From Branchiostoma floridae (Eukaryota > Chordata > Leptocardii > Amphioxiformes > Branchiostomatidae): 64,000 bases of DNA. Of the stretch, positions 1 through 64,000 are shown one piece after another. The translations under genes were made by a program, and so were the position numbers. The stretch spans positions 25,121,049-25,185,048 of the forward strand of contig NC_049982.1 of assembly GCF_000003815.2 (NCBI RefSeq). The letters run 5' to 3'. Position 1 is the first letter of the stretch. Each line of letters begins with the position of its first letter. Under the pieces are notes generated by a model, which was not told the origin of the DNA, did not search any database, and was given only the letters and a program-made list of their open reading frames with translations.

Positions 1-5
1 ACATG

Positions 6-587
6 TACGAGGGGCGTGCAATTAGTAATGGTCCTGACCCATTTCCCATAGCAGGAGATTAATGAAACTTGGCACAGTTATTAGTCTTTCTCTTCATAGG
101 AATCACCCAGAGTTATGCATTTCTCCCATCGTTTGATGCAGCTCTGGACACCGATTTTGTAGGACACCCCAGGTTGGTCCTCCAACTGATGCCTCATCAA
201 TGGCACAAGAGGGACGACCAGGTCTGGGAGCTGTTTCCACAGACTTCCAGCCACGTTTGAATTCAGGATGCCAGCGTTTTACAAGGTCATATGATGGGGC
301 ATCATCACCATAAGTTTCATTTATTTCATCAAAAGTCTTCTTTGGTGTGCGTCCTTTCAAATACAAAAACCGGATCACTGCGCGACACTCAACTGGTTCC
401 ATTTCACACCTGGTCCATTTCGCACCTGACTAAGTTCAAACACCAGTAAATCAGAAACCACAATTAGTTCAGAGCTGTCTTTTGCAACATAACCCATAGA
501 GATGTGAATTATTACACAGACAAAATTTCATTTAGATCAGACAACTAGAAGTGGGTCAGGACCATTACTTATTGCACGCCCCTCGTA
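6..587 (-). mobile_element. Non-autonomous mariner-type element
   Basis: Terminal inverted repeats of about 35 bases lie at 6-41 and 552-587, reading TACGAGGGGCGTGCAAT inward, with about one mismatch. The outer TA on each side fits the TA target duplication of Tc1/mariner elements. Minus-strand positions 103-402 encode a truncated transposase N terminus with the mariner helix-turn-helix segment (TPKKTFDEINETYGDD, then VKRWHPEFKRG and SVETAPRPGRPS). No catalytic DDD region is present, so the copy cannot mobilise itself but could be moved in trans by an intact relative. Confidence 0.88.
103..402 (-). pseudogene. Truncated mariner transposase (HTH region only)
   Basis: An open frame of 99 codons inside the element at 6-587. 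It matches the N-terminal DNA-binding region of mariner transposases (GDDAPSYDLVKRW, PRPGRPS) and then runs into unrelated sequence. The catalytic domain (about 200 further residues with the DD34D triad) is missing, so it is a deletion derivative. Confidence 0.8.
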
Positions 588-723
588 TATGCATAGGTTA
601 TATATACATTTGTATATGCCCGTTTGACAACATTTTGTCCATGATTCAGATAGTGTAGATATTTTTATATATAATGCAAAATTGCGATTAATTTTGCCCA
701 AAAACCACCACAAAGCAAAACTT

Positions 724-1984
724 CTTTTAGTCTACCATGTACATTTTTTTGGCTATTATCTTTAACAAATAGAGAATTGAACTACACAAGAAACTGATTA
801 CGTTTCTTGTAATTCGAAGATTGGATAAAACTGGTCTCGAGTGAAGCAAGGAGTGATGCAATACTATAGACATAAGTTGATTTTGAAGGAATTTTTTATT
901 GAACGTCACAAAGTATCTAAAATATAATAGATCTGAGCAATTCTATGTACCACAGGAATGCTATTGTGTTCGTTCCTCGTTACATATTATGCGTATTTTT
1001 CAAACATTTGATTTCTTTCTTCACAAAAAAGCAATTCTTGTCTTCACTACAACAAAACTCACCCATAACTGTGGCCACGCATACCTATGTTGCTAGTACG
1101 AAAACTATACACTTTTTATTATTGATACCAATTCCTATATCTACAAAAGCAGACCATAATGTAGGTTATTTAGACTCACAAAAAGTCATCACTGAGTGTT
1201 CATGGTCTCCTGTTTAGAAAAAGAAATGGTACGATTGTGCCATGGTAGATTCGGTGTTTGTATAGTACGTTGTACTGAATCTGTGCTTAATCTCTGACAA
1301 AAGGGAAATACAGCAACACTACATATTCTATATCTGTATCTATATAGCCGATGTAACCACCATTCGGCGAAACCACATTCTAGCTTCAAGACTCGAGTAT
1401 TGAGCAGGCTTGTGAAAAATTCTCCAGTGTTCTCTAGTTGTTGTATGTAGATTGATCCCAGGAAAACTCATACACTGTAGTGTTGTCTGGCAACATTTTA
1501 TATTGTAGATATCTTGTTAAGAACAGTCTTGTGTTTGAAGCAGGTTTATCATCATAGTTTGTCGACTGCTACTCGATGAAGTAGGTGTTTGTTTTATTCA
1601 TAGGTGGCCCTCTTTATTGTTGTTTCTCTCCCATTTTGTCCAAGCCTCATTTAATGTTTATTCCCAGCATACACGCGCATGTTGCGCTTGAAGCATAACA
1701 CCATACTGCGTTGCCATCACACCATAGCTGCTATTTACAAAGCCTGAAAAACATAAAGACGCATATCATTCTGCGGTAACCATTACAGTCATTTTCGGGT
1801 AACGATCGTTTATTAGAAACATGTTATACTATGTTGAGTAACACATTACTGTTCGCCATTTCTGTACTGTATTCTTTGCAATACATGCTGAGTTTTTTCT
1901 TAGCATTGGCACACATGTAAATTTTACACACGGGGAAAGAGACATGTACAAAGATTCTTAATCATAATTTTGGTTGATGTACTT
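724..1984. repeat. Duplicated flank, copy 1 (3' flank of gene A)
   Basis: This stretch has no convincing coding exon. Positions of about 760-890 and 1200-1640 are clearly similar, base for base with small indels, to about 3045-3165 and 3450-3800; for example TCGAAGATTGGATAAAACTGG matches TCGACGATTGGATAAAACTGG. It is the downstream flank of micro-gene A and was duplicated together with the gene to give the B unit. Confidence 0.75.
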
Positions 1985-2237
1985 TCAAACACACTTGGAG
2001 CCATGGCTGCAAGATCCGCGGTCATAGTTCCCTCCCTTACAACCGCCGTGTTCGCGTCCTCCGCCAGACGACTTTCCACCCTTGTGCCGCGGACCCCGTG
2101 TTGTAATTCGCGGACCGCCTGTCTCTGGCCCTGCCTCTGGTACCGCCGGACTTGATACCTTGAGCCCCAGAGACCTTCTTAGTAATAGTAGTAGTAACCG
2201 TTACTGTGACTCCTCCATCTTTTCCATTGCCTGCCAT
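1985..2237 (-). pseudogene. Micro-gene A: AQG-module peptide, frameshifted
   Basis: An ATG at 2237 in a good start context opens MAGNGKDGG, then a Thr/Val stretch and two AQG modules: SGAQGIKSGG ... NYNTGSAAQG, followed by KSSGGG ... GNYDRGSCSHGSKCV and a stop at 1985. The second module is in another frame. One extra base near the AAGGGTGGAAAG stretch (about 2065-2075) breaks the frame, and the length of 253 bases is not a multiple of three. Compared with neighbours B and C, the membrane segment is absent and the tail ends at KCV instead of KCVIL, so the prenylation box is lost. It is either a decaying copy or carries an assembly error; a small intron cannot be excluded. Confidence 0.6.
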
Positions 2238-2999
2238 TCTTTCCTTTTGGTTTTTGTGGTATGGATACACTGAGAATCTGAGCTTGTGTTTCTCGAGTGA
2301 ATTTTCCTCAGAGTCTACTGTTACCTTGGACAGAGAGAAACACGATACCCAAAAATGGGGATTACCATTGACAAGCCCAGGGGTAATTTGCAGTCACGGA
2401 CAAACATTTCAGAGTTATTAAATATTATCTAGATTTGTTTTCATAAACAATTCTTGTGTCATTTAATTTGTTTCATATTTATGTAATTTGTTTCATACTT
2501 ATGTCATTTGCTTCATACTTATCAAAATAGTATTAACGTTAGGTAGGCACTGCGATGTGATATTGCGTAACTCCGGATCCCCTCAAATATATTCTTTCGA
2601 ACGAAACATTATTAGAATATGCACTGATTAAAAGAGTCGTTTTTGAGAATTGAACACTTAGTTTTATTTTCTTCGATATCAGAATCATTTTGACAAGTGT
2701 AAAAACAGGAATTTTTGCGATACAGTATTTGGATGACGTGGCCTTTGCAAGAAAATTCTATAGCACGCGGCCATCTTGTTCCTACCGTCTTGTCAGACTT
2801 CCTAATTTGAAGTGTATGTTAACGTCATGTAATCGAACGAATTTTGTTTGCTAACATTCTTTTAAGACCCAAAAAATCTGTAAAGACTTGCATCGTAGAA
2901 AGGCTCGTAAAAGACTAGTTCCTGTAAACGGTTGGGAGCTTTGGAGTAGGTGTGTTACTTTGTATGCAGGTTAACACACAAAAGCACCATGCATTCACT

Positions 3000-3870
3000 G
3001 GTACTGCAAAACTTCTTTCAGTCTGCCTTGTACATTTGTTATAATAATCCTTAACAAATATGGAAATGGACTACACAAGGAACTGTTTACTTTTCTGGTA
3101 ATTCGACGATTGGATAAAACTGGTCTGAGTAAAGCTAGGAGTAAAGCAAAAAACATAAGTTGATNNNNNNNNNNNNNNNNNNNNNNNNNNNNNNNNNNNN
3201 NNNNNNNNNNNNNNNNNNNNNNNNNNNNNNNNNNNNNNNNNNNNNNNNNNNNNNNNNNNNNNNNNNNNNNNNNNNGGAAGATTTCCATGCCAAAAGTTAT
3301 TTCTTTCTTCACAACAAAACTCGCAGATACACCCACACATGCCTATGTTGCAAATATGAAAACTACACTATTCAATTATAGCGATTCTTATATCAGCAAA
3401 AGCAGGTCATATTGTGATTTATTCAGACTCACTTAAAGTCGTCATTATATATGGTCTCCTGATTAGAAAAAGAAATGGTACTATTGACTGTGCCAAGGTA
3501 TAATCGACGTTAGTAGAACTGAACATGTGCTTAATATCTGACAAAAGAGCACACACAACACTTCATATTAAGCTTTGAGACTTGGACATAGAGGAGGCTT
3601 GTACAAATGTTTCTTAAGTTCTCTAGTTGTTGTTTGTAGACTGATCCCACGATATAGCCATCTTGATGAGAACTCCGTTGTCTTTAAAGCAAGTTTATGA
3701 TTGCAGTTTGTCCATTCCTTGTCGATAAAGCAGGTGCTTTGCCCAATCCATATGTGCCCCTCTGTTTTGTCGTTGCCCCCATTTTGTCCAAGCCCCGCTG
3801 TTGTAGCGCGCCCGTTTAGTCCCAGTATGTTGTGGTTGGAGTAGAAAACCGCACAGCTTTGCCAGCACAC
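3000..3870. repeat. Duplicated flank, copy 2 (3' flank of gene B)
   Basis: Second copy of the segment described at 724-1984, diverged by substitutions and small indels and interrupted by a run of Ns. It shows that A and B arose as one tandem duplication of gene plus flank. No coding exon is seen. Confidence 0.72.
3165..3275. other. Assembly gap (111 Ns)
   Basis: A run of 111 undetermined bases inside the duplicated flank. The gap probably results from the assembler's difficulty with the tandem duplication. Confidence 0.99.
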
Positions 3871-4136
3871 CATATCTGCTATCTACATAGCCTGAAAAAC
3901 ATAAATCATAAAGATCAATATCATTTTCAAGTAACAACTATTACCATTAAGATTATTTTGGGGCAATGAGCGTTTGTTGGATACCTCTTATAGACGCTAT
4001 TGGAGCAACCCTACTGTTTGCCATTTTTGTGTTAGTATATTTTACAATGCATAAGCTCAGCTTTTTCTTGTAAATTATACTCACAAGGAAAGAGACATAT
4101 ACAAGAATGTCGAATCACCATTTGTGTTAGAATGCT

Positions 4137-4322
4137 TTACAAGATGACACATTTAGAGCCCTGGCTGCACGACCCGCGAGTATAGTTTCCGTCACTGCAC
4201 CCTCCACTTCCACCGCCGGACGATTTGCAGGCTTGTACGGTGCAAACGATAATAATAACAACAACCACAACAGCGGCAACCATTATCGCAATGGTCCACC
4301 CAAGACCAATTGCTGCGACCAT
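4137..4322 (-). CDS. Micro-gene B: single-pass membrane peptide with CVIL CaaX tail
   Basis: An intronless frame of 61 codons. Residues 1-30 are almost wholly hydrophobic (IAIMVAAVVVVVIIIV), a strong transmembrane segment. A hydrophilic tail follows: ACKSSGGGSGGCSDG, then NYTRGSCSQGSKCVIL. The C-terminal CVIL fits a CaaX box; X = Leu is the class preferred by geranylgeranyltransferase I, which implies a cytosolic C terminus and fits the Lys/Arg residues after the membrane segment. The start was chosen by alignment with gene C, whose ATG lies at the same place after TTTGAAA; an in-frame ATG at 4400 would add 26 residues. The flank from 4490 to 4740 is similar to 5130-5420 upstream of C. I recognise no named family; the function is unknown. 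Confidence 0.68.
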   Translation of the reverse strand: MVAAIGLGWTIAIMVAAVVVVVIIIVCTVQACKSSGGGSGGCSDGNYTRGSCSQGSKCVIL

Positions 4323-4807
4323 ACTTTCAAACATTGTCGTCAGAATAGAAAAGAATTGCAACGTCTCAAACTTTGTCCAGTTTCTCAAAAGCTTCTCCAA
4401 GTCCAGTCGAAGAAGAAGTGCGCCTTTTCAGATTGCAACATCACCTTTTATTCATAGTTTGGCGGGATTCCCCGAGAAGCTCTTACATGTTATCATGGCA
4501 TTGGTCGACTGCTGCATTACATCATTGGAACACATTTTTAGCCAATGAACTCATTACAAAGTCTACATATTGGTTAGGAAACTAAAGATTTTTAAAAGAA
4601 AACTTTCAAGTAGACGGCAATGGCACCATATTTGACTAGAACTTTTTTATTTTTAAATTACCCAGAATCTAGAATTGAATGATCTACTCAGAAACAATGT
4701 CCAGATATGGTAGGCCAGAATGACTTTATCCACTCTATCTATCCGCAAAGTTCAAATTGGTAAATGAGAAAAAAAAGTTTAAATTACAATGTATTTCCGT
4801 GGCTTCT

Positions 4808-4966
4808 TCAAAGGATGACACACTTGGTCCCCTGGCTACCAGACCCACGGGTGTAGTTTCCGTTACCGGAGTCACCCTCACCGCCCGACGACTTGCACCC
4901 TTGAGCAATGATAACGAAGATAATGAATACTGCAAACACAATGAGTGCGATTTGGTAATCTTCCAT
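4808..4966 (-). CDS. Micro-gene C: single-pass membrane peptide with CVIL CaaX tail
   Basis: An intronless frame of 52 codons. MEDYQ is followed by a hydrophobic segment (residues 6-20, IALIVFAVFIIFVII), then AQGCKSSGG and the tail NYTRGSGSQGTKCVIL. The last four residues form a CaaX box of the geranylgeranyl type. The AQG ... GSGSQGTK part is the clearest example of the module that also begins genes D, E and F. Membrane segment plus C-terminal lipid suggests a small protein lying on the inner face of a membrane. It is a tandem duplicate of B: the coding tail, the region before the ATG and the flank further upstream (5130-5420) all correspond. Agreement of two diverged copies on start, tail and CVIL supports real coding. 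Function unknown. Confidence 0.72.
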   Translation of the reverse strand: MEDYQIALIVFAVFIIFVIIAQGCKSSGGEGDSGNGNYTRGSGSQGTKCVIL

Positions 4967-5429
4967 GATTTCAAATTACTTTTTTCTTTCGAAGAAAAAA
5001 GCAGTGCGACGTCCCTAAGTGTGCTCTTCAAGCTTCCTTTGTCAAAGGATGAAACGTCGTACGTTTCTGGCTGCCTTTAGGTCATTTTCTTTGCCTGGGT
5101 AATCCCCAAAAGAACTTACATGGTACTTGTAACCATTTCATTGGTCGACTGTTGCTTCACATCATTTCCACACATTCTTGAACGATAGAATCATTATTCA
5201 CACTGGCTGCCAAAACTAAAGAAAACTGTCCCCTTTTCAAAACTTCTAAGTAGACAAAAGTACTTATATGTATGACAACATTGTTTCCTTTCATTCTTAG
5301 ATATTGAATGTAGAACCAATAATTTATGAAAAAAACTTTAAGTGAGATTTTCTTTCCAAATGCAGAAATAATATGCAAGTCCGAAAACAGTACGCCAGAA
5401 TAAGTGAATCCTTGATATGCAATACCCAT

Positions 5430-8400
5430 TATTTGTGAGCGCTACAAGTCACACTGTGTGGCAAATATGGCCGCCCCAATGTATGCACTAAACTGTCAGA
5501 GATACAATGTGCCTGCAACAGAGTGTGTCTTATTGGCGGTAATATGCCCATGCAAACCATTCACCATGTATAAGTACACACCCATATGGCCGTGTTTTCA
5601 CCAAATATGTTTGTCTCTTCTCATTTACAATGTCTGAAAGTTGCTATTCCATTGGTATTTAGTATGTAACGTTATATAATGAAACACATTTATCAGCAAA
5701 ACATTCATTCCGTATATGTGCCGCATACGTACGTCAATGGCCGTTTCGTACTTTTAACGTATACGTTAATGTCCTTACGTTGATGGCCAAAAACGAGATT
5801 CACTGGATAACATTACATGAAAAGCTGCCATGGCCATTCTCAAAAAAAGGGGGATAACTTACGCTCGTATGTGCCTAGAGCTCTACTATACTGTTCACTG
5901 ATTATCTATCCTAAATGCTGTATGCCATAAGTTATCTGGATTCGTATGTATTGAAAACACAACAAAAAATACACCAACAATCGACGAGATCATAATTCTT
6001 TTAATAGTTCTATACTTGACAAGTTACATTAAAAAATTCGATAGCTTCATTTTGAAGACACGAATTACTTAGCCCAGCCGAGAGCCCTACTTATGCCCCA
6101 CGCCGTGTAACAATAACACTGCTCGACAGCTTGTTCCATGATCCAGTTCAGACTGTATTATTTACACGTTCTTTACTCGACAGGTACACTTGGCCCTTCG
6201 CTAGCAGCCAATTTGACGTCTCTTCTGTACTATTTGGATTATATTCCCATCGGAAAGCAGCCTGGAAATTGTGCACGACTGATTCAGAGCGTCTAAATCT
6301 TCGAAGAGATTTCAACGTTTGGTAAGTTCCATTTTTGTTTCGTACCATGTCAGGTGTATTTCCTAACTTCTTTACTCCCCACCATTCCCCCAGCTGTTAT
6401 CGGTCAATACTTGCTACACTTAACACCAAGGTTCGTCACATCATTTACGAATTCTCTGTATCAAAATAGAAGGTATAAACGTTAGCAAAGAACCAGCACT
6501 GCCTAGTCAGAACGGGCAATAAATGAAACACGGGCGTCTAGTTGTAATCATTCTTTTAGTATAATGTGCAGGTCGTTTTGCTCAGGGGGAAGCTTGTTAT
6601 TTGAAAACGGGTATGTCATAGATATTGTGTTCAAATTCTTCAATTTGTAACGTAATTTGGTAAGGTAAGGCTTTTGTTAACTTCAGGTGAATTTTCTACG
6701 CAAATATGGTAGGTTTTATGATGATCTCGAGCGATATAGTGGGATAATTTTAGGTTAGAAGATCGTCTGTACGCTGTGTGACACCCACTCCCGGGGTGAG
6801 GCCATTTTGTCGGGGGCCTGACAAGGTCTTTCACACATGAACTGTGTTGCGTAGGTCTACCATAGCAACCTTGACTCTTTTGTTGGTCATTTTGACGTAA
6901 AATTGTGTCCATTGCTTATGGTGTTCTATGTGGGTCTCGGGTGTTCTCGTACATTTTTGTTTCGTTGCGACTAGCATAGCGACACTGTGATATTTCTTCA
7001 TTTAGGCGGAAAACCCCAGACCTCATCTTGCCCTAGCTTTGTTTATGTCTGACATGTATTCAAATGAGCTATAACCAAGGTACAGCAGCTTTGCTACGAC
7101 CATAAATCCTAGTGTAAACCAAACGAGGTTATGTCGGATAGGTGTTGTGTCATTAATTTCACAATGTCGTCAAGTGAAATTTCTCAAGTTCTGAGATGCA
7201 ACAATACACGTCAATGACATGTTCTATAGACCACGCAGACCTTCAGTGTTCTATCTACTCGTATCGTAAGGAAATCGCTTTCTTTTTACTGAGAAAATAG
7301 TTTTCATTTTGAGTACAATGTGTATTTCTTGTCAGTCCCTAGTCCTTCACTCAAATATCTAGTACGTGTCCTTCAAGGGGCCAACACCTTAGGTGATTTG
7401 TCTGAAACGAATTTATTCTGCTAAACGAGAATTAGAGAAACATTTCTCGATTTTCTTCATCTAAAATGTGGGTTATAAACCATATCTAGCCTATATTTTA
7501 ATGTTTAGACTTCCAGATTTATTGTTTTTTTGTTTATTTAGTGTAGTAATAGCGTCGGTTTGGGTGCGTCCGGTTTCGAAGGCCCCCTTTCAAAGACGGG
7601 GTCGACTGTAAGGGTACGCTTGTAGCCAAGCATCGCTTTACAACATGCCTTTGTTGTTAGGTATTCAGGTACCCTCCTTTTGATTGATGACCCAAATAGC
7701 ATATCAATGAGTCTACCAACATGTCAACAAATATCTAATATATATAGGAGAAAATCCGCGCAAAAAATTACAAATTTGAAGGACGAAAAATCAAGATGTG
7801 TGTTGATGTATGAGTAGAACATTAACGTCGAATATGATATTGGGTCAGTTGCTAGTACTGACCAGGTGAGATTTTGATCCTTAAGTTTTGTTGAAGGTGA
7901 ACCGTTTTCAAAGAGAGGTCAAGACACCCTTTCTGTTGCTATGAGACCTTTTTTTATCAAGACAAAGACTTGAGAGGTGTCAGCTGATTGATGTCCTTGG
8001 AATGTTTGGATATAGCGCACCTGTACAGAGACTTGTATATCAGGCTGGGGCCCAGAAAAAGGGGTTTTTTACTCCCGTCTGCAAGTCGGAGAGCGCTTAG
8101 AAACCATCCACTATACAGTTTTAGTAGCTTTGTTTGAACTTGTATGCATGATAAACCATTTGATATGTCGTATTTGAAAATACTGGCTATTATCTGGATA
8201 TGTTTTGGGTGTAAATTTAGTCTTTTCGATCGTCTTTCTCTATAGGAAAGGTGGAAAAAATTGCTGAGAGAGATATACAAGCTACTAAATACTACAAGCA
8301 GATTTAAGTTGTTTCACAGGCCTTATTGATTATTGTTAATGATAATTTGTAATATCATGTAGATATGATATAGGATTATCTTCATGTAATTCAATACTGA

Positions 8401-9880
8401 TAATTTTCGTTTTTACTTTTTCTTGCCATGTAAAAACAGAATCTGATGTAGGTCATTATCTGTTAACGTATGACGACAATGATTTAGCAAATATATATGA
8501 TAGTCTCTGAAAATAAAGTTATTGTTTTTAGTATGTGTTTTCATTGTATTATGAAATTATGTTTGTCGCTGATACATTTTGAACACGAAGAAATGGCAAT
8601 CTTTTTATCTCAGATCAATTAATACCCCTGACGAAAACATAAAAAAGCACTGAAACATACGAAAAAACTATGAATAAGGTCGTATTTTGCCGTATACAAT
8701 TTTACAGATACTGCATCAATATATTTTCCATATTAACAAAACACAGTATATACCATCTTTAGTTAAAACATATCAAGCCCTAAACACATGCTTGTGTGTT
8801 GAATCTGATATGAAATTATTAGCTATATCGGTGTAAACTACACGTAGTTACAATGGTTAAATTATGCCATACACAAGTTTCAACAATTCCAGTGTTTCCA
8901 TGACAACTGGTGATTATTGGGATGGCAATTATCTCTGATTTCTTATTATTTCACAAACATTTTAAATGATACTGCAGACAGATAGGCAATGTTGTGTACT
9001 TCAATGGGATCTAAACTTCTGCGGCGTGCCTCCCGCTGAATTCGTCCCATTCCAATGTCAATCATATGTTAAGGGGGTTAGAAAGAGAACTTTTTTTCTG
9101 ATTTTGTTCGTGTCTTGTGCTAGCAAAGTCTTTTTTTCAAAAACAGTGTGTCTTAATGGCTATTTTTTTTTACCGAAAGGGGTCTATCTGTTCCAAACAG
9201 TCTGTCTTGTCAAAAATTCAAGGGGAGCATGGAAACAGCATGGAACAGCGCAGAGCAACTACGATCACGTGGGTTGGGGGTCAAAATTAAGGCTTCTGAT
9301 TGGTCAACTTTCACCTAGGTGGTGTTATGTATCGTCGTTGTACCATTTTGTCAACATAACATGACAGCTAGACTGTAACTTGATTAATGGTTATTCCTCT
9401 CGAAACCTTGCTGTATTTGGGAATTTGGGGAAACCGCATATGCATCTAACGTTAAAACTAGATTTTTTGTCCATTTCTTCCTTTTGTAATTTCAAAATGT
9501 TCGCACGCATACGTCTAATATATGCGTTTGGTATATATATACTCTGTATTGCTCTGTTAGAAAAAAGACACTAAAACAAACACTTGTAAAGAGGATACAA
9601 AGGGTGTATTGTATGTGACAGACAGACATGTTGAAGGAAGTATTAACGTTACAGACAAATTGCAAGAAAAACAAGGGACAGCGTTTTTACTGATTACAGA
9701 AGTGTGGCTGTAGTATTACAGTCATACAAGTAGCTTTCTATATGACTATGATCTTTAGACGCACGTATACTCTTGAGGCTTTTCTCTCCCTCTGATTTGT
9801 AACTATGCACAGGTAGAAATGGATCATGTGCATAGTTACAAATCAGAGGGAGTATTTCTACATAAAACGTTACATTTAAA
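5430..9880. other. Gene-poor stretch
   Basis: About 4.4 kb of AT-rich DNA in which I see no convincing exon. The only hint is an open stretch at 6131-6325 on the plus strand that ends in a plausible donor (TTTGGTAAGTT), but its product resembles nothing I know. Short open frames elsewhere have no splice signals or recognisable motifs. Confidence 0.55.
9786..9852. repeat. Perfect 25-base inverted repeat (hairpin)
   Basis: Bases 9786-9810 (beginning CTCCCTCTGATTTGTAAC) are the exact reverse complement of 9828-9852, with a 17-base loop. No equivalent hairpin is seen at the related flank of gene E. It may be a small foldback insertion or an inverted duplication. Confidence 0.9.
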
Positions 9881-10745
9881 TGCAAAAAAAGTGTGCTATT
9901 CTGTGACTTGCCAACCTGGAGAAACTGTTCACGGAGTACACATTGTACATGTAGTATTCACCCCTTTATTGTTGTAGCCTGTACATGTAGCTTTCACCTT
10001 TCTGTCGTACTAATATGAACTCTCTTCCATCCTATTATGTCACAATTTATACGGAAGATAGAAATGTTGGAGAAAATATTGTAAGAGCGTAAAGCTTTTC
10101 ACTGATATCAATATCTAGTAAAGTAGTTTTACAGTTGATGGAATTCGACAGGACTATATAGGCTATACCTTTGACGTATAAATTGTCTACAGGTATACAA
10201 TCCCACTCTGACATATTAACTTAAATACACAGATAGAAGTAAGCATACAACACACTGGGACTCAGAAATGCCATATATACTATCATATAGAGCGATAGTA
10301 AAGTAAGACATAAAGCACCAAACATACCGAAATCTATTTTGGGTTGCTAGTACAGCGTGCTATTGCTTTTTAACACCGCTTACTCAAATCTGAATAATTG
10401 AAGGATTATTCATGTTAGTTTTGATTCCATTTTCTTGGTATCAACGTTAGCTATTTAGGAAAACTGTGGTTTCAATCGGTATCTTGTATAGGAAAAGCCA
10501 GTATGAACTTATAATGTAGTTTGTTTACACATGGAAACAAGCAAAGAATGGAAACAACCATGGAAAAAAGCAAATCATTATTGTAATACAGCGGTCAACA
10601 GAGCAGTGCAATATAAATGGTAAATTAGCAGACCTTTTTTAATACACATTTGTGTCTATTCTATGCAATCCACGCAAGCTACATGTCTGATTTCGCTATC
10701 TCTAAGAGGAAACAGGTCTGTTGTATGTTGTGTCATGCCGTTGGC

Positions 10746-13099
10746 TTACACAGCCACAGCCGTAGATGGCTGCACATGGAACATAAAGTTGTTCACTTTC
10801 ATCAGGGCTTTGGCGTACCCGTGGATACCAACTTTGGCCACCTTCTTCTCTTTGCCGCCGATTCCCAGGGCTGACTTAAGCCAGTACTTTAGACGGAGTG
10901 GCCAGAAAGCTATGTGAGAGAGCTCGTGGTCAAAGTTGGCATAACACGAGGCCGCGATGCCGTCCGCCATGATGGTTCCTTCCGTTGTAAGTGGCGCGAG
11001 GTATCCGCATAACTCGACCTCTGAGACATCGAGCACCTTGGCGGGAACCACTTTCCCGCTTTTTTCGTCGACAAGGAAGACGAACATGCCCTCTTTCACG
11101 TTCCTGGCAAAGATAGGGCTCTCTAAAGATGACAATAATACAGTGTTAGTGACTTTCGACGCTCATAGCACTTATAGCAACAATGAGAAAGAACCGCCAT
11201 TTTGTGCCCGAAGAGCGAGATCATCTCAACTACTGTGTCTTGCGTAGAAGTCAAACGAAGCAAACTACCTATTGTAAAATCTATGAATGAAAACCTACCG
11301 AGGCGTTCTTGTGGGTTCTTGGTAGCATATATCAGATGGTCGAGTGTGAGGCAAACTGGCCCGTTCTTCCCCTCCACGTTGATCTGCTGGAAGATATTCT
11401 TCTTGTCTGGTTCGCGGTCCAGCATTGCCATGATCGGACGATAGGCCAGACTTCTATCGGACGTGAATACTTGGACCCAGTCTCCGAGCTTCAGATCCTG
11501 CATTGCCCGGGTGCTTCCATCAATAAGATGCACACTCGTCTGGCCATGAAAACAGCCTGGAAATACAATAACAGTAATGTTCAGACGAAGAGTGAAAACA
11601 GGTAGATTTTCTTCGTCTACGCACTTCGAATTCGAAAGAATAGGGAGCTGCTTGGGGTACAAAATGCATGTTGTGTGAAAAATCATATCTACCGGGACAA
11701 CAATCTCCTCCACCGGAACTCTTGAGGCCCTGTGGTGCCATTTTATAGACAGTGAAATCGAGAAAAAGATCGGAGAACGTCTTCCTAAACCGAACACGAC
11801 CTAAAGTCACGTGTCTTGTGTGTGTGATCGATGCTGTTTCGTTGTGTTGGCCCATATGAATGACGTAACAAGAAAGCTCGCTACATTCTTTCGACGTGAC
11901 GATATTTTGAATTTCGTTCATCTAGTCGCAAAAATTACCCAACAAAATCCTAAAAACTTCAACAGATAATATTTTACAGTCTATGGTTATACGTAAACTT
12001 CCGAAGCCTAGAAATCCAGAGAGATATTTTGTTTTCGTAAGCTTCAATTGGCGCTAAGAATTTTTTCAAATGTACTAGGTAAATCATATCTAGTGCTACG
12101 TACAGCAACCGCTGCTTCCTCCACCGCAACTCTTGAGGCATTGTGGTGCCATTTTGAAGGCAAAATAGTAAAAAGATTGGATCTCAACAGCGCCTAACGG
12201 TGCGTGCCTTGCGTTCCGTTCGAAACTGTTTTGTTATGTTTGGCGCAGTCTGAATGGCATCATAAATGGCACGCCCCTTTCTTTGTGTGGAAGAATTCAT
12301 TTCAACTCTGACCTAAAATTGACAGGTCCTACAATGTTTTGTTGTACTCAAGTCTGTAGTTGTTTTGCTTTCGTCTGTTGTAACCAACACTACGCCCATC
12401 CCTCAAAACCAATAATACAAAAAGGAAACCAAGTGTATGCTTCATAAAATGCTAAAATTTCTTTGCACCATATAAAAAATAAACTTACCACTACTCGGTT
12501 CTTGGTAGTTGAACGCGTTCTCTCGAGGCTGGTATGGAGTGTATCTTTCTGAAATGGAAACAGATACAACGATGTAAAAGAAATGGACTGGACACAAATA
12601 CTGAAGACCTGCGTCTAGCAAGATGCTTTGCAAACTAAACGTCTTGGAGGGCTAGACTTGTTTTTCTGTCCAGTGTGCAAATTGTTTTAGCTCGATATAG
12701 GTCTGTTTTTAGATGTGCATAACAATGGTGTAAGGAATTCTGCACCATTTTTGTGACAGGAATTTTTTCACAAAAAGACCACGTGTAAGTATAGCCCTTT
12801 AGCCTCCCCCCAAAGTACCGGAGTTGGGCGTGTAGAAGCCATTTGTGAAGAAGGTTCATTTAAATGCGCGCTATATTTTCATATACGTGTCGATGAAAGT
12901 GGGACAAGTCTGCATGAAGGTAGTCTTAAGATGTCACACTACTGTTATAGATTGTTCTTCTTTTTAATTTATGAATATTATCAAAAGTACCTTGTGCTCC
13001 GTACGGATACCCCTGTGCTGTACTCCCAAGGGAACTGTTTTCCTCGGGAACTATGATCCTGTATTGCTCACTTCTTGCAGATTTGTTTCCCTGTGCCAT
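10746..13099 (-). CDS. Gene D: Hedgehog-type Hint/Hog domain protein with MAQG leader
   Basis: Exons on the minus strand: 13099-12991, 12548-12489, 11556-11299 and 11122-10746. All junctions are GT-AG and phase 1, giving 267 aa. Residues 1-57 are a hydrophilic leader (MAQGNKSARSEQ ... GSTAQGYPYGAQ, then a Tyr/Gln/Pro-rich exon) with no signal peptide. The rest is a Hint domain: GCFHGQTSVHLIDGS with the catalytic Cys at 58, LTLDHLIYATKNPQE with the TxxH histidine, MADGIAASCYANF with the second conserved Cys, then SHIAFWPLRL and KVGIHGYAKAL. This last part corresponds to the sterol-recognition end of hedgehog proteins. In hedgehog such a domain cuts before its first Cys and joins cholesterol to the new C terminus. 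Here the released part would be the leader. There is no Hedge domain. Two further first exons (11741-11693, 12152-12104) can replace the leader. Cytosolic action and activity are inferred. Confidence 0.82.
11693..11741 (-). CDS. Alternative first exon a of gene D (MAPQ leader)
   Basis: A 49-base exon with ATG in a strong context (AAAATGGCACC). It encodes MAPQGLKSSGGGDCCP plus the first base of a Gly codon, then a donor GTAGAT. Spliced in phase 1 to 11556 it puts Gly directly before the catalytic Cys of the Hint domain, making a 227-aa protein with a 17-residue leader. QGLKSSGGG matches the half-module QGCKSSGG of gene C. RNA evidence is lacking. Confidence 0.6.
12104..12152 (-). CDS. Alternative first exon b of gene D (MAPQ leader)
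   Basis: It has exactly the same length (49 bases) and phase as exon a at 11693-11741 and is clearly its duplicate. It encodes MAPQCLKSCGGGSSGC plus a T, with donor GTACGT. Joined to 11556 the split codon becomes TGC, so the residue before the catalytic Cys would be Cys instead of Gly. Cys-rich and Gly-rich; no signal peptide. Confidence 0.52.
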
Positions 13100-15025
13100 T
13101 TTAATGACGATTCAAGTTGTGCTACTCTTCTTGCCTTTTTTTAACTAGTTTTAAGCGGAAAAACCCTGTGACTAATACCAGTGCTCATGCGCAGAAATAA
13201 ACCACCAATGTTGTTCTGCGGTGGGTGGGTGTTTGATATACAGAACAGCTTTGTTGACACCGTGGGGAGGGGGGCATGCCACATGGCATTTTTTATTAGC
13301 CTGCCAAATACCTTGGCTCATTTTCATTTCTCCGTGTTCAGTAATTGTAAGTAGTAGTATATTAGTATCACGTTTAATGCTGATCATCATCATATCTTGC
13401 CGCTCCAAATCCCAATCGAATAGCGGGCCGCCTCCTTGGCCTCTCTCAGGTCACTGTCTGAGCAGCTAATGCTGATAAACTGAATAACAAAGAAATTAAA
13501 GGCCAGTTTCGATTTGTCTTTAAGGTCCCACATGGCTGAATTGTGTGGAATATGTGTGGAAAGGTCATTGAAAAATTTCTCTGGTTTCAGTTTACACCTC
13601 TGTCTACAGAAGTTCCGTCTTTTATCCATGCACAAGCGCTCATTGGTGTCTTTTTAACTGCAATTAGTGAGATGTTCGCATTCTCGTTGCTACGTAACTC
13701 TGAAAATGATTGATTACTCTGAGCTATCAACAAGTATACATTTGCTACTGCAAGAATAGAATTACTAATTTGTTAATTGTCAGCAATATCAATACAAAAT
13801 AGCCCTTGCAGCATAATATTGTTTGAAGATATTATCCTTTACTCTCTACAATTCTTTTAAGTTATAAAATTCTCTTTCTCTTTATTTTTACGTAATATCG
13901 ATAGAAAATGAGCATCAAAGAACAACCCGGTATCTAACAAAGAAAGTTGTCTTAGGATAGTGGGTGTAATTTCAAGCTAGTGATATCTGTACCTGACTTT
14001 AACTTGAGATATAGTGATTCTCGAGTTAATTACACACGATTTGGACAAAATATGCCCCATTTTATATAAACCTTCGCATGAACATTATTTCAAAACGTGT
14101 TTTACGCTCATGTCCATTGTCCAGGGCACACGTGGGTACTCTTTATAGCTCTTTTCAAGAAAGACACAGTAACATGACAGGAGAAGCAAATATGTTTTAT
14201 TCCATGTAGCATACAGAAATATTTTCAGATAACAATTGTGGCATGCTAGATCAAAGTACAGAGGTTTGAAAAAAAATCCCAGTTTGTAGCATTGATGTAC
14301 TATTTCCACAGTACACTTAGATGTGCACAAGAAGTGTGTTATTCTATGACTTGGTGAAACTGTTCAAATTTACCGTAGTACTTGCTCTTTTATGGCTGTT
14401 TCACCTTTCTGTTTTACCAATATGTAGTCTCTTACATCCTATTATGTCACAAACTATATGGAAATAAGCAGATAGAAATGTTGAAGAAAATGTAACAACT
14501 GAAGATAGTTATTACGTTTCAGTGATGGCAACATTAGTAAAGTAGTTTTACAGTTATGGTATTCTATAGGACTATAGGCTGTGCCTGAGAGGTCTTGTCT
14601 ACAGATATAAGCCCACTCTGATATGTTAACTTCGACACACAAATAGAAGTAAACACCAAACAAACTGGTATTCAGAAATGACATATTATCATATTAGCTA
14701 CATGGAGCCATGTAATCGCAAAGTAAGACATAGAGTACCAAACATACCGAAACCTACTTTGGATTGCTAGTACAACGTCATTATTTTTTAACACCGCTTA
14801 CTGAGTTTACCCTGATCTGAATAATTGAGGAACTATTCTTTGTAAGTTTTGAATCCACTTTCTTTGTTTCAACGTTACATATATAGCAAAACTTTAGTTT
14901 TAACCGGTATCTTGTATAGGACAGACCCAGTATCAACTTATAATGTTACAGTAGTTTGTTAACATGTAATAACCATGGGAAAAAGCAATCTGGTTGGTGT
15001 ACATGGTTATTGCCATGCTTCTAGC

Positions 15026-17001
15026 TTACACAGCCATAGCTGGCTGCACATGGAACAAAACGTTGTTCACTTTCATCAGGGCCTTCGCGTACCAGTGGAT
15101 ACCAACTTTGGTCACATCCTCTCCTTTCCCTCCGAACCCCAGAGTTGACATAACCCAGTACAGTAGACGGAGCGGCCAGAAAGCCATGTGAGAGAGGCCG
15201 TGGTCAAAGTCGGCATAACACGAGGCCGCCACACCGTCCGCCATGATAGTTCCTTCTTCAGTCAGAGGCGCGCAGTATCCTGTTGCTTCGACCTCCCGGA
15301 CCCCACGCACCTTGGCTGGGGCCACTTTCCCGCTTTCTTCGTCAGCCACGAAGACGAACATGCCCTCTTCCACGTTCTTGGCAAGAATAGGTGACTCTAA
15401 AAAATATGAGAATGTAGTTTGAGACTTTTATTTCCTATTGTAGGAAAAAAAAAGAAATAGAAATAACCGCCATTTTGTGGTGCAAGAGCGCATACGTATA
15501 TCCGTCTAGTTAACAACTGTATCTTGCGAACAAAACAACAAAAAAACTACCCCTATTGAAGATTCTTACAAAAAGAGCCTACCGAGGATTTCTTGTGGGT
15601 TCTTGGTAGCATATATCAGGTGGTCAGGGGTCAGGGAAATCGGCCCTTTTTCCCCGTCGATGTAGATTTGCAAGAACGTTGCGTTCTCGTCGGGCTCGAA
15701 GTGAAGCATGGCAAGGTATGGACTGTACGCGAGTCCGCCATCCTTCTTAACGACTTTCACCGAGTCTCCGGGCTTTAGATCCTTCATCGCGACTTTACTG
15801 CTGTCACGGAGCTGGACTTTGGTGTCAGCTTGGAAGCACCAATCTGTTGAAAAGAAACACAGTTTTTTGATCGAGTAAAGATTCTTCTTTTGTAAAATAA
15901 AATAAAAGGTAAAGACAAAAACCGTACGCAGAGTAATCGTACTGCATTTCAGCTCTACGTACTTCAAATAAGTCATTCTAATCTTTGCCAACTATTACAG
16001 ATGGAAGTATATATAGAGAGTACAGTAGTCATAGATAGATAGTTATAGATATATACAAGATTCGTCACTGCCACGACTCCTGTTTCCCTGTGGCGCCATT
16101 TTCGCAGACTGTGAATTCGACAAAAGAAATTGCAGAGAGAAATTGCTCAGTGTGGTTTTATATTTCTACGCGCAAGTGCGCTTGCGTGTCCTGCCACCGA
16201 AACTACTAAACAGCCACGTCGGCGAATCAGTTTGTAACAGTAACGCAGAAAGCCTGGTCGTTACAGTAAATATCTAAGTCACTTTCACAAAGTTAACTTT
16301 TTAGGAAAGCTTTAAAAAATAATGCCTATATTAGTTTAATTCACGTCTTTAGGTAAAAGACAGTTACAGAAAGTTTGGCTCCAAACTGATCATGAGCTTC
16401 AAATAATGTTTATGATAGTTTGTGATAATAAATAGATCCCTTGCAAACTTACCGTCATTGCTACTGTGATAATTATAGCTGTGATGATATACAGGTTCTG
16501 AAATAGAAAATAAGACATGGATATTAATAATTGTCAAATAAGAATGGGCCGTAAACATTTCATTTTACAAAACATCAACAGCTTTAATTTCTAGAAGCCG
16601 TTTGCGTATATGTAGATTAAATTTGTACTGTAATCTATGTAGCACTTCGTTTGCATATATATGTAATGTGGTTCTGTGCTACGTGACCAAGTTAGGCATT
16701 ATTTACGAAAAAAGTTCACAGGTGAAAATCATTAGCCCAAATATTCCGAACAGCCCTCACAAAAGCTTTGCATAGAAGTCTGGATTAGATAGCCCTGAGT
16801 AGAGTATAATTTTACAGGGGCTCTTGATATGCAGGTATCTTTCCATATCCACGATATATTGGTTAACTCTGACGTACCTCTGCGTGGTGGCTTGTAGTAT
16901 CCCTGTACTCCTGGGCCTACGGAAAAGTTTTCTTCTTCGCTCTCGACCGCCACGACAACGTTGTCAAACTCATCACCATGTGATTTGGTCCCCTGTGCCA
17001 T
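15026..17001 (-). CDS. Gene E: Hedgehog-type Hint/Hog domain protein with MAQG leader
   Basis: Exons: 17001-16878, 16497-16453, 15843-15583 and 15396-15026, all joined in phase 1, giving 266 aa. The leader is MAQGTKSHGDEFDN, an acidic stretch, GPGVQGYYKPP, then a His/Tyr-rich exon (VYHHSYNYHSSND). The Hint part has WCFQADTKVQLRDSS, SLTPDHLIYATKNPQE (TxxH), MADGVAASCYADF, SHMAFWPLRL and KVGIHWYAKAL. GIHWY is the same motif found near the end of hedgehog proteins, showing descent from a hedgehog C-terminal half. All catalytic residues I can place are kept. The residue before the first Cys is Trp, where gene D (long form) and hedgehogs have Gly, so cleavage or sterol transfer may differ. No signal peptide is seen. 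Confidence 0.8.
16057..16099 (-). CDS. Alternative first exon of gene E (MAPQ leader)
   Basis: A 43-base exon that opens with ATGGCGCCACAGGG in a good context. It encodes MAPQGNRSRGSDES plus one base, then a donor GTATAT. Phase 1 joining to 15843 gives Tyr-Trp before the catalytic Cys and a 224-aa protein. It occupies the same place as exons a and b of gene D, so the alternative start predates the duplication of D and E. The donor is weaker than in D. Confidence 0.5.
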
Positions 17002-20000
17002 GTTTTCCCGATGTCGATGCGTACGTAGCTACACTAGGTTAGTCTGTTTCAACTTTTAAACTATGAAGACACTGCGGTCGGGACTAGTTTTAATGTGGGA
17101 AACCCCAGTTGATCATGCGCAGACTTAAAAGTTGGTCTTCTTTAGTGTCGCTTGACAGATAACGTCATTGTTGTTTGTCTCCAGAGCTGAGGGTGGATGT
17201 TCGCTGAAGGGAACAGCTTGCTATATACGGTGTTCGCTTGTACTACTTGGGGAGGGGGCATTATAGTATTCTGCAGTTTATATCACCAAGGAGTTTTTGT
17301 TTTCACACAAGTAAACTTAATATAATGAACTTGTCTATACTGATTCAATCATGTCACATTTGACATGATAATTATATTTCTCTTATCCGTAGCATTTTGT
17401 CCCGTAAGAGTATGTGTAGAGTACATATAGAGTATGTGAATACGAGCTATCGCTGTTGTTAATATCCGGGGTGTTCGACGGCTGGTGCCTACCAGGACGT
17501 CAGTAGATTGGATTGAAAATCCATATCTAAATTAGCAGATCAAATTACTGGTTAATATGTAAATCAACCTTTTGCTAAACACCTGCTTTTTGCCTACCAC
17601 TGCTTCAGCATGACATCGCGATCGTATACACAGGATAAAAAAACATACTTTGCTCATGAATATCGACTATTGATCTTATTGATTAAAGTTTTGATAAAGT
17701 TTTCATTTAGAGATCTAGACCTTGAATTTAACATGAACGATTATCATGTCATTTTTGTCAAATGTTATTTTAAGAGCCATATGCGTAGCCATCTCTTAGA
17801 ATCACTTCTTTCAGTGCAGTATATTATAACAAATTATAACCTTGGCTAGTACATGTTGTAACAGATTGTGAATTAGTAAAGCACTTCATAACATTTCGGG
17901 GTCAATAAGAAGATTTGAAGGACTCTATTATCGTGTATACGTTGATACCACAAATTATGAAAAACATCAAGGATTTTGAATTGATATATACAGTACAGCA
18001 GCTAAAAGAAAACCTTAGCCTTAACCAACGCGGAATATGTAAAATGGTTTTATTGATACAAGACGTCAGTATAACAAAGACAATGTGTTAACACACCCAA
18101 ACTCTGTGATCTTATATTACTTTAACACCAAACTACAACAAATAAGTACTAGACATAAACGTTAAAGGTACGTGTAACGCTGAGAAGATAAATCTGAAAT
18201 CAAACTTGTGATTTTGTATTTCAGAACTACCTCTCGCCTAGATATGGTATACTAAACACTTGATGCAAACCAAACCGATATAATCTTAACGCTAATTAAT
18301 TTAAACAACATATAATACCGTGTATAAAAAAGTGGAAAATTGAGAAGTGTTAAACAATGAATCAGAGAATATGCACGCAATAAAAAAATGATAAAACATT
18401 GGAAAGATAATTGAAGACTTAATGTGAGAAGTTGTCAAATTGTTATACAGACAGAAAAAGTATTCTTATCCATGTTAAACCTACTGGTATATTACTAAGA
18501 AACTAGTAACGTCACTCCATTCTTACAAAGGTTAAAAAGTATACTTAGTTTCTTCGTGACAATAGTCCTGTTGTTGCTTCTAACATATTCAGTAAAGACC
18601 TACTCTGTCACAAGTCTTGCACATTGATTAGCATATGCCCTAATATGTTTCATGTTTACAGAATAATAACAGTATAGGAGCGGACAAAACCATACTTTAT
18701 GCATTTTGTGATGTCAAAATAGTTTCAGAACATAATTTAACAATAATAGGTCATTGATTATATTGTGTTAACATGCTAGTCATAGACTTTCATCCTGCAT
18801 TGCATTACACATAGATAGCTCAGCTACAGGGTTGATATTTTTCAATCAGAAATATCTGAGAAGAACTGTACATACGTTATGTTACAGGCAATTACAATTA
18901 AAAACATAACAGCAACAATGAAGTACAGATGTAGAACTCTTTTTTTGTCTTTGAAGGTATTTATAGAGTCGAAGCTTTCTTGGCACAACCCAAATACACA
19001 GTCTGTGACTTTCGCAAGGTCCAGTACAAACTACAAAATATACATTTTATTTGGCACATTTGGGCTAAACATGTGTCGTAACTTGGCATTTATTCAGATT
19101 ATCAATGCTGGACTCTGCACACATGGGGTTAACGTTAGGTAATCATGTACATGTATACAATGGCCGGGATGGATCTGTCAACATCTTTTCTAATAACAAA
19201 TCAATCTTTTATGTCTTTACCTAAATGTTTTTGTGTCCAACCTTAAGAAGAAATAGTCAAATCTGCAGCGAGTGTGTTGAAATGTGTTGTAGCGCTATAT
19301 ATAGCTAGTTCACATTTATCTGCAGGGCTGACAATATTCGTTGTATTTAAAGTATAGTATTAATGAATATCAGTACTTTGAAAAAGGAAACAATTTGAAA
19401 CCGGTGCACTGTCCATAGACATAGATATACCAACATAAAATGCCCTTAAATACAGTGGATGTATATGAACTAACGTTACTGTAACAAGGAAATGTGAAAG
19501 ACACATTTATAAGAAAGTGAACGACACATATAAACATCATATTAAGAGTATTCCTGTAATGTGATGGTCCCAGCACAGGCTGTGGTAGAAGTTCACACCA
19601 CTCTGCATGTATCACTTGACCACGGGCGGCTACATCTATCCAAGCCTGTGGGCACAGAATGTAAAAAAAATGTCAAAGCAAGTCAAAGTCAATGCAGGTA
19701 CTAGTGATAAGAATCATTTATGGGTAGCTTATCAATGATGTGTGTGCCTCCGTTAGGCAGTTTGGTCACCCAATGGTTGGTGAATTTTGACATAAACGCT
19801 TCAGAAAAATTGTTAGACTAGAAAACTCCCAAGGTTGTGTGTTCGGCACCGTTTATTTCACTGAAAGATAATTTTTTTCTGGCAAAACAATGTACACTAC
19901 AACATGACAACACATTTACGTACCACGTCATTTCAAGACAATATTATTGAGCTAAAAAATAGAAATAGAAATAAACCGGCCCCTATAATCTTCAGTCAGA

Positions 20001-20504
20001 AGGTTTACTTATTGTTGTGTACACATGTTGGTTTGAAGTGGCTTTCATGTTGTTCAGTGTACACACGGAAATGTGATCTTGTATTGACTGATTTTTGGAC
20101 TGTCAACTGTCTGGACACTAATTATGAACCAGTGCTGTATTCACGACAATGTGCCTGCAAGTTTTGATTTAGTTAAGAATAATACAGATCGACATACTAT
20201 TATTTTTCATAGCGCAAAAATCTTATCCATTGTTAATTGTTGGAATGCAATGAAGGATAATTTGAACAGGGTTTAAAGCAGGAGTACGGTAAAATAAATT
20301 TCAAAAAGTTCTGATGTCTAGATATAATATTAATTTCGTGACACAGTCTACAATTTTTCTTAGAGTAACTATGCAGGTATTAATTTGATCAATACATTTT
20401 ATCCTTATTTGTTTCTGCAGGATTTGTGTGTCATCGTAGAAGGAAAACAAACTTTCGGGTGAATATCAGGGTACATAGGGTACCATGGGGTTACCCAAAA
20501 TCAA
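17002..20504. other. Gene-poor stretch between genes E and F
   Basis: About 3.5 kb, AT-rich. No exon can be supported except the weak candidate at 19550-19645. No clear inverted-repeat element is seen. Confidence 0.5.
19550..19645 (-). CDS. Possible orphan exon
   Basis: A strong acceptor (CATTTTTTTTACATTCTGTGCCCACAG) precedes an open stretch whose product reads AWIDVAARGQVIHAEW, then CELLPQPVLGPSHYR. Composition is protein-like and unlike the AT-rich surroundings. I find no clear donor after it, and I do not recognise the family. It could be a relic or an extra 3' exon of a longer form of gene F. Confidence 0.22.
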
Positions 20505-21447
20505 CTATCCGTACTTGATAATTGCAGCCTCGCTCTTTCCAAATCTGTTGACGGCCCGTATGTGCAGTTGCAGTACTTTGTTTTCCACGGTAACCGTTTC
20601 AGTGCTGCCATTAAGATTTCCCTCGTCAGTCTTTTCCCAGCCGCCGAACCACCCTTGCTGCTGGTAAAGCTCCACGTTGACTGAAGTGATGTCTTGACCA
20701 GTTGGGAGCTTCCAGTACACATCAACTTCTTGCTGCGACCGGGCTTCGTACCGCAAATTGTAGGGAGCCGACGGAACTGTGAATTTGAAGAAAAAAAATT
20801 TAAAAATGTTACATACATATATGGATTAAGCAAAACACGCGGAACATAATCTTTTCGACATTGTTAGAATTTTTCCCAGAAGGAAATGGAAATGTGCACG
20901 TGGCGCCATCGGTAAGGGTGGGTCGCGGTTTATTTGTCGTTTTCATTGCGAAAATTTGGATCATAAATAGCTGCTCCGATCCATGACCATGAGGTTTTCA
21001 ATAATCTGATTGAAACCTCCCTGGTATATTGTAGACAATACCTAAATGTAATATCTTTGAGCTTTATAATACATGTACAATCATTTCACGACACTGAATA
21101 GAATGAGCTGTTTCTACATTTTTTTTCTTGCACAATCTGTTGGCAACATTTTTCCAATGTAAAAGTTTGTTGAAGTAAGTTTTTCCGAAAGTTTTGAGGA
21201 AAGCCTTACGATACATTCTAGAAAACGTCTGTATGTTTGAGTACAAATATATATCTGGAAGATTACGATATTACAGTACTAGTTGAACATTTCCCCGTAG
21301 TTATCTTCTATATGTCCATGCTCTCGCCGTTGTAGTAAACTTACCTCCCTGGTGCTTAAAACCCTGCACCGTCGACCCGGTGGTTCGATTTGGATTGAAA
21401 TTCCCATTATTCCCTCCCGGACCACCGTATTTATACCCCTGTGCCAT
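20505..21447 (-). CDS. Gene F: MAQG leader fused to one fibronectin type III-like domain
   Basis: Two exons, 21447-21345 and 20776-20505, joined in phase 1, giving 124 aa. Exon 1 encodes a full AQG module: MAQGYKYGGPGGNNG, NFNPNRTTGSTVQGFKHQG. Exon 2 encodes one FN3-like beta-sandwich: VPSAPYNLRYEARS at the A/B strands, VDVYWKLP at strand B/C with the conserved Trp, VELYQQQGWFGGWEK, VLQLHIRAVNRFGKSE at the F/G strands, and then the stop. There is no signal peptide or membrane segment, so an intracellular adaptor-like or binding protein is possible. The ATG context (AACATGGCACAGGG) is identical in type to genes D and E. The same leader exon in front of an unrelated domain argues for exon shuffling. 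Confidence 0.72.
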
Positions 21448-22705
21448 GTTCTTATTTACGAAGAGTCAGAGGAAAAATCGTGCGTAGCTGCTGGTTTGCT
21501 TTTTCCGTGATGAACAGAAAAGCGAGTATTGGTCTAATTTTAACCTACTGCGTCACAACAAAGCATGCGCAATGGCAACAATAAACAAGAAAATAACAGA
21601 AAGATCATGAGGTGACATCTTACAAAAAGATGTAAAAAAACCAACTCTACCGGCGTCTTTTTGCTGAATCAAAGGTCTCAGACTCTGCCTAACGTCTTGG
21701 TTTCCTAATACTAGTAGGCATTCATAGACAAGCTCTGTTGACTAAAATTAGTATATTTTACACATAACGAGACTACCCCCCACCCCCCTCCGCCTCCCCG
21801 TATATTTAGGTAAACGGAGGGTGGGTGCGTGGTGAAGAGAACAGCTTTTGTCTGGTTCCGATCTCCCCTGTGATACTTTGATACGGACATTTTTCAAATA
21901 TCTATGGCCTTATCAGTATAGAAGAGATCGTGCGAGTGGATGTCAACAAAGAAAGAGGCATACTAAGTAGTTACATCTAGATGGTGTTATAATTGTACCA
22001 AAAACAAAAACGTTTCCTAAACGACATATCTTTACAAGATATTGTAGTAAGTATACAACTGTTTTGGTCACAGAGTTAGGCAGGAATGTAGGTGACTGAC
22101 GTGCGAACAGCGACGCGCGGTGATCAGCTAAAGAACTACAACCACCAGCGGAAGCCGTCTCATCTTATATTTCTTGTCTTCTTGGCCAAAAGTAGACAAC
22201 AGACTACGAAGAATATAGCTAGTCTTTGAAGTGCACTTTTGTCCCTTATGATAATCATAATAATGAGAATTTATTATTCATACTTAACCACGTAAAAATG
22301 TCTCTAATAGGTCTATAAAAAATACAAATACACAAACCTTACAACAATCAAAAAAGTATACTTACAGCAAATACTAACCTGTTCACAACTAACTGGACGT
22401 TGTTTAATGATTAATTGTTGAGGATGCTCATCTTTGGTAACAATAAGTTTCTACGATAGATCTAGGGAAAACACATTTTTGAACATTTCCATTCATGGTC
22501 GATAAGTTTGCCGGTACCTGAAGGCATGACTATTTCTTGTCCTTTTCTGGTATCAAATATTTAAGTAGTCGTTACTTCCAATAGGTTATCAGTCCGGCCT
22601 TATTCAAACCTAACATCAGGGATTGTCTATATTTCTTCTGTGTCCTAGTAAAAGATCGTAAAGTTGAACAGGTAGAACCCTTGGGTCCGATCTCTTTTGA
22701 TAGGC
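21448..22705. other. Intergenic stretch upstream of gene F and downstream of the TRPC gene
   Basis: Contains a C-run (21775-21800) and a GC-richer patch near 22090-22160. No exon can be supported. The promoter of F should lie in the first few hundred bases but shows no certain element. Confidence 0.45.
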
Positions 22706-25700
22706 CTAGTCGGCCTTTTCTCTCTCTTTTCGTAGACGGTACCGCTTGGCCAGCTTGTCGATGACTGTCTATTGAAACACAAAAATTGACTTTATGAAAA
22801 CTTTATGCGGTATGCTTACACACCACAGAAGGCAAAAAGAACCATACAATTGTTTGACGCTAGCGCGCTCTATTGTCTATGCAATGTAAATACGACATTA
22901 TGCAGCAAAAGCCTTTAGGTACCAGGTAATCTTTTTTTCCACATAAGCTCCTTGCCCCTTGCATGTACAATACATAGACTAGACCAGCGTTGTGGTGTTT
23001 GGGTATTAGCAACGCTGTATGGGATTATTTACCGATGTAGCTACTCAAGAAGTAAGCCAAATGCCGTTCTTTGATTGCAACTTTCTACATATTGGTAACT
23101 ATCGCTAGCATTCAATGAATACTAACCATGCAAAAATGCATCATCATATCTTAACGGTCTATCTAAATATGCATTATAATTTATACTTACTTGGTATTTG
23201 TGGTGTCCACTGAGCCTTGGCGGTCCAATCTATAGAAGAAAAACAATAAAAATTTATTTTTTGCAATTCTGTATGGGCACCCTAGCTGTATTTTCAGGTT
23301 TCGGAGAATAATAAATTGACACCCCTATCTTGAAGGCGTGGTACAATCCACAGCTGACATCTTCCTGCGTTACTGAAGCTGATCCATTGACGAAATCAAC
23401 GAGCTAATCTCAGAGCAGAGATTATGTTCTGCGTTGCTTTAGATTAGCTGCCGTTTGCCCAATACCTGTGCTATACAAGCTGGAGCAATTTAGCTACTCT
23501 CCAAGCAGAGGTTAGGGTCCAGTTTTTTATGCTTCCTTGATAAACTGTTATATAGAAATATGTTTTAAAAAAACTGTTAGTCCACTCTTGGACTCTTATT
23601 GGGGTTAGGAAAAGGGTTGGGTTAGGGTTTGGCTTAGGGTTAGGGTTAGGGTTAGGGGTTAGGGATAGGGTTAGGGTTAGGGTTAGGGGTTACGGATTTG
23701 GTTCAGCGGTGAGGGATTAGGGTTACGGGCTAGGGATTGGGGTTAGGGGTTCGGAATTTGAACTAGGGTCAGCCTTACCTCCGTCCTACTACACGGTGAC
23801 GAACAGAAGAGGTGAACCAGTCCAGATTTTAGCCTCATGAGGAGATTGAAGGGTGGTGGCAGCGACAGGTTCCCTCTGATGACGTCAAACGCATCCCTGA
23901 CAGACATGTACGCCCACTCCTGGTCTTTGTTGTCCTGGAGATAACATGATTTAGGAACATTTTAAGAATATCTACAAGAAGCATTGATTCATATAGTAGC
24001 CGTTGCAGGTCACTCACAGACACACAAACACACGCAAACATAAACGCAGTGATGGAGGGAGGGAGAGAGAGAAAGAGAGTGAAAGAGAGAGAGAGATAGA
24101 GAGAAGCCAACATCAATACGTCACTACCTAAGCATACACATGAAAATGAAACGTATATATGCACCAAAAATTATCTATTCAGCAAATATTCTCTACACGC
24201 AAAAAATTATGGCGATCTGTCAACCCCTTCTTTAATAGTAAGATAGAAAACTTATAGCTACTGTAATAAATTCGAAATCAACACGGCGTCTATTTGTTCT
24301 AGACACAACATCTAAAACATAATCTTCACAGAGAAGGTAAAGAAACCATCACCTCAGTCATCTGATAGGACGTAGTCATGATGGCTATCAGCAGGTTGAG
24401 AAGTACGAGTACTGCCACTACTTGGAAAAGCGCAAACATGATGGTCCCCACTACTTCGGTGAAGATTGGCTCTTCCATGAGCTGAAGCGCCTCCACCGGA
24501 CTGGACCCGGGTTTCAGCTCCAGCATGGAGAGATCACTGATGCCGAACTCCGCCCAGAACAGAGTAAGCATCGTCCTGGAGAGGCTGTTGGGCCACCGAC
24601 AGAAACAGGAGTCAGTTCAGATCCTCATAGTGGGGGCTTGCTGTTTCACTTGCAGGATATATTTTACAATGAGGAGGTGCTAGCCCATTCGTTGAGTGAC
24701 CAACGATTTCACAGATCGCTCATGGAATAGCATAGATGAAATATTTTCGTTGTCTTTTATACATGTATCGCAATCATAAAGTCAAGGGTTACACAAGTCC
24801 AATTCTGGTCGCTGTACAGTATAGCTAACTCAGCGATCGCCAAGAAGAGAGAAACCGATGTTTCGGTAATCGTCTGTGACCTTCCTCAAGGCAATTCTGA
24901 CTGGTTCTGCTAGATGTCGCTGTTAACAGATGCGGCCCCAAACGTAAACTGTTTACAGAAAACGGCACACAATAGATGAGAAATATGTACTCACGTGGCA
25001 TAACCATGGGCTTTAGAACACCCGATGTTCTGCAAGTTGCTCTGCTGGTACTTCTCGCAGAGGTAGTTGTGAACAGACCCGTAGAACCAGTAGAGTTGGT
25101 TGAAACCGCAGGCAAACGCGAGGTCCACGAGCCCGAGGAAAATGACGAACTTGATGATGTCCATGAACATCCGACCGAAGGAGATCTGGAGAGACCCCAG
25201 ATTCCGTGACATGCGCAGAAAGCACATCGCGCGCAGGAATACATCTAGAGTAAAGATGGCGAACACGGCATCGGACACGAGAAGCGGCTCGAACCCGTTC
25301 CATCTAGCTCTGGCCGCCCAGTCCAGTGAGATGTCATGGCCGTCATGGAGATCCCACTAGATGAAATTGGTTGTGATTAGTTGTGACTCTTTTAATTCAA
25401 CATCTAAAGCAGTGGGAGACGAAACACATCTTATTTCCAAATGTTCATTCAACCAAACCGAAAGAAATCACTCTGTTTAGAGAAGCCACAAAGACTTATC
25501 CCAACTTCCCCAGATTGTTAGAAGTTAGAAAGTTAGAAACCTCACGTCGCGCCAACCAGTGGCAATGCAAAACTGCTCCTTTATGTGATTTCACTCGTAG
25601 CCTCTGTGTACAGTGACAGAAAGATATTTACCAAAACATATCTTACCTTCGCAATAGCCACAAGTCGTAAGGCGACATGTGTAATGTAGAGTGCAACGGC

Positions 25701-28700
25701 AAAGAAGTCAAGCAGATTCCAGAAGCTTTGGAAATACGGGGATATTCCTTGATGCCAAACTTTGTTGATTTGCTCAACGAAGAATCCTAGAATGATATTA
25801 GCATAAATTCACCATGAGGTCACTATCGTTCATTATAATAAAAAAAAAACTGCTTCTCAATTCTTAAAACATACTCAACAGAATTTTTGACTGAATCGGA
25901 CGGCCCTCCATGGATGTCTGACCCAATCGAACTAGACACAGTACGTGTACGTGGGACTTAAACAATAGTCGGCGACATCGACTTCCAATCGCCTTTTACC
26001 CATTACTGACGTCACGCGTAATGCTATACTACCGTTCTGTTTAAACTCACCAAAATACATTCACATGCCAGTATATGAGCACCTCCAAATGTGTCCCGTC
26101 ACTTGCTACACAATGTAATCGAACACCATCTGTTTGGAATGGAAACGTGTTTCCCTTTCGTGAAGGTAACATAATCAGATAGATAGCTTACCGCACATCC
26201 AGAGGAAGATGAATGCTTGTGTCCAGGACAGTTGTACAGCAGACGTCGGGATGTTCTGTACCATCCTGTCTATCTCCTCACTGCTCACTCGAAACGTCTG
26301 CGCCTCTACAATCAGCACGATGAGTAGGCTCAGTAGGGAGACGAACCAGCACATTCCGCGGATTGCTGGAATCTCCAGAAGCCTCCCGGGCTATAGAATG
26401 ACAAAAAGACTCTTTTCATTAAACTAATGGTGCTATCTACTTCGATGGAGGTTAGACATCCAGGTGATGAAATTCGCAAGATGCATTTGGATTGACTTTG
26501 GAAACAGTAGGACTTGGGGGGGGGGGGGTATTACCTGAAACGTCACAAATGATTAGACTGTTTCCAAAGTCCAGCTGCTTGCATTTGAGAATCCACCTGC
26601 ATAATAGTGCTACGTATTGGTCGTACTGTATTACTTAACAATCGTATAAGACGTTCATCTGAGACAGTACTAGTACGACAGTCGGACTTGAAACATTTTT
26701 ACACGTTTTGGGCATTCACCTGATCTGAACAGAAGTGTGACGTCAGCAACGGGTCAAAGGTGTCTTTGTTGCCAATCAACCGTCCTTTAGCAGGCGGGGG
26801 CCGATACCGACTGCCAGGTACCTTTGACCCGTTGCTGACGTCACTCTTCCGGTCAGATTACATGCCTTAGGCTTTGTGTCATTCTAACTCCAGATGGGTT
26901 ATAGATCACTGACTAAAAGCTTGCTGGTGAATGCCTTATATTGTGTACAGTAAGAATGTCATCGTCACAGGTGAACCCTCATGGTATTACTTATGACATG
27001 AAAGATAAAAGTGATTGACAGCAAAGAAAAAACGACATGCCACCTCACGTGCCTTTGTCGTTGGTGCCAAAATGTGCAGAATAGTCAGAAATGGGTGGAA
27101 TATGCCGATAGCTACTGCGAACAGCACCAACTGCCATATTGCCCACTGCTGAAGCGTCTTGCTGTCGAGAAGTTCGTAGATGTCTCCTGCGGCAAGTAAA
27201 TCTGCATACTCGAAGCTCAGGGCGTGCGACACAAACTGGAACCAACACACATGAGATTTAGCTTGGCGGGTCACCACTTCCTTTTTTTTGCGACATTGAA
27301 GCAGCGTCAAACCAGTACTCCAATTCTTCAAGTATTCTGTTGTCCGTGAGTCATCACTTCGTGCTTAGAACCGAGCCAAACCAGACGTTCAATTCTCCAA
27401 GTATCCTAGTATACTTCCTGCTTGTCTACAACATTGGGGCAGAGCCAAATCAGACATCAAATTCTCCAAGTATCCTATTACACCATTTCCGCCTTACACA
27501 CATCAGGACAAATCTACAAACAAGCATCTCTGGCAATCACATACCTTTTTCTGCTCCATTTCAACTGCCGCCTCCAAAGTTCCCCGCAAAACTTGTTTGT
27601 CCGTAGTCTCCCCAGGGTTAAACTCGAGAACGGTCTCCAGCTCATCCGAGTCTCGCACTTCGGCCAGCAACTCGCAGGCAAACGTCTCACACTGGTCCGC
27701 CAGCTCCTCCAGCTCGGCCCGGTAGTGTTCCCGCTTCCAGCAGGCGTTCCGCAAGGCTCTGGCCGTCCGGAAACACGTCCGGAACGGGTCGGGACTAGTT
27801 AGCAGGATCAGGGAGGGGCTACAGACGGCACGGTAAGCCGTGAGCCAGGCACGGGAGGTTTGTACTGACGTCCATTGGTGATCGTCAGGTGAAGGGACGG
27901 GGAAGCCATGGTCTAACAAGAGTTTGAGGATGTGATAGTTGTTCCGTGTGGCGGCCATCTTGACTGGAGTCATGTCGGGGTGGAAGGCAAAGTCCTCCTC
28001 CGTCTAACAACAGCGACAAATACTTGAAATGATTTTAGTGAGTCACTGATGTCTCTGTATTTCTAAGACACAGGCACATGACACACAGAGAGACACGGAT
28101 ACAGTTACAAAAACACACACAGACACACACAAATACAAACACACAGACACAGATGTAAACATACACACAGACAGAGATATACAACCACACGCAGCGAAAA
28201 ACACATACACACTGGCTCATGTACGTACAGGGAGGGTAGGACATTTACACACACAGAGAGACACATACTAAAGCATAAAAACACGCACATGTAAACATAG
28301 AGAGAGACATGCAGAGAGAGTGGAGATATACATAAGGTACATAGAAACAGTTTACACACAGAAAGGTACATACAATACACAGACATACAGAGAGAGGGAG
28401 AGAGAGACGCGCAGAGAGAAGCACACACACTGAAAGATGCATGGACAGTTGGACGCACACAGCGTTAGTGCACGAGCACACGCTACGCACGCAAACACAC
28501 TTCTGACCTCAAGATCTCCAGACAGTTCTTTGCTTCCCGACGGACCCCTATCTAGCAGAAGTTCTACAGCTTCTATGTTCTCCTTGTCAATCGCGTAGAG
28601 CAGAGCCCGTCCCGCAGGTACTCCTTGATTCAGGAGCATCTCCGTCGCCTCTAGCGACCCGCTGTCCACGGCCACCTCCACCGCCGTCCGCCCAAACTCG

Positions 28701-28828
28701 TCACGGACACCGGTGATGTCGATGAAAGTATCGGGATCCAAGTCAACGTCGACAATCAGCTCCGCTAGGTCTTCAACGGCGTTGTTACGAACCGCGGACA
28801 GGAAAGCTCGCTCCATCCGCTGTGCCAT
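22706..28828 (-). CDS. TRPC-type transient receptor potential cation channel
   Basis: Ten exons: 28828-28508, 28003-27545, 27235-27044, 26390-26192, 25786-25647, 25356-24995, 24584-24353, 23934-23779, 23229-23191 and 22768-22706. Phases agree throughout, giving 720 aa, slightly short for a TRPC. N-terminal ankyrin repeats (residues 1-150; TAVEVAVDSGSLEATEMLL) are followed by the TRPC-specific TRP_2 region (RTARALRNACWKREHY). Membrane segments S1-S6 cover about residues 275-585. Diagnostic motifs are LGSLQISFGRMFMDIIKF and AFACGFNQLYWFYG, a pore helix with LFWAEFG (the TRPC LFW motif), and S6 VAVLVLLNLLIAIMTTSY. After S6 come EWAYMSVRDAF and LPPPFNLL, equivalent to the EWKFAR and proline-rich TRP region, but the strict EWKFAR box is changed. 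The product should be a plasma-membrane non-selective Ca2+/Na+ channel of the phospholipase C-coupled type. The cytosolic tail is very short, with no coiled coil. Confidence 0.92.
23601..23752. repeat. Interstitial telomere-like TTAGGG array
   Basis: About 150 bases of GGGTTAGGGTTAGGG with degenerate units (GGTTGGG, GGGATAGGG, GGTTACGG), in an intron of the TRPC gene between the exons at 23934-23779 and 23229-23191. The vertebrate/lancelet-type telomere hexamer is evident on the plus strand. Confidence 0.9.
24050..24105. repeat. GA-rich microsatellite
   Basis: A (GA)n/(GGGA)n run in a TRPC intron, with a preceding CACA-rich patch. Simple sequence only. Confidence 0.85.
26721..26860. mobile_element. 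Short inverted-repeat element (MITE) in TRPC intron
   Basis: Arms 26721-26761 and 26820-26860 are about 41 bases each with roughly five mismatches; the inner 24 bases (GACGTCAGCAACGGGTCAAA core) are exact complements. The full length is 140 bases. Each arm carries TGACGTCA. A related half-copy lies near 53183-53209. Confidence 0.8.
28080..28480. repeat. CA-rich simple repeat in TRPC intron 1
   Basis: Irregular ACACAC/ACAGAG microsatellite of about 400 bases between the first and second TRPC exons. Several apparent reading frames on the minus strand (Cys/Val/Ser-rich) are artefacts of this repeat. Confidence 0.85.
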
Positions 28829-30312
28829 TTTTATGAAGAAAATGTAATCTATAGGATAGGGCAGAAATATGGCTATGTTAGCATTTATTTGTATCGAGAA
28901 ACGGGTTTTAGTAAAGGCCTGTGGAGGCAGATATTCAATCAAGTTCCTCCCAAATGGTAGATCTCTCACAGCTCCTGGTTGCGATTTGTAACTTTGAAAA
29001 AAAAAAAACAGTTCAAATACTGGGTAGGGCATCTCGGTTGGGGCTGCCCGTCTTTCGGATGGGACGTGTTCAAGGAGGGCTGACAATCCTACCTGTAAAA
29101 ACAAAATACACCTTGCAAATCAAATTACAAGAAAACTTGCTGCTCCCTGCTGTGTCACTAGGCACTACGGTGGTCCCAATGAACGAATGAACTCTGTATC
29201 ATTGAGAAATTTACGATTGAATTGGACAAACACGATCTAATTTAGAGCATGCGGATCTGGCAAGTAGCTTTGCCATGTAAATATCACCATATGCTAGTAA
29301 GTGCCCGGTACACACGGTCGTGCGATCGCAAGGGTGGTTTTGGGATCGATAGCCGACCATGTTTCGTGCGCATTTCAGCTGTCTTCTTACCGTAACGGCC
29401 GTCTTAGATCCTTGTCGGCATTTGGTTCTGTCACAGTCTGCTTGAAAGTCGTACGACATCAAAATCGTACGACGTTCTACTCCGAATGTGGCCTCGCTGT
29501 AAGTGTTGTGAACATGGTACAATATATATCACCTATGGTTCTATCCTACATTTCATTATTAATTCATTGAGTGCTAAGGTAATAAGATCATCCTGTAGAC
29601 GTTATATGATTCCGTGATTAATCAGAGGATGAAGTCTATGTTTGACGTTGATATTGAACATGCTTAAGCAGCAATAAGCTTAAGCGTAACATATCAAACC
29701 CATCACAATTAGGACGTGTTTTAGATAATGATAATGACAACGATGATAACGATGACAAGTTCATTTTCTCTATTCTAACAACAGCAGTCAAGGGACTATC
29801 AGACATTTAGGAAGGTACAACTAGATATGGGCATTTTTCAACGACCACCCTACTATCTATGGAGCCTATGGCTACCTTTATACATGGATAAATAAGGATT
29901 AGGACGCGTTGGCTGACAGTTCCCGCACACACTTTTCATGTGATCAAAAAGTGATCCTAAAACATCAAAGTATTGAAATTTATACAAGTACCAACTCTTT
30001 GTCGGAGTCATGACCCTCCCCCTCAACCAGTATACAATTGGAAGGATCTTCAAGGGAATTCTCTACAATGCTCGCCCTGTGTTCAGGCGTCGACTTGTGG
30101 TAAATTTAACAAAACTTGATTGTAGCATAACTAAATATTCTCTGAGGAATGATGATATCCACTTCTGGAGTGGAATGCTCCTTTATAATATCTCACTGAA
30201 CCTGCAGTACGGTTGGCGGCATCGCGAGGCGTCTGGGCCGTTTGACAGAGCGCTCAACAGATTTTATCGATAGAAATAAGAATACTTTTACGCTTTGTGT
30301 GCTTTGCTGTCA

Positions 30313-30510
30313 TTTTAGTCCTAGCTACTTGTACGTTTCGATAGTATTCCCATTATACAGTAATTGGCAAATATAATTTAGGACGCAGCGACGCCGTCAA
30401 CTTAACATCAAGTTAAGTGTCATTTTAGCCGTTATTGTACATTTCGCATTATAATTTTATTACAACGTCAAGGACAACGAAAATCTAATTTAGGACGGAG
30501 CAACGCCGTC
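30313..30510. repeat. Two-copy tandem duplication of about 105 bases
   Basis: Both copies begin CATTTTAG and end in a TAATTTAGGACG-type segment followed by GCCGTC. They are diverged in the middle. Origin unknown. Confidence 0.55.
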
Positions 30511-32149
30511 GACGTACCGCAATCCAGTAAAATTCCCACTTCAAATAGCATTCCGTACAGTAGTCAGTTTTTAATGAAAGCTGGTGATGGCGCCATGCCA
30601 TATATGGAAGCACAGTTGAAACCAATGACGTAATTCCATGTGACACAACATGAATAGTACCTGGTTCCGTATTTTCGAATTCAGTACCCGAAAATGGCAG
30701 ACAATATCTGGTGCATGCATGTAGATGGAAACATAACAGACAAATTCAAGCTGATATCGCCTTGTTATTATTACCACAACGATGGCTATGGCAAAGGTTT
30801 GTACAGAAATGTTTTGTTTTCATCTCTAAAGAGCGGGCTATTTAGGAAACGGAGGGAGGTAGCTATAGTGTATGGAAGGCATGGTCTTCTGATTGGCAGT
30901 TCATGCCAATTTTAAATGGAAACCTTACATAAGAAATATTTCATAAGCAGAATAGAATCGCAACAGCATTCGTCTACTATAACTATAGATATCTCAGATG
31001 CCTTTATGTTAGCACTGAAAATCAATTTTGCGGGGATTTATTTTTGCGTTACAAATAGTAGGAGGTTTTCTCCTTTGTTTCAAGTTTGCGTTCCAAACAA
31101 TGCTGGTGCACAAGAACTCTATTTTTGCGAAAACAGAAAAAAATCTACCGAAAAATGAAATACCGCAAACATTTGCAGATTTACAGTAATAATTATGTGT
31201 ATGAATATATGCTGTTCTATTACCTTTTATTTTCAAACGTGTATCTGTACATCCAATGGTTCGTTTTTTTTCTCTTTTTGCAAATCCTTACAGCTTCTTT
31301 AACCCTTCATTTTAAGATCATACTGGCCTATCCTTTTCAACGACACATTTTGTCTGTAATTGTCATTCCTGTTTATGATCATCCACTGTAATATTAGAGG
31401 GGTTTGGTTTACGCTAGCTTTGGTGTGTCCTATTCCCGTTGGGGGAGTGGGATTTTCCTCTGGGAGATTAAGTGTTCCAGCCTGAATTACTTAGATTTTG
31501 GGCGATGCCACTTCTTAATTTGGGGTGGCGTGGTACGAAAGGGGAAGAGGAACTATACACGTGATCTGAAACTGAATCTCAAATTTCAAGCTATACTGTG
31601 TAATGTTTTGTTACACAATAGGCACACTTCCCATGTGGTCGCTTTTCACATTTAATTGCTCTGTTACAATGTGGTTTGGGTTATGATTCGATGCCACATT
31701 TAACGTGCGCGAGCGCCATCTTGCAGAAATGGAGAAAACTGCATTTTTTTTACATTCAACACTTAACTTCTGCAATTCATGCAAATGATGCAAGTGTATA
31801 CAATGCATATCGTGCACAATGGCACGAAGAAACTGTCTAGTCTTTTCTGTGGTAATGTATACATTCTCTGAAAGGGCTTCGGTTTGAGGCTAGCATAAAC
31901 AAATAGAGAGACATTCCATCACAATATTTCTTTTAGAGCCATTTTTAAGATCTGATCTGCGAGAAATGTCTGCCCATTTATTTCCTTCTAAATTCGTCAG
32001 ATTTTCACCTACTGTTTTTAAGGGTGCATTTATTTGCTTGACTTTTTCTGAGTCAAATCTTATTGTGTTATTGAAATTTCAAAACAATTTTCTTTGTATA
32101 CAACAAAGTGTCATTTAACTAGACATTTCGGTGACAGTCTATCTCTATC

Positions 32150-32310
32150 ATGTCGGATCGTGGCGTAACATTAACAGCAGGGTGTTTGGTCCATTACCAG
32201 GAGGTACTGGGTTCACATCCGTTGATATGCCACCGAACTTGTGTCCATGGGAAAGGCACTCTACACGACTTTCCTTACTTCATTTATTTCTTGTCATATG
32301 TGTGAGAAGA
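32150..32310 (+). mobile_element. tRNA-derived SINE fragment
   Basis: GGAGGTACTGGGTTCACATCCG resembles a tRNA T-arm with an RNA polymerase III B box. It is followed by the segment GTCCATGGGAAAGGCACTCT and ACACGACTTTCC, which I associate with lancelet SINE bodies. The A-box half is degenerate. It lies just before the small gene at 32387. Confidence 0.5.
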
Positions 32311-32386
32311 CTGCGAATGTGCATTCATTGACGTCCCGGCACTACCTTTCGTCTTGGATATTCACACGTTTTTTCTGCTCTCACAG

Positions 32387-33215
32387 AAAACAGCCCAAGA
32401 CGCACACGGCAGCCGTCTGTTCGCCATGAGTGGAAGGGAAGATTTCACCAACAAGGGCGCCACCAACCTGGACATCGCTACTCAAGGTGACGACAGGAAA
32501 TTTAAAGAAGCCTCAAGGAAGACTCAACCTCAGGGGTGCAAGAGTCATGGCGCAGAGATGTCTAAAGGTAATAAGGATAAGATGGTGCCCTGCTTTGTGA
32601 CCCCTTTTAATCCCACAGACAAAAATACGATGAACACCTGGGAGTTATGGCAACACTGCATCCCGACTGTCAATCACAATCAACAGTTTAACCAATGAGA
32701 GGATGGCAATTAGTGGGTGGACCAATCAGAGAGTGGCTGCAAGCTCGTCAAATATTTGCACTTTTAATTTTTTTCCATTTCTACTTTTTGACGAAGATGG
32801 GGCTAGGGTTGGCTATGAGATCCGCCTATTGAAAAAAATGCACACAGGCCCCGAAAAGTTTTCTTCCACTTGAAGTGAAAAAAAACAAGTTGTAAGTGGC
32901 GCCTGGACTGCATTGTTTGGGGCTGGGTTGAAAACGCATTGGAAATAATGACATTGAAAAACGGATAAACAACAAACTTTGTAGGAGGAATTGATTCCTT
33001 TTGAAAATTTCATCTTTTTCAGTCTCGCATTCATGCTATAGAATTGTTCTTTCTATAAAGTGTCTTACCTTGAAATGTAGACATAGAACTAGACACACGA
33101 ATTTAGATTACAGATCTGTTTACCATATAATTACATAGTATGTTTACTCGGTTTCTCTTCTACAGGGAGCTCTTCATCCAACCCGCCAGGTGGCGCTTCA
33201 ACAGGGAAGAAGTAG
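32387..33215 (+). CDS. Small gene with QGCKSHG motif (3' exons)
   Basis: Exon 32387-32567 has an acceptor TCTCACAG and a donor AAAG|GTAATA; exon 33166-33215 follows an acceptor TTCTCTTCTACAG. They join in phase 1 and end SSSNPPGGASTGKK then stop. An ATG at 32426 gives a 63-aa hydrophilic, Lys-rich protein: MSGREDFTNKG, ATQGDDRKFKEASRK, TQPQGCKSHGAEMSKG. The frame is open for 13 codons before that ATG to the acceptor, so an upstream exon may supply the true start. QGCKSHG matches QGTKSHG of gene E and QGCKSSG of gene C, suggesting a seventh, opposite-strand relative. A poly(A) signal AATAAA lies at 33502. Function unknown. Confidence 0.55.
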
Positions 33216-33501
33216 CTTTTACATCGCTGCAAAGTGGAACGGAAACTAGTGCAATTCAGCCAAACATCTTTCAGCATTGGAGCTTGGGTGCTTTAGAGTA
33301 TACGTAGGACACTCCATTTCCCTGTGATTTTGTTATGTAGAAAAGAGAAAGGCATTTTTACAGTTTTCCAACTTTGCTATCATGTTACATTGAGAGATTT
33401 TACATTCTACCGGTCTTTATGAAAATGAAAATAACAGTATATTTTGGGAATATGGTATAGAAATACAGAAGAAACGTGCATGGTGTTTATATGACAATTT
33501 C

Positions 33502-33507
33502 AATAAA
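33502..33507 (+). terminator. Poly(A) signal of the small plus-strand gene
   Basis: AATAAA about 290 bases after the stop codon at 33215, in AT-rich sequence with T/G-rich DNA following. Confidence 0.6.
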
Positions 33508-34359
33508 GGATGTCAAGTTCAAATTAATATGTGTAGCTTGTTGATTTCATAACTACAGTAGTATGAATATGACATCATTTGCCACTAAGATTATACAGCT
33601 TTCTCCTTAATCATGCCTATTAGGTCCTATTTTGTACAATTGATATACAATGATTGTACATGTCCTCTTGAATCAAGTTGTATAAAAAGCTGCTAAAAGC
33701 CTCAAACTTATGTCATTTCTTCCTGACTGAGATAGCTACCTACTAACCATAAATCAAAACGGGAGATATCAAACCAGGAAGTTTACATACACACGCACAT
33801 GCAAACACACACACACACACGGACACAAATACTGACAAAAATAAAACCTTCATCATAACGAAGAGCTAGTCACTCATTATTATCACAAATGATCACCAAC
33901 TACAGTGAAGACCTGTGGTAAATTGGGCCTGTCCCTGGTGCTGAAACCACGGTTTTAAAACAAGCGTTCATTGGAAAACCACTATTCTAGGCTTCAAATT
34001 AGTTGAAATTTTATCTATAAACTTAAAATCAGGCAGAGGACCTGAAATAATTGTCTAAATGAACAAAACGAATCACCAGCAACTTGAATGGGGTTTATGA
34101 AAAACCTAGAGTAATATACAATAGTCATCATGCAAGGATTTTCTTAAGAAATATTTTTTGTTAAAGCGCTCTCTTATCAAAATTCTTTATATGCAGGATG
34201 TTTACGGTATATTTGGCAGTTAAGAATAAGGCAGGACAAGCCGTCATTGTGATAGATTACAGATATATGCATGTCTATGTCTGTATGTATGTACAGATAT
34301 ATATGGCCAGGCCTATATGGTTTATATAGCACCTGCATCTATGTCTATCTTGTTGTACA

Positions 34360-34480
34360 TCACACACACACACACAAACATATACACATACATACAAACA
34401 TAAACATACACACTCATATCACATATACATACACACACACACATCATATACAAACACATATACATACACACACAGACACA
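34360..34480. repeat. CA/ACAT-rich microsatellite
   Basis: ACACACAC, ACATATACATAC and CACACACA runs; apparent reading frames across it on both strands are simple-sequence artefacts. Confidence 0.85.
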
Positions 34481-35392
34481 CCTCTTGATATAGCCACAGA
34501 GCACTGGGAGGATCTCGCAAATGGCTCTGAGAATTGAACATTACAACAGACCTGAGTCAGCTTACAGATGTGTGCTTCCCATCGTTAGGACTGTAGTATT
34601 GATGTCAATTAAGATTTTACCAAGGTCTGTATTGATTGAATGAGTTCATGTAGTAACATTATTCTTTATTCATGGATAAAAGAAGGATACATGTATCCCA
34701 GGTCACGTAGGTCATTACTTAACGAACATGCAGGGGACATTAACAGACTGACACCGGACGTTACATTAATACTATTGCAGTGTTCAGTATTACCATGAAA
34801 TTATTATATTGCACAGCCGTCTCAATTCTGTTAAAATTACAATATTTTGTTTTTCAGTTATCAAAATTATTGCCATAAACGATAATTTGCACAACTTTGA
34901 AAGAAAGAAAGCATGTCATAACCTACATTTCATAGAAAGAGCTAGTGGGTTTCTACAACAGCGTGTCTGCCTTCCAGTGTGGCTCATAGCGTGTTCAGTA
35001 TAGCATAAGACGACACCATTGTTACACAACTAACGTCCCTAAAAAGACTCTTTGGTGGTTTAGCCTTTAACAACTTTATTAAACAATGTTCTAAGTCTGT
35101 TCTTGTTGTCTGGTGTGACAAGTCCCCTGGACACGATCTCAAAGCAGGTTAGAGTGGCTGAAATACCTGCAGTTCTCAAGTCTGTCACTAGGGCACTGTA
35201 CTTATTGACAATGATGGTCCATAAAGAAAATATTTAAATATTTTCCTGAAATAAATGCAAGAGCTCTGATTGGCATTTAGAAGTTTGAGACCTTTTACAC
35301 TGCTTCTGGAGAATTATCAAGGCCAATCTGAACTGTAATATGATGCATTTTTATGCTGATATTCAGATGCCAATTATTCCTTTGTGCAGTTG

Positions 35393-35775
35393 CCAGTCAC
35401 ACCATGTCTATTTGTTGTTTCTCGGATTTTTTCAGAAAAAAATTGGGTCGGTCAATTAAAAAATAAATCAAAAATAAACTGTACAAAAAGTTGGGGGTAG
35501 GAGAGATCGGACAGGAAAACCTAAACTTTCAACATTTAGGGGGTCCCTGGTAGCAAGGTCCAAAGTTTGAAGGAAAATGATAAATGTACTGTCCAAAATA
35601 GGCACATACAGCTACTGGAAGTTGAGGCCCATAGTTAATTTGAGAAAGGAGAGGCAGTGAAATTTTGTCAACATGAGCTGTGGCCATTAATTTGAAAACA
35701 TTTTTTTTTAAATCAAATCAGCAAAAAATAGGGTCGGGAAATCCGAGAAACAACAAATAAAATTGGTGTGGCCTT
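35393..35775. mobile_element. MITE with TTTGTTGTTTCTCGGAT termini
   Basis: The left arm (CACACCATGTCTATTTGTTG ...) at about 35398-35430 is matched in inverse orientation by 35739-35773. The inner 23 bases ending CTCGGATTT are identical. The interior is non-coding and rich in GGGTCGG and A/T runs. Confidence 0.75.
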
Positions 35776-36112
35776 ACTATAACTCAAGTAAATCAATTCA
35801 CAAGGTTTATTTCGTCAGATACATCTCCAAGGTGAATATGGAGTGTTGCAGTGGTTTTACAGTACAGTAAGGTAAACCCTTGCAGACAGAAACACAGACT
35901 AGCGACTAGGCATGGGTGCTACAGACGAACAAAACAGTTGCAGTGATGTCATGAACTGTCACTGTTCTCACCGTGTCGCCCCTCTACACATGTAGCACTT
36001 CTTGATAAATGTGTTCAATGTTCAAGATCAGTTCTTTGTTCTATTTGTGCATTTTCGTATTGATGCGTCTTCATCCCAAGTCGCCACCAACAAATCATCA
36101 TACATTAACATA

Positions 36113-36632
36113 CTTTATCCCATCCTCACACTCAGGGTTGACATCGCGGCAAAGCCTAACAATATCACCCCTGACAATTCAGCCAGGGTATTTGGGGCGT
36201 GGCTTCTAACCAACTGGCTTTTTGTTGTCGAAAGCTCGGAAAGGCACCATATAAGGCGACTCATTAATATTCAAGAGCAAGATAACAGTACCGGCGTAAC
36301 GTTCTTTCAGCGTCCAGACGTCTTTATCAGGTACCAAATTCAACATTTGTCGGTTCTGTGGGTATAGGGTAACCACGGCATCACCGTATACATGTACCGA
36401 CCTAGCATACGAAAAAAAAAACATTACCATCACGCAAAGATACAGATCTTTGTACGCCCCGCGCCGTACGCTGTTTGTTCGAAACTTGCAATCCGGTCGC
36501 TGATTGGCCCGCGACAAATCAGGCAAGCTCATTAATATTCACAAGCAGGGCGCCCCAAATACCCTGGCTGAATTGTCAGGGGTGATATCGTTAGGCTTTG
36601 CCGCGATGTCAACCCTGAGTGTGACTTTATCC
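36113..36632. mobile_element. Foldback element of about 0.5 kb
   Basis: A 72-base arm at 36128-36199 is the reverse complement of 36551-36622 with about one mismatch (ends CACTCAGGGTTGACATCGCG and GGGTATTTGGGGCG). ACTTTATCC occurs just outside both ends and may be a target-site duplication, although six extra bases separate it from the left arm. The interior is non-coding. Confidence 0.82.
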
Positions 36633-36639
36633 ATGCATA

Positions 36640-39612
36640 GTATTACATTAGCAATGGGGTATGCATTTAGAAGACCGAACAAAAATTTTCCAAGGTTTTG
36701 AGTTCATGGTGAAGCCATTACCACAAATTCAAAACTACCACAAACATCTCTGCATTCACAGTACAGTATTCTGCATGAAATCAAATAAGTAGGATAGAAA
36801 TATTAGAATGTCCAGAGTGAGAATAGTGTGGATACCAGGATACATAATTTACTCAATTTCACACCCAATGAATACAGAGCATTTTCCCAGGCAACTAAAA
36901 TGAGAATACATGTTGCGCGAACTAGGCAACACTTAAGAAATAACATGCAATCAACATATTTCACACAGTGCAACGGACATAAAGAATCACAGAAACAAAA
37001 CGTTTGGCTATACAAAGTCTTTATTTGCCATTCGCAACAAATTCCACATTTTTATATACTCCCATTTTTAATGCTTGGCAAGAGAGAAGTTCTCCGTACT
37101 TGGTGCTCACACATCACTACTTCTGCATCTCCTCTTTTACTCAGTTGACAATACTAGTAATCCTTTCCGTAACACGTTCTTTCGAAAGCCTGGACTGTTG
37201 CACCGCTTTTCATGTAACAAAGCAGGCTACGCCCGAAGGTGTTGCCAAAAAACTGTCAACAGCATTTCACTCAAAAAAAAAAGCAAACAGCACAGAGCAT
37301 GTGACAGAAAGTTGTTAAAATGTTTTTTTCATAATATGAGAATTGACAATCATTTTGTGAAATGTACATTGTGAAATTTTGTTGTCTGACGAAGTTGCAA
37401 TGAAATTTATTAGTCATTGCTATAGACAAATGCACCAGGCAAAAGCTATACCTAACCAAAACTTTTGTACTCCTTTATTATACTCAAGTATAATTCTGTG
37501 CAATGAAGTACTCTGTTTTTAAAGATCTAACACTAGTGGTCCTTCTTTTCATGAAGAAGTCTTGGCAACTTCCCTAAAAGAATGTAGACAGAGCAAAAAC
37601 ACACATGCTTCTCAATCGGTTGGTCCACAATGTGTGTTAAATGAAAAGCGATGCAAAGCCCAAATTCGTGGATACACCTCCATTGCTTATCATCTCTTAG
37701 CAAACAAAAATCACGCTGCTAACCAACCTAGTCCTGATCATTTCCTCACACAAATGCAGCCCTAGTACCAAAATCCAGATCATACTTCATACAAAAAAAT
37801 TCATCATTACTCCTGTTTCAAAACAAAAATCAATCAGTTGTCCCATTTTTAGTTCATAGTGGCATTCAGGACTTGGAAGTAGTGTCTGAACCCCATAACT
37901 AGCTGCCAGTCATTTTTGTGTGACACCAAAAACACTGGTGAGATGCCGATGTTTTGAACATTGGTGAGATACTGATGTTTTGAACATTGGTGAGATACCA
38001 ACGATTTGAACATTGGTGAGATACCGATATTGTGAACACTGGTGAGATACTTATGTTTGAACACTGGTGAGATACCAAATATGTTTTGAGTTGATACAGA
38101 CAAAACTGTACCAGTCTTATTTCCAAGGATTTCTGAATACTGAATTTTAAAAGGACCGAAAAATATGTGTTTGTGTATTATGCATACATGAGGTCCAAAA
38201 GAATTTACATGTAGGGTAACTGAAAACTACCCAAATGAGAGGCAGCTTTGAAGCATAGGGAATTTCCAACCTTTTTACAGATTTTATACAGATATTCAGC
38301 CAATCCACAACACCAGCTCAATCTAAATCCAGCTGTCACTTCAACCCTGTTTTTATGACCAGTTTAGACTATAATAACTGGTTACAGAATGACAAGACTT
38401 CATTTTGATTAGTACTTTCTGGCATTCAATTTCGATGCAGTTGAAGACAAGGAGAGCTGTCGTTTACGCCCTGGTAGAATTCCCCCACATTTCAGGAATG
38501 GTAACAAGTCTTTGTCACATTCTTGAGTCCCATGGCGACGAATGAAAAATAAGGATGTTCGGTTCTGCCCCGAAGGCGTCGCCAAAAATAAACAAACTCA
38601 AACCTTTCACTATGCATGCCTTTGGCACAGTACGTAATGTACAAGGTTTCATATGCATACTTAACCAAAGGTACAGCACTTTTATGTAAAATCTATAAAA
38701 GAAAAAGAAGAACGGAAAAAAAATTCTTGCACTCTCTCTCCTTGCATCAACAGTGCAGCATCAAAAGTAAAATTGATTCATAATAAATTTTTACCCTCTC
38801 CAACCAACTCTATTCAAAATCACCGTCTCCACAAAAATATTGCAGCTTTTTTTTGAAAATAAACTTTTTTGTATATTCTCTGCCAAGCTTTACATAAATT
38901 CAGTAGTACACAATACACATATGAGCTATATCATTACTCAGAGGTCCAATCCATAGAATTCACTTAAACCACAACCCTGGCACAACCACTGCCTCTTGAC
39001 AAAGTTTGTGCAATTAGGAGGAAGAAACCTACATTGGTCCTAAAACAAACTGCTGTTTTCAGTTCCTTGTTTTTGGTTTATTTCATAGCAGCAACTCTTA
39101 ACGGCTTTTTTTACGAGCCACGTTACCATCAAGGAATGTTAAACAAGAATGGCAGCCCAGTGACAGATTTTTCAACTTGAATGCATAATGTTTAAGCAAA
39201 AAGGTATCTTTTTACATCTTCAAGTTCTTGATGATCTTGGTTCTTCTTCATGCAAAATATCTCCAACTTAAAATTGTTGGTGGATACAAAGCAGAGTGCA
39301 ATGACGCCAAGAAATGTTACATATACACTTGATACAGTCACACATATACTTGGGTAGCTAAAACGCTACTGAAAAAATGCCATGAATGTGCTTTTGTTAA
39401 GGTTTGGGTTAAGACTATATCTTATTCTGAACAATGGACACAATGATCACATTGTGAACAATACCCTGTCATAAAATCAAAATCTTTTTTTCTCATATTA
39501 TCTCCAGGACAGTCCACTTCAAAAGACAGGGGTGCAAGGGTTGGTGGTTTAAGTGAAAGGCAATTCTCTGCACATGTAACAAAGTGGAAAGGTTTTTAGT
39601 TACTCTCGGCGC
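36640..39612 (-). other. Probable 3' UTR and downstream region of PAIP2
   Basis: About 3 kb of AT-rich sequence without exons. Minus-strand AATAAA signals occur, for example at about 37020-37025, which would give a long 3' UTR containing the 28-base tandem repeat. The extent is inferred. Confidence 0.4.
37931..38078. repeat. Tandem repeat, about 28-base unit, five to six copies
   Basis: Units of the form CACTGGTGAGATACCGATGT plus TTTGAA, diverged. It lies downstream of the PAIP2 stop codon, possibly in its long 3' UTR. It is open in more than one minus-strand frame only because of the repeat. Confidence 0.85.
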
Positions 39613-42430
39613 CTAGCTACGCATCTTCGGAACGAACTCTGGTGCGTTTGGGTTCAGGGTGCTCGTTGCAACCTGGAAAAAAGAAAAAGAGTTCAATACA
39701 AAACAGTTTTACTTACCTTACAAGTACAAGACTTAGTAATCATTGAAAAGATACCACACGAAGTAGTGGAGTTTGCCCAAGTCTTGCTAACTATACGTAG
39801 TGCCATGTATAATAATTTCATACATATTCACTACGTAGAAAGACTGCTGCAACGAGTCTGGGTGACAATTCAATTATGCACTACCTACAGTTGAACACAT
39901 ATCATACAAATTAGCATCTATGTAAATGAGCTCATTATTATGCATGAATCTTTGTCTCTCTGGCATGCTTTTATGATAAGGGGCCTGGTACGCCAAAAAG
40001 GCCGGGCAAGAACACTGCATACAATACAAGTAACATTACGAACCTCTGGTTTTGGCTGCTGTGCCTCTGCCAGTTGCAGGTTCTCCATCTGTAAGCACAC
40101 TCCATTGACAGGGGGGTGCACACCGTTCACTGCCACACAGGGCTGGGAAACACTGCCACTGAAAAATGGTACACAACTTTCAGCCACAGGGCAACTGTTC
40201 GCTTTTTTTAAACTGTGCAACTTTGGAATCAAGGTACAATATACAATACACCAACATTCAACAGTTCCTACAATGCCAGAACAGTATTTAAACATCAGCA
40301 TTTCCGGGGCTCGAAATAGCCATCATACACATCTAAATATCGCTTAGAAGCTAAAAATTTCCTTGTCAAGAATTGTCAGTCATTAACAACCATTCCATCT
40401 GAAATATTTTTTTAAATGAAGGTCGGATCAATAATAGCAAATTCATAATCAATCTAAACATGTTTTTCAGTCCCATTTATTATTTTTCAGATCAGGCTCT
40501 TTTGGAGTACAAACTCTAAGTAATAAATGAACAATACCTACTAACTATTCAACAGTAAGCTATCTTACCCTGGGTACCGGTACTGAGGGAGTGGTGCCTG
40601 TAACTGTTAAACAGTAAGTTATCTTACCCTGGGTACCGGTACTGAGGGAGTGGTGCCTGCTGTTGTTGCTACAGTACTAACTGTTTAACAGTAAGTTATC
40701 TTACCCTGGGTACCGGTACTGAGGGAGTGGTGCCTGCTGTTGTTGTTACAGTACTAACTGTTAAACAGTAAGCTATCTTACCCTGGGTACCGGTACTGAG
40801 GGAGTGGTGCCTGCTGTTGTTGCTACAGTACTAAGTGTTAAACAGTAAGCTATCTTACCCTGGGTACCGGTACTGAGGGAGTGGTGCCTGCTGTTGTTGC
40901 TACAGTACTAAGTGTTAAACAGTAAGCTATCTTACCCTGGGTACCGGTACTGAGGGAGTGGTGCCTGCTGTTGTTGCTACAGTACTAACTGTTAAACAGT
41001 AAGCTATCTTACCCTGGGTACCGGTACTGAGGGAGTGGTGCCTGCTGTTGTTGCTACAGTACTAAGTGTTAAACAGTAAGTTATCTTACCCTGGGTACCG
41101 GTACTGAGGCAGTGGTGCCTGCTGTTGTTGCTGCTGCTGCTGCGGTGCCTGCTGCTCGTCCTGCCAGCCTGGACAGATTCTGGCCTCCTCTTCATGCATC
41201 ATCTCCTGGAAACACTGCTCCAAGAAGTCCTCCTCCCACAATTCCTGCAGAACCTGACAAACAAACCATGGGGGGTAAGATTAAACAGGGCTCTCAATTC
41301 ATTTTAGGGAATAGGTGTACAAAATACTTTTGGTACACAGAACAAAGAAAATGAATGCACAGAACGTACTCGACAGTTTCCAGCTTTGAAAAACTGCTAT
41401 AAACCCAAATTTTAAGCAAATTTCAAAGTTCTAATTTCAAATTTTTGTCAGACATACAAAGAATATGCTGTAAGAATAGTACCTTACATCAGAGGCAACA
41501 ATTGGATGCACTGCTCCAAATTTTGCAAATAGGTTTTTGCTGACTTTCCACTTAAACAAGTTAAAGACATTATGTTCAATCTACACCTACATTTTTAAAA
41601 AATGTGCACATGCACATCTATCTAAAAATGAATTTTTCTTCTAATATGGTACATGAAACTTTCCATAAGTCCTCAAATTGGGAACAGGTTTTCTGCACGT
41701 TAAAAATCTGCGCGCGCGTTAAAAAATAAAGTTCTTCAGAAAATGTGCCAGGTGAAATTCCTAGGCAGAAAAATGTGGTCCCATTATATAATTTTCCATC
41801 TGTTAGCTGAATTTTTTATTTGAAAAGCCCCTGATTTTCAGGTCCCTTGGGAATAGGTTAATTTGAATATCCAGAATATTTCAAAATCACGTCAATTTGA
41901 CACATACACAAGGAAAAATTACCTGTATGAGTCTTTGTGTTGTAAGATATAACAACTTGAGGCTTTTCTCCATTCTATAAGCTTCATTTCATCTTTTCTC
42001 AAGCATATTGTTTTACATGCAAATTTCAACCTTTGTTGCGCGTTAAAACTTAAAAATGAAATATCACTTTACAACTCCTGGAATATTTACAGGATGGGAT
42101 ATTCTACTCTAGAATGCAACAATATGATACTTAATTTCATTTCGTGTCATCTTTTTTAAGCTTTTAAGTTTAAAACTGTTTTGATTCCCCTGGGAATCAG
42201 CTAATTTGCGTATTTTACCGCGCAGATTTTTAACGCGCAAGTTTTAACGCGAAAAATTTTACCGCGCACAAAACCCCAACCCCTAAAATCTTGCTATGTC
42301 TTACCTGTCTATCATAGTCCTCCTCATTTTCCATCCATAGGAAGTCCTCAAACCCTTGTTCCTGCTCGGGAACCTCCTCTCTGGCCTGTGTTTCTACTGG
42401 TCCTCTCATGTCGATGAGTTGTCTGCACAT
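39613..42430 (-). CDS. PAIP2: Poly(A)-binding protein-interacting protein 2
   Basis: Four coding exons: 42430-42305, 41253-41090, 40158-40044 and 39672-39613, in agreeing phases, giving 154 aa (vertebrate PAIP2 is about 127). DFLWMENEEDYDRQ and ELWEEDFLEQCFQEMMHEEE form the acidic PAM1 region. A Gln-rich insert (APQQQQQQQQQAP) follows. The C terminus STLNPNAPEFVPKM is a textbook PAM2 motif that binds the MLLE domain of poly(A)-binding protein. The protein represses translation by displacing PABP from poly(A) and eIF4G in the cytosol. An in-frame TGA just before the chosen ATG, and an acceptor at about 42451, show that the 5' UTR is split by an intron. The third exon is poorly conserved. The end of exon 2, with its splice donor, is tandemly amplified (40547-41110). 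Confidence 0.93.
40547..41110. repeat. Tandem repeat of PAIP2 exon end plus splice donor
   Basis: Eight occurrences of CTTACCCTGGGTACCGGTACTGAGG begin near 40564, 40623, 40701, 40779, 40855, 40931, 41009 and 41086. The period is 76-78 bases except for a shorter first unit. The highest-numbered occurrence is the genuine donor end of PAIP2 exon 41253-41090; each other copy repeats the exon's last bases, CAGG|GTAAGATA and about 35 bases of intron. Near-identity of the units implies recent expansion. Confidence 0.92.
41690..42245. mobile_element. Possible inverted-repeat element in PAIP2 intron
   Basis: GCACGTTAAAAATCTGCGCGC at about 41695-41716 is the inverse of CGCGCAGATTTTTAACGCGC at about 42219-42238. 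CGCG and TTAAAA words recur between and after them. The interior is AT-rich and non-coding. Borders are uncertain. Confidence 0.5.
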
Positions 42431-42451
42431 GTACGTCACTCAACACAATCC

Positions 42452-45400
42452 TGAAAAACATCATCAAATAGGCTTGCCATGAGTGGGCTGACATGTGTGC
42501 ATGTACTTCAATATACTTCAACATACACGACGTAGAATTGTAGATATGTATATTCTGTGCATGTCTTTTCTTCCATATGTTATCACCATCTTAACGATGA
42601 AAACATATGCAAGAACTGCAAATTCTAAGTGTAGAGATCTCTGTCCATAGAATTTCTGAAATTTGACAGATAGTGATTAGGATCTGTTTGCACCATTGGC
42701 ATATCTACCAGAAGAGCGTCTGATTAGAGAAAAAAATTGTTCCAAGATAACCCCTAAAACACATGTACAATGTACGGCTTCTTTTTACAGCATCCACAAA
42801 AAAGAATGGTGAATTTCCCATTAGTAAGCAAGCATTAAGAATGATGAAAGTTGTCCAGGGGGTAAATATGATGTGCCTTCTTTGTGTGCTGCGCATAAGA
42901 CATTTTATTATATGTATGTGTAATCATGGGAAGATGTGCACATGTTTCTACATTCTGCATATTACCCACATCATATTCTTTTGTCATGAAAAGCTACAAT
43001 GCCTAAAAATATCACCACAAAAAGACAGTGAATCACCATTATAAACTTGCCTAAGGCAGTATGGCCCTTCAAAAAGTCTTCGCATTCATTTATTTGAAAA
43101 CCATTGTGACTAGAGTGGTGCCTCCTGCGTCATGTAAGGAACAACCATATGGTGTCCATTGTATAACTTAATGTCCCATTTAGACATCAAGTCTAGTTCT
43201 TCTAGTAGTTTCAGTTCCATCCGGATAGTACTTCGCTCCAGGGTACCGGTTGTACCCATCCTGAAATCATTTTTCGTCCCCTTGGTTTTGAATCCTATTT
43301 AGCAATGAATTCAAAGGCCCACGATGTTCCTAGGGTGTTCTAAAATGTTGATATATCACCCTCTGAAACGCTTTTCCTGCATTTTTAGGTACAAATTTTG
43401 CTGGCAGACTAAGCTGTTCAACAGCATCTATTTTGGTGAAAAATTACACAAGGGTTTCAGTTTTTTTTCTATATCTTTACATAAATTATACATGTCAATT
43501 TTTGTCCGTCACAGAGGACGGTAAGGGGATTTTTTTTCGTCCCCAGTTGCAAAATTCAACAAAAGGACGGGCGCTGGACTTTTCAGATGGTACCCAGGCT
43601 AGTTCTTTGTTCAACAGGTTTGTAAAATTTGGCTCAGTTGACATTTATCTCATTCTGCCCTACTTTCTATTCACCATTTGCATTGCTTTGGTCTTTAGGC
43701 ATCCTTTATGTATTTCAAGCTATTCTTTTCAGATTGACATTTACACAAGTCTTAAACTTTAAAGGTAAAGGCGGTCACATCTTTATCAGGCATTCCGCAT
43801 GACTTGGTAGGCTTCATAGCAGCCACTGGCATTTCTAATCTTCAAATTGCTCTATTTTCATCCTTCCTTGAGCACAGGACCCGTTTTATGTCCCTCCCAA
43901 ATTTTTGTGGAAATATGACCAATCTCCATCTTGGTTGGCTACAGCATCCGGTCTTCCTTGGTTGGTCACCAATCCAAGAACTGACTGGACTACGCTTTGC
44001 TTAACTTCAGAGATCGAGGAATCGGGTTTATCCAATGCGTCACATGGCCGTAGTTTTCAGGACATGAATACAAAATGTTCCTTTCAAAGACTTTTGGTAT
44101 ACTTGAAACTTTGAGAAAACATGCCAAGACCATGAAAAATTGTCAGATCTAACTGATTTCTACCAACTTTGTTTTCCTTTCTTCCCCACTTTTACATAAT
44201 GCTGAAAGCCATTCATAATCATATTGTCTTTTTTCAAACAATTCTTTTCCACATTGACAGCTCATTTTTCATGTGCCTCTTGAGGATTTCTTTCATATCC
44301 CCACTTTCTTTGTTGCTTTTGCATACAATACAAATCTATGTAAATCACATACCACTGTTCTTGTTGTTAAAAACATCCGGAGTCCTTATTGTTTTCCTAA
44401 TCTTACTTGTACATTGTACTTTGCTTTTTCAAATATTATCCATATCGTTAAGAATACTAGTTGTTTTGACCAAATATCTTCATTGTATCTTGAGGTGTAC
44501 ATCGAAAAAGCATAACATTTGCCTCTGGGTAGAACAATTTTGCCATAGCTTCCATCCAACAACTATCTGACAAGTAGAGTTATGAGTTACTAATCCAATT
44601 AACTACAGCTGTCAATCAAAAGGCGAAGAAACACTTCCCAACATCCTGTAAACAAACATACATAAATTTGCAAAGCCTTGACAACAAAAAAATCTGTTTA
44701 ACTTGTGAAATTCGACAATTTCTTTGACTTTTTCATCAGAATGCCGTTTTTCCTTGCGTAAAACACAGAACAATATGTCTGAATGAAATGTTTGCAAAGC
44801 GTAAACCAATACTTGGTGTAAACAACAAAGTATGACGTGGCCACCCCCCTCCCCTCTCGTAAAAACGAGGTCAACACCTAGAAAAAACAGCATAATTACT
44901 TAACGCAACGAAGTGTGAAAACGCTGGTATTTGCCTTCTAATTTTTCTAATAGAATATCCTTATGAAAACAGCTCTGGTTCGTTCATTTTCGCCCTAGAA
45001 GCACAAGTTTGTAGAGTATCCGTGGTCAGCCGACCGCACCGAACGCCCTCGTTCCAAGGCTGTTGTGGAAAAAAACAGCCAAAACCCACACAAAAAGAAC
45101 ATCATTTCTACCAACAGAAGAGCGTTTTTCACCACTAAAAGACCATAAATACACCACTAAATCCATGTTAATGCTTGTGCCTGGAGAATATCAGACAGAG
45201 AGTGAATGTGGGCGGGGAAAATTCAGGAAATCTTCAAGATGACAGAAATTTTTCGTCGACGGACAAAAATCATGGCGGCCAGACAGCGGCCTCTTTCACA
45301 ACGTTACAGACGCTAATACCAGATATGTTCGATTTTCTAGACCGAATTTTAAACGTAAACCCCCACATTCAAGAGTACAGACAAGCTAATACTCACCGAA

Positions 45401-47500
45401 ATGTATATTTCCGTGGAATATCACTGTTTGACCGCACAATTTTGTAAAAAGTACGCCGCAGTCCACCGCAATACACAACAGCTAGCCTTTGTCTGCGCCG
45501 AGCTTGCTCTCTTCTGTTTATGTGGGACCGGATCACAAAGCTAATGGCCGCCGTCACAAAATAGTTCAAAGATTTCTCGGAAAATCTTACGCCAGAGTAG
45601 GCTTTACGACACAAATATACGAACTGATAAGAATAAATTCTCATAAATATTGATAAAGTTACAATTTGAGTCAATAATTTCACAAGAAAAGGAATATTAA
45701 GGATATTCATGTATCAATGCGCTTGCGGTTGGACTTTGGTGAAGGGGTTTCCCACCTGGTCACGTGAACAAAATAAATCTTCTTGAAGTTTGTATGAAAA
45801 CGTCACGTAACGTTAGGCGTATTCTTTATGGATAAATGGTATGAATATGTTGCGTAACGCTGAATATTGTAATTTGTGGCATTCTTATGTTAGTTATTAC
45901 GTGGAAATATAGATGCGTATCGTTTTTGAGTCATGAAACGTTGCAAGGTCTATTGAGGATTGCACAATACCAACGCCATGACCGTATATGACACCAACAT
46001 CTAGCATACGTACGATAGATATGTCATTCTTGCGATGAATGATGTTATATTCTCTTTTCTTTTAAATACACCATAAAAAAACACAATTCTTCTTTACATC
46101 TAATAAATAATCTATATGCTAATGGATGATAGTTAGGAAGTTTTTATCAAAGTCTTTCTGGACCATTCATTGACGTTACTTCTAAATCAAGATAAGGATT
46201 GATTGACAAAGGACCAATTTTACCTCAGAATATTTCAAGCAAGCAGCTTTTATCAAATTTGATGGCTCCTTGTTTTAATAAAGGAAATACGTAATGTTAT
46301 AACGTTAGACAAAATAAATCCCGACTGGCCTTTAAAATGTGTGTATTTACGTTAATGATTAATATTTTACAAAAATATGATTAACGTTACATTGTATTTG
46401 ATATATTGAAGTATGGAGGTTTGATTTACAGAAGAAAATGGCCATTGCAGTTGGAAGCATTTGTCAAGACTTTGACGAAGTGACTACCCTATTAAAACGA
46501 GACAATTAGCCTGGATGCCAGACTCTTTCCAGGGCTTACTGATGGGGCAACTGAGTCTTGCACGATAGTTTATTGACGGCATCGGGCTGAGGTCTGGAAT
46601 CTAGGCTAGTGTTAACGTTGATATATTTCTGCTTTGACATAAACGCACCGTGGTTTGTATTATATTTTCCCATGGCTCGAAATACTTTTTTTCTGCATAC
46701 CTGTACTTGTGACGGTAAGATTGTAAATTACCTGCACCAGACAAATTTTACTTGCACCACTCTGAATTTAGGAAGTATGGATGATACTAGAATTTTTCAG
46801 GAACCATTGCTATTTTTTTCTTTTATACTTGATAGGTGGTAAAAGTCGATGCAGCTTTAATATAGCAATCCACATACACCTACATCACATGACATTGACC
46901 CTTTTCATGGACCAGTGCAGTTTAGGTGCAGGTAGACACCAGAAATACCTGCACAGCTTCAATTTTACCTGCAATACTGCATATATAGGGGGTATTTCGA
47001 GCCCTAGTATATAAACAACAATGTACGTGCACCGAGTATCGTACCACCGCATCGTACAAGATAATCTTTTTATCAAACATCCACTGACTCGATGGACTAG
47101 TCCACAATCAATAATCTGTATCAGCAAGGAGGTTTATAAATATAATATATCAGGGTCTCAGCTTTTGGCTTGTTGGAATGCTACATGGTATTCAGGGTCG
47201 GTCTGTTGTCCAATAGTACAAATCCCAGGGTTCAACGAAACAATAAACAAACTCTTAAAAAAGCCGGTGCAATCATGTTTACACATATTGACGTGGACTG
47301 AAACAACAATAGGTGACCTTTTCGCGCCATTTACTTGCACGCCTTCCCGGCATGCTACTCACCATATGACCAAAGTTCAATGTTGTAAAAACACCTGCCA
47401 TTGGCTACCAGGTGTGCATTGTTCTATGCATTCACATTATACTGTGACAAATGAGAGGCAGCATATCATATTAGACTTAGCCCCAAGTTTCCCGCCTAAA
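42452..47500. other. PAIP2 5' region and intergenic DNA
   Basis: No coding exon is supported. The acceptor at about 42451 requires an upstream 5' UTR exon of PAIP2 on the minus strand. The CG-richer patch 45000-45560 is the best candidate for its promoter, but this is a guess. A 5S-derived SINE lies at 43750-44053. The rest is AT-rich with no clear structure. Confidence 0.4.
43750..44053 (-). mobile_element. 5S-rRNA-derived SINE
   Basis: Minus-strand 44053-43937 follows 5S rRNA nearly end to end: CTACGGCCATG at the start, CGATCTCTGAAGTTAAGCAA in the internal control region, CTTGGATTGGTGACC and GGATGCTGTAGCC at the end. It differs from a functional 5S gene at many positions. A non-5S body continues to about 43750 (ATGAAGCCTACCAAGTCATG, then CCGCCTTTACC). 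This is the organisation of SINE3-type elements, which use the 5S internal RNA polymerase III promoter. Confidence 0.78.
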
Positions 47501-47529
47501 CTCAAGTGTGTATGAAATTCTGGCGACAG

Positions 47530-47602
47530 AGTTTTCTTCCGGGTTGGACAATAGACCGCCAAAACGTGGGAAGCAGACAAGATCGGACTCTTCATTGAAC
47601 AG
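47530..47602 (+). promoter_or_regulatory. Candidate 5' UTR exon of the DED-NB-ARC-TPR gene
   Basis: Non-coding stretch ending ATTGAACAG|GTAAGG, a strong donor, and positioned upstream of the first coding exon on the same strand. The start of transcription is not visible. It could instead belong to another transcript. Confidence 0.35.
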
Positions 47603-48970
47603 GTAAGGACCTTTGCTGATCCTATGATTTTGTGTTTATGAACACCTGAGTTTATTGTTGTTAATTGGGGATATCAATTAGAAGGAAATATATTCAACGG
47701 ATACGTTAGACTGGCGCTTCGTAAACACATAGACTATACCATAACTTATAAGCATTATGTTCCGGTATATACATATGCATAACGTTAAGGAGTAGGCCCT
47801 AAGTTCGCCACTGCACCTTAACTCGCCACCTTGGACTTGAACGGGGAGGATGTTAACTTCATAAGTTTCTGTGATTAGCAACGTTTACATGCTATCGCTA
47901 ACGTTAATAATACTATTTCACTGTAACTTGCTCCTTCAAGTATGGTTATATGTAAACCTGTATGTTAACGTTGCAAATTGATATGATTGCCATATTGATG
48001 AAATGATGCATGAGATCTGTATCAATGGTGAGTAATAAATGTAAGAATTTATCCATAGATTATCTAGCTTGAGTTACATTATGTAGATATGCTTTAATTT
48101 TTTTTTCCGCAGGGCATATATCACATATTTACCCAAAATATATTTACATAGACTATACCCCTTGAAAAATTAACTTGGCAACAAAGAATAATCTATCTTT
48201 AAGTTTAATGATATTGATGATTGATATCACTTGTATATTCCTGCCAAAAGGTGCAATTCAGTATATTACCTTTTTACACGCCATGAACGAATGTACTGGA
48301 CTGAAAAAAATCCAACTTAAACACATAAAGCCCTGGTCCTATCAGTGAAAAGCATAACAGCGTTAGGAATATATACTTCACTTGCAACGGCCCGGTAGAT
48401 AAACTCAATGCATGTTTTCGGGTTAGCGTTGTTATTGTTGAAAGTGAAAGCTGTAATGAACACCATGCCATTGACTTTCAACAATTTGAACTTGCATTAT
48501 GTTTGCTATATATACTGTACGACCGTTGCCGGTCCGGTATTTGTAACGCATTTACTGTTACACCCTACTTTGGTGGTGCGGTGGCATTGTGGTTGTTAAC
48601 TGTTGGCCTTTCTTTGAAATAAAAACACAAATATCTTCTTTTTTTTGCTTTGGACAGACGTGGGCAATGTGGCATTGCGCCCAAGTTCGTAACATATTTT
48701 AACAATGCCGCATTCAAAGTACAGACATAAGGTAAACGAGTAGTATTTTACCTCCCATACCTAATAAGCCAGGTACCCATTTTACAGGTACAGTGAGGAA
48801 GGTCGTCACAGTAAAGGGCACAACGTCGGGGCACGACATCTGGTCCCAGTGTAACATATAATAAATTGAAACTTAAGTCTTGTTTAAACATTTACGTACC
48901 CACTCAATTCCTCACGATCTAGATCCAAGTCCATATTATTTGGGCATCCAATATCGTGTCTTGAAAGACG

Positions 48971-51900
48971 ATGCCGGCACCGACCCCACGGCGCTCCAAG
49001 CGGAATGTACGCAAATCGCAACTGATTCCACTTGTAACGCCCTTCCGGAAACTTCTGCAGAAGATCTCCCTGTCTATGGAGGACGAAGATCTCGAGGTGA
49101 GGTTATACAATCTTGTAGGCTTTGCACATCAAAAGACTTTTGGACGAAGTCAAACACTAAGGTAAAAATTGATGAGTCCGTCGTATATATCCATGTCAAT
49201 AATTAACGCACATGGGATGCCAGGATGCTCGCACACAGTCCTAGCCTTTGTTGACCTATCCTGTTTGCAACATAAACTCCCCTGCAATTCGGAAGAAGAC
49301 TGTCGACATGTCAGAGGGCTCAAACTTACGCCACCTCTTCCTCATTACGCGTATTATCTATAACTGAGATAGAAAAACCGGAACTTTTTGTGCAGGACCA
49401 AAGAAAACCGCAATGGGCCTCAAATTTAAAGTTTATCATTACTAGAATCACTATTATATTGGTAACAAAATTTCATAGCTTCTTGACTTATGTTCCTTAA
49501 CCACGTACAAGGAAATAATGCAAACGCTACAGAAAGCATAATATCTTTGACAAAGGTAATGAGGCCTGAAAAAAGACAGCGAATGCTGTCTGGAACGTCT
49601 GGCCTTATCCAAATTTTACCGTCACCTAGCGTCATCACGACTAAACGGAAATGAGAGTTGGATTTGTTTTACCTATACATACCCTCAGCTATTAGCTATA
49701 CATATACATGCGCGCGTGCGCGTGACAGTTGTGACTCTGTGTGTGCGCGCGCGAACGTGTGTGTGCCTGTTAGATTAATGTACAAGTGGACATTGCTCTT
49801 TCAGACTATAAAATCCCTATTACGGGATACTCAGAACCATGAGAGAAGAGAGAGGTATAGAAACTGCGGCAGTGCCCTGGAGGTGTTTCTGCAATTGGAG
49901 GAAGGTATCAGAAAAAATTACTATTCTTTTTTATATGTGGAACGAAAGTGTACTAGTATTGGAATATAGATAGAAAACAATAATCGTTAAATGTCGCTAT
50001 TCAGCGCACCTATTGTGAATTGTGTACGTATCTTAACACCGAATTCTTGTCCATATATACATGTAAATATAACCATCTTTGAGTTTACCTAGTTTGATGA
50101 TGGAGGAACATTATTGAACAATGTTGACTAGCATTCAAAACGAAGGTACATATACTTAATAGCAGATAGATATCAAATATCGATATATATATATACATAT
50201 ATCTTGCTGATATAAATTTCTCAGAAAATCTGACCGGAGACAATGATGACGAAAGACTTGAATACATCCTCACACTGTTGGAGGACACCGAGAATTTCAA
50301 CAGGGAGTACTTCAAGGTATGTTTAAAATTAGCAAAGTATGGGAAATCATATCCATCGACATTCATGTCCCTTGTCAGCTGTTCTCTGTCATATAAAATA
50401 TATTTGAGAAACAACTCATACGACATATTCTGTAAGCCTTGTAGAGAAATTGATTCGTTCTCCAACGGAAAAAATCGAACTCTCTGAACTGTTTGGATGA
50501 ATTGCACAGTTCTCTTCTGCTGTGTGATAATGGGTCAATTGCAAGGGTTGTTGGAAGTCGACATCGCCCCCCGTCCCTGTTAAGAGAATGTTTGCGCCCT
50601 GATGTAAATGTAGATGGCCTTGAATACCATTGATAAACTCAAGTCACCCTCTAGTACGTAATGATGGTGCAATTACACCAGTTGTTATGCTAACACAAAT
50701 CTGTATTGGCAAGTGGGTGTGAGGCAGGCAATACTGGAAAAAATTAAAACGCAGAAAACATGAAAAAACTAATATGTTTTGGCATAAATTATAACATCCA
50801 TAACATTGAATTGATGTAATGTCTGTCATGTAACGAATATCAAGAAAGCTCAGAGAATTTTCAGAAATACACAAAATGAGTTTTTTTCCAACTCTTATAC
50901 TTCAGGAGGACATAGAAGCTTACGAACGTGATTTAGAAAACGAGGAGAATCTTCAGCGAGACCACGTGACCCTTGACCTGGTGGGTCGGGACGAAGACAT
51001 GAACGCTCTACTGGAGGAGATAGACGCCGACCAAACGGAACATGTGAAGGTCCTTTGTATTTCTATGTTCTATGTAAGGATTGTATACGCTATTTTCCAC
51101 AAAAGTAAAGCGCTTGCCAACAATTGTTCGATCCGTCCTCATGCTTAAACAGATTTGTAACGTCAGAAAAGTGCCCGGCAGTTGGTGTCGGTCCCCGTCT
51201 TGGTTGAGGGTGGGGGGATATATAATAGCTATAAGTAGAAATATCTATCACATACCAAGCATATAAAACAAAGCGCTGCCACCTAATGTTCTCGATGCCG
51301 CTTTTGGACAGCATAACATAACATTTATTATAATTCAGAAAATTTTGCAGTATGAGGGAAAGAAGGGCGACTTTGATTCCGTTCCCACTAGCGAATTCCA
51401 TATAAACTGCAGACGTTTCTTTCCTGACCACATATCTGTTTTCTATACATACAGGTGGTCAGCATTACCGGCCTTGGTGGGGTTGGAAAAACTACCTTTG
51501 CACACCACGCATGCGCAAGACAAGAGAGAGAGGAATATTTCATTGACCTGCGAGAGGTACAACATTTTCACATCTCACTTAACTTTAAGTCCCTGTCACA
51601 CATAACCGACAATGCCATTGGCATCCTGACCCTTCTACAGAACATGGCTGGGAGTTTGTCGTGAGCAAGGTCATTTATAGTTGGAAGTTGGTCGACGAGA
51701 TTTGTCTACTAGTTTTCAAAAGTCTTCTGCGTCAACTGAATAAGAATTTTGAAAACAAAAACTAAAGCTTTGACATTCGATCATATTCTGCTTGGATGCG
51801 ATCAGAGGAGAGAACTGGGGCTAGAGTACGAAGGATTCCGTGGGAACGCCCTAATGTGTGGCAAAGACTCATCGAAAATGTCAATTATTTCGTAATTAGT

Positions 51901-54900
51901 ATAAACGAGCTATCATAAGATGTATATTAGATATGTAGGAGAATCAAATAGTGTTACACATGTTGTATGTAGGTGACAAGCGTGGAAAATGTGCACCTGA
52001 AGATCATGCGAGAGTTTGGCTACCCACTGATCGACTGTGAACCAGAGAGGGTGTACGAGGAGATTCGCAGCTACAGCGGACAAGGTGAGTGAGAAAACCA
52101 AACTTTGGTCAGTCATAATCAACTTAATAATATCACGTTACTTTGTTAAACTAAAGGTTTTCGAAGAAGGTCTGTTTGGATCGCAAATAGTACTTACATT
52201 CGCGCTGATACATTTGATGAAATGTTCATCAATACTCAGTCTGATAACAACTTGTCAGACGTTCAAGTTTCCTATTAGCTAGCGAGAAGATATCTGTCCT
52301 AATGGTTAAACAGCAACAAGGGGAAAGAAAAACTATACTAGTATTGTCTTTCAGAAAATGCAATGTGTTATGCTTGTGACTTAACATCTTATTTTTTTAA
52401 CAACAGAGGCTGTCATCATTCTTGACAACGCCGATGTACTGCTGGAGAAAAGGGACACTAGAGATGAGTTCCTGCAGACTTTGGCCAATTTTGAAAAGCA
52501 ACTAAACAATCAGGTTCACAGCAATATTTTACATCGTTACTATTTTTGAGGAAATGTATTTTGCTCTTTTGATACATCTTGTCATTTGATGCTTTCTTCT
52601 GTATTTCGGCGCAATGTATTGAGTTTGAAATTAATATGCAGACAAATTCTTATATACAGAAACATACTACAGCCTCGGCCTTCTTAGATTGCATTATCAC
52701 GGATCATCACACAGGAAAGCTTACCAATCTTGATTTCCTTATAAACTAGTCGAAATGCCATCTTTGTTTCAAAGGCACTTGTCCTATTACAGGGTTCTTA
52801 TTCTTCTCATGACATCTTTCTTCCAGATCCAGATATTTGTGACCACGCGAGTCCACCTGATTGACGATGAGCATGAGTCCCCGTTCAGTAACCTGATCCT
52901 GTGCCAGCTGGACGTACTACGGGAGGGAGGGGCGGAGCTGGTGCAGAAGCTGGCGGGGAGGAACATCATAACTCCCGACGACGCCAAAATCTTGGCCGAT
53001 AGGTACGTTTGAAAACAGGTCATTTTGTCTTGAAAAAAGGGACCTAGCTCTACTCCAAAACAAAGGTTCACTGGCAAATGTTCTACAAACAAACAAACAG
53101 ACAAATAAACAAACAGTCCACTGATAGTCTTCTTAAACATTGTCTCGATTGCTCAGGACACGTCAACGTCATCTTCAAAAAGCATGACGTCATGCAACGG
53201 GTCGAAGGTGGATGGAAGTCTATAGCAGCCCCCGTCTCTATTAAAAGTGATGGGAAGCGCGACTGATGAAAACAGCTTCCTTCCTTCCCCCTAGGAAATA
53301 GTCCAGTTGTGTAATACTATATCCTGTAACATAAAAGCATGACTAGCGTGAATGTAAAGGTACCATGGTTTTGTACGTTTTTCTAACAACTGACGTTTTG
53401 TCGTTCTACTTAGATGCGGAAATTGGCCACTTGCGATCAAGGTCGTGTGCAGTCAGCTTCGGGCTCGCACCGTTACGCCAGGAGACATGCTGAGCAGGCT
53501 CCAAACGTTACAGGTAAATCCGCCCCCATTTATTATTGCTCGTCATAAAATGTAAATTTCATCTCAAGAAGAAATGCATATTGTTTTCTATGCCCTAGTT
53601 TCATGCTTTAAATGCCTATGATTCAAAATTATCGTTTATACCGATATGGACCAAAGCACCATTTCAAACTATTCAGTATCTTTTAATGGAAAATTTGATT
53701 TATTGAGTTATTTCACAATTTTATATTCTTGATTTTTAAGAAATGTATTTGATTCTTTAATTGTGCTCAAAAACAAACAAAAATTTATTACTAAATAAAA
53801 GGTTTGCACAAAAATTGAAAATGTCAGAATATAGCCATTTGCACGTTTTTTTTTTAAATAATAGACACAGTTTATAATTACCCTCGCGTACGTAGGTCTT
53901 GTTTTGCAGGCTTGTCAGTTTATTTCTTTGTGTATCCGCAATTATTCAAGTGCAGTATAGTGGCTGGTGTCCACATGTTAGGGTAGGAGACACTATATTC
54001 CAGGAACGTAGAGGTCAATTGTCACAGAAAGATGTTCTGGAATAAGCTCTCATTTCTTTATTTCAAAGTACTGCGTATACTAAGTGCCTTATAAGAGTCT
54101 TCTATTAGATTCTTTAGACAGAATCAATGAGGAATTCAAACTAGTAAATTAAACAAGACATTCGGGTATTCGATTTATTCTCTTTTGTTTGTATTCTATA
54201 GAATATCAAAGAGATCCGTGAGTTCATGCTGCAAGCCTACGACTCCCTGCCTGAGCCGCTACGCCACGTACTGGTGCAGATCTCCGTGTTTGCCGGACCG
54301 TTCACTAAAGAGGCTGCCGAAAAGATTCTAGACAGCGGCAGGAAGGTCGGCAACCTCCTAGTGAATCTCGAGAGGCGTAATCTGATCAGGTCAGTACCCG
54401 AAAGTCAAACAGCCATTAAGGAAATATTGAGAGTAAATTTTCCTACCATTTCCTTACACATGGGTAAGTGAGATCAACGTTACAGAAGTGTATACCAATA
54501 TTTAAGGAGAGGTTACTTCACATGGTAACCTTTCAAAATAGTGTGCAGTATGTGTTATTTTTTTTCAAACAGCAGGGTCTAGTTTGAGATGGCTTCAGAA
54601 ACTTATCAGAGTGCAGCTTGCTTTTTGCACAGTTTGTAAACGTGAAAGAAATACGAAACAATGATGCAAATATCCCGAAAAATAAACATGTACATTATGC
54701 AGCTATATTTTGCACGGCACATGCACGAATGCCCCAACAATATATATCCTCAGGTTACGATAATCGTAAGACGAATGCGCCAAGGCCCTTATTGAGGTCA
54801 ATCTGCACTTATTTTCAGTATGATTTTACCGGGGTTAAGTTGCTAGGTCAACGGTGGCAGATGTAAGTTGCAAACTTGATATTTTGCAGCAGTTTGATAT

Positions 54901-57900
54901 CTCGCAACCTATACTTTCCAAAGTCTGCAAACGGCAATGGATTTCCACTTACCAAACAACGTCCTTGCACTTATTATCTCCCATTCAATGTTGCAGTACG
55001 TCCCCTGTCGGTCCTTCGCGGTATGACATGCATGATTTGCTCCGCACCTTCCTGTCCTCCCTGCGTGTCAACAGGAACTTCGGCGTCGGCCAGATCATCG
55101 GAAAAGCTGAATACCGTTTTAAAAAGGTGACAACACTCTGTTTAAGTAAACAGAATTATGTACCAGGAAATAGGAAGACCACCTTTCGAAATTGTGGAAC
55201 TCTACGTTTGTGCTGATTGTAGAGAAGGTGTGAGATTATAAAAGTCGAATCTGCAGGTCCTGTATATGGAAAAATTAGACTGTATCGGAATATAAAATGA
55301 CTAGTTGACAGTTTATAAACATTGCGATACAGTGGATTTAGGAACTAAGAGGACATACAGATCAGGCATCTACACCAGTCATAAATAGACTGTATCGGAA
55401 TATAAAGTGACTTACATAGACTCAATCACGTGTTGGTTTGGATTTTATCTCCACAGTGGCCACTAGCGGCGAAGAGTAGCTATGTACTGTCACTAGTGCA
55501 CTTCGAAAGCTAGCATGAATATCCATAATGTGTGACATTTTTTATTTGTACCATACGACAGTACTATGAACGCCGCATGCGCGATGTAGCCAAAACCATG
55601 AAGTCAGACTTGGAAACAGCGCTGAAAGAGTACGACGACGACTCTGCAAACTTCAGCCACTTTCTTCACTTGGTGGTGGGAGAGACCATCAACGAACGTG
55701 AAAGGTACTGCAGCTTGGTACACACAGACACGGACACGAACGCATGCACATACACGCGTGCGTGCACTAACACGTATATACATACACAACACACACGTAC
55801 ACCGTGATTCAAACATACACGCACAAACACACATGTATAGATACACAACACACACAAACACACACAAACGCACACACATGCATATGCACACTAACACACA
55901 CGCACTAACACACAGGTATACATACAAACAACACAAATCTTTAAGATAAAGACTATTGTCTATTGTCTATTGTCTGTGAAGAAAATATTAAGGTGTGTTA
56001 CAATTTGCAATGCGATGTCCAAGAATGTTTTTGTTTGTTTGTTTGTGTCGTCAATGAAGGTTAGAGGTCCATTTGTTTGAGTGACGTCTATGTTTGTCTC
56101 TTATATCTTTATTTCTTATATAAGATACCATTGATTGCATTGTTCAGGATGGTACATGAAGAAGGTGATGACCGGTTCTGGCTGGACCCGGCTGATGAGC
56201 CAGAAAGAGCCCACCAAGCGTCAGTAGGGGTGTTACTGGAACAGATGCTGACAGTGGACGAACGGATTAGATTCTACAACAGCCGCATGAACGCTGCGAA
56301 AGAGCAGGTAAAGATGACTAGCTACACTTTATCACTTTTGTCAATTCATTCATTTATTACGAAACCTTTTAGCTCAATAGGGCTAATCTAAGGTTAACAA
56401 AATTACTTAAATACATACATTCAAAACAATGCAATCAGAGTATCAACACTCAGAGTATTGACAATAGGAGCACAGTGTCAACATACAACATTTTGAAAAG
56501 CTCATGGTCAAAGGTCAAGGCAACAATTTTGAGATAGCCTGTTATCATAGGGGTACGTATGGCCGTCTTGTGGTCAGGATTGTTAACGTAGAATCTGGAG
56601 GTTCTAACTTCAAATTCCTAACAGACCGTAGTGTTGTGCCCTTGGGGAAAGATACTTATGTAACAGTGTCGATAGGATACTCAGAAAATGGCTTACTTTT
56701 AGCAGAAAAAGAAAGTTATGTTTATAGGGGAAAGGGCTAATTTCAGGAGAATTTTATACTTTTAGGGAAAATGGATTACTTTTCGGAAAATGGCTTTAGG
56801 GAAGTGAAATGGATGTTTTTTTTAGGGAAAGTGGCAGTGCGCTGCAGAGATGATGAGCTGGTTGGCTGAGAACATCCTGCAGAACCAGAGTTTCCAGGCG
56901 GCCAGGAGGTTTCTGGACGAGGCGTTTAAAACCCTGCAGGACCTGCCCAACGGACAGACAGACACCATCCGGCTCAGTTTCGCACGCTATCACTACGTAG
57001 AAGGTACGTATCAAAAGCCGGGTTCACACGTGCGTATATATATATGTAAGTCCGTATGAGGCCCGTGTGGACGTTTTAGCCTATACCAGGCTCCACGGTC
57101 GCTGGATTTGCAGAAATTGGACAAATATAGACACATAGAATAGAGGAGTTAGTTGGATGACGAGTGTGGTTTGCGACAAGCAAACTTCGCTGACGTGTTA
57201 CCTGGTTATTTTTGTATAGTTTCTACTATGTTTCCAGCGACCTGAAGAGTCTGGTAGAGGCATAGCTGTCCTTACGGACCTCATACCGACTTGAATATAT
57301 ACGCATGTGTGAACCCACCTTAAGTTTTATCAGGGCGGTAGCGTGCGTAGTTCAGTGCTTAACGGCACTGTTTTGATTGACAGCCAGGATCGATATCGGT
57401 CTGTTCCTCTGTGTCAACGTTTATCAAGATCAGCCTGGGTTTCGTGATCTTGCTAGTTTTTCATCTCGATTGATTGTAAGAATTCAAAATTCATCCAACA
57501 AGAAATGTACAACCTTATTCAAAAGCAATGTGGTATATCACATCAAAGTATGGCTTTCCGATATCGAAACTTCATATCCTATAAAAAAAACTAGTAGGTG
57601 TACATTATCTCTCATTGCTGTTTATGTTACTTTCTTCTATTGGCGAAAGGTGAGAGTGACCGTTTATTGTCAGGGATAATGAGTTTAACCCACCGGGAAC
57701 ACCCCTAATAATACCTTTTCTAAATGCTAAGTCAAATCGACAGAACGTTGGGTTTGATGCTATATCTGGTCTTTTCCAGGGGTATATGCAAGCCAGCTAG
57801 GACACTACGAAGAAAATGTGCAGCAGCTTCAGAAGGCTCTTGAAATTCAATCCGAGGTACGGGCTATCTTCAACACACACAGAAAAATATAAACATTGAA

Positions 57901-58032
57901 GCTCACGTTTCTATATACCGTGCATTTATTTGTAGGGTGGCCGTGAAAGACAATAATGCCAAACAATCCCGTGTTTTATGAAGGTATTGTTTTCGCTTTG
58001 TCCGTTTGTCTTGGTGTATGTATGAGTGTGTC

Positions 58033-58098
<66 letters not shown>

Positions 58099-61000
58099 TG
58101 TGCCTGTGCCTGTGTTTGTGTGTTTGTGCATGTGTGTGTCTGTGTGTGTCAGTGTGTCTGTGTCAGCTGTGCAAATTTGTTTCCGAGGTGGCTTGGATTG
58201 AGGGCGTAACTGAGGATTTCTTTGCCGTTCCGGCTTAGGCTTAGGTCACATTTTCAAACCGGGGCCCGGCCGGGATGTTTTCGGAAACGAAAAATCAAAC
58301 TTTATACCGTAAAAAATACACAAATTATGCCCCTGAAACTTATTTTGACATTTTTTTGTATTTTGTTGTCTTTCATATCATTTTTTTCGCTCCCGAAAGC
58401 TGCCCGGCCGGGCCCCTTTTATAAAATGTGACCTAAGCCTAACAGGTCGCGACAAAAAGACGAAACACACATGTCAAAGTATCGTAGATCTAGTTCAACG
58501 TAGAAGTTAACTTATATGAAGCTATACTGACAAGAATATATACAACGTATCCAAATATTCCTCTACACATCTACAGATCTTAGGCGATGACATAATGACC
58601 GCGCGGACGGTGAACTCCCTGGGCTATGCCCACCACCATCACGCCCGAACACTGGATAGCGATCCGCTGGCCTACATGAACATTCTTAACCAAGGACTGG
58701 AGCGGCACCGACAGGCCTATGAGATGGTCCAAAAAGCAATAGGTAAACAATTTATTTGCATTCTAGGTATAATAATATGAATAATGAATGTAAAGATATT
58801 TCATTCCCTTTTTATATCAATATTAATGAAGGAGCGGGTGATAATCACCGCGTTTGTTTCCTGACTTGCATGAAATTATATTCTTGATGTTACCAGAAAG
58901 GATGACTTATCAGATCTCGTTTGAAGAATATATGTACGATTTTCACACATGCACGATTTCTCAAGTGTCTACCGTGTCTTATCTAGCACAATTTCAAGTA
59001 CACGGATTCTGGTCTATCAGCTTGCTATCCGCCCTGTAAGCCGTCAGCCAATCAGAAACATATTAGTTAAGGCGGCAAAAAGTCACAAGCCAATGACATC
59101 ATTACTTATGGCCAAAGGACGACGCGATTGGCTGGTAACTTTGGCTCGAGTAGCCACTGGGGAGCGTCTGATTGGCTGGTAGCGTTGGCGCGAACAACAG
59201 GTGGGGGCACCTGACTGGCTGATGGCGACGGCTACGGCAGGAGATGATAATTCAATCAAATGTCATTATCAGGTTCTGACCAGCACATCGACTGTCCCAC
59301 ATACCTGATGAACATCGGCACCATGTACCTGGACATGGGCTTCTATTACTCGAGGGAGAACATATCGGCTCTCAGCTCGCAGAACTTCGACAAGGCGCTG
59401 GAATACTTCGACAAAGCAGTGGATCTGGAGAAACGGATGAAAACCGAGGAAAGTTCTGCTCTAAGTCTTACTGCTTTGATATGATTTGAAGCAGTCTATC
59501 GACTCTAAATAAGGCCATGTGTAACTGACCCTGACCTCTAGCTGTAGATATCATTAAAGACACAGTATAGGCTATTTTAAGCCAGCTATATACAATAGTT
59601 TTTCACGTACTTGTTGTTATTGATTTCGTGTTTTATCCTTTCCATGTAAAAATTCAATTTGTATTGCCTCTATCAGCAGTACTAGCTCCTTGCATAAGCC
59701 ACGTACAGGCCTGTTACAGCCTCAGCTATGCGTGATAAACAGTTATACCGATGAATAATGAATAAGGCCATATATAAGCACTGATAGTTTTTTGGTTATA
59801 CAATGTATCTAGTGATCTTGGTACTCGAGAAACTCAGGTTCAGAATGAATAACCTTATATAAAAATTTTAAAAAAAGTGAAGCTTAAGTACGTTCAAAAA
59901 CATCTAGAAATATGTATACTATTGGATGTCTCGTGTAGTTTGAAATTAAAATAATTTTCCTGGACTGCCTCTTCACTAACAGGGTCAGAGTAACAGTGGT
60001 CTACTGCACTACAACATGGCTCGCTGCTACCAGGCCAAACGGGAATACGACAACGCCATCAACCAAGGGAAACAGGCGCTGGACATCTTCAGGAAGAATT
60101 ATGATCGGTGAGTATCTTATAAGCTTGATCACCATTCCAATTAAGCATGCGCAGCGATATGGATTGTGCGTAATATGTGAAAGTTGAAAGCCCTGATCAC
60201 AAATTCCAAAACACGTTTGGTCATTGTTATGTAAACCGAGTCAATGTTCGAGAGGGAACTATTAACAAGTTGGAGTATACCCTACTGATCATTACCATAA
60301 GGCCACATGTCAATTAGACTATCAGTGAATGAAATAAAATCTGATGTATTATGCATACACAATATCATACAGCTTCTACATTACGAATTTTCCATTTTCG
60401 TATTTCAGGCACCCAGACATTGCCGATACAGTGTACCTGATAGGGAGATTCCACCACGACAAAAAGGACTATGAATCGGCCAGGAAGCTGTATATGGAAA
60501 GTTTGGAATTGAACAAGGAGCTTGGTACGCTCATTTTCTAATACCTCTCAAGTAGAGATTTTTATTCTAGTGTATAGAAGATTTATAATCCAATATATAA
60601 TTTTTCTTGCATATAAGTTGTGTCAAGATTGACCTAGCATTGTAGTCTTCATGGTGAAAATGTATTAACAAAACGGCAATGCATGTAGTCTATCTTTAAT
60701 CATTTCGTCCGTATAAAAACGGAGGCATTGTTTTCGGTGTGTCTCTTTGTGTTGGTCTGTGTCCGTAATTATTTGAAAACTGTAAAAGGGAGGATGTGAC
60801 GGAGGGTGGTGTAATCAGAGACTGGCAGAATGGGAAGGTCGACTTTGTCTTGGTCAAAGTGGAGCCCACAGGCTAACAGGAAGAGATTGGTCCTGTTGGT
60901 GACGTTAGAAGGCCGAGAACTGCATGTGCGTGAATATGGAGCACGTTCTGTGTGAAAGGATATAGCTGTCGTATTTACTATGGGAGATTTGACATGGTTT

Positions 61001-62163
61001 TGATATCGTTGTATCAACGTGTTCATTTGTACATGTGCTTTATCGCTTGCAACTATAAGTAATATCCATCACTTTGTTAGGCAGAAAAAAATAGATTGTG
61101 TCTCCTTTTACATCATTATTACAGGTCACCGTAGAGTGGATTTCGAGTGGGGTCGGCTGAAGGATGCCATCTTGACGTTGTGTGACGACACCAAGGAAGA
61201 TTTTCAAAAGAAATTCGATGTAATGAAAAATTACACCTACCTTTATCCACGGAGCAGTATTTTGATATCAACCTATTCACAGAAAAGTGATATGATAGTA
61301 AATACAAAGTAAAGTAAAGTCCAGTGGTTTAACTGACCCTGTCCTTGAGCAAGAGGTTTGGAGTTCGAATAACGACTGTTGTCTCTCACTTGGCATTCAC
61401 CCGAATGAAAAGGATCCCAGTCCACACGTGATGTTAAGAAGGGGTCAACTGTTAATTGCGCTTGTTGAAGAGAGCTATTGCAATATACAGTGAACCTGTA
61501 AACACTGTAGACAGCGTCTGTCTTCTCTGTTACGTCGACCAGTAGAAGGGTAGCTCATCGGTGAGCTGATGAAGTAATACATACTACGATATCACTTTTA
61601 CTTTGAAATTCATTGAATGTACCCTTGGTGAGAACACTGTTCTTGCGTAAGGGTCATATGTTCCAGTATGCTGAAGAATGTATTTTGTTTACATTTACAG
61701 GAAATTGATGGCAAGAAGAGAGTCCCAGATACTATCGCTTCCATCACAGCTGACGGTAAGTGTTGTTTCAATTATAATGTCTTCACTGAAGCAGAATACA
61801 TTTGTTGCGTTCCCATATCTCTTTTTCCGTTTCAAATGAATTACCATACGGTTGTCACCATGGTTACTGGAAAAGGAGCAAATACCCTGTGTTGTGATAT
61901 TACATAATGTAGTAAGTGGTAGGACAGAGCTGGTCACCATACATGTATATATAAATGTGTTTGAGAAAGGATAGACAGAAGTAGTTTGGTAGGCCAGACC
62001 ATGTGGAAGCAAACATTATGTATAGCAAAAAAAGATATCACCTGTCAGTTTTGACTTTGATTTTTCAAGGTTTCTATCACTGATAGTTGGTTCATTTTGT
62101 TTTCCTTTAGAACAACCTGTAAAGGCAGTCAAGGGATGGCGTTACTACTGTACCGTACAGTGA
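48971..62163 (+). CDS. DED-NB-ARC-TPR protein (STAND/NLR-like ATPase)
   Basis: Coding exons: 48971-49096, 49805-49904, 50225-50316, 50906-51049, 51455-51556, 51973-52084, 52407-52513, 52827-53002, 53414-53513, 54202-54389, 54997-55126, 55562-55704, 56148-56307, 56826-57003, 57780-57856, 58577-58742, 59273-about 59451, 59983-60107, 60409-60524, 61125-61219, 61701-61755 and 62111-62163, giving about 900 aa. Residues 20-105 resemble a death effector domain (FRKLLQKISLSMEDEDLE, IKSLLRD, SALEVFLQLEE). NB-ARC motifs follow: P-loop VVSITGLGGVGKTTF, Walker B AVIILDNADVLL, sensor IFVTTR, GNWPLAI (GxP) and a winged-helix MHDLL (MHD-like). The C-terminal third is TPR repeats (NSGLLHYNMARCYQAKREYD, DIADTVYLIGRFHHDKKDYE). 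It is probably a cytosolic ATP-switched sensor that oligomerises and recruits caspases or adaptors through the DED. One junction, after 59451, lacks a fitting donor; another donor (after 51049, GTCCTT) is weak. Confidence 0.88.
55725..55930. repeat. AC-rich minisatellite
   Basis: CACACA, ACACGTATA and CACACGC words directly after the donor of the NB-ARC gene exon ending at 55704. Simple sequence; the apparent frames across it are artefacts. Confidence 0.85.
57020..57316. mobile_element. MITE in NB-ARC gene intron
   Basis: GGGTTCACACGTGCGTATATAT with its continuation to CCGTATGAGG, at 57020-57065, is matched inversely by CCTCATACCG to ATATACGCATGTGTGAACCC at about 57278-57316. Arms are about 40 bases with several mismatches. 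It sits 16 bases after the donor of exon 56826-57003. Confidence 0.78.
58027..58160. repeat. (TG)n microsatellite
   Basis: About 60 bases of pure TG repeats, then degenerate TGTGCC, TGTGTT and TGTGTC units, in an intron of the NB-ARC gene. Confidence 0.95.
58235..58442. mobile_element. MITE with TTAGGCTTAGGTCACATTTT termini
   Basis: 40-base arms at 58235-58274 and 58403-58442 are inverse copies with about six mismatches, and both carry the GC-rich palindrome GGGGCCCGGCCGGG. Length 208 bases; interior non-coding. Confidence 0.85.
59040..59225. repeat. Short direct repeats with ATTGGCTGG (inverted CCAAT) words
   Basis: GATTGGCTGGTAACTTTGGC, GATTGGCTGGTAGCGTTGGC and GACTGGCTGATGGCGACGGC follow each other at roughly 45-base spacing in an NB-ARC intron, preceded by CCAATCAG. 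This is a diverged tandem array. Confidence 0.6.
61315..61600 (+). mobile_element. Possible tRNA-like SINE relic
   Basis: CAGTGGTTTAACTGACC and GGTTTGGAGTTCGAATAAC resemble degenerate A and B boxes of a tRNA-derived SINE, followed by a non-coding body. Low conservation makes the call tentative. Confidence 0.35.
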
Positions 62164-62240
62164 GACCAGCCAAGTGTAATGCAGTGTCGTCAGATTTGAT
62201 TACTGATAGATACATGTATATAAACATTTGATAGTTGTCA

Positions 62241-62329
62241 TCATCCTTCATTCACTACTAACCCGATTTACGTTCAGTACATTAATAATGTACTGAACGT
62301 AAATCCGGTTAGAAGTGAATGAAGGATGA
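62241..62329 (+). repeat. Near-perfect palindrome in the NB-ARC gene 3' UTR
   Basis: 44-base arms (62241-62284 and 62286-62329) are reverse complements with two mismatches and a single central base. The left arm begins TCATCCTTCATTCACTAC and ends CGTTCAGTACATTA. It lies 78 bases after the stop codon, so the transcript could fold into a long hairpin. Confidence 0.93.
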
Positions 62330-63374
62330 ATTTAATGCCAGTTTTATGGGCTATGTTCTTTGTTACTAAGCTTGTACTTCATTCTTTGCATCATTACATT
62401 TACATTTTAAGAAGAAGAAATGTCATGATAAGATGTAAAATAGTTTTAATGTTGCATGGACAATCAATAAACAAACAACATGGCATAGCCATATGTACTT
62501 GGAATCCAGACGACACTTTGTAGATTTTGAACAAGGCATGTTTCCCCTTTAAATGGATTTAGACACTATTGAGTCATTTTGAATGCAAACGTTTATAAGG
62601 TATGTTGCATGTTAGATTTTATCTTAACACTACATTCTAATATTTGGATTTGTTGAACTCTGGTTGCAGCAAAAGCTGAAAAGAAAAAGTAATACATAAA
62701 AGTATCCTTACCTACATATACATGTATAACTTGATTTCTTTGAATATATACCAAACAAAACACATTTCAGATTACAATCAAAGATTTTTAATCTATATGT
62801 AGTCAATACATTATGTGTATCGTTGCGCATGATGCGACCCTATCACAATTTTCGTTAGTTTCAATAATCGCGATGTTTCCTATTACATATTCGCAACATA
62901 GGCAGCAGTGTATTCGTAACCTAGTATTCGTTTCGTATGCTTCCTTGAGTTATAGACATTGTTAATATAGAATGACACATCATAACAACGAATGATAATG
63001 AACATGATTTTTGTATATTGATAATACATATCTTTGTGACACCTGTCAGCTTTTTGGTAGTCCTTGTATCTTCTTCAAATGAATGATGACTGGTTGTACT
63101 TCCACCGCTAGGTGGCGCCCCAGTGATCAAAATGCGGTCCCAACTGTGACTAAGTTTATATCCCCCCTCATCGTAAGAGTCTGAGGGAAACAACGTATCC
63201 AATAAATTCTGTGGCTCTTTGTATAACTGACACCTTCTTGGCAGGAAAACACTCTTGGTAATAACGAACTAAATCATCCACTTATGACAAGAATTAAAGA
63301 ACTGTAATATCCATCTATCAATCAACATGATATTCAGAAATCATCCAATATAGAACACCAATATTTACAAACTC
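62330..63374. other. Intergenic stretch between convergent genes
   Basis: AT-rich; AATAAA-like words near 62465 may end the NB-ARC transcript. The 3' UTR of the GPCR gene presumably occupies the right part. No exon is seen. Confidence 0.45.
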
Positions 63375-63916
63375 TTATACACGGGTTGTCTGTACATTTT
63401 TTCCTGCTAATCTATGCTTGTTGCTTCTCCCACTGCTCTTGTTACTACTACGACTGAGGGTCCTGTTGAATGTGATATATGACAGTTTAAAAGACGTCCA
63501 TCTTCCCTGAGGAGACGATGCCGATTCTTCGCTTCCTCTTCTGATCTCCGTTCGACAGTTTCTTGTAATGATCATACCCTGGTTCCGCTTGTTCAAGTCT
63601 TTTAAGGAACAGCATATAACAGCACGGAAGGCGGCCCGGAAATCGTTGTTTAGTCCTCCGTATATAGCGGGGTTGAGCGCTGAGTTGGCATAACCTAACC
63701 ATAGCGTGACGCCATCCACTACCGGTGGGACCCGGCAGGTGTCGTTGCAGAACGGTCTGATGACGGCGAGGACGAAGAAAGGCAGCCAGCAGAGGATGAA
63801 GGCGCCCACTATGGCGCCGAGAGTTCTGGCGGCTTTGTATTCTTTGGTCAAGGATATTCGTTTGGGTTCTGACTGGTTGGGTTTCTCCACTGTTTGGGCG
63901 CGTCCGTTTGCAGCAC
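63375..63916 (-). CDS. Aminergic-type class A GPCR, last coding exon
   Basis: The exon follows an acceptor (GTGCTTTAG) and encodes the end of the third intracellular loop, TM6, TM7 and the tail, about 180 residues. TM6 has FILCWLPFFVLAV (CWLP switch). The third extracellular loop has paired Cys (FCNDTC). TM7 has WLGYANSALNPAIYG (NSxLNPxIY, the NPxxY motif), followed by NNDFRAAFRAVICC, a helix 8 with likely palmitoylated Cys, and a Ser/Arg-rich tail. WLGYANS with CWLPFF is typical of monoamine receptors (serotonin, dopamine, octopamine/adrenergic); the subtype cannot be fixed because TM1-TM5, with the amine-binding Asp, lie outside the window. Confidence 0.88.
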
Positions 63917-64000
63917 CTAAAGCACAACCACAACAATAAATGTGTTATTTTATATCAATCATGTATATGGGGTCTCTAATATCAAAGTAGATGTTGGAGT

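What the first reader, a model, noticed from the sequence alone, without database searches (positions are those of the whole stretch)
1985..21447. A shared ~30-residue 'AQG module' links six neighbouring genes with different downstream domains
Seen directly: AQGCKSSGG ... NYTRGSGSQGTK in gene C, AQGIKSGG ... NYNTGSAAQG in gene A, MAQGYKYGGPGG ... TTGSTVQGFK in gene F, MAQGNKS ... GSTAQGYPYG in gene D, MAQGTKSHG ... GPGVQGYYK in gene E, and a half copy (QACKSSGGG, GSCSQGSK) in B. The spacing of the two QG boxes is about 20-30 residues each time. The module sits at the C terminus before a CaaX box in B and C, and at the N terminus before a Hint domain (D, E) or FN3 domain (F). Junctions in D, E and F are all phase 1. 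I know of no described family with this pattern; it looks like a local, lineage-specific family grown by duplication and exon shuffling.
Basis: partly seen in the sequence, partly recalled or inferred. Interest (0 to 1): 0.9.

Follow-up and report, generated by a model that had tools for sequence, protein, structure and literature searches.

The report
Lancelet cluster of membrane-anchored AQG peptides
A row of about a dozen small neighbouring genes in a lancelet share one short, unnamed protein module that is joined in some genes to a lipid-anchor signal and in others to the self-cutting, sterol-attaching half of a hedgehog protein, which suggests one peptide family with several ways of being fixed to membranes.

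Summary
A profile of three copies (D/E/F) ranked other cluster genes as its five best held-out hits among 10,843 six-frame ORFs; 40 column-permuted profiles put 1 member into 200 top-five slots. Six more copies lie within 14.3 kb left of the window on the same strand: about 13 copies over 36 kb. Protein searches found no convincing copy elsewhere in the genome. Differences between copies fall mostly on third codon positions (24/32/78).

The module is a doubled box, roughly G-[ST]-x-x-Q-[GA]-x-K. Complete stand-alone copies have 47-75 residues; four members have Cys fourth from the end (three fit a strict CaaX), two of these after a hydrophobic helix. Two copies are first exons joined through a short linker exon, in phase 1, to a complete hedgehog-type Hog domain, with no signal peptide seen. 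D keeps every catalytic residue checked; E has Asp303-to-His, known from laboratory work. The "FN3" of F is below Pfam's cut-off.

Best reading: cytosolic peptides brought to membranes by different lipids. Family: very likely real. Anchoring: inferred, about even odds. Transcripts and other lancelets were not testable.

The parts
1985..2237 (-). Gene A: ORF MAGNG... (2037-2237) with a two-box module, plus A2, a further copy in another frame (1985-2074) ending KCV-stop; 3' end degraded relative to B
   Evidence: A2 region homologous to the tail of B by blastn (2032..1035 vs 4190..3301), pS 0.79/pN 0.14
4137..4334 (-). Gene B: 65-aa protein, one hydrophobic helix, module with first box QACKSS, C-terminal CVIL
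4808..4966 (-). Gene C: 52-aa protein, one hydrophobic helix, two-box module, C-terminal CVIL
12991..13099 (-). Gene D exon 1: AQG module, donor in phase 1
12489..12548 (-). Gene D exon 2: 60-nt linker exon, phase 1 at both ends
   Evidence: splice signals only
10746..11556 (-). Gene D exons 3 and 4 (11299-11556, 10746-11122): complete Hog domain starting at Cys1, preceded by Gly
   Evidence: PF01079 160.8 bits, profile 10-211 of 213; the four PDB sequences matched are all hedgehog proteins
11693..11741 (-). Possible alternative first exon MAPQGLKSSGGGDCCP, phase-1 donor, in D's second intron
   Evidence: 81% identical to 12117-12181 over 69 nt and 82.5% to 16086-16125 over 40 nt that include about 14 nt after the ATG; donor by eye
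12117..12152 (-). Second MAPQ copy, MAPQCLKSCGGG, same intron
16878..17001 (-). Gene E exon 1: AQG module, phase-1 donor
16453..16497 (-). Gene E exon 2: 45-nt linker exon
   Evidence: splice signals only
16046..16099 (-). MAPQGNRSRG copy in E's second intron; frame from ATG to stop, exon end not determined
15026..15843 (-). Gene E exons 3 and 4 (15583-15843, 15026-15396): complete Hog domain, His at position 46
   Evidence: PF01079 165.7 bits
20505..21447 (-). Gene F: AQG exon (21345-21447) joined in phase 1 to an FN3-like exon (20505-20776)
   Evidence: fn3 below cut-off
32426..32698 (+). Probable 14th copy on the other strand (TQPQGCKSHG box)
   Evidence: best non-member ORF (E 0.046)

Best explanation
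A tandem array of small protein genes, all on one strand, that grew by local duplication. The shared part is a 30-40-residue, low-complexity, probably disordered peptide with two boxes G-[ST]-x-x-Q-[GA]-x-K about 20-30 residues apart. Apart from B and C no member seen whole has a hydrophobic N-terminus, so I take the peptide to be cytosolic. What differs between members is how it is held at a membrane: by a CaaX tail that would be prenylated (B, C, H, perhaps G3), in B and C behind a hydrophobic helix that I read as a membrane anchor with the CaaX end in the cytosol; or by a hedgehog-type Hog domain (D, E) that would cut itself off at Cys1 and leave a sterol ester on the end of the 57-58-residue AQG peptide. 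Others (G0, G1, G2, I) stop at or soon after the second box and may be soluble. The module together with its start codon, and perhaps its promoter, behaves as a portable phase-1 first exon. Shown: homology of the modules, the array, a coding signature, the Hog domains and their catalytic residues. Inferred: splicing, prenylation, autoprocessing, sterol transfer, cytosolic location, and that anchoring is the common theme. The boxes themselves I take to be short binding motifs; their partner is unknown.
For: Module homology. Array beyond the window. No convincing copy elsewhere by protein search. Coding signature: 24/32/78 differences at codon positions 1/2/3 over 164 codons in 14 blocks; Hog D/E dN 0.22, dS 0.63 and B/C tails pN 0.17, pS 0.73. 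Hog completeness; Cys1, Asp46, TxxH and the Cys of SCYA in D, matching C258, D303, T326/H329 and C400 named in PMC9163320 (passages; C400 placed by counting along the alignment). Cys at -4 in 4 of 9 stand-alone members against 75 of 2,213 local ORFs, binomial 1.4e-4, or 1.9e-3 for 3 of 8 if the related pair B/C counts once. Phase-1 junctions with good splice sites in D, E, F. Octamer TGCGCATG upstream of D, E and F only, of 14 starts looked at.
Against: No transcript or protein evidence. Five of nine stand-alone members lack Cys at -4 (A, G0, G1, G2, I), G3's CDIM has Asp where CaaX boxes have an aliphatic residue, and F has neither CaaX nor Hog, so anchoring is not universal. The helix of B and C could instead be a signal peptide, which would put the module outside the cytosol; G3's start is withheld. 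E's residue before Cys1 is Trp, not the usual Gly, which may weaken cleavage. Hog proteins of nematodes and Hedgehog itself are secreted. PMC4967905 (abstract) warns that novel lancelet domain combinations are often gene-prediction errors. The TGCGCATG octamer alone is within chance. Two of the 14 blocks (G0/G1 a, H/I) show little or no excess of synonymous change.
Confidence: 0.5

Rival explanations
1. The lancelet counterpart of nematode hh-related genes: the AQG peptides are secreted matrix or signalling peptides, and an upstream signal-peptide exon was missed in D and E.
For: Nematodes have Hog proteins with novel N-terminal domains and dozens of stand-alone copies of those domains (PMC1636047, abstract and passages). 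The Hog of D/E is closer to this genome's Hedgehog Hog than to the AIG1-linked Hint. In F an AG after a pyrimidine-rich stretch lies between the in-frame stop and the ATG, so an upstream exon is possible there (by eye).
Against: In D and E there is no AG between the upstream in-frame stop and the ATG, except that E's stop itself ends in AG (by eye); no hydrophobic N-terminus in D or E; CaaX tails in sister genes need the cytosol; no cysteine is conserved in the modules.
Confidence: 0.2
2. The boxes are crosslinking substrates: repeated Gln-Gly-x-Lys units serve as acceptor and donor for a transglutaminase, giving a membrane-attached crosslinked coat.
For: In 9 of 13 second boxes a Lys follows the Gln by three residues (Arg in H, Lys by four in E; none in D; A2 has His for Gln), in Gly/Ser-rich context (alignment).
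Against: Resemblance recalled; no enzyme or assay tested; no Pfam hit above cut-off.
Confidence: 0.12
3. The boxes are self-assembly (amyloid-type or RHIM-like) signalling motifs shared by neighbouring genes, so that stand-alone peptides seed or block the fused ones.
For: Two pseudo-repeats, 31-56% G/S/T/N/Q in stand-alone proteins and N-terminal peptides, attached as a short first exon to unlike domains in a gene cluster.
Against: No such family among the Pfam hits of ten proteins at E up to 10 (HMMER's filters drop most weak matches); boxes are lysine-rich and poor in the hydrophobic core such motifs need; recalled analogy only.
Confidence: 0.1
4. The modules are chance look-alikes in low-complexity ORFs, or a decayed repeat rather than genes.
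For: Short, Gly/Ser-rich; A is degraded; some single-group profiles miss members (A/B/C profile ranks D 119th and G2 1647th); short AQG-box tandem repeats do occur elsewhere (L003).
Against: Held-out and permutation tests, third-position excess, one-strand array.
Confidence: 0.04

Closest known systems
Nematode hh-related families (warthog, groundhog, ground-like, quahog)
   Same: A lineage-restricted N-terminal domain occurs both in front of a Hog domain and alone in many genes (PMC1636047; PMC2362128; abstract and passages)
   Different: Nematode products have signal peptides and conserved cysteines; here neither was seen in D/E, and some stand-alone copies carry CaaX tails
Hedgehog (Hog half)
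   Same: Complete Hint+SRR; D has Cys1, Asp46, TxxH, Cys of SCYA
   Different: No Hedge domain, no signal peptide seen; about 30% identity to this genome's own Hedgehog Hog
AIG1(GIMAP)-Hint proteins of lancelets, snail and fungi
   Same: Hint/Hog on a protein without signal peptide; one in this genome (L014); described in PMC12373286 (passage), PMC7053062 (passages) and for GmGIN1 in PMC2362128 (passage)
   Different: N-terminal partner is a GTPase; L011 and L014 have SxxH and His at 46; the Hint match of L014 ends at profile position 184 of 213, D/E at 211
Laboratory variant Hedgehog D303H
   Same: Gene E has His at the same position
   Different: E is natural; its substrate is unknown. The variant keeps activity and accepts more sterols (PMC9163320 section 11)

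Membership tests
Hog/Hint domain (PF01079) | Profile score above curated cut-off | tested here: met
   D 160.8, E 165.7 bits, cut-off 29.7
Hog/Hint domain (PF01079) | Catalytic Cys1, TxxH, Cys of SCYA | tested here: met
   both D and E
Cholesterol-transferring Hog | General base Asp303 (position 46) | tested here: inconclusive
   Asp in D; His in E, a swap that kept activity in the fly protein
Cholesterol-transferring Hog | Sterol recognition region after Hint | tested here: met
   phmmer alignment to Drosophila Hedgehog residues 258-463 (D) and 258-462 (E), past the end of the Hint structure 1at0
Hedgehog | Hedge (signalling) domain | tested here: not met
   no Pfam hit before the Hint in D or E at E up to 0.01
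Nematode hh-related families | Signal peptide | tested here: not met
   D and E: best 10-residue Kyte-Doolittle means in the first 40 residues 0.33 and 1.01; no dedicated predictor available
Nematode hh-related families | Conserved cysteines in the N-terminal domain | tested here: not met
   alignment of 13 modules
CaaX proteins | Cys four from the end followed by two aliphatic-type residues | tested here: met
   B and C CVIL, H CSLL; G3 CDIM does not fit strictly
CaaX proteins | Actual prenylation | not testable with these tools
   needs biochemistry
Fibronectin type III (PF00041) | Profile score above cut-off (gene F) | tested here: not met
   18.3 bits against 25
Any described family for the AQG module | Pfam or PDB match | tested here: not met
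   ten proteins against Pfam at E up to 10: ten hits in three proteins, all below cut-off, mostly to the hydrophobic helices of B and C; modules of D and F at E up to 1: none; nine-copy profile against PDB at E up to 1: none

The most novel reading that the evidence does not exclude
One cytosolic peptide family that is fixed to membranes by alternative C-terminal lipids, prenyl in some genes and a sterol ester made by an attached, never-secreted Hog domain in others, with paralogues D (Asp46) and E (His46) possibly using different sterols. That would be sterol-modification of intracellular proteins by a Hog domain, and a natural case of the Asp-to-His base swap.
Probability: 0.27. Interest if true: 0.8.

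Novelty: new variant of a known kind. Interest (0 to 1): 0.55.

Why it matters
Hog-catalysed sterol attachment is known for secreted Hedgehog; here complete Hog domains sit on short peptides without a visible signal peptide whose sister genes carry prenylation-type tails. If confirmed it would give a compact, testable case of one module switching lipid anchors by exon capture, and a natural D303H Hog enzyme. It also shows that short genes in a chordate genome can be recognised by their neighbours where family libraries see nothing.

Tried and rejected
Copies elsewhere: pattern searches of the own genome for AQG/MAQG gave 6 and 8 matches, of which 1 and 2 are in the window; reversed-pattern controls gave 1 and 3. 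The other 11 (L002-L006, L019, L020, L023-L026) were translated and scanned: no two-box regex hit; the best profile scores are L023, L025 and L026, near-identical copies of one repeat (E 0.019-0.026 with the six-copy profile, 0.47-0.49 with the 13-copy one, among 1,645 ORFs), which match the MAQG start only; rejected. L003 holds three tandem AQGSKGTG units of 28 residues but no profile or regex hit; a different repeat. AQG module near other Hint loci: profile on L010, L011, L014, L015, L018 found nothing below E 1.3. FN3-like exon: only itself in the genome at E up to 0.1. Promoter motif: one octamer shared by D, E and F; I estimate 0.3 such octamers by chance, so only suggestive. ORFs at 43.8 kb and -40 kb and -24.5 kb that scored in some profiles were read and dropped as not two-box. 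Structure prediction was not run: the spliced proteins are not letter-for-letter in the DNA and only two Hog sequences of the window qualify. Single-group profiles miss some members: A/B/C alone ranks D 119, E 21, G0 1331, G2 1647; D/E/F alone ranks B 68; G/H/I alone ranks C 45, E 25, F 31. In the six-copy profile G2 fell below the best decoy, and two of the ten non-training ORFs above the best decoy are not members (43.8 kb, -40 kb). A genome search with the Hog of D did not complete.
Full report
Where it is. The window is C4:25121049-25185048 of a 513 Mb assembly in 431 contigs. Size and content fit Branchiostoma floridae, which is my inference from memory, not a database label.

Check of the observation. 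All six copies are on the minus strand as described. I fetched 100 kb on either side and translated all 264 kb. A regex for two boxes, written after seeing the window copies, hit five of the six (not B) and two more places, at about -12.9 and -11.2 kb, again on the minus strand; 20 Markov shuffles of the 264 kb gave none. A profile of the six reported copies was run against 10,843 ORFs and their 10,843 reversed decoys. Sixteen forward ORFs scored above the best decoy: the six used for training and ten others. Of the ten, eight belong to the story: G3, A2, H, G4, I, G1, G0 and the MAPQG start at 11.7 kb; two do not. G2 fell below the best decoy and was found by regex.

Fair test of the link between groups. 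A profile made only from D, E and F put C, A, G1, I and G2 at ranks 4 to 8, directly after its own three training sequences, with one decoy level with G2; counted among forward ORFs that is 5 of the 5 best and 8 of the 12 best held-out hits, and 40 column-permuted versions of the same profile put 1 member into 200 top-five slots. A profile from only the six outside copies ranks A 7th and D 9th; one from A, B and C ranks F 5th, I 6th and G1 7th. Some members are missed by single-group profiles (B by D/E/F; D, E, G0 and G2 by A/B/C; C, E and F by the outside six), as expected for a short divergent module. With all 13 copies the members score E 3e-7 or better, the next ORF is G4 at 0.046 and the best decoy 4, but that profile was trained on them.

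Extent. The 13 copies are, from left to right on the + strand: G0 (-14320..-14162), G1 (-12880..), G2 (-11267..), H (-5703..-5473), I (-3079..-2927), G3 (from -1652; its start lies in a withheld stretch), A2 and A, B, C, D, E, F. All are on the minus strand. Protein searches of the whole genome with C, G0, H and D found only cluster members, apart from chance-level hits on other contigs at E 4.5 and 1.3. Each query found only its nearest relatives even inside the cluster, and these searches score only the best candidates, so weak relatives elsewhere cannot be excluded.

Are they genes? In 14 aligned blocks of 164 codons, differences at codon positions 1, 2 and 3 number 24, 32 and 78. The blocks were picked by protein similarity, which favours this outcome; but the B/C and A2/B blocks lie wholly or mostly inside DNA matches found by blastn without regard to frame, and they show pS 0.72-0.80 against pN 0.10-0.15 in the coding frame, while in the other two frames pS is 0 to 0.24 and pN 0.23 to 0.38. 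G0/G1 (block a) and H/I show little or no such contrast. Hog domains of D and E: dS 0.63, dN 0.22; their N-terminal peptides: pS 0.71, pN 0.40. A is probably degraded: its A2 part is in another frame and its CaaX is cut short.

Anatomy. The 13-copy alignment shows a doubled box, G-[ST]-x-x-Q-[GA]-x-K, the first usually followed by S. Complete stand-alone proteins are 47 to 75 residues. B and C have one very hydrophobic helix (19-residue Kyte-Doolittle means 3.43 and 2.94) followed by the module and CVIL; acidic residues before and lysine after the helix suggest a cytosolic C-terminus (positive-inside rule, recalled), though a signal peptide is not excluded. H ends CSLL and G3 CDIM, the latter not a strict CaaX. 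Cys at position -4 occurs in 75 of 2,213 local ORFs of 45 codons or more (15 strict CaaX), and in 4 of 9 stand-alone members, 3 of them strict (binomial for 4 of 9: 1.4e-4; 3 of 8 when B and C count as one: 1.9e-3).

D and E. Exon models with standard splice sites give D: MAQG exon, a 60-nt linker exon, and two exons of Hog; E the same with a 45-nt linker; all junctions up to Cys1 are phase 1. D reads ...EPSSG|CF, E ...NDDW|CF. The whole Hog is present: PF01079 160.8 and 165.7 bits; phmmer to Drosophila Hedgehog 258-463, beyond the Hint into the sterol recognition region. D has Cys1, Asp46, TxxH at 70-73 and the Cys of SCYA; at these places E differs only by His46. A review of Hedgehog processing names C258, D303, TxxH and C400 as key residues and reports that D303H keeps activity and widens sterol use (PMC9163320, passages and section 11). 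Neither D nor E starts with a strongly hydrophobic stretch. MAPQ-type starts lie in the second intron of both genes; the D and E ones are 82.5% identical over 40 nt around the start codon.

F. The AQG exon joins in phase 1 to one FN3-like exon. Pfam fn3 scores 18.3 bits, below its cut-off of 25, and nothing else in the genome resembles it at E up to 0.1.

History. A and B units are a roughly 2.2 kb tandem duplication, D and E a 4.3 kb one. D/E identity is 74% over the Hog exons with the intron between them and 76% in the 3' flank, but the MAQG exons give no blastn match at E 1e-3, which suggests that the module evolves faster. A third, decayed D-like Hog stands on contig C146 with part of D's 3' flank (L018); its wider neighbourhood could not be fetched.

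Interpretation. The array works like the nematode hh-related families in one respect: a lineage-restricted N-terminal module occurs with and without Hog (PMC1636047, abstract and passages). It is not a member: no signal peptide seen in D/E and no conserved cysteines. Hog on non-secreted proteins has precedent in AIG1-Hint proteins, including one in this genome and those in PMC12373286 (passage). The most economical common theme is membrane anchoring of a cytosolic low-complexity peptide by prenyl or by Hog-attached sterol, with the boxes as binding motifs. This is inference; members without any anchor (G0, G1, G2, I, F) speak for a theme with exceptions.

Literature. Full-text searches for amphioxus or Branchiostoma with Hint or Hog terms, for Hog with cholesterol and autoprocessing, for Hog with prenylation and cholesterol (none), for amphioxus orphan/CAAX/tandem genes, for lancelet exon shuffling (20 of 167 listed) and for Hog with signal peptide or cytosolic (10 of 933 listed) showed no description of this family in the listings and passages that I saw; I read no paper whole, and the library holds only open-licence papers. 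PMC4967905 (outline and abstract) cautions that novel lancelet architectures may be gene-prediction errors, which applies to the exon joins here until transcripts are checked.

On rereading the calls I changed: the joining of D/E to Hog (through a linker exon), the CaaX count (three strict, one doubtful), the topology caveat for B and C, the possible acceptor before F, the count of Gln/Lys spacing, the coordinates of E's MAPQ copy, and added. The odds stand: these points were small against what they rest on.

Noticed in passing
L014 (C397), L011 (C19): Hint loci of this genome with SxxH and His at the position of fly D303; L014 is an AIG1(GIMAP) GTPase joined to Hint. With gene E, His at this place occurs in two Hint groups of one genome.
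   Followed up: partly
L018 (contig C146:73259-73501): A decayed third copy of the D-type Hog with a piece of D's 3' flank, perhaps a haplotype or an older duplicate.
   Followed up: partly
window 11706-11751 and 12117-12162: Two MAPQ start copies, 87% identical over 46 nt, inside one intron of gene D, suggesting a repeated promoter-exon unit.
   Followed up: partly
upstream of 13099, 17001 and 21447, minus strand: TGCGCATG shared by D, E and F about 95-125 nt before the ATG, in E and F 28 nt before TTAAAA (spacing counted by eye).
   Followed up: partly
L003 1213-1533, minus strand (C9:24.32 Mb): Tandem repeat of a 28-residue unit ending LAQGSKGTG; unrelated to the module by profile and regex.
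   Followed up: partly
window 24000-29100, minus strand: ORFs that look like a TRP-type channel with ankyrin repeats (by eye).
   Followed up: no
window 23602-23748: Array of GGGTTA, the animal telomere repeat unit, inside the chromosome.
   Followed up: no
window 63375-63944, minus strand: ORF that resembles the last part of a seven-helix receptor (by eye).
   Followed up: no
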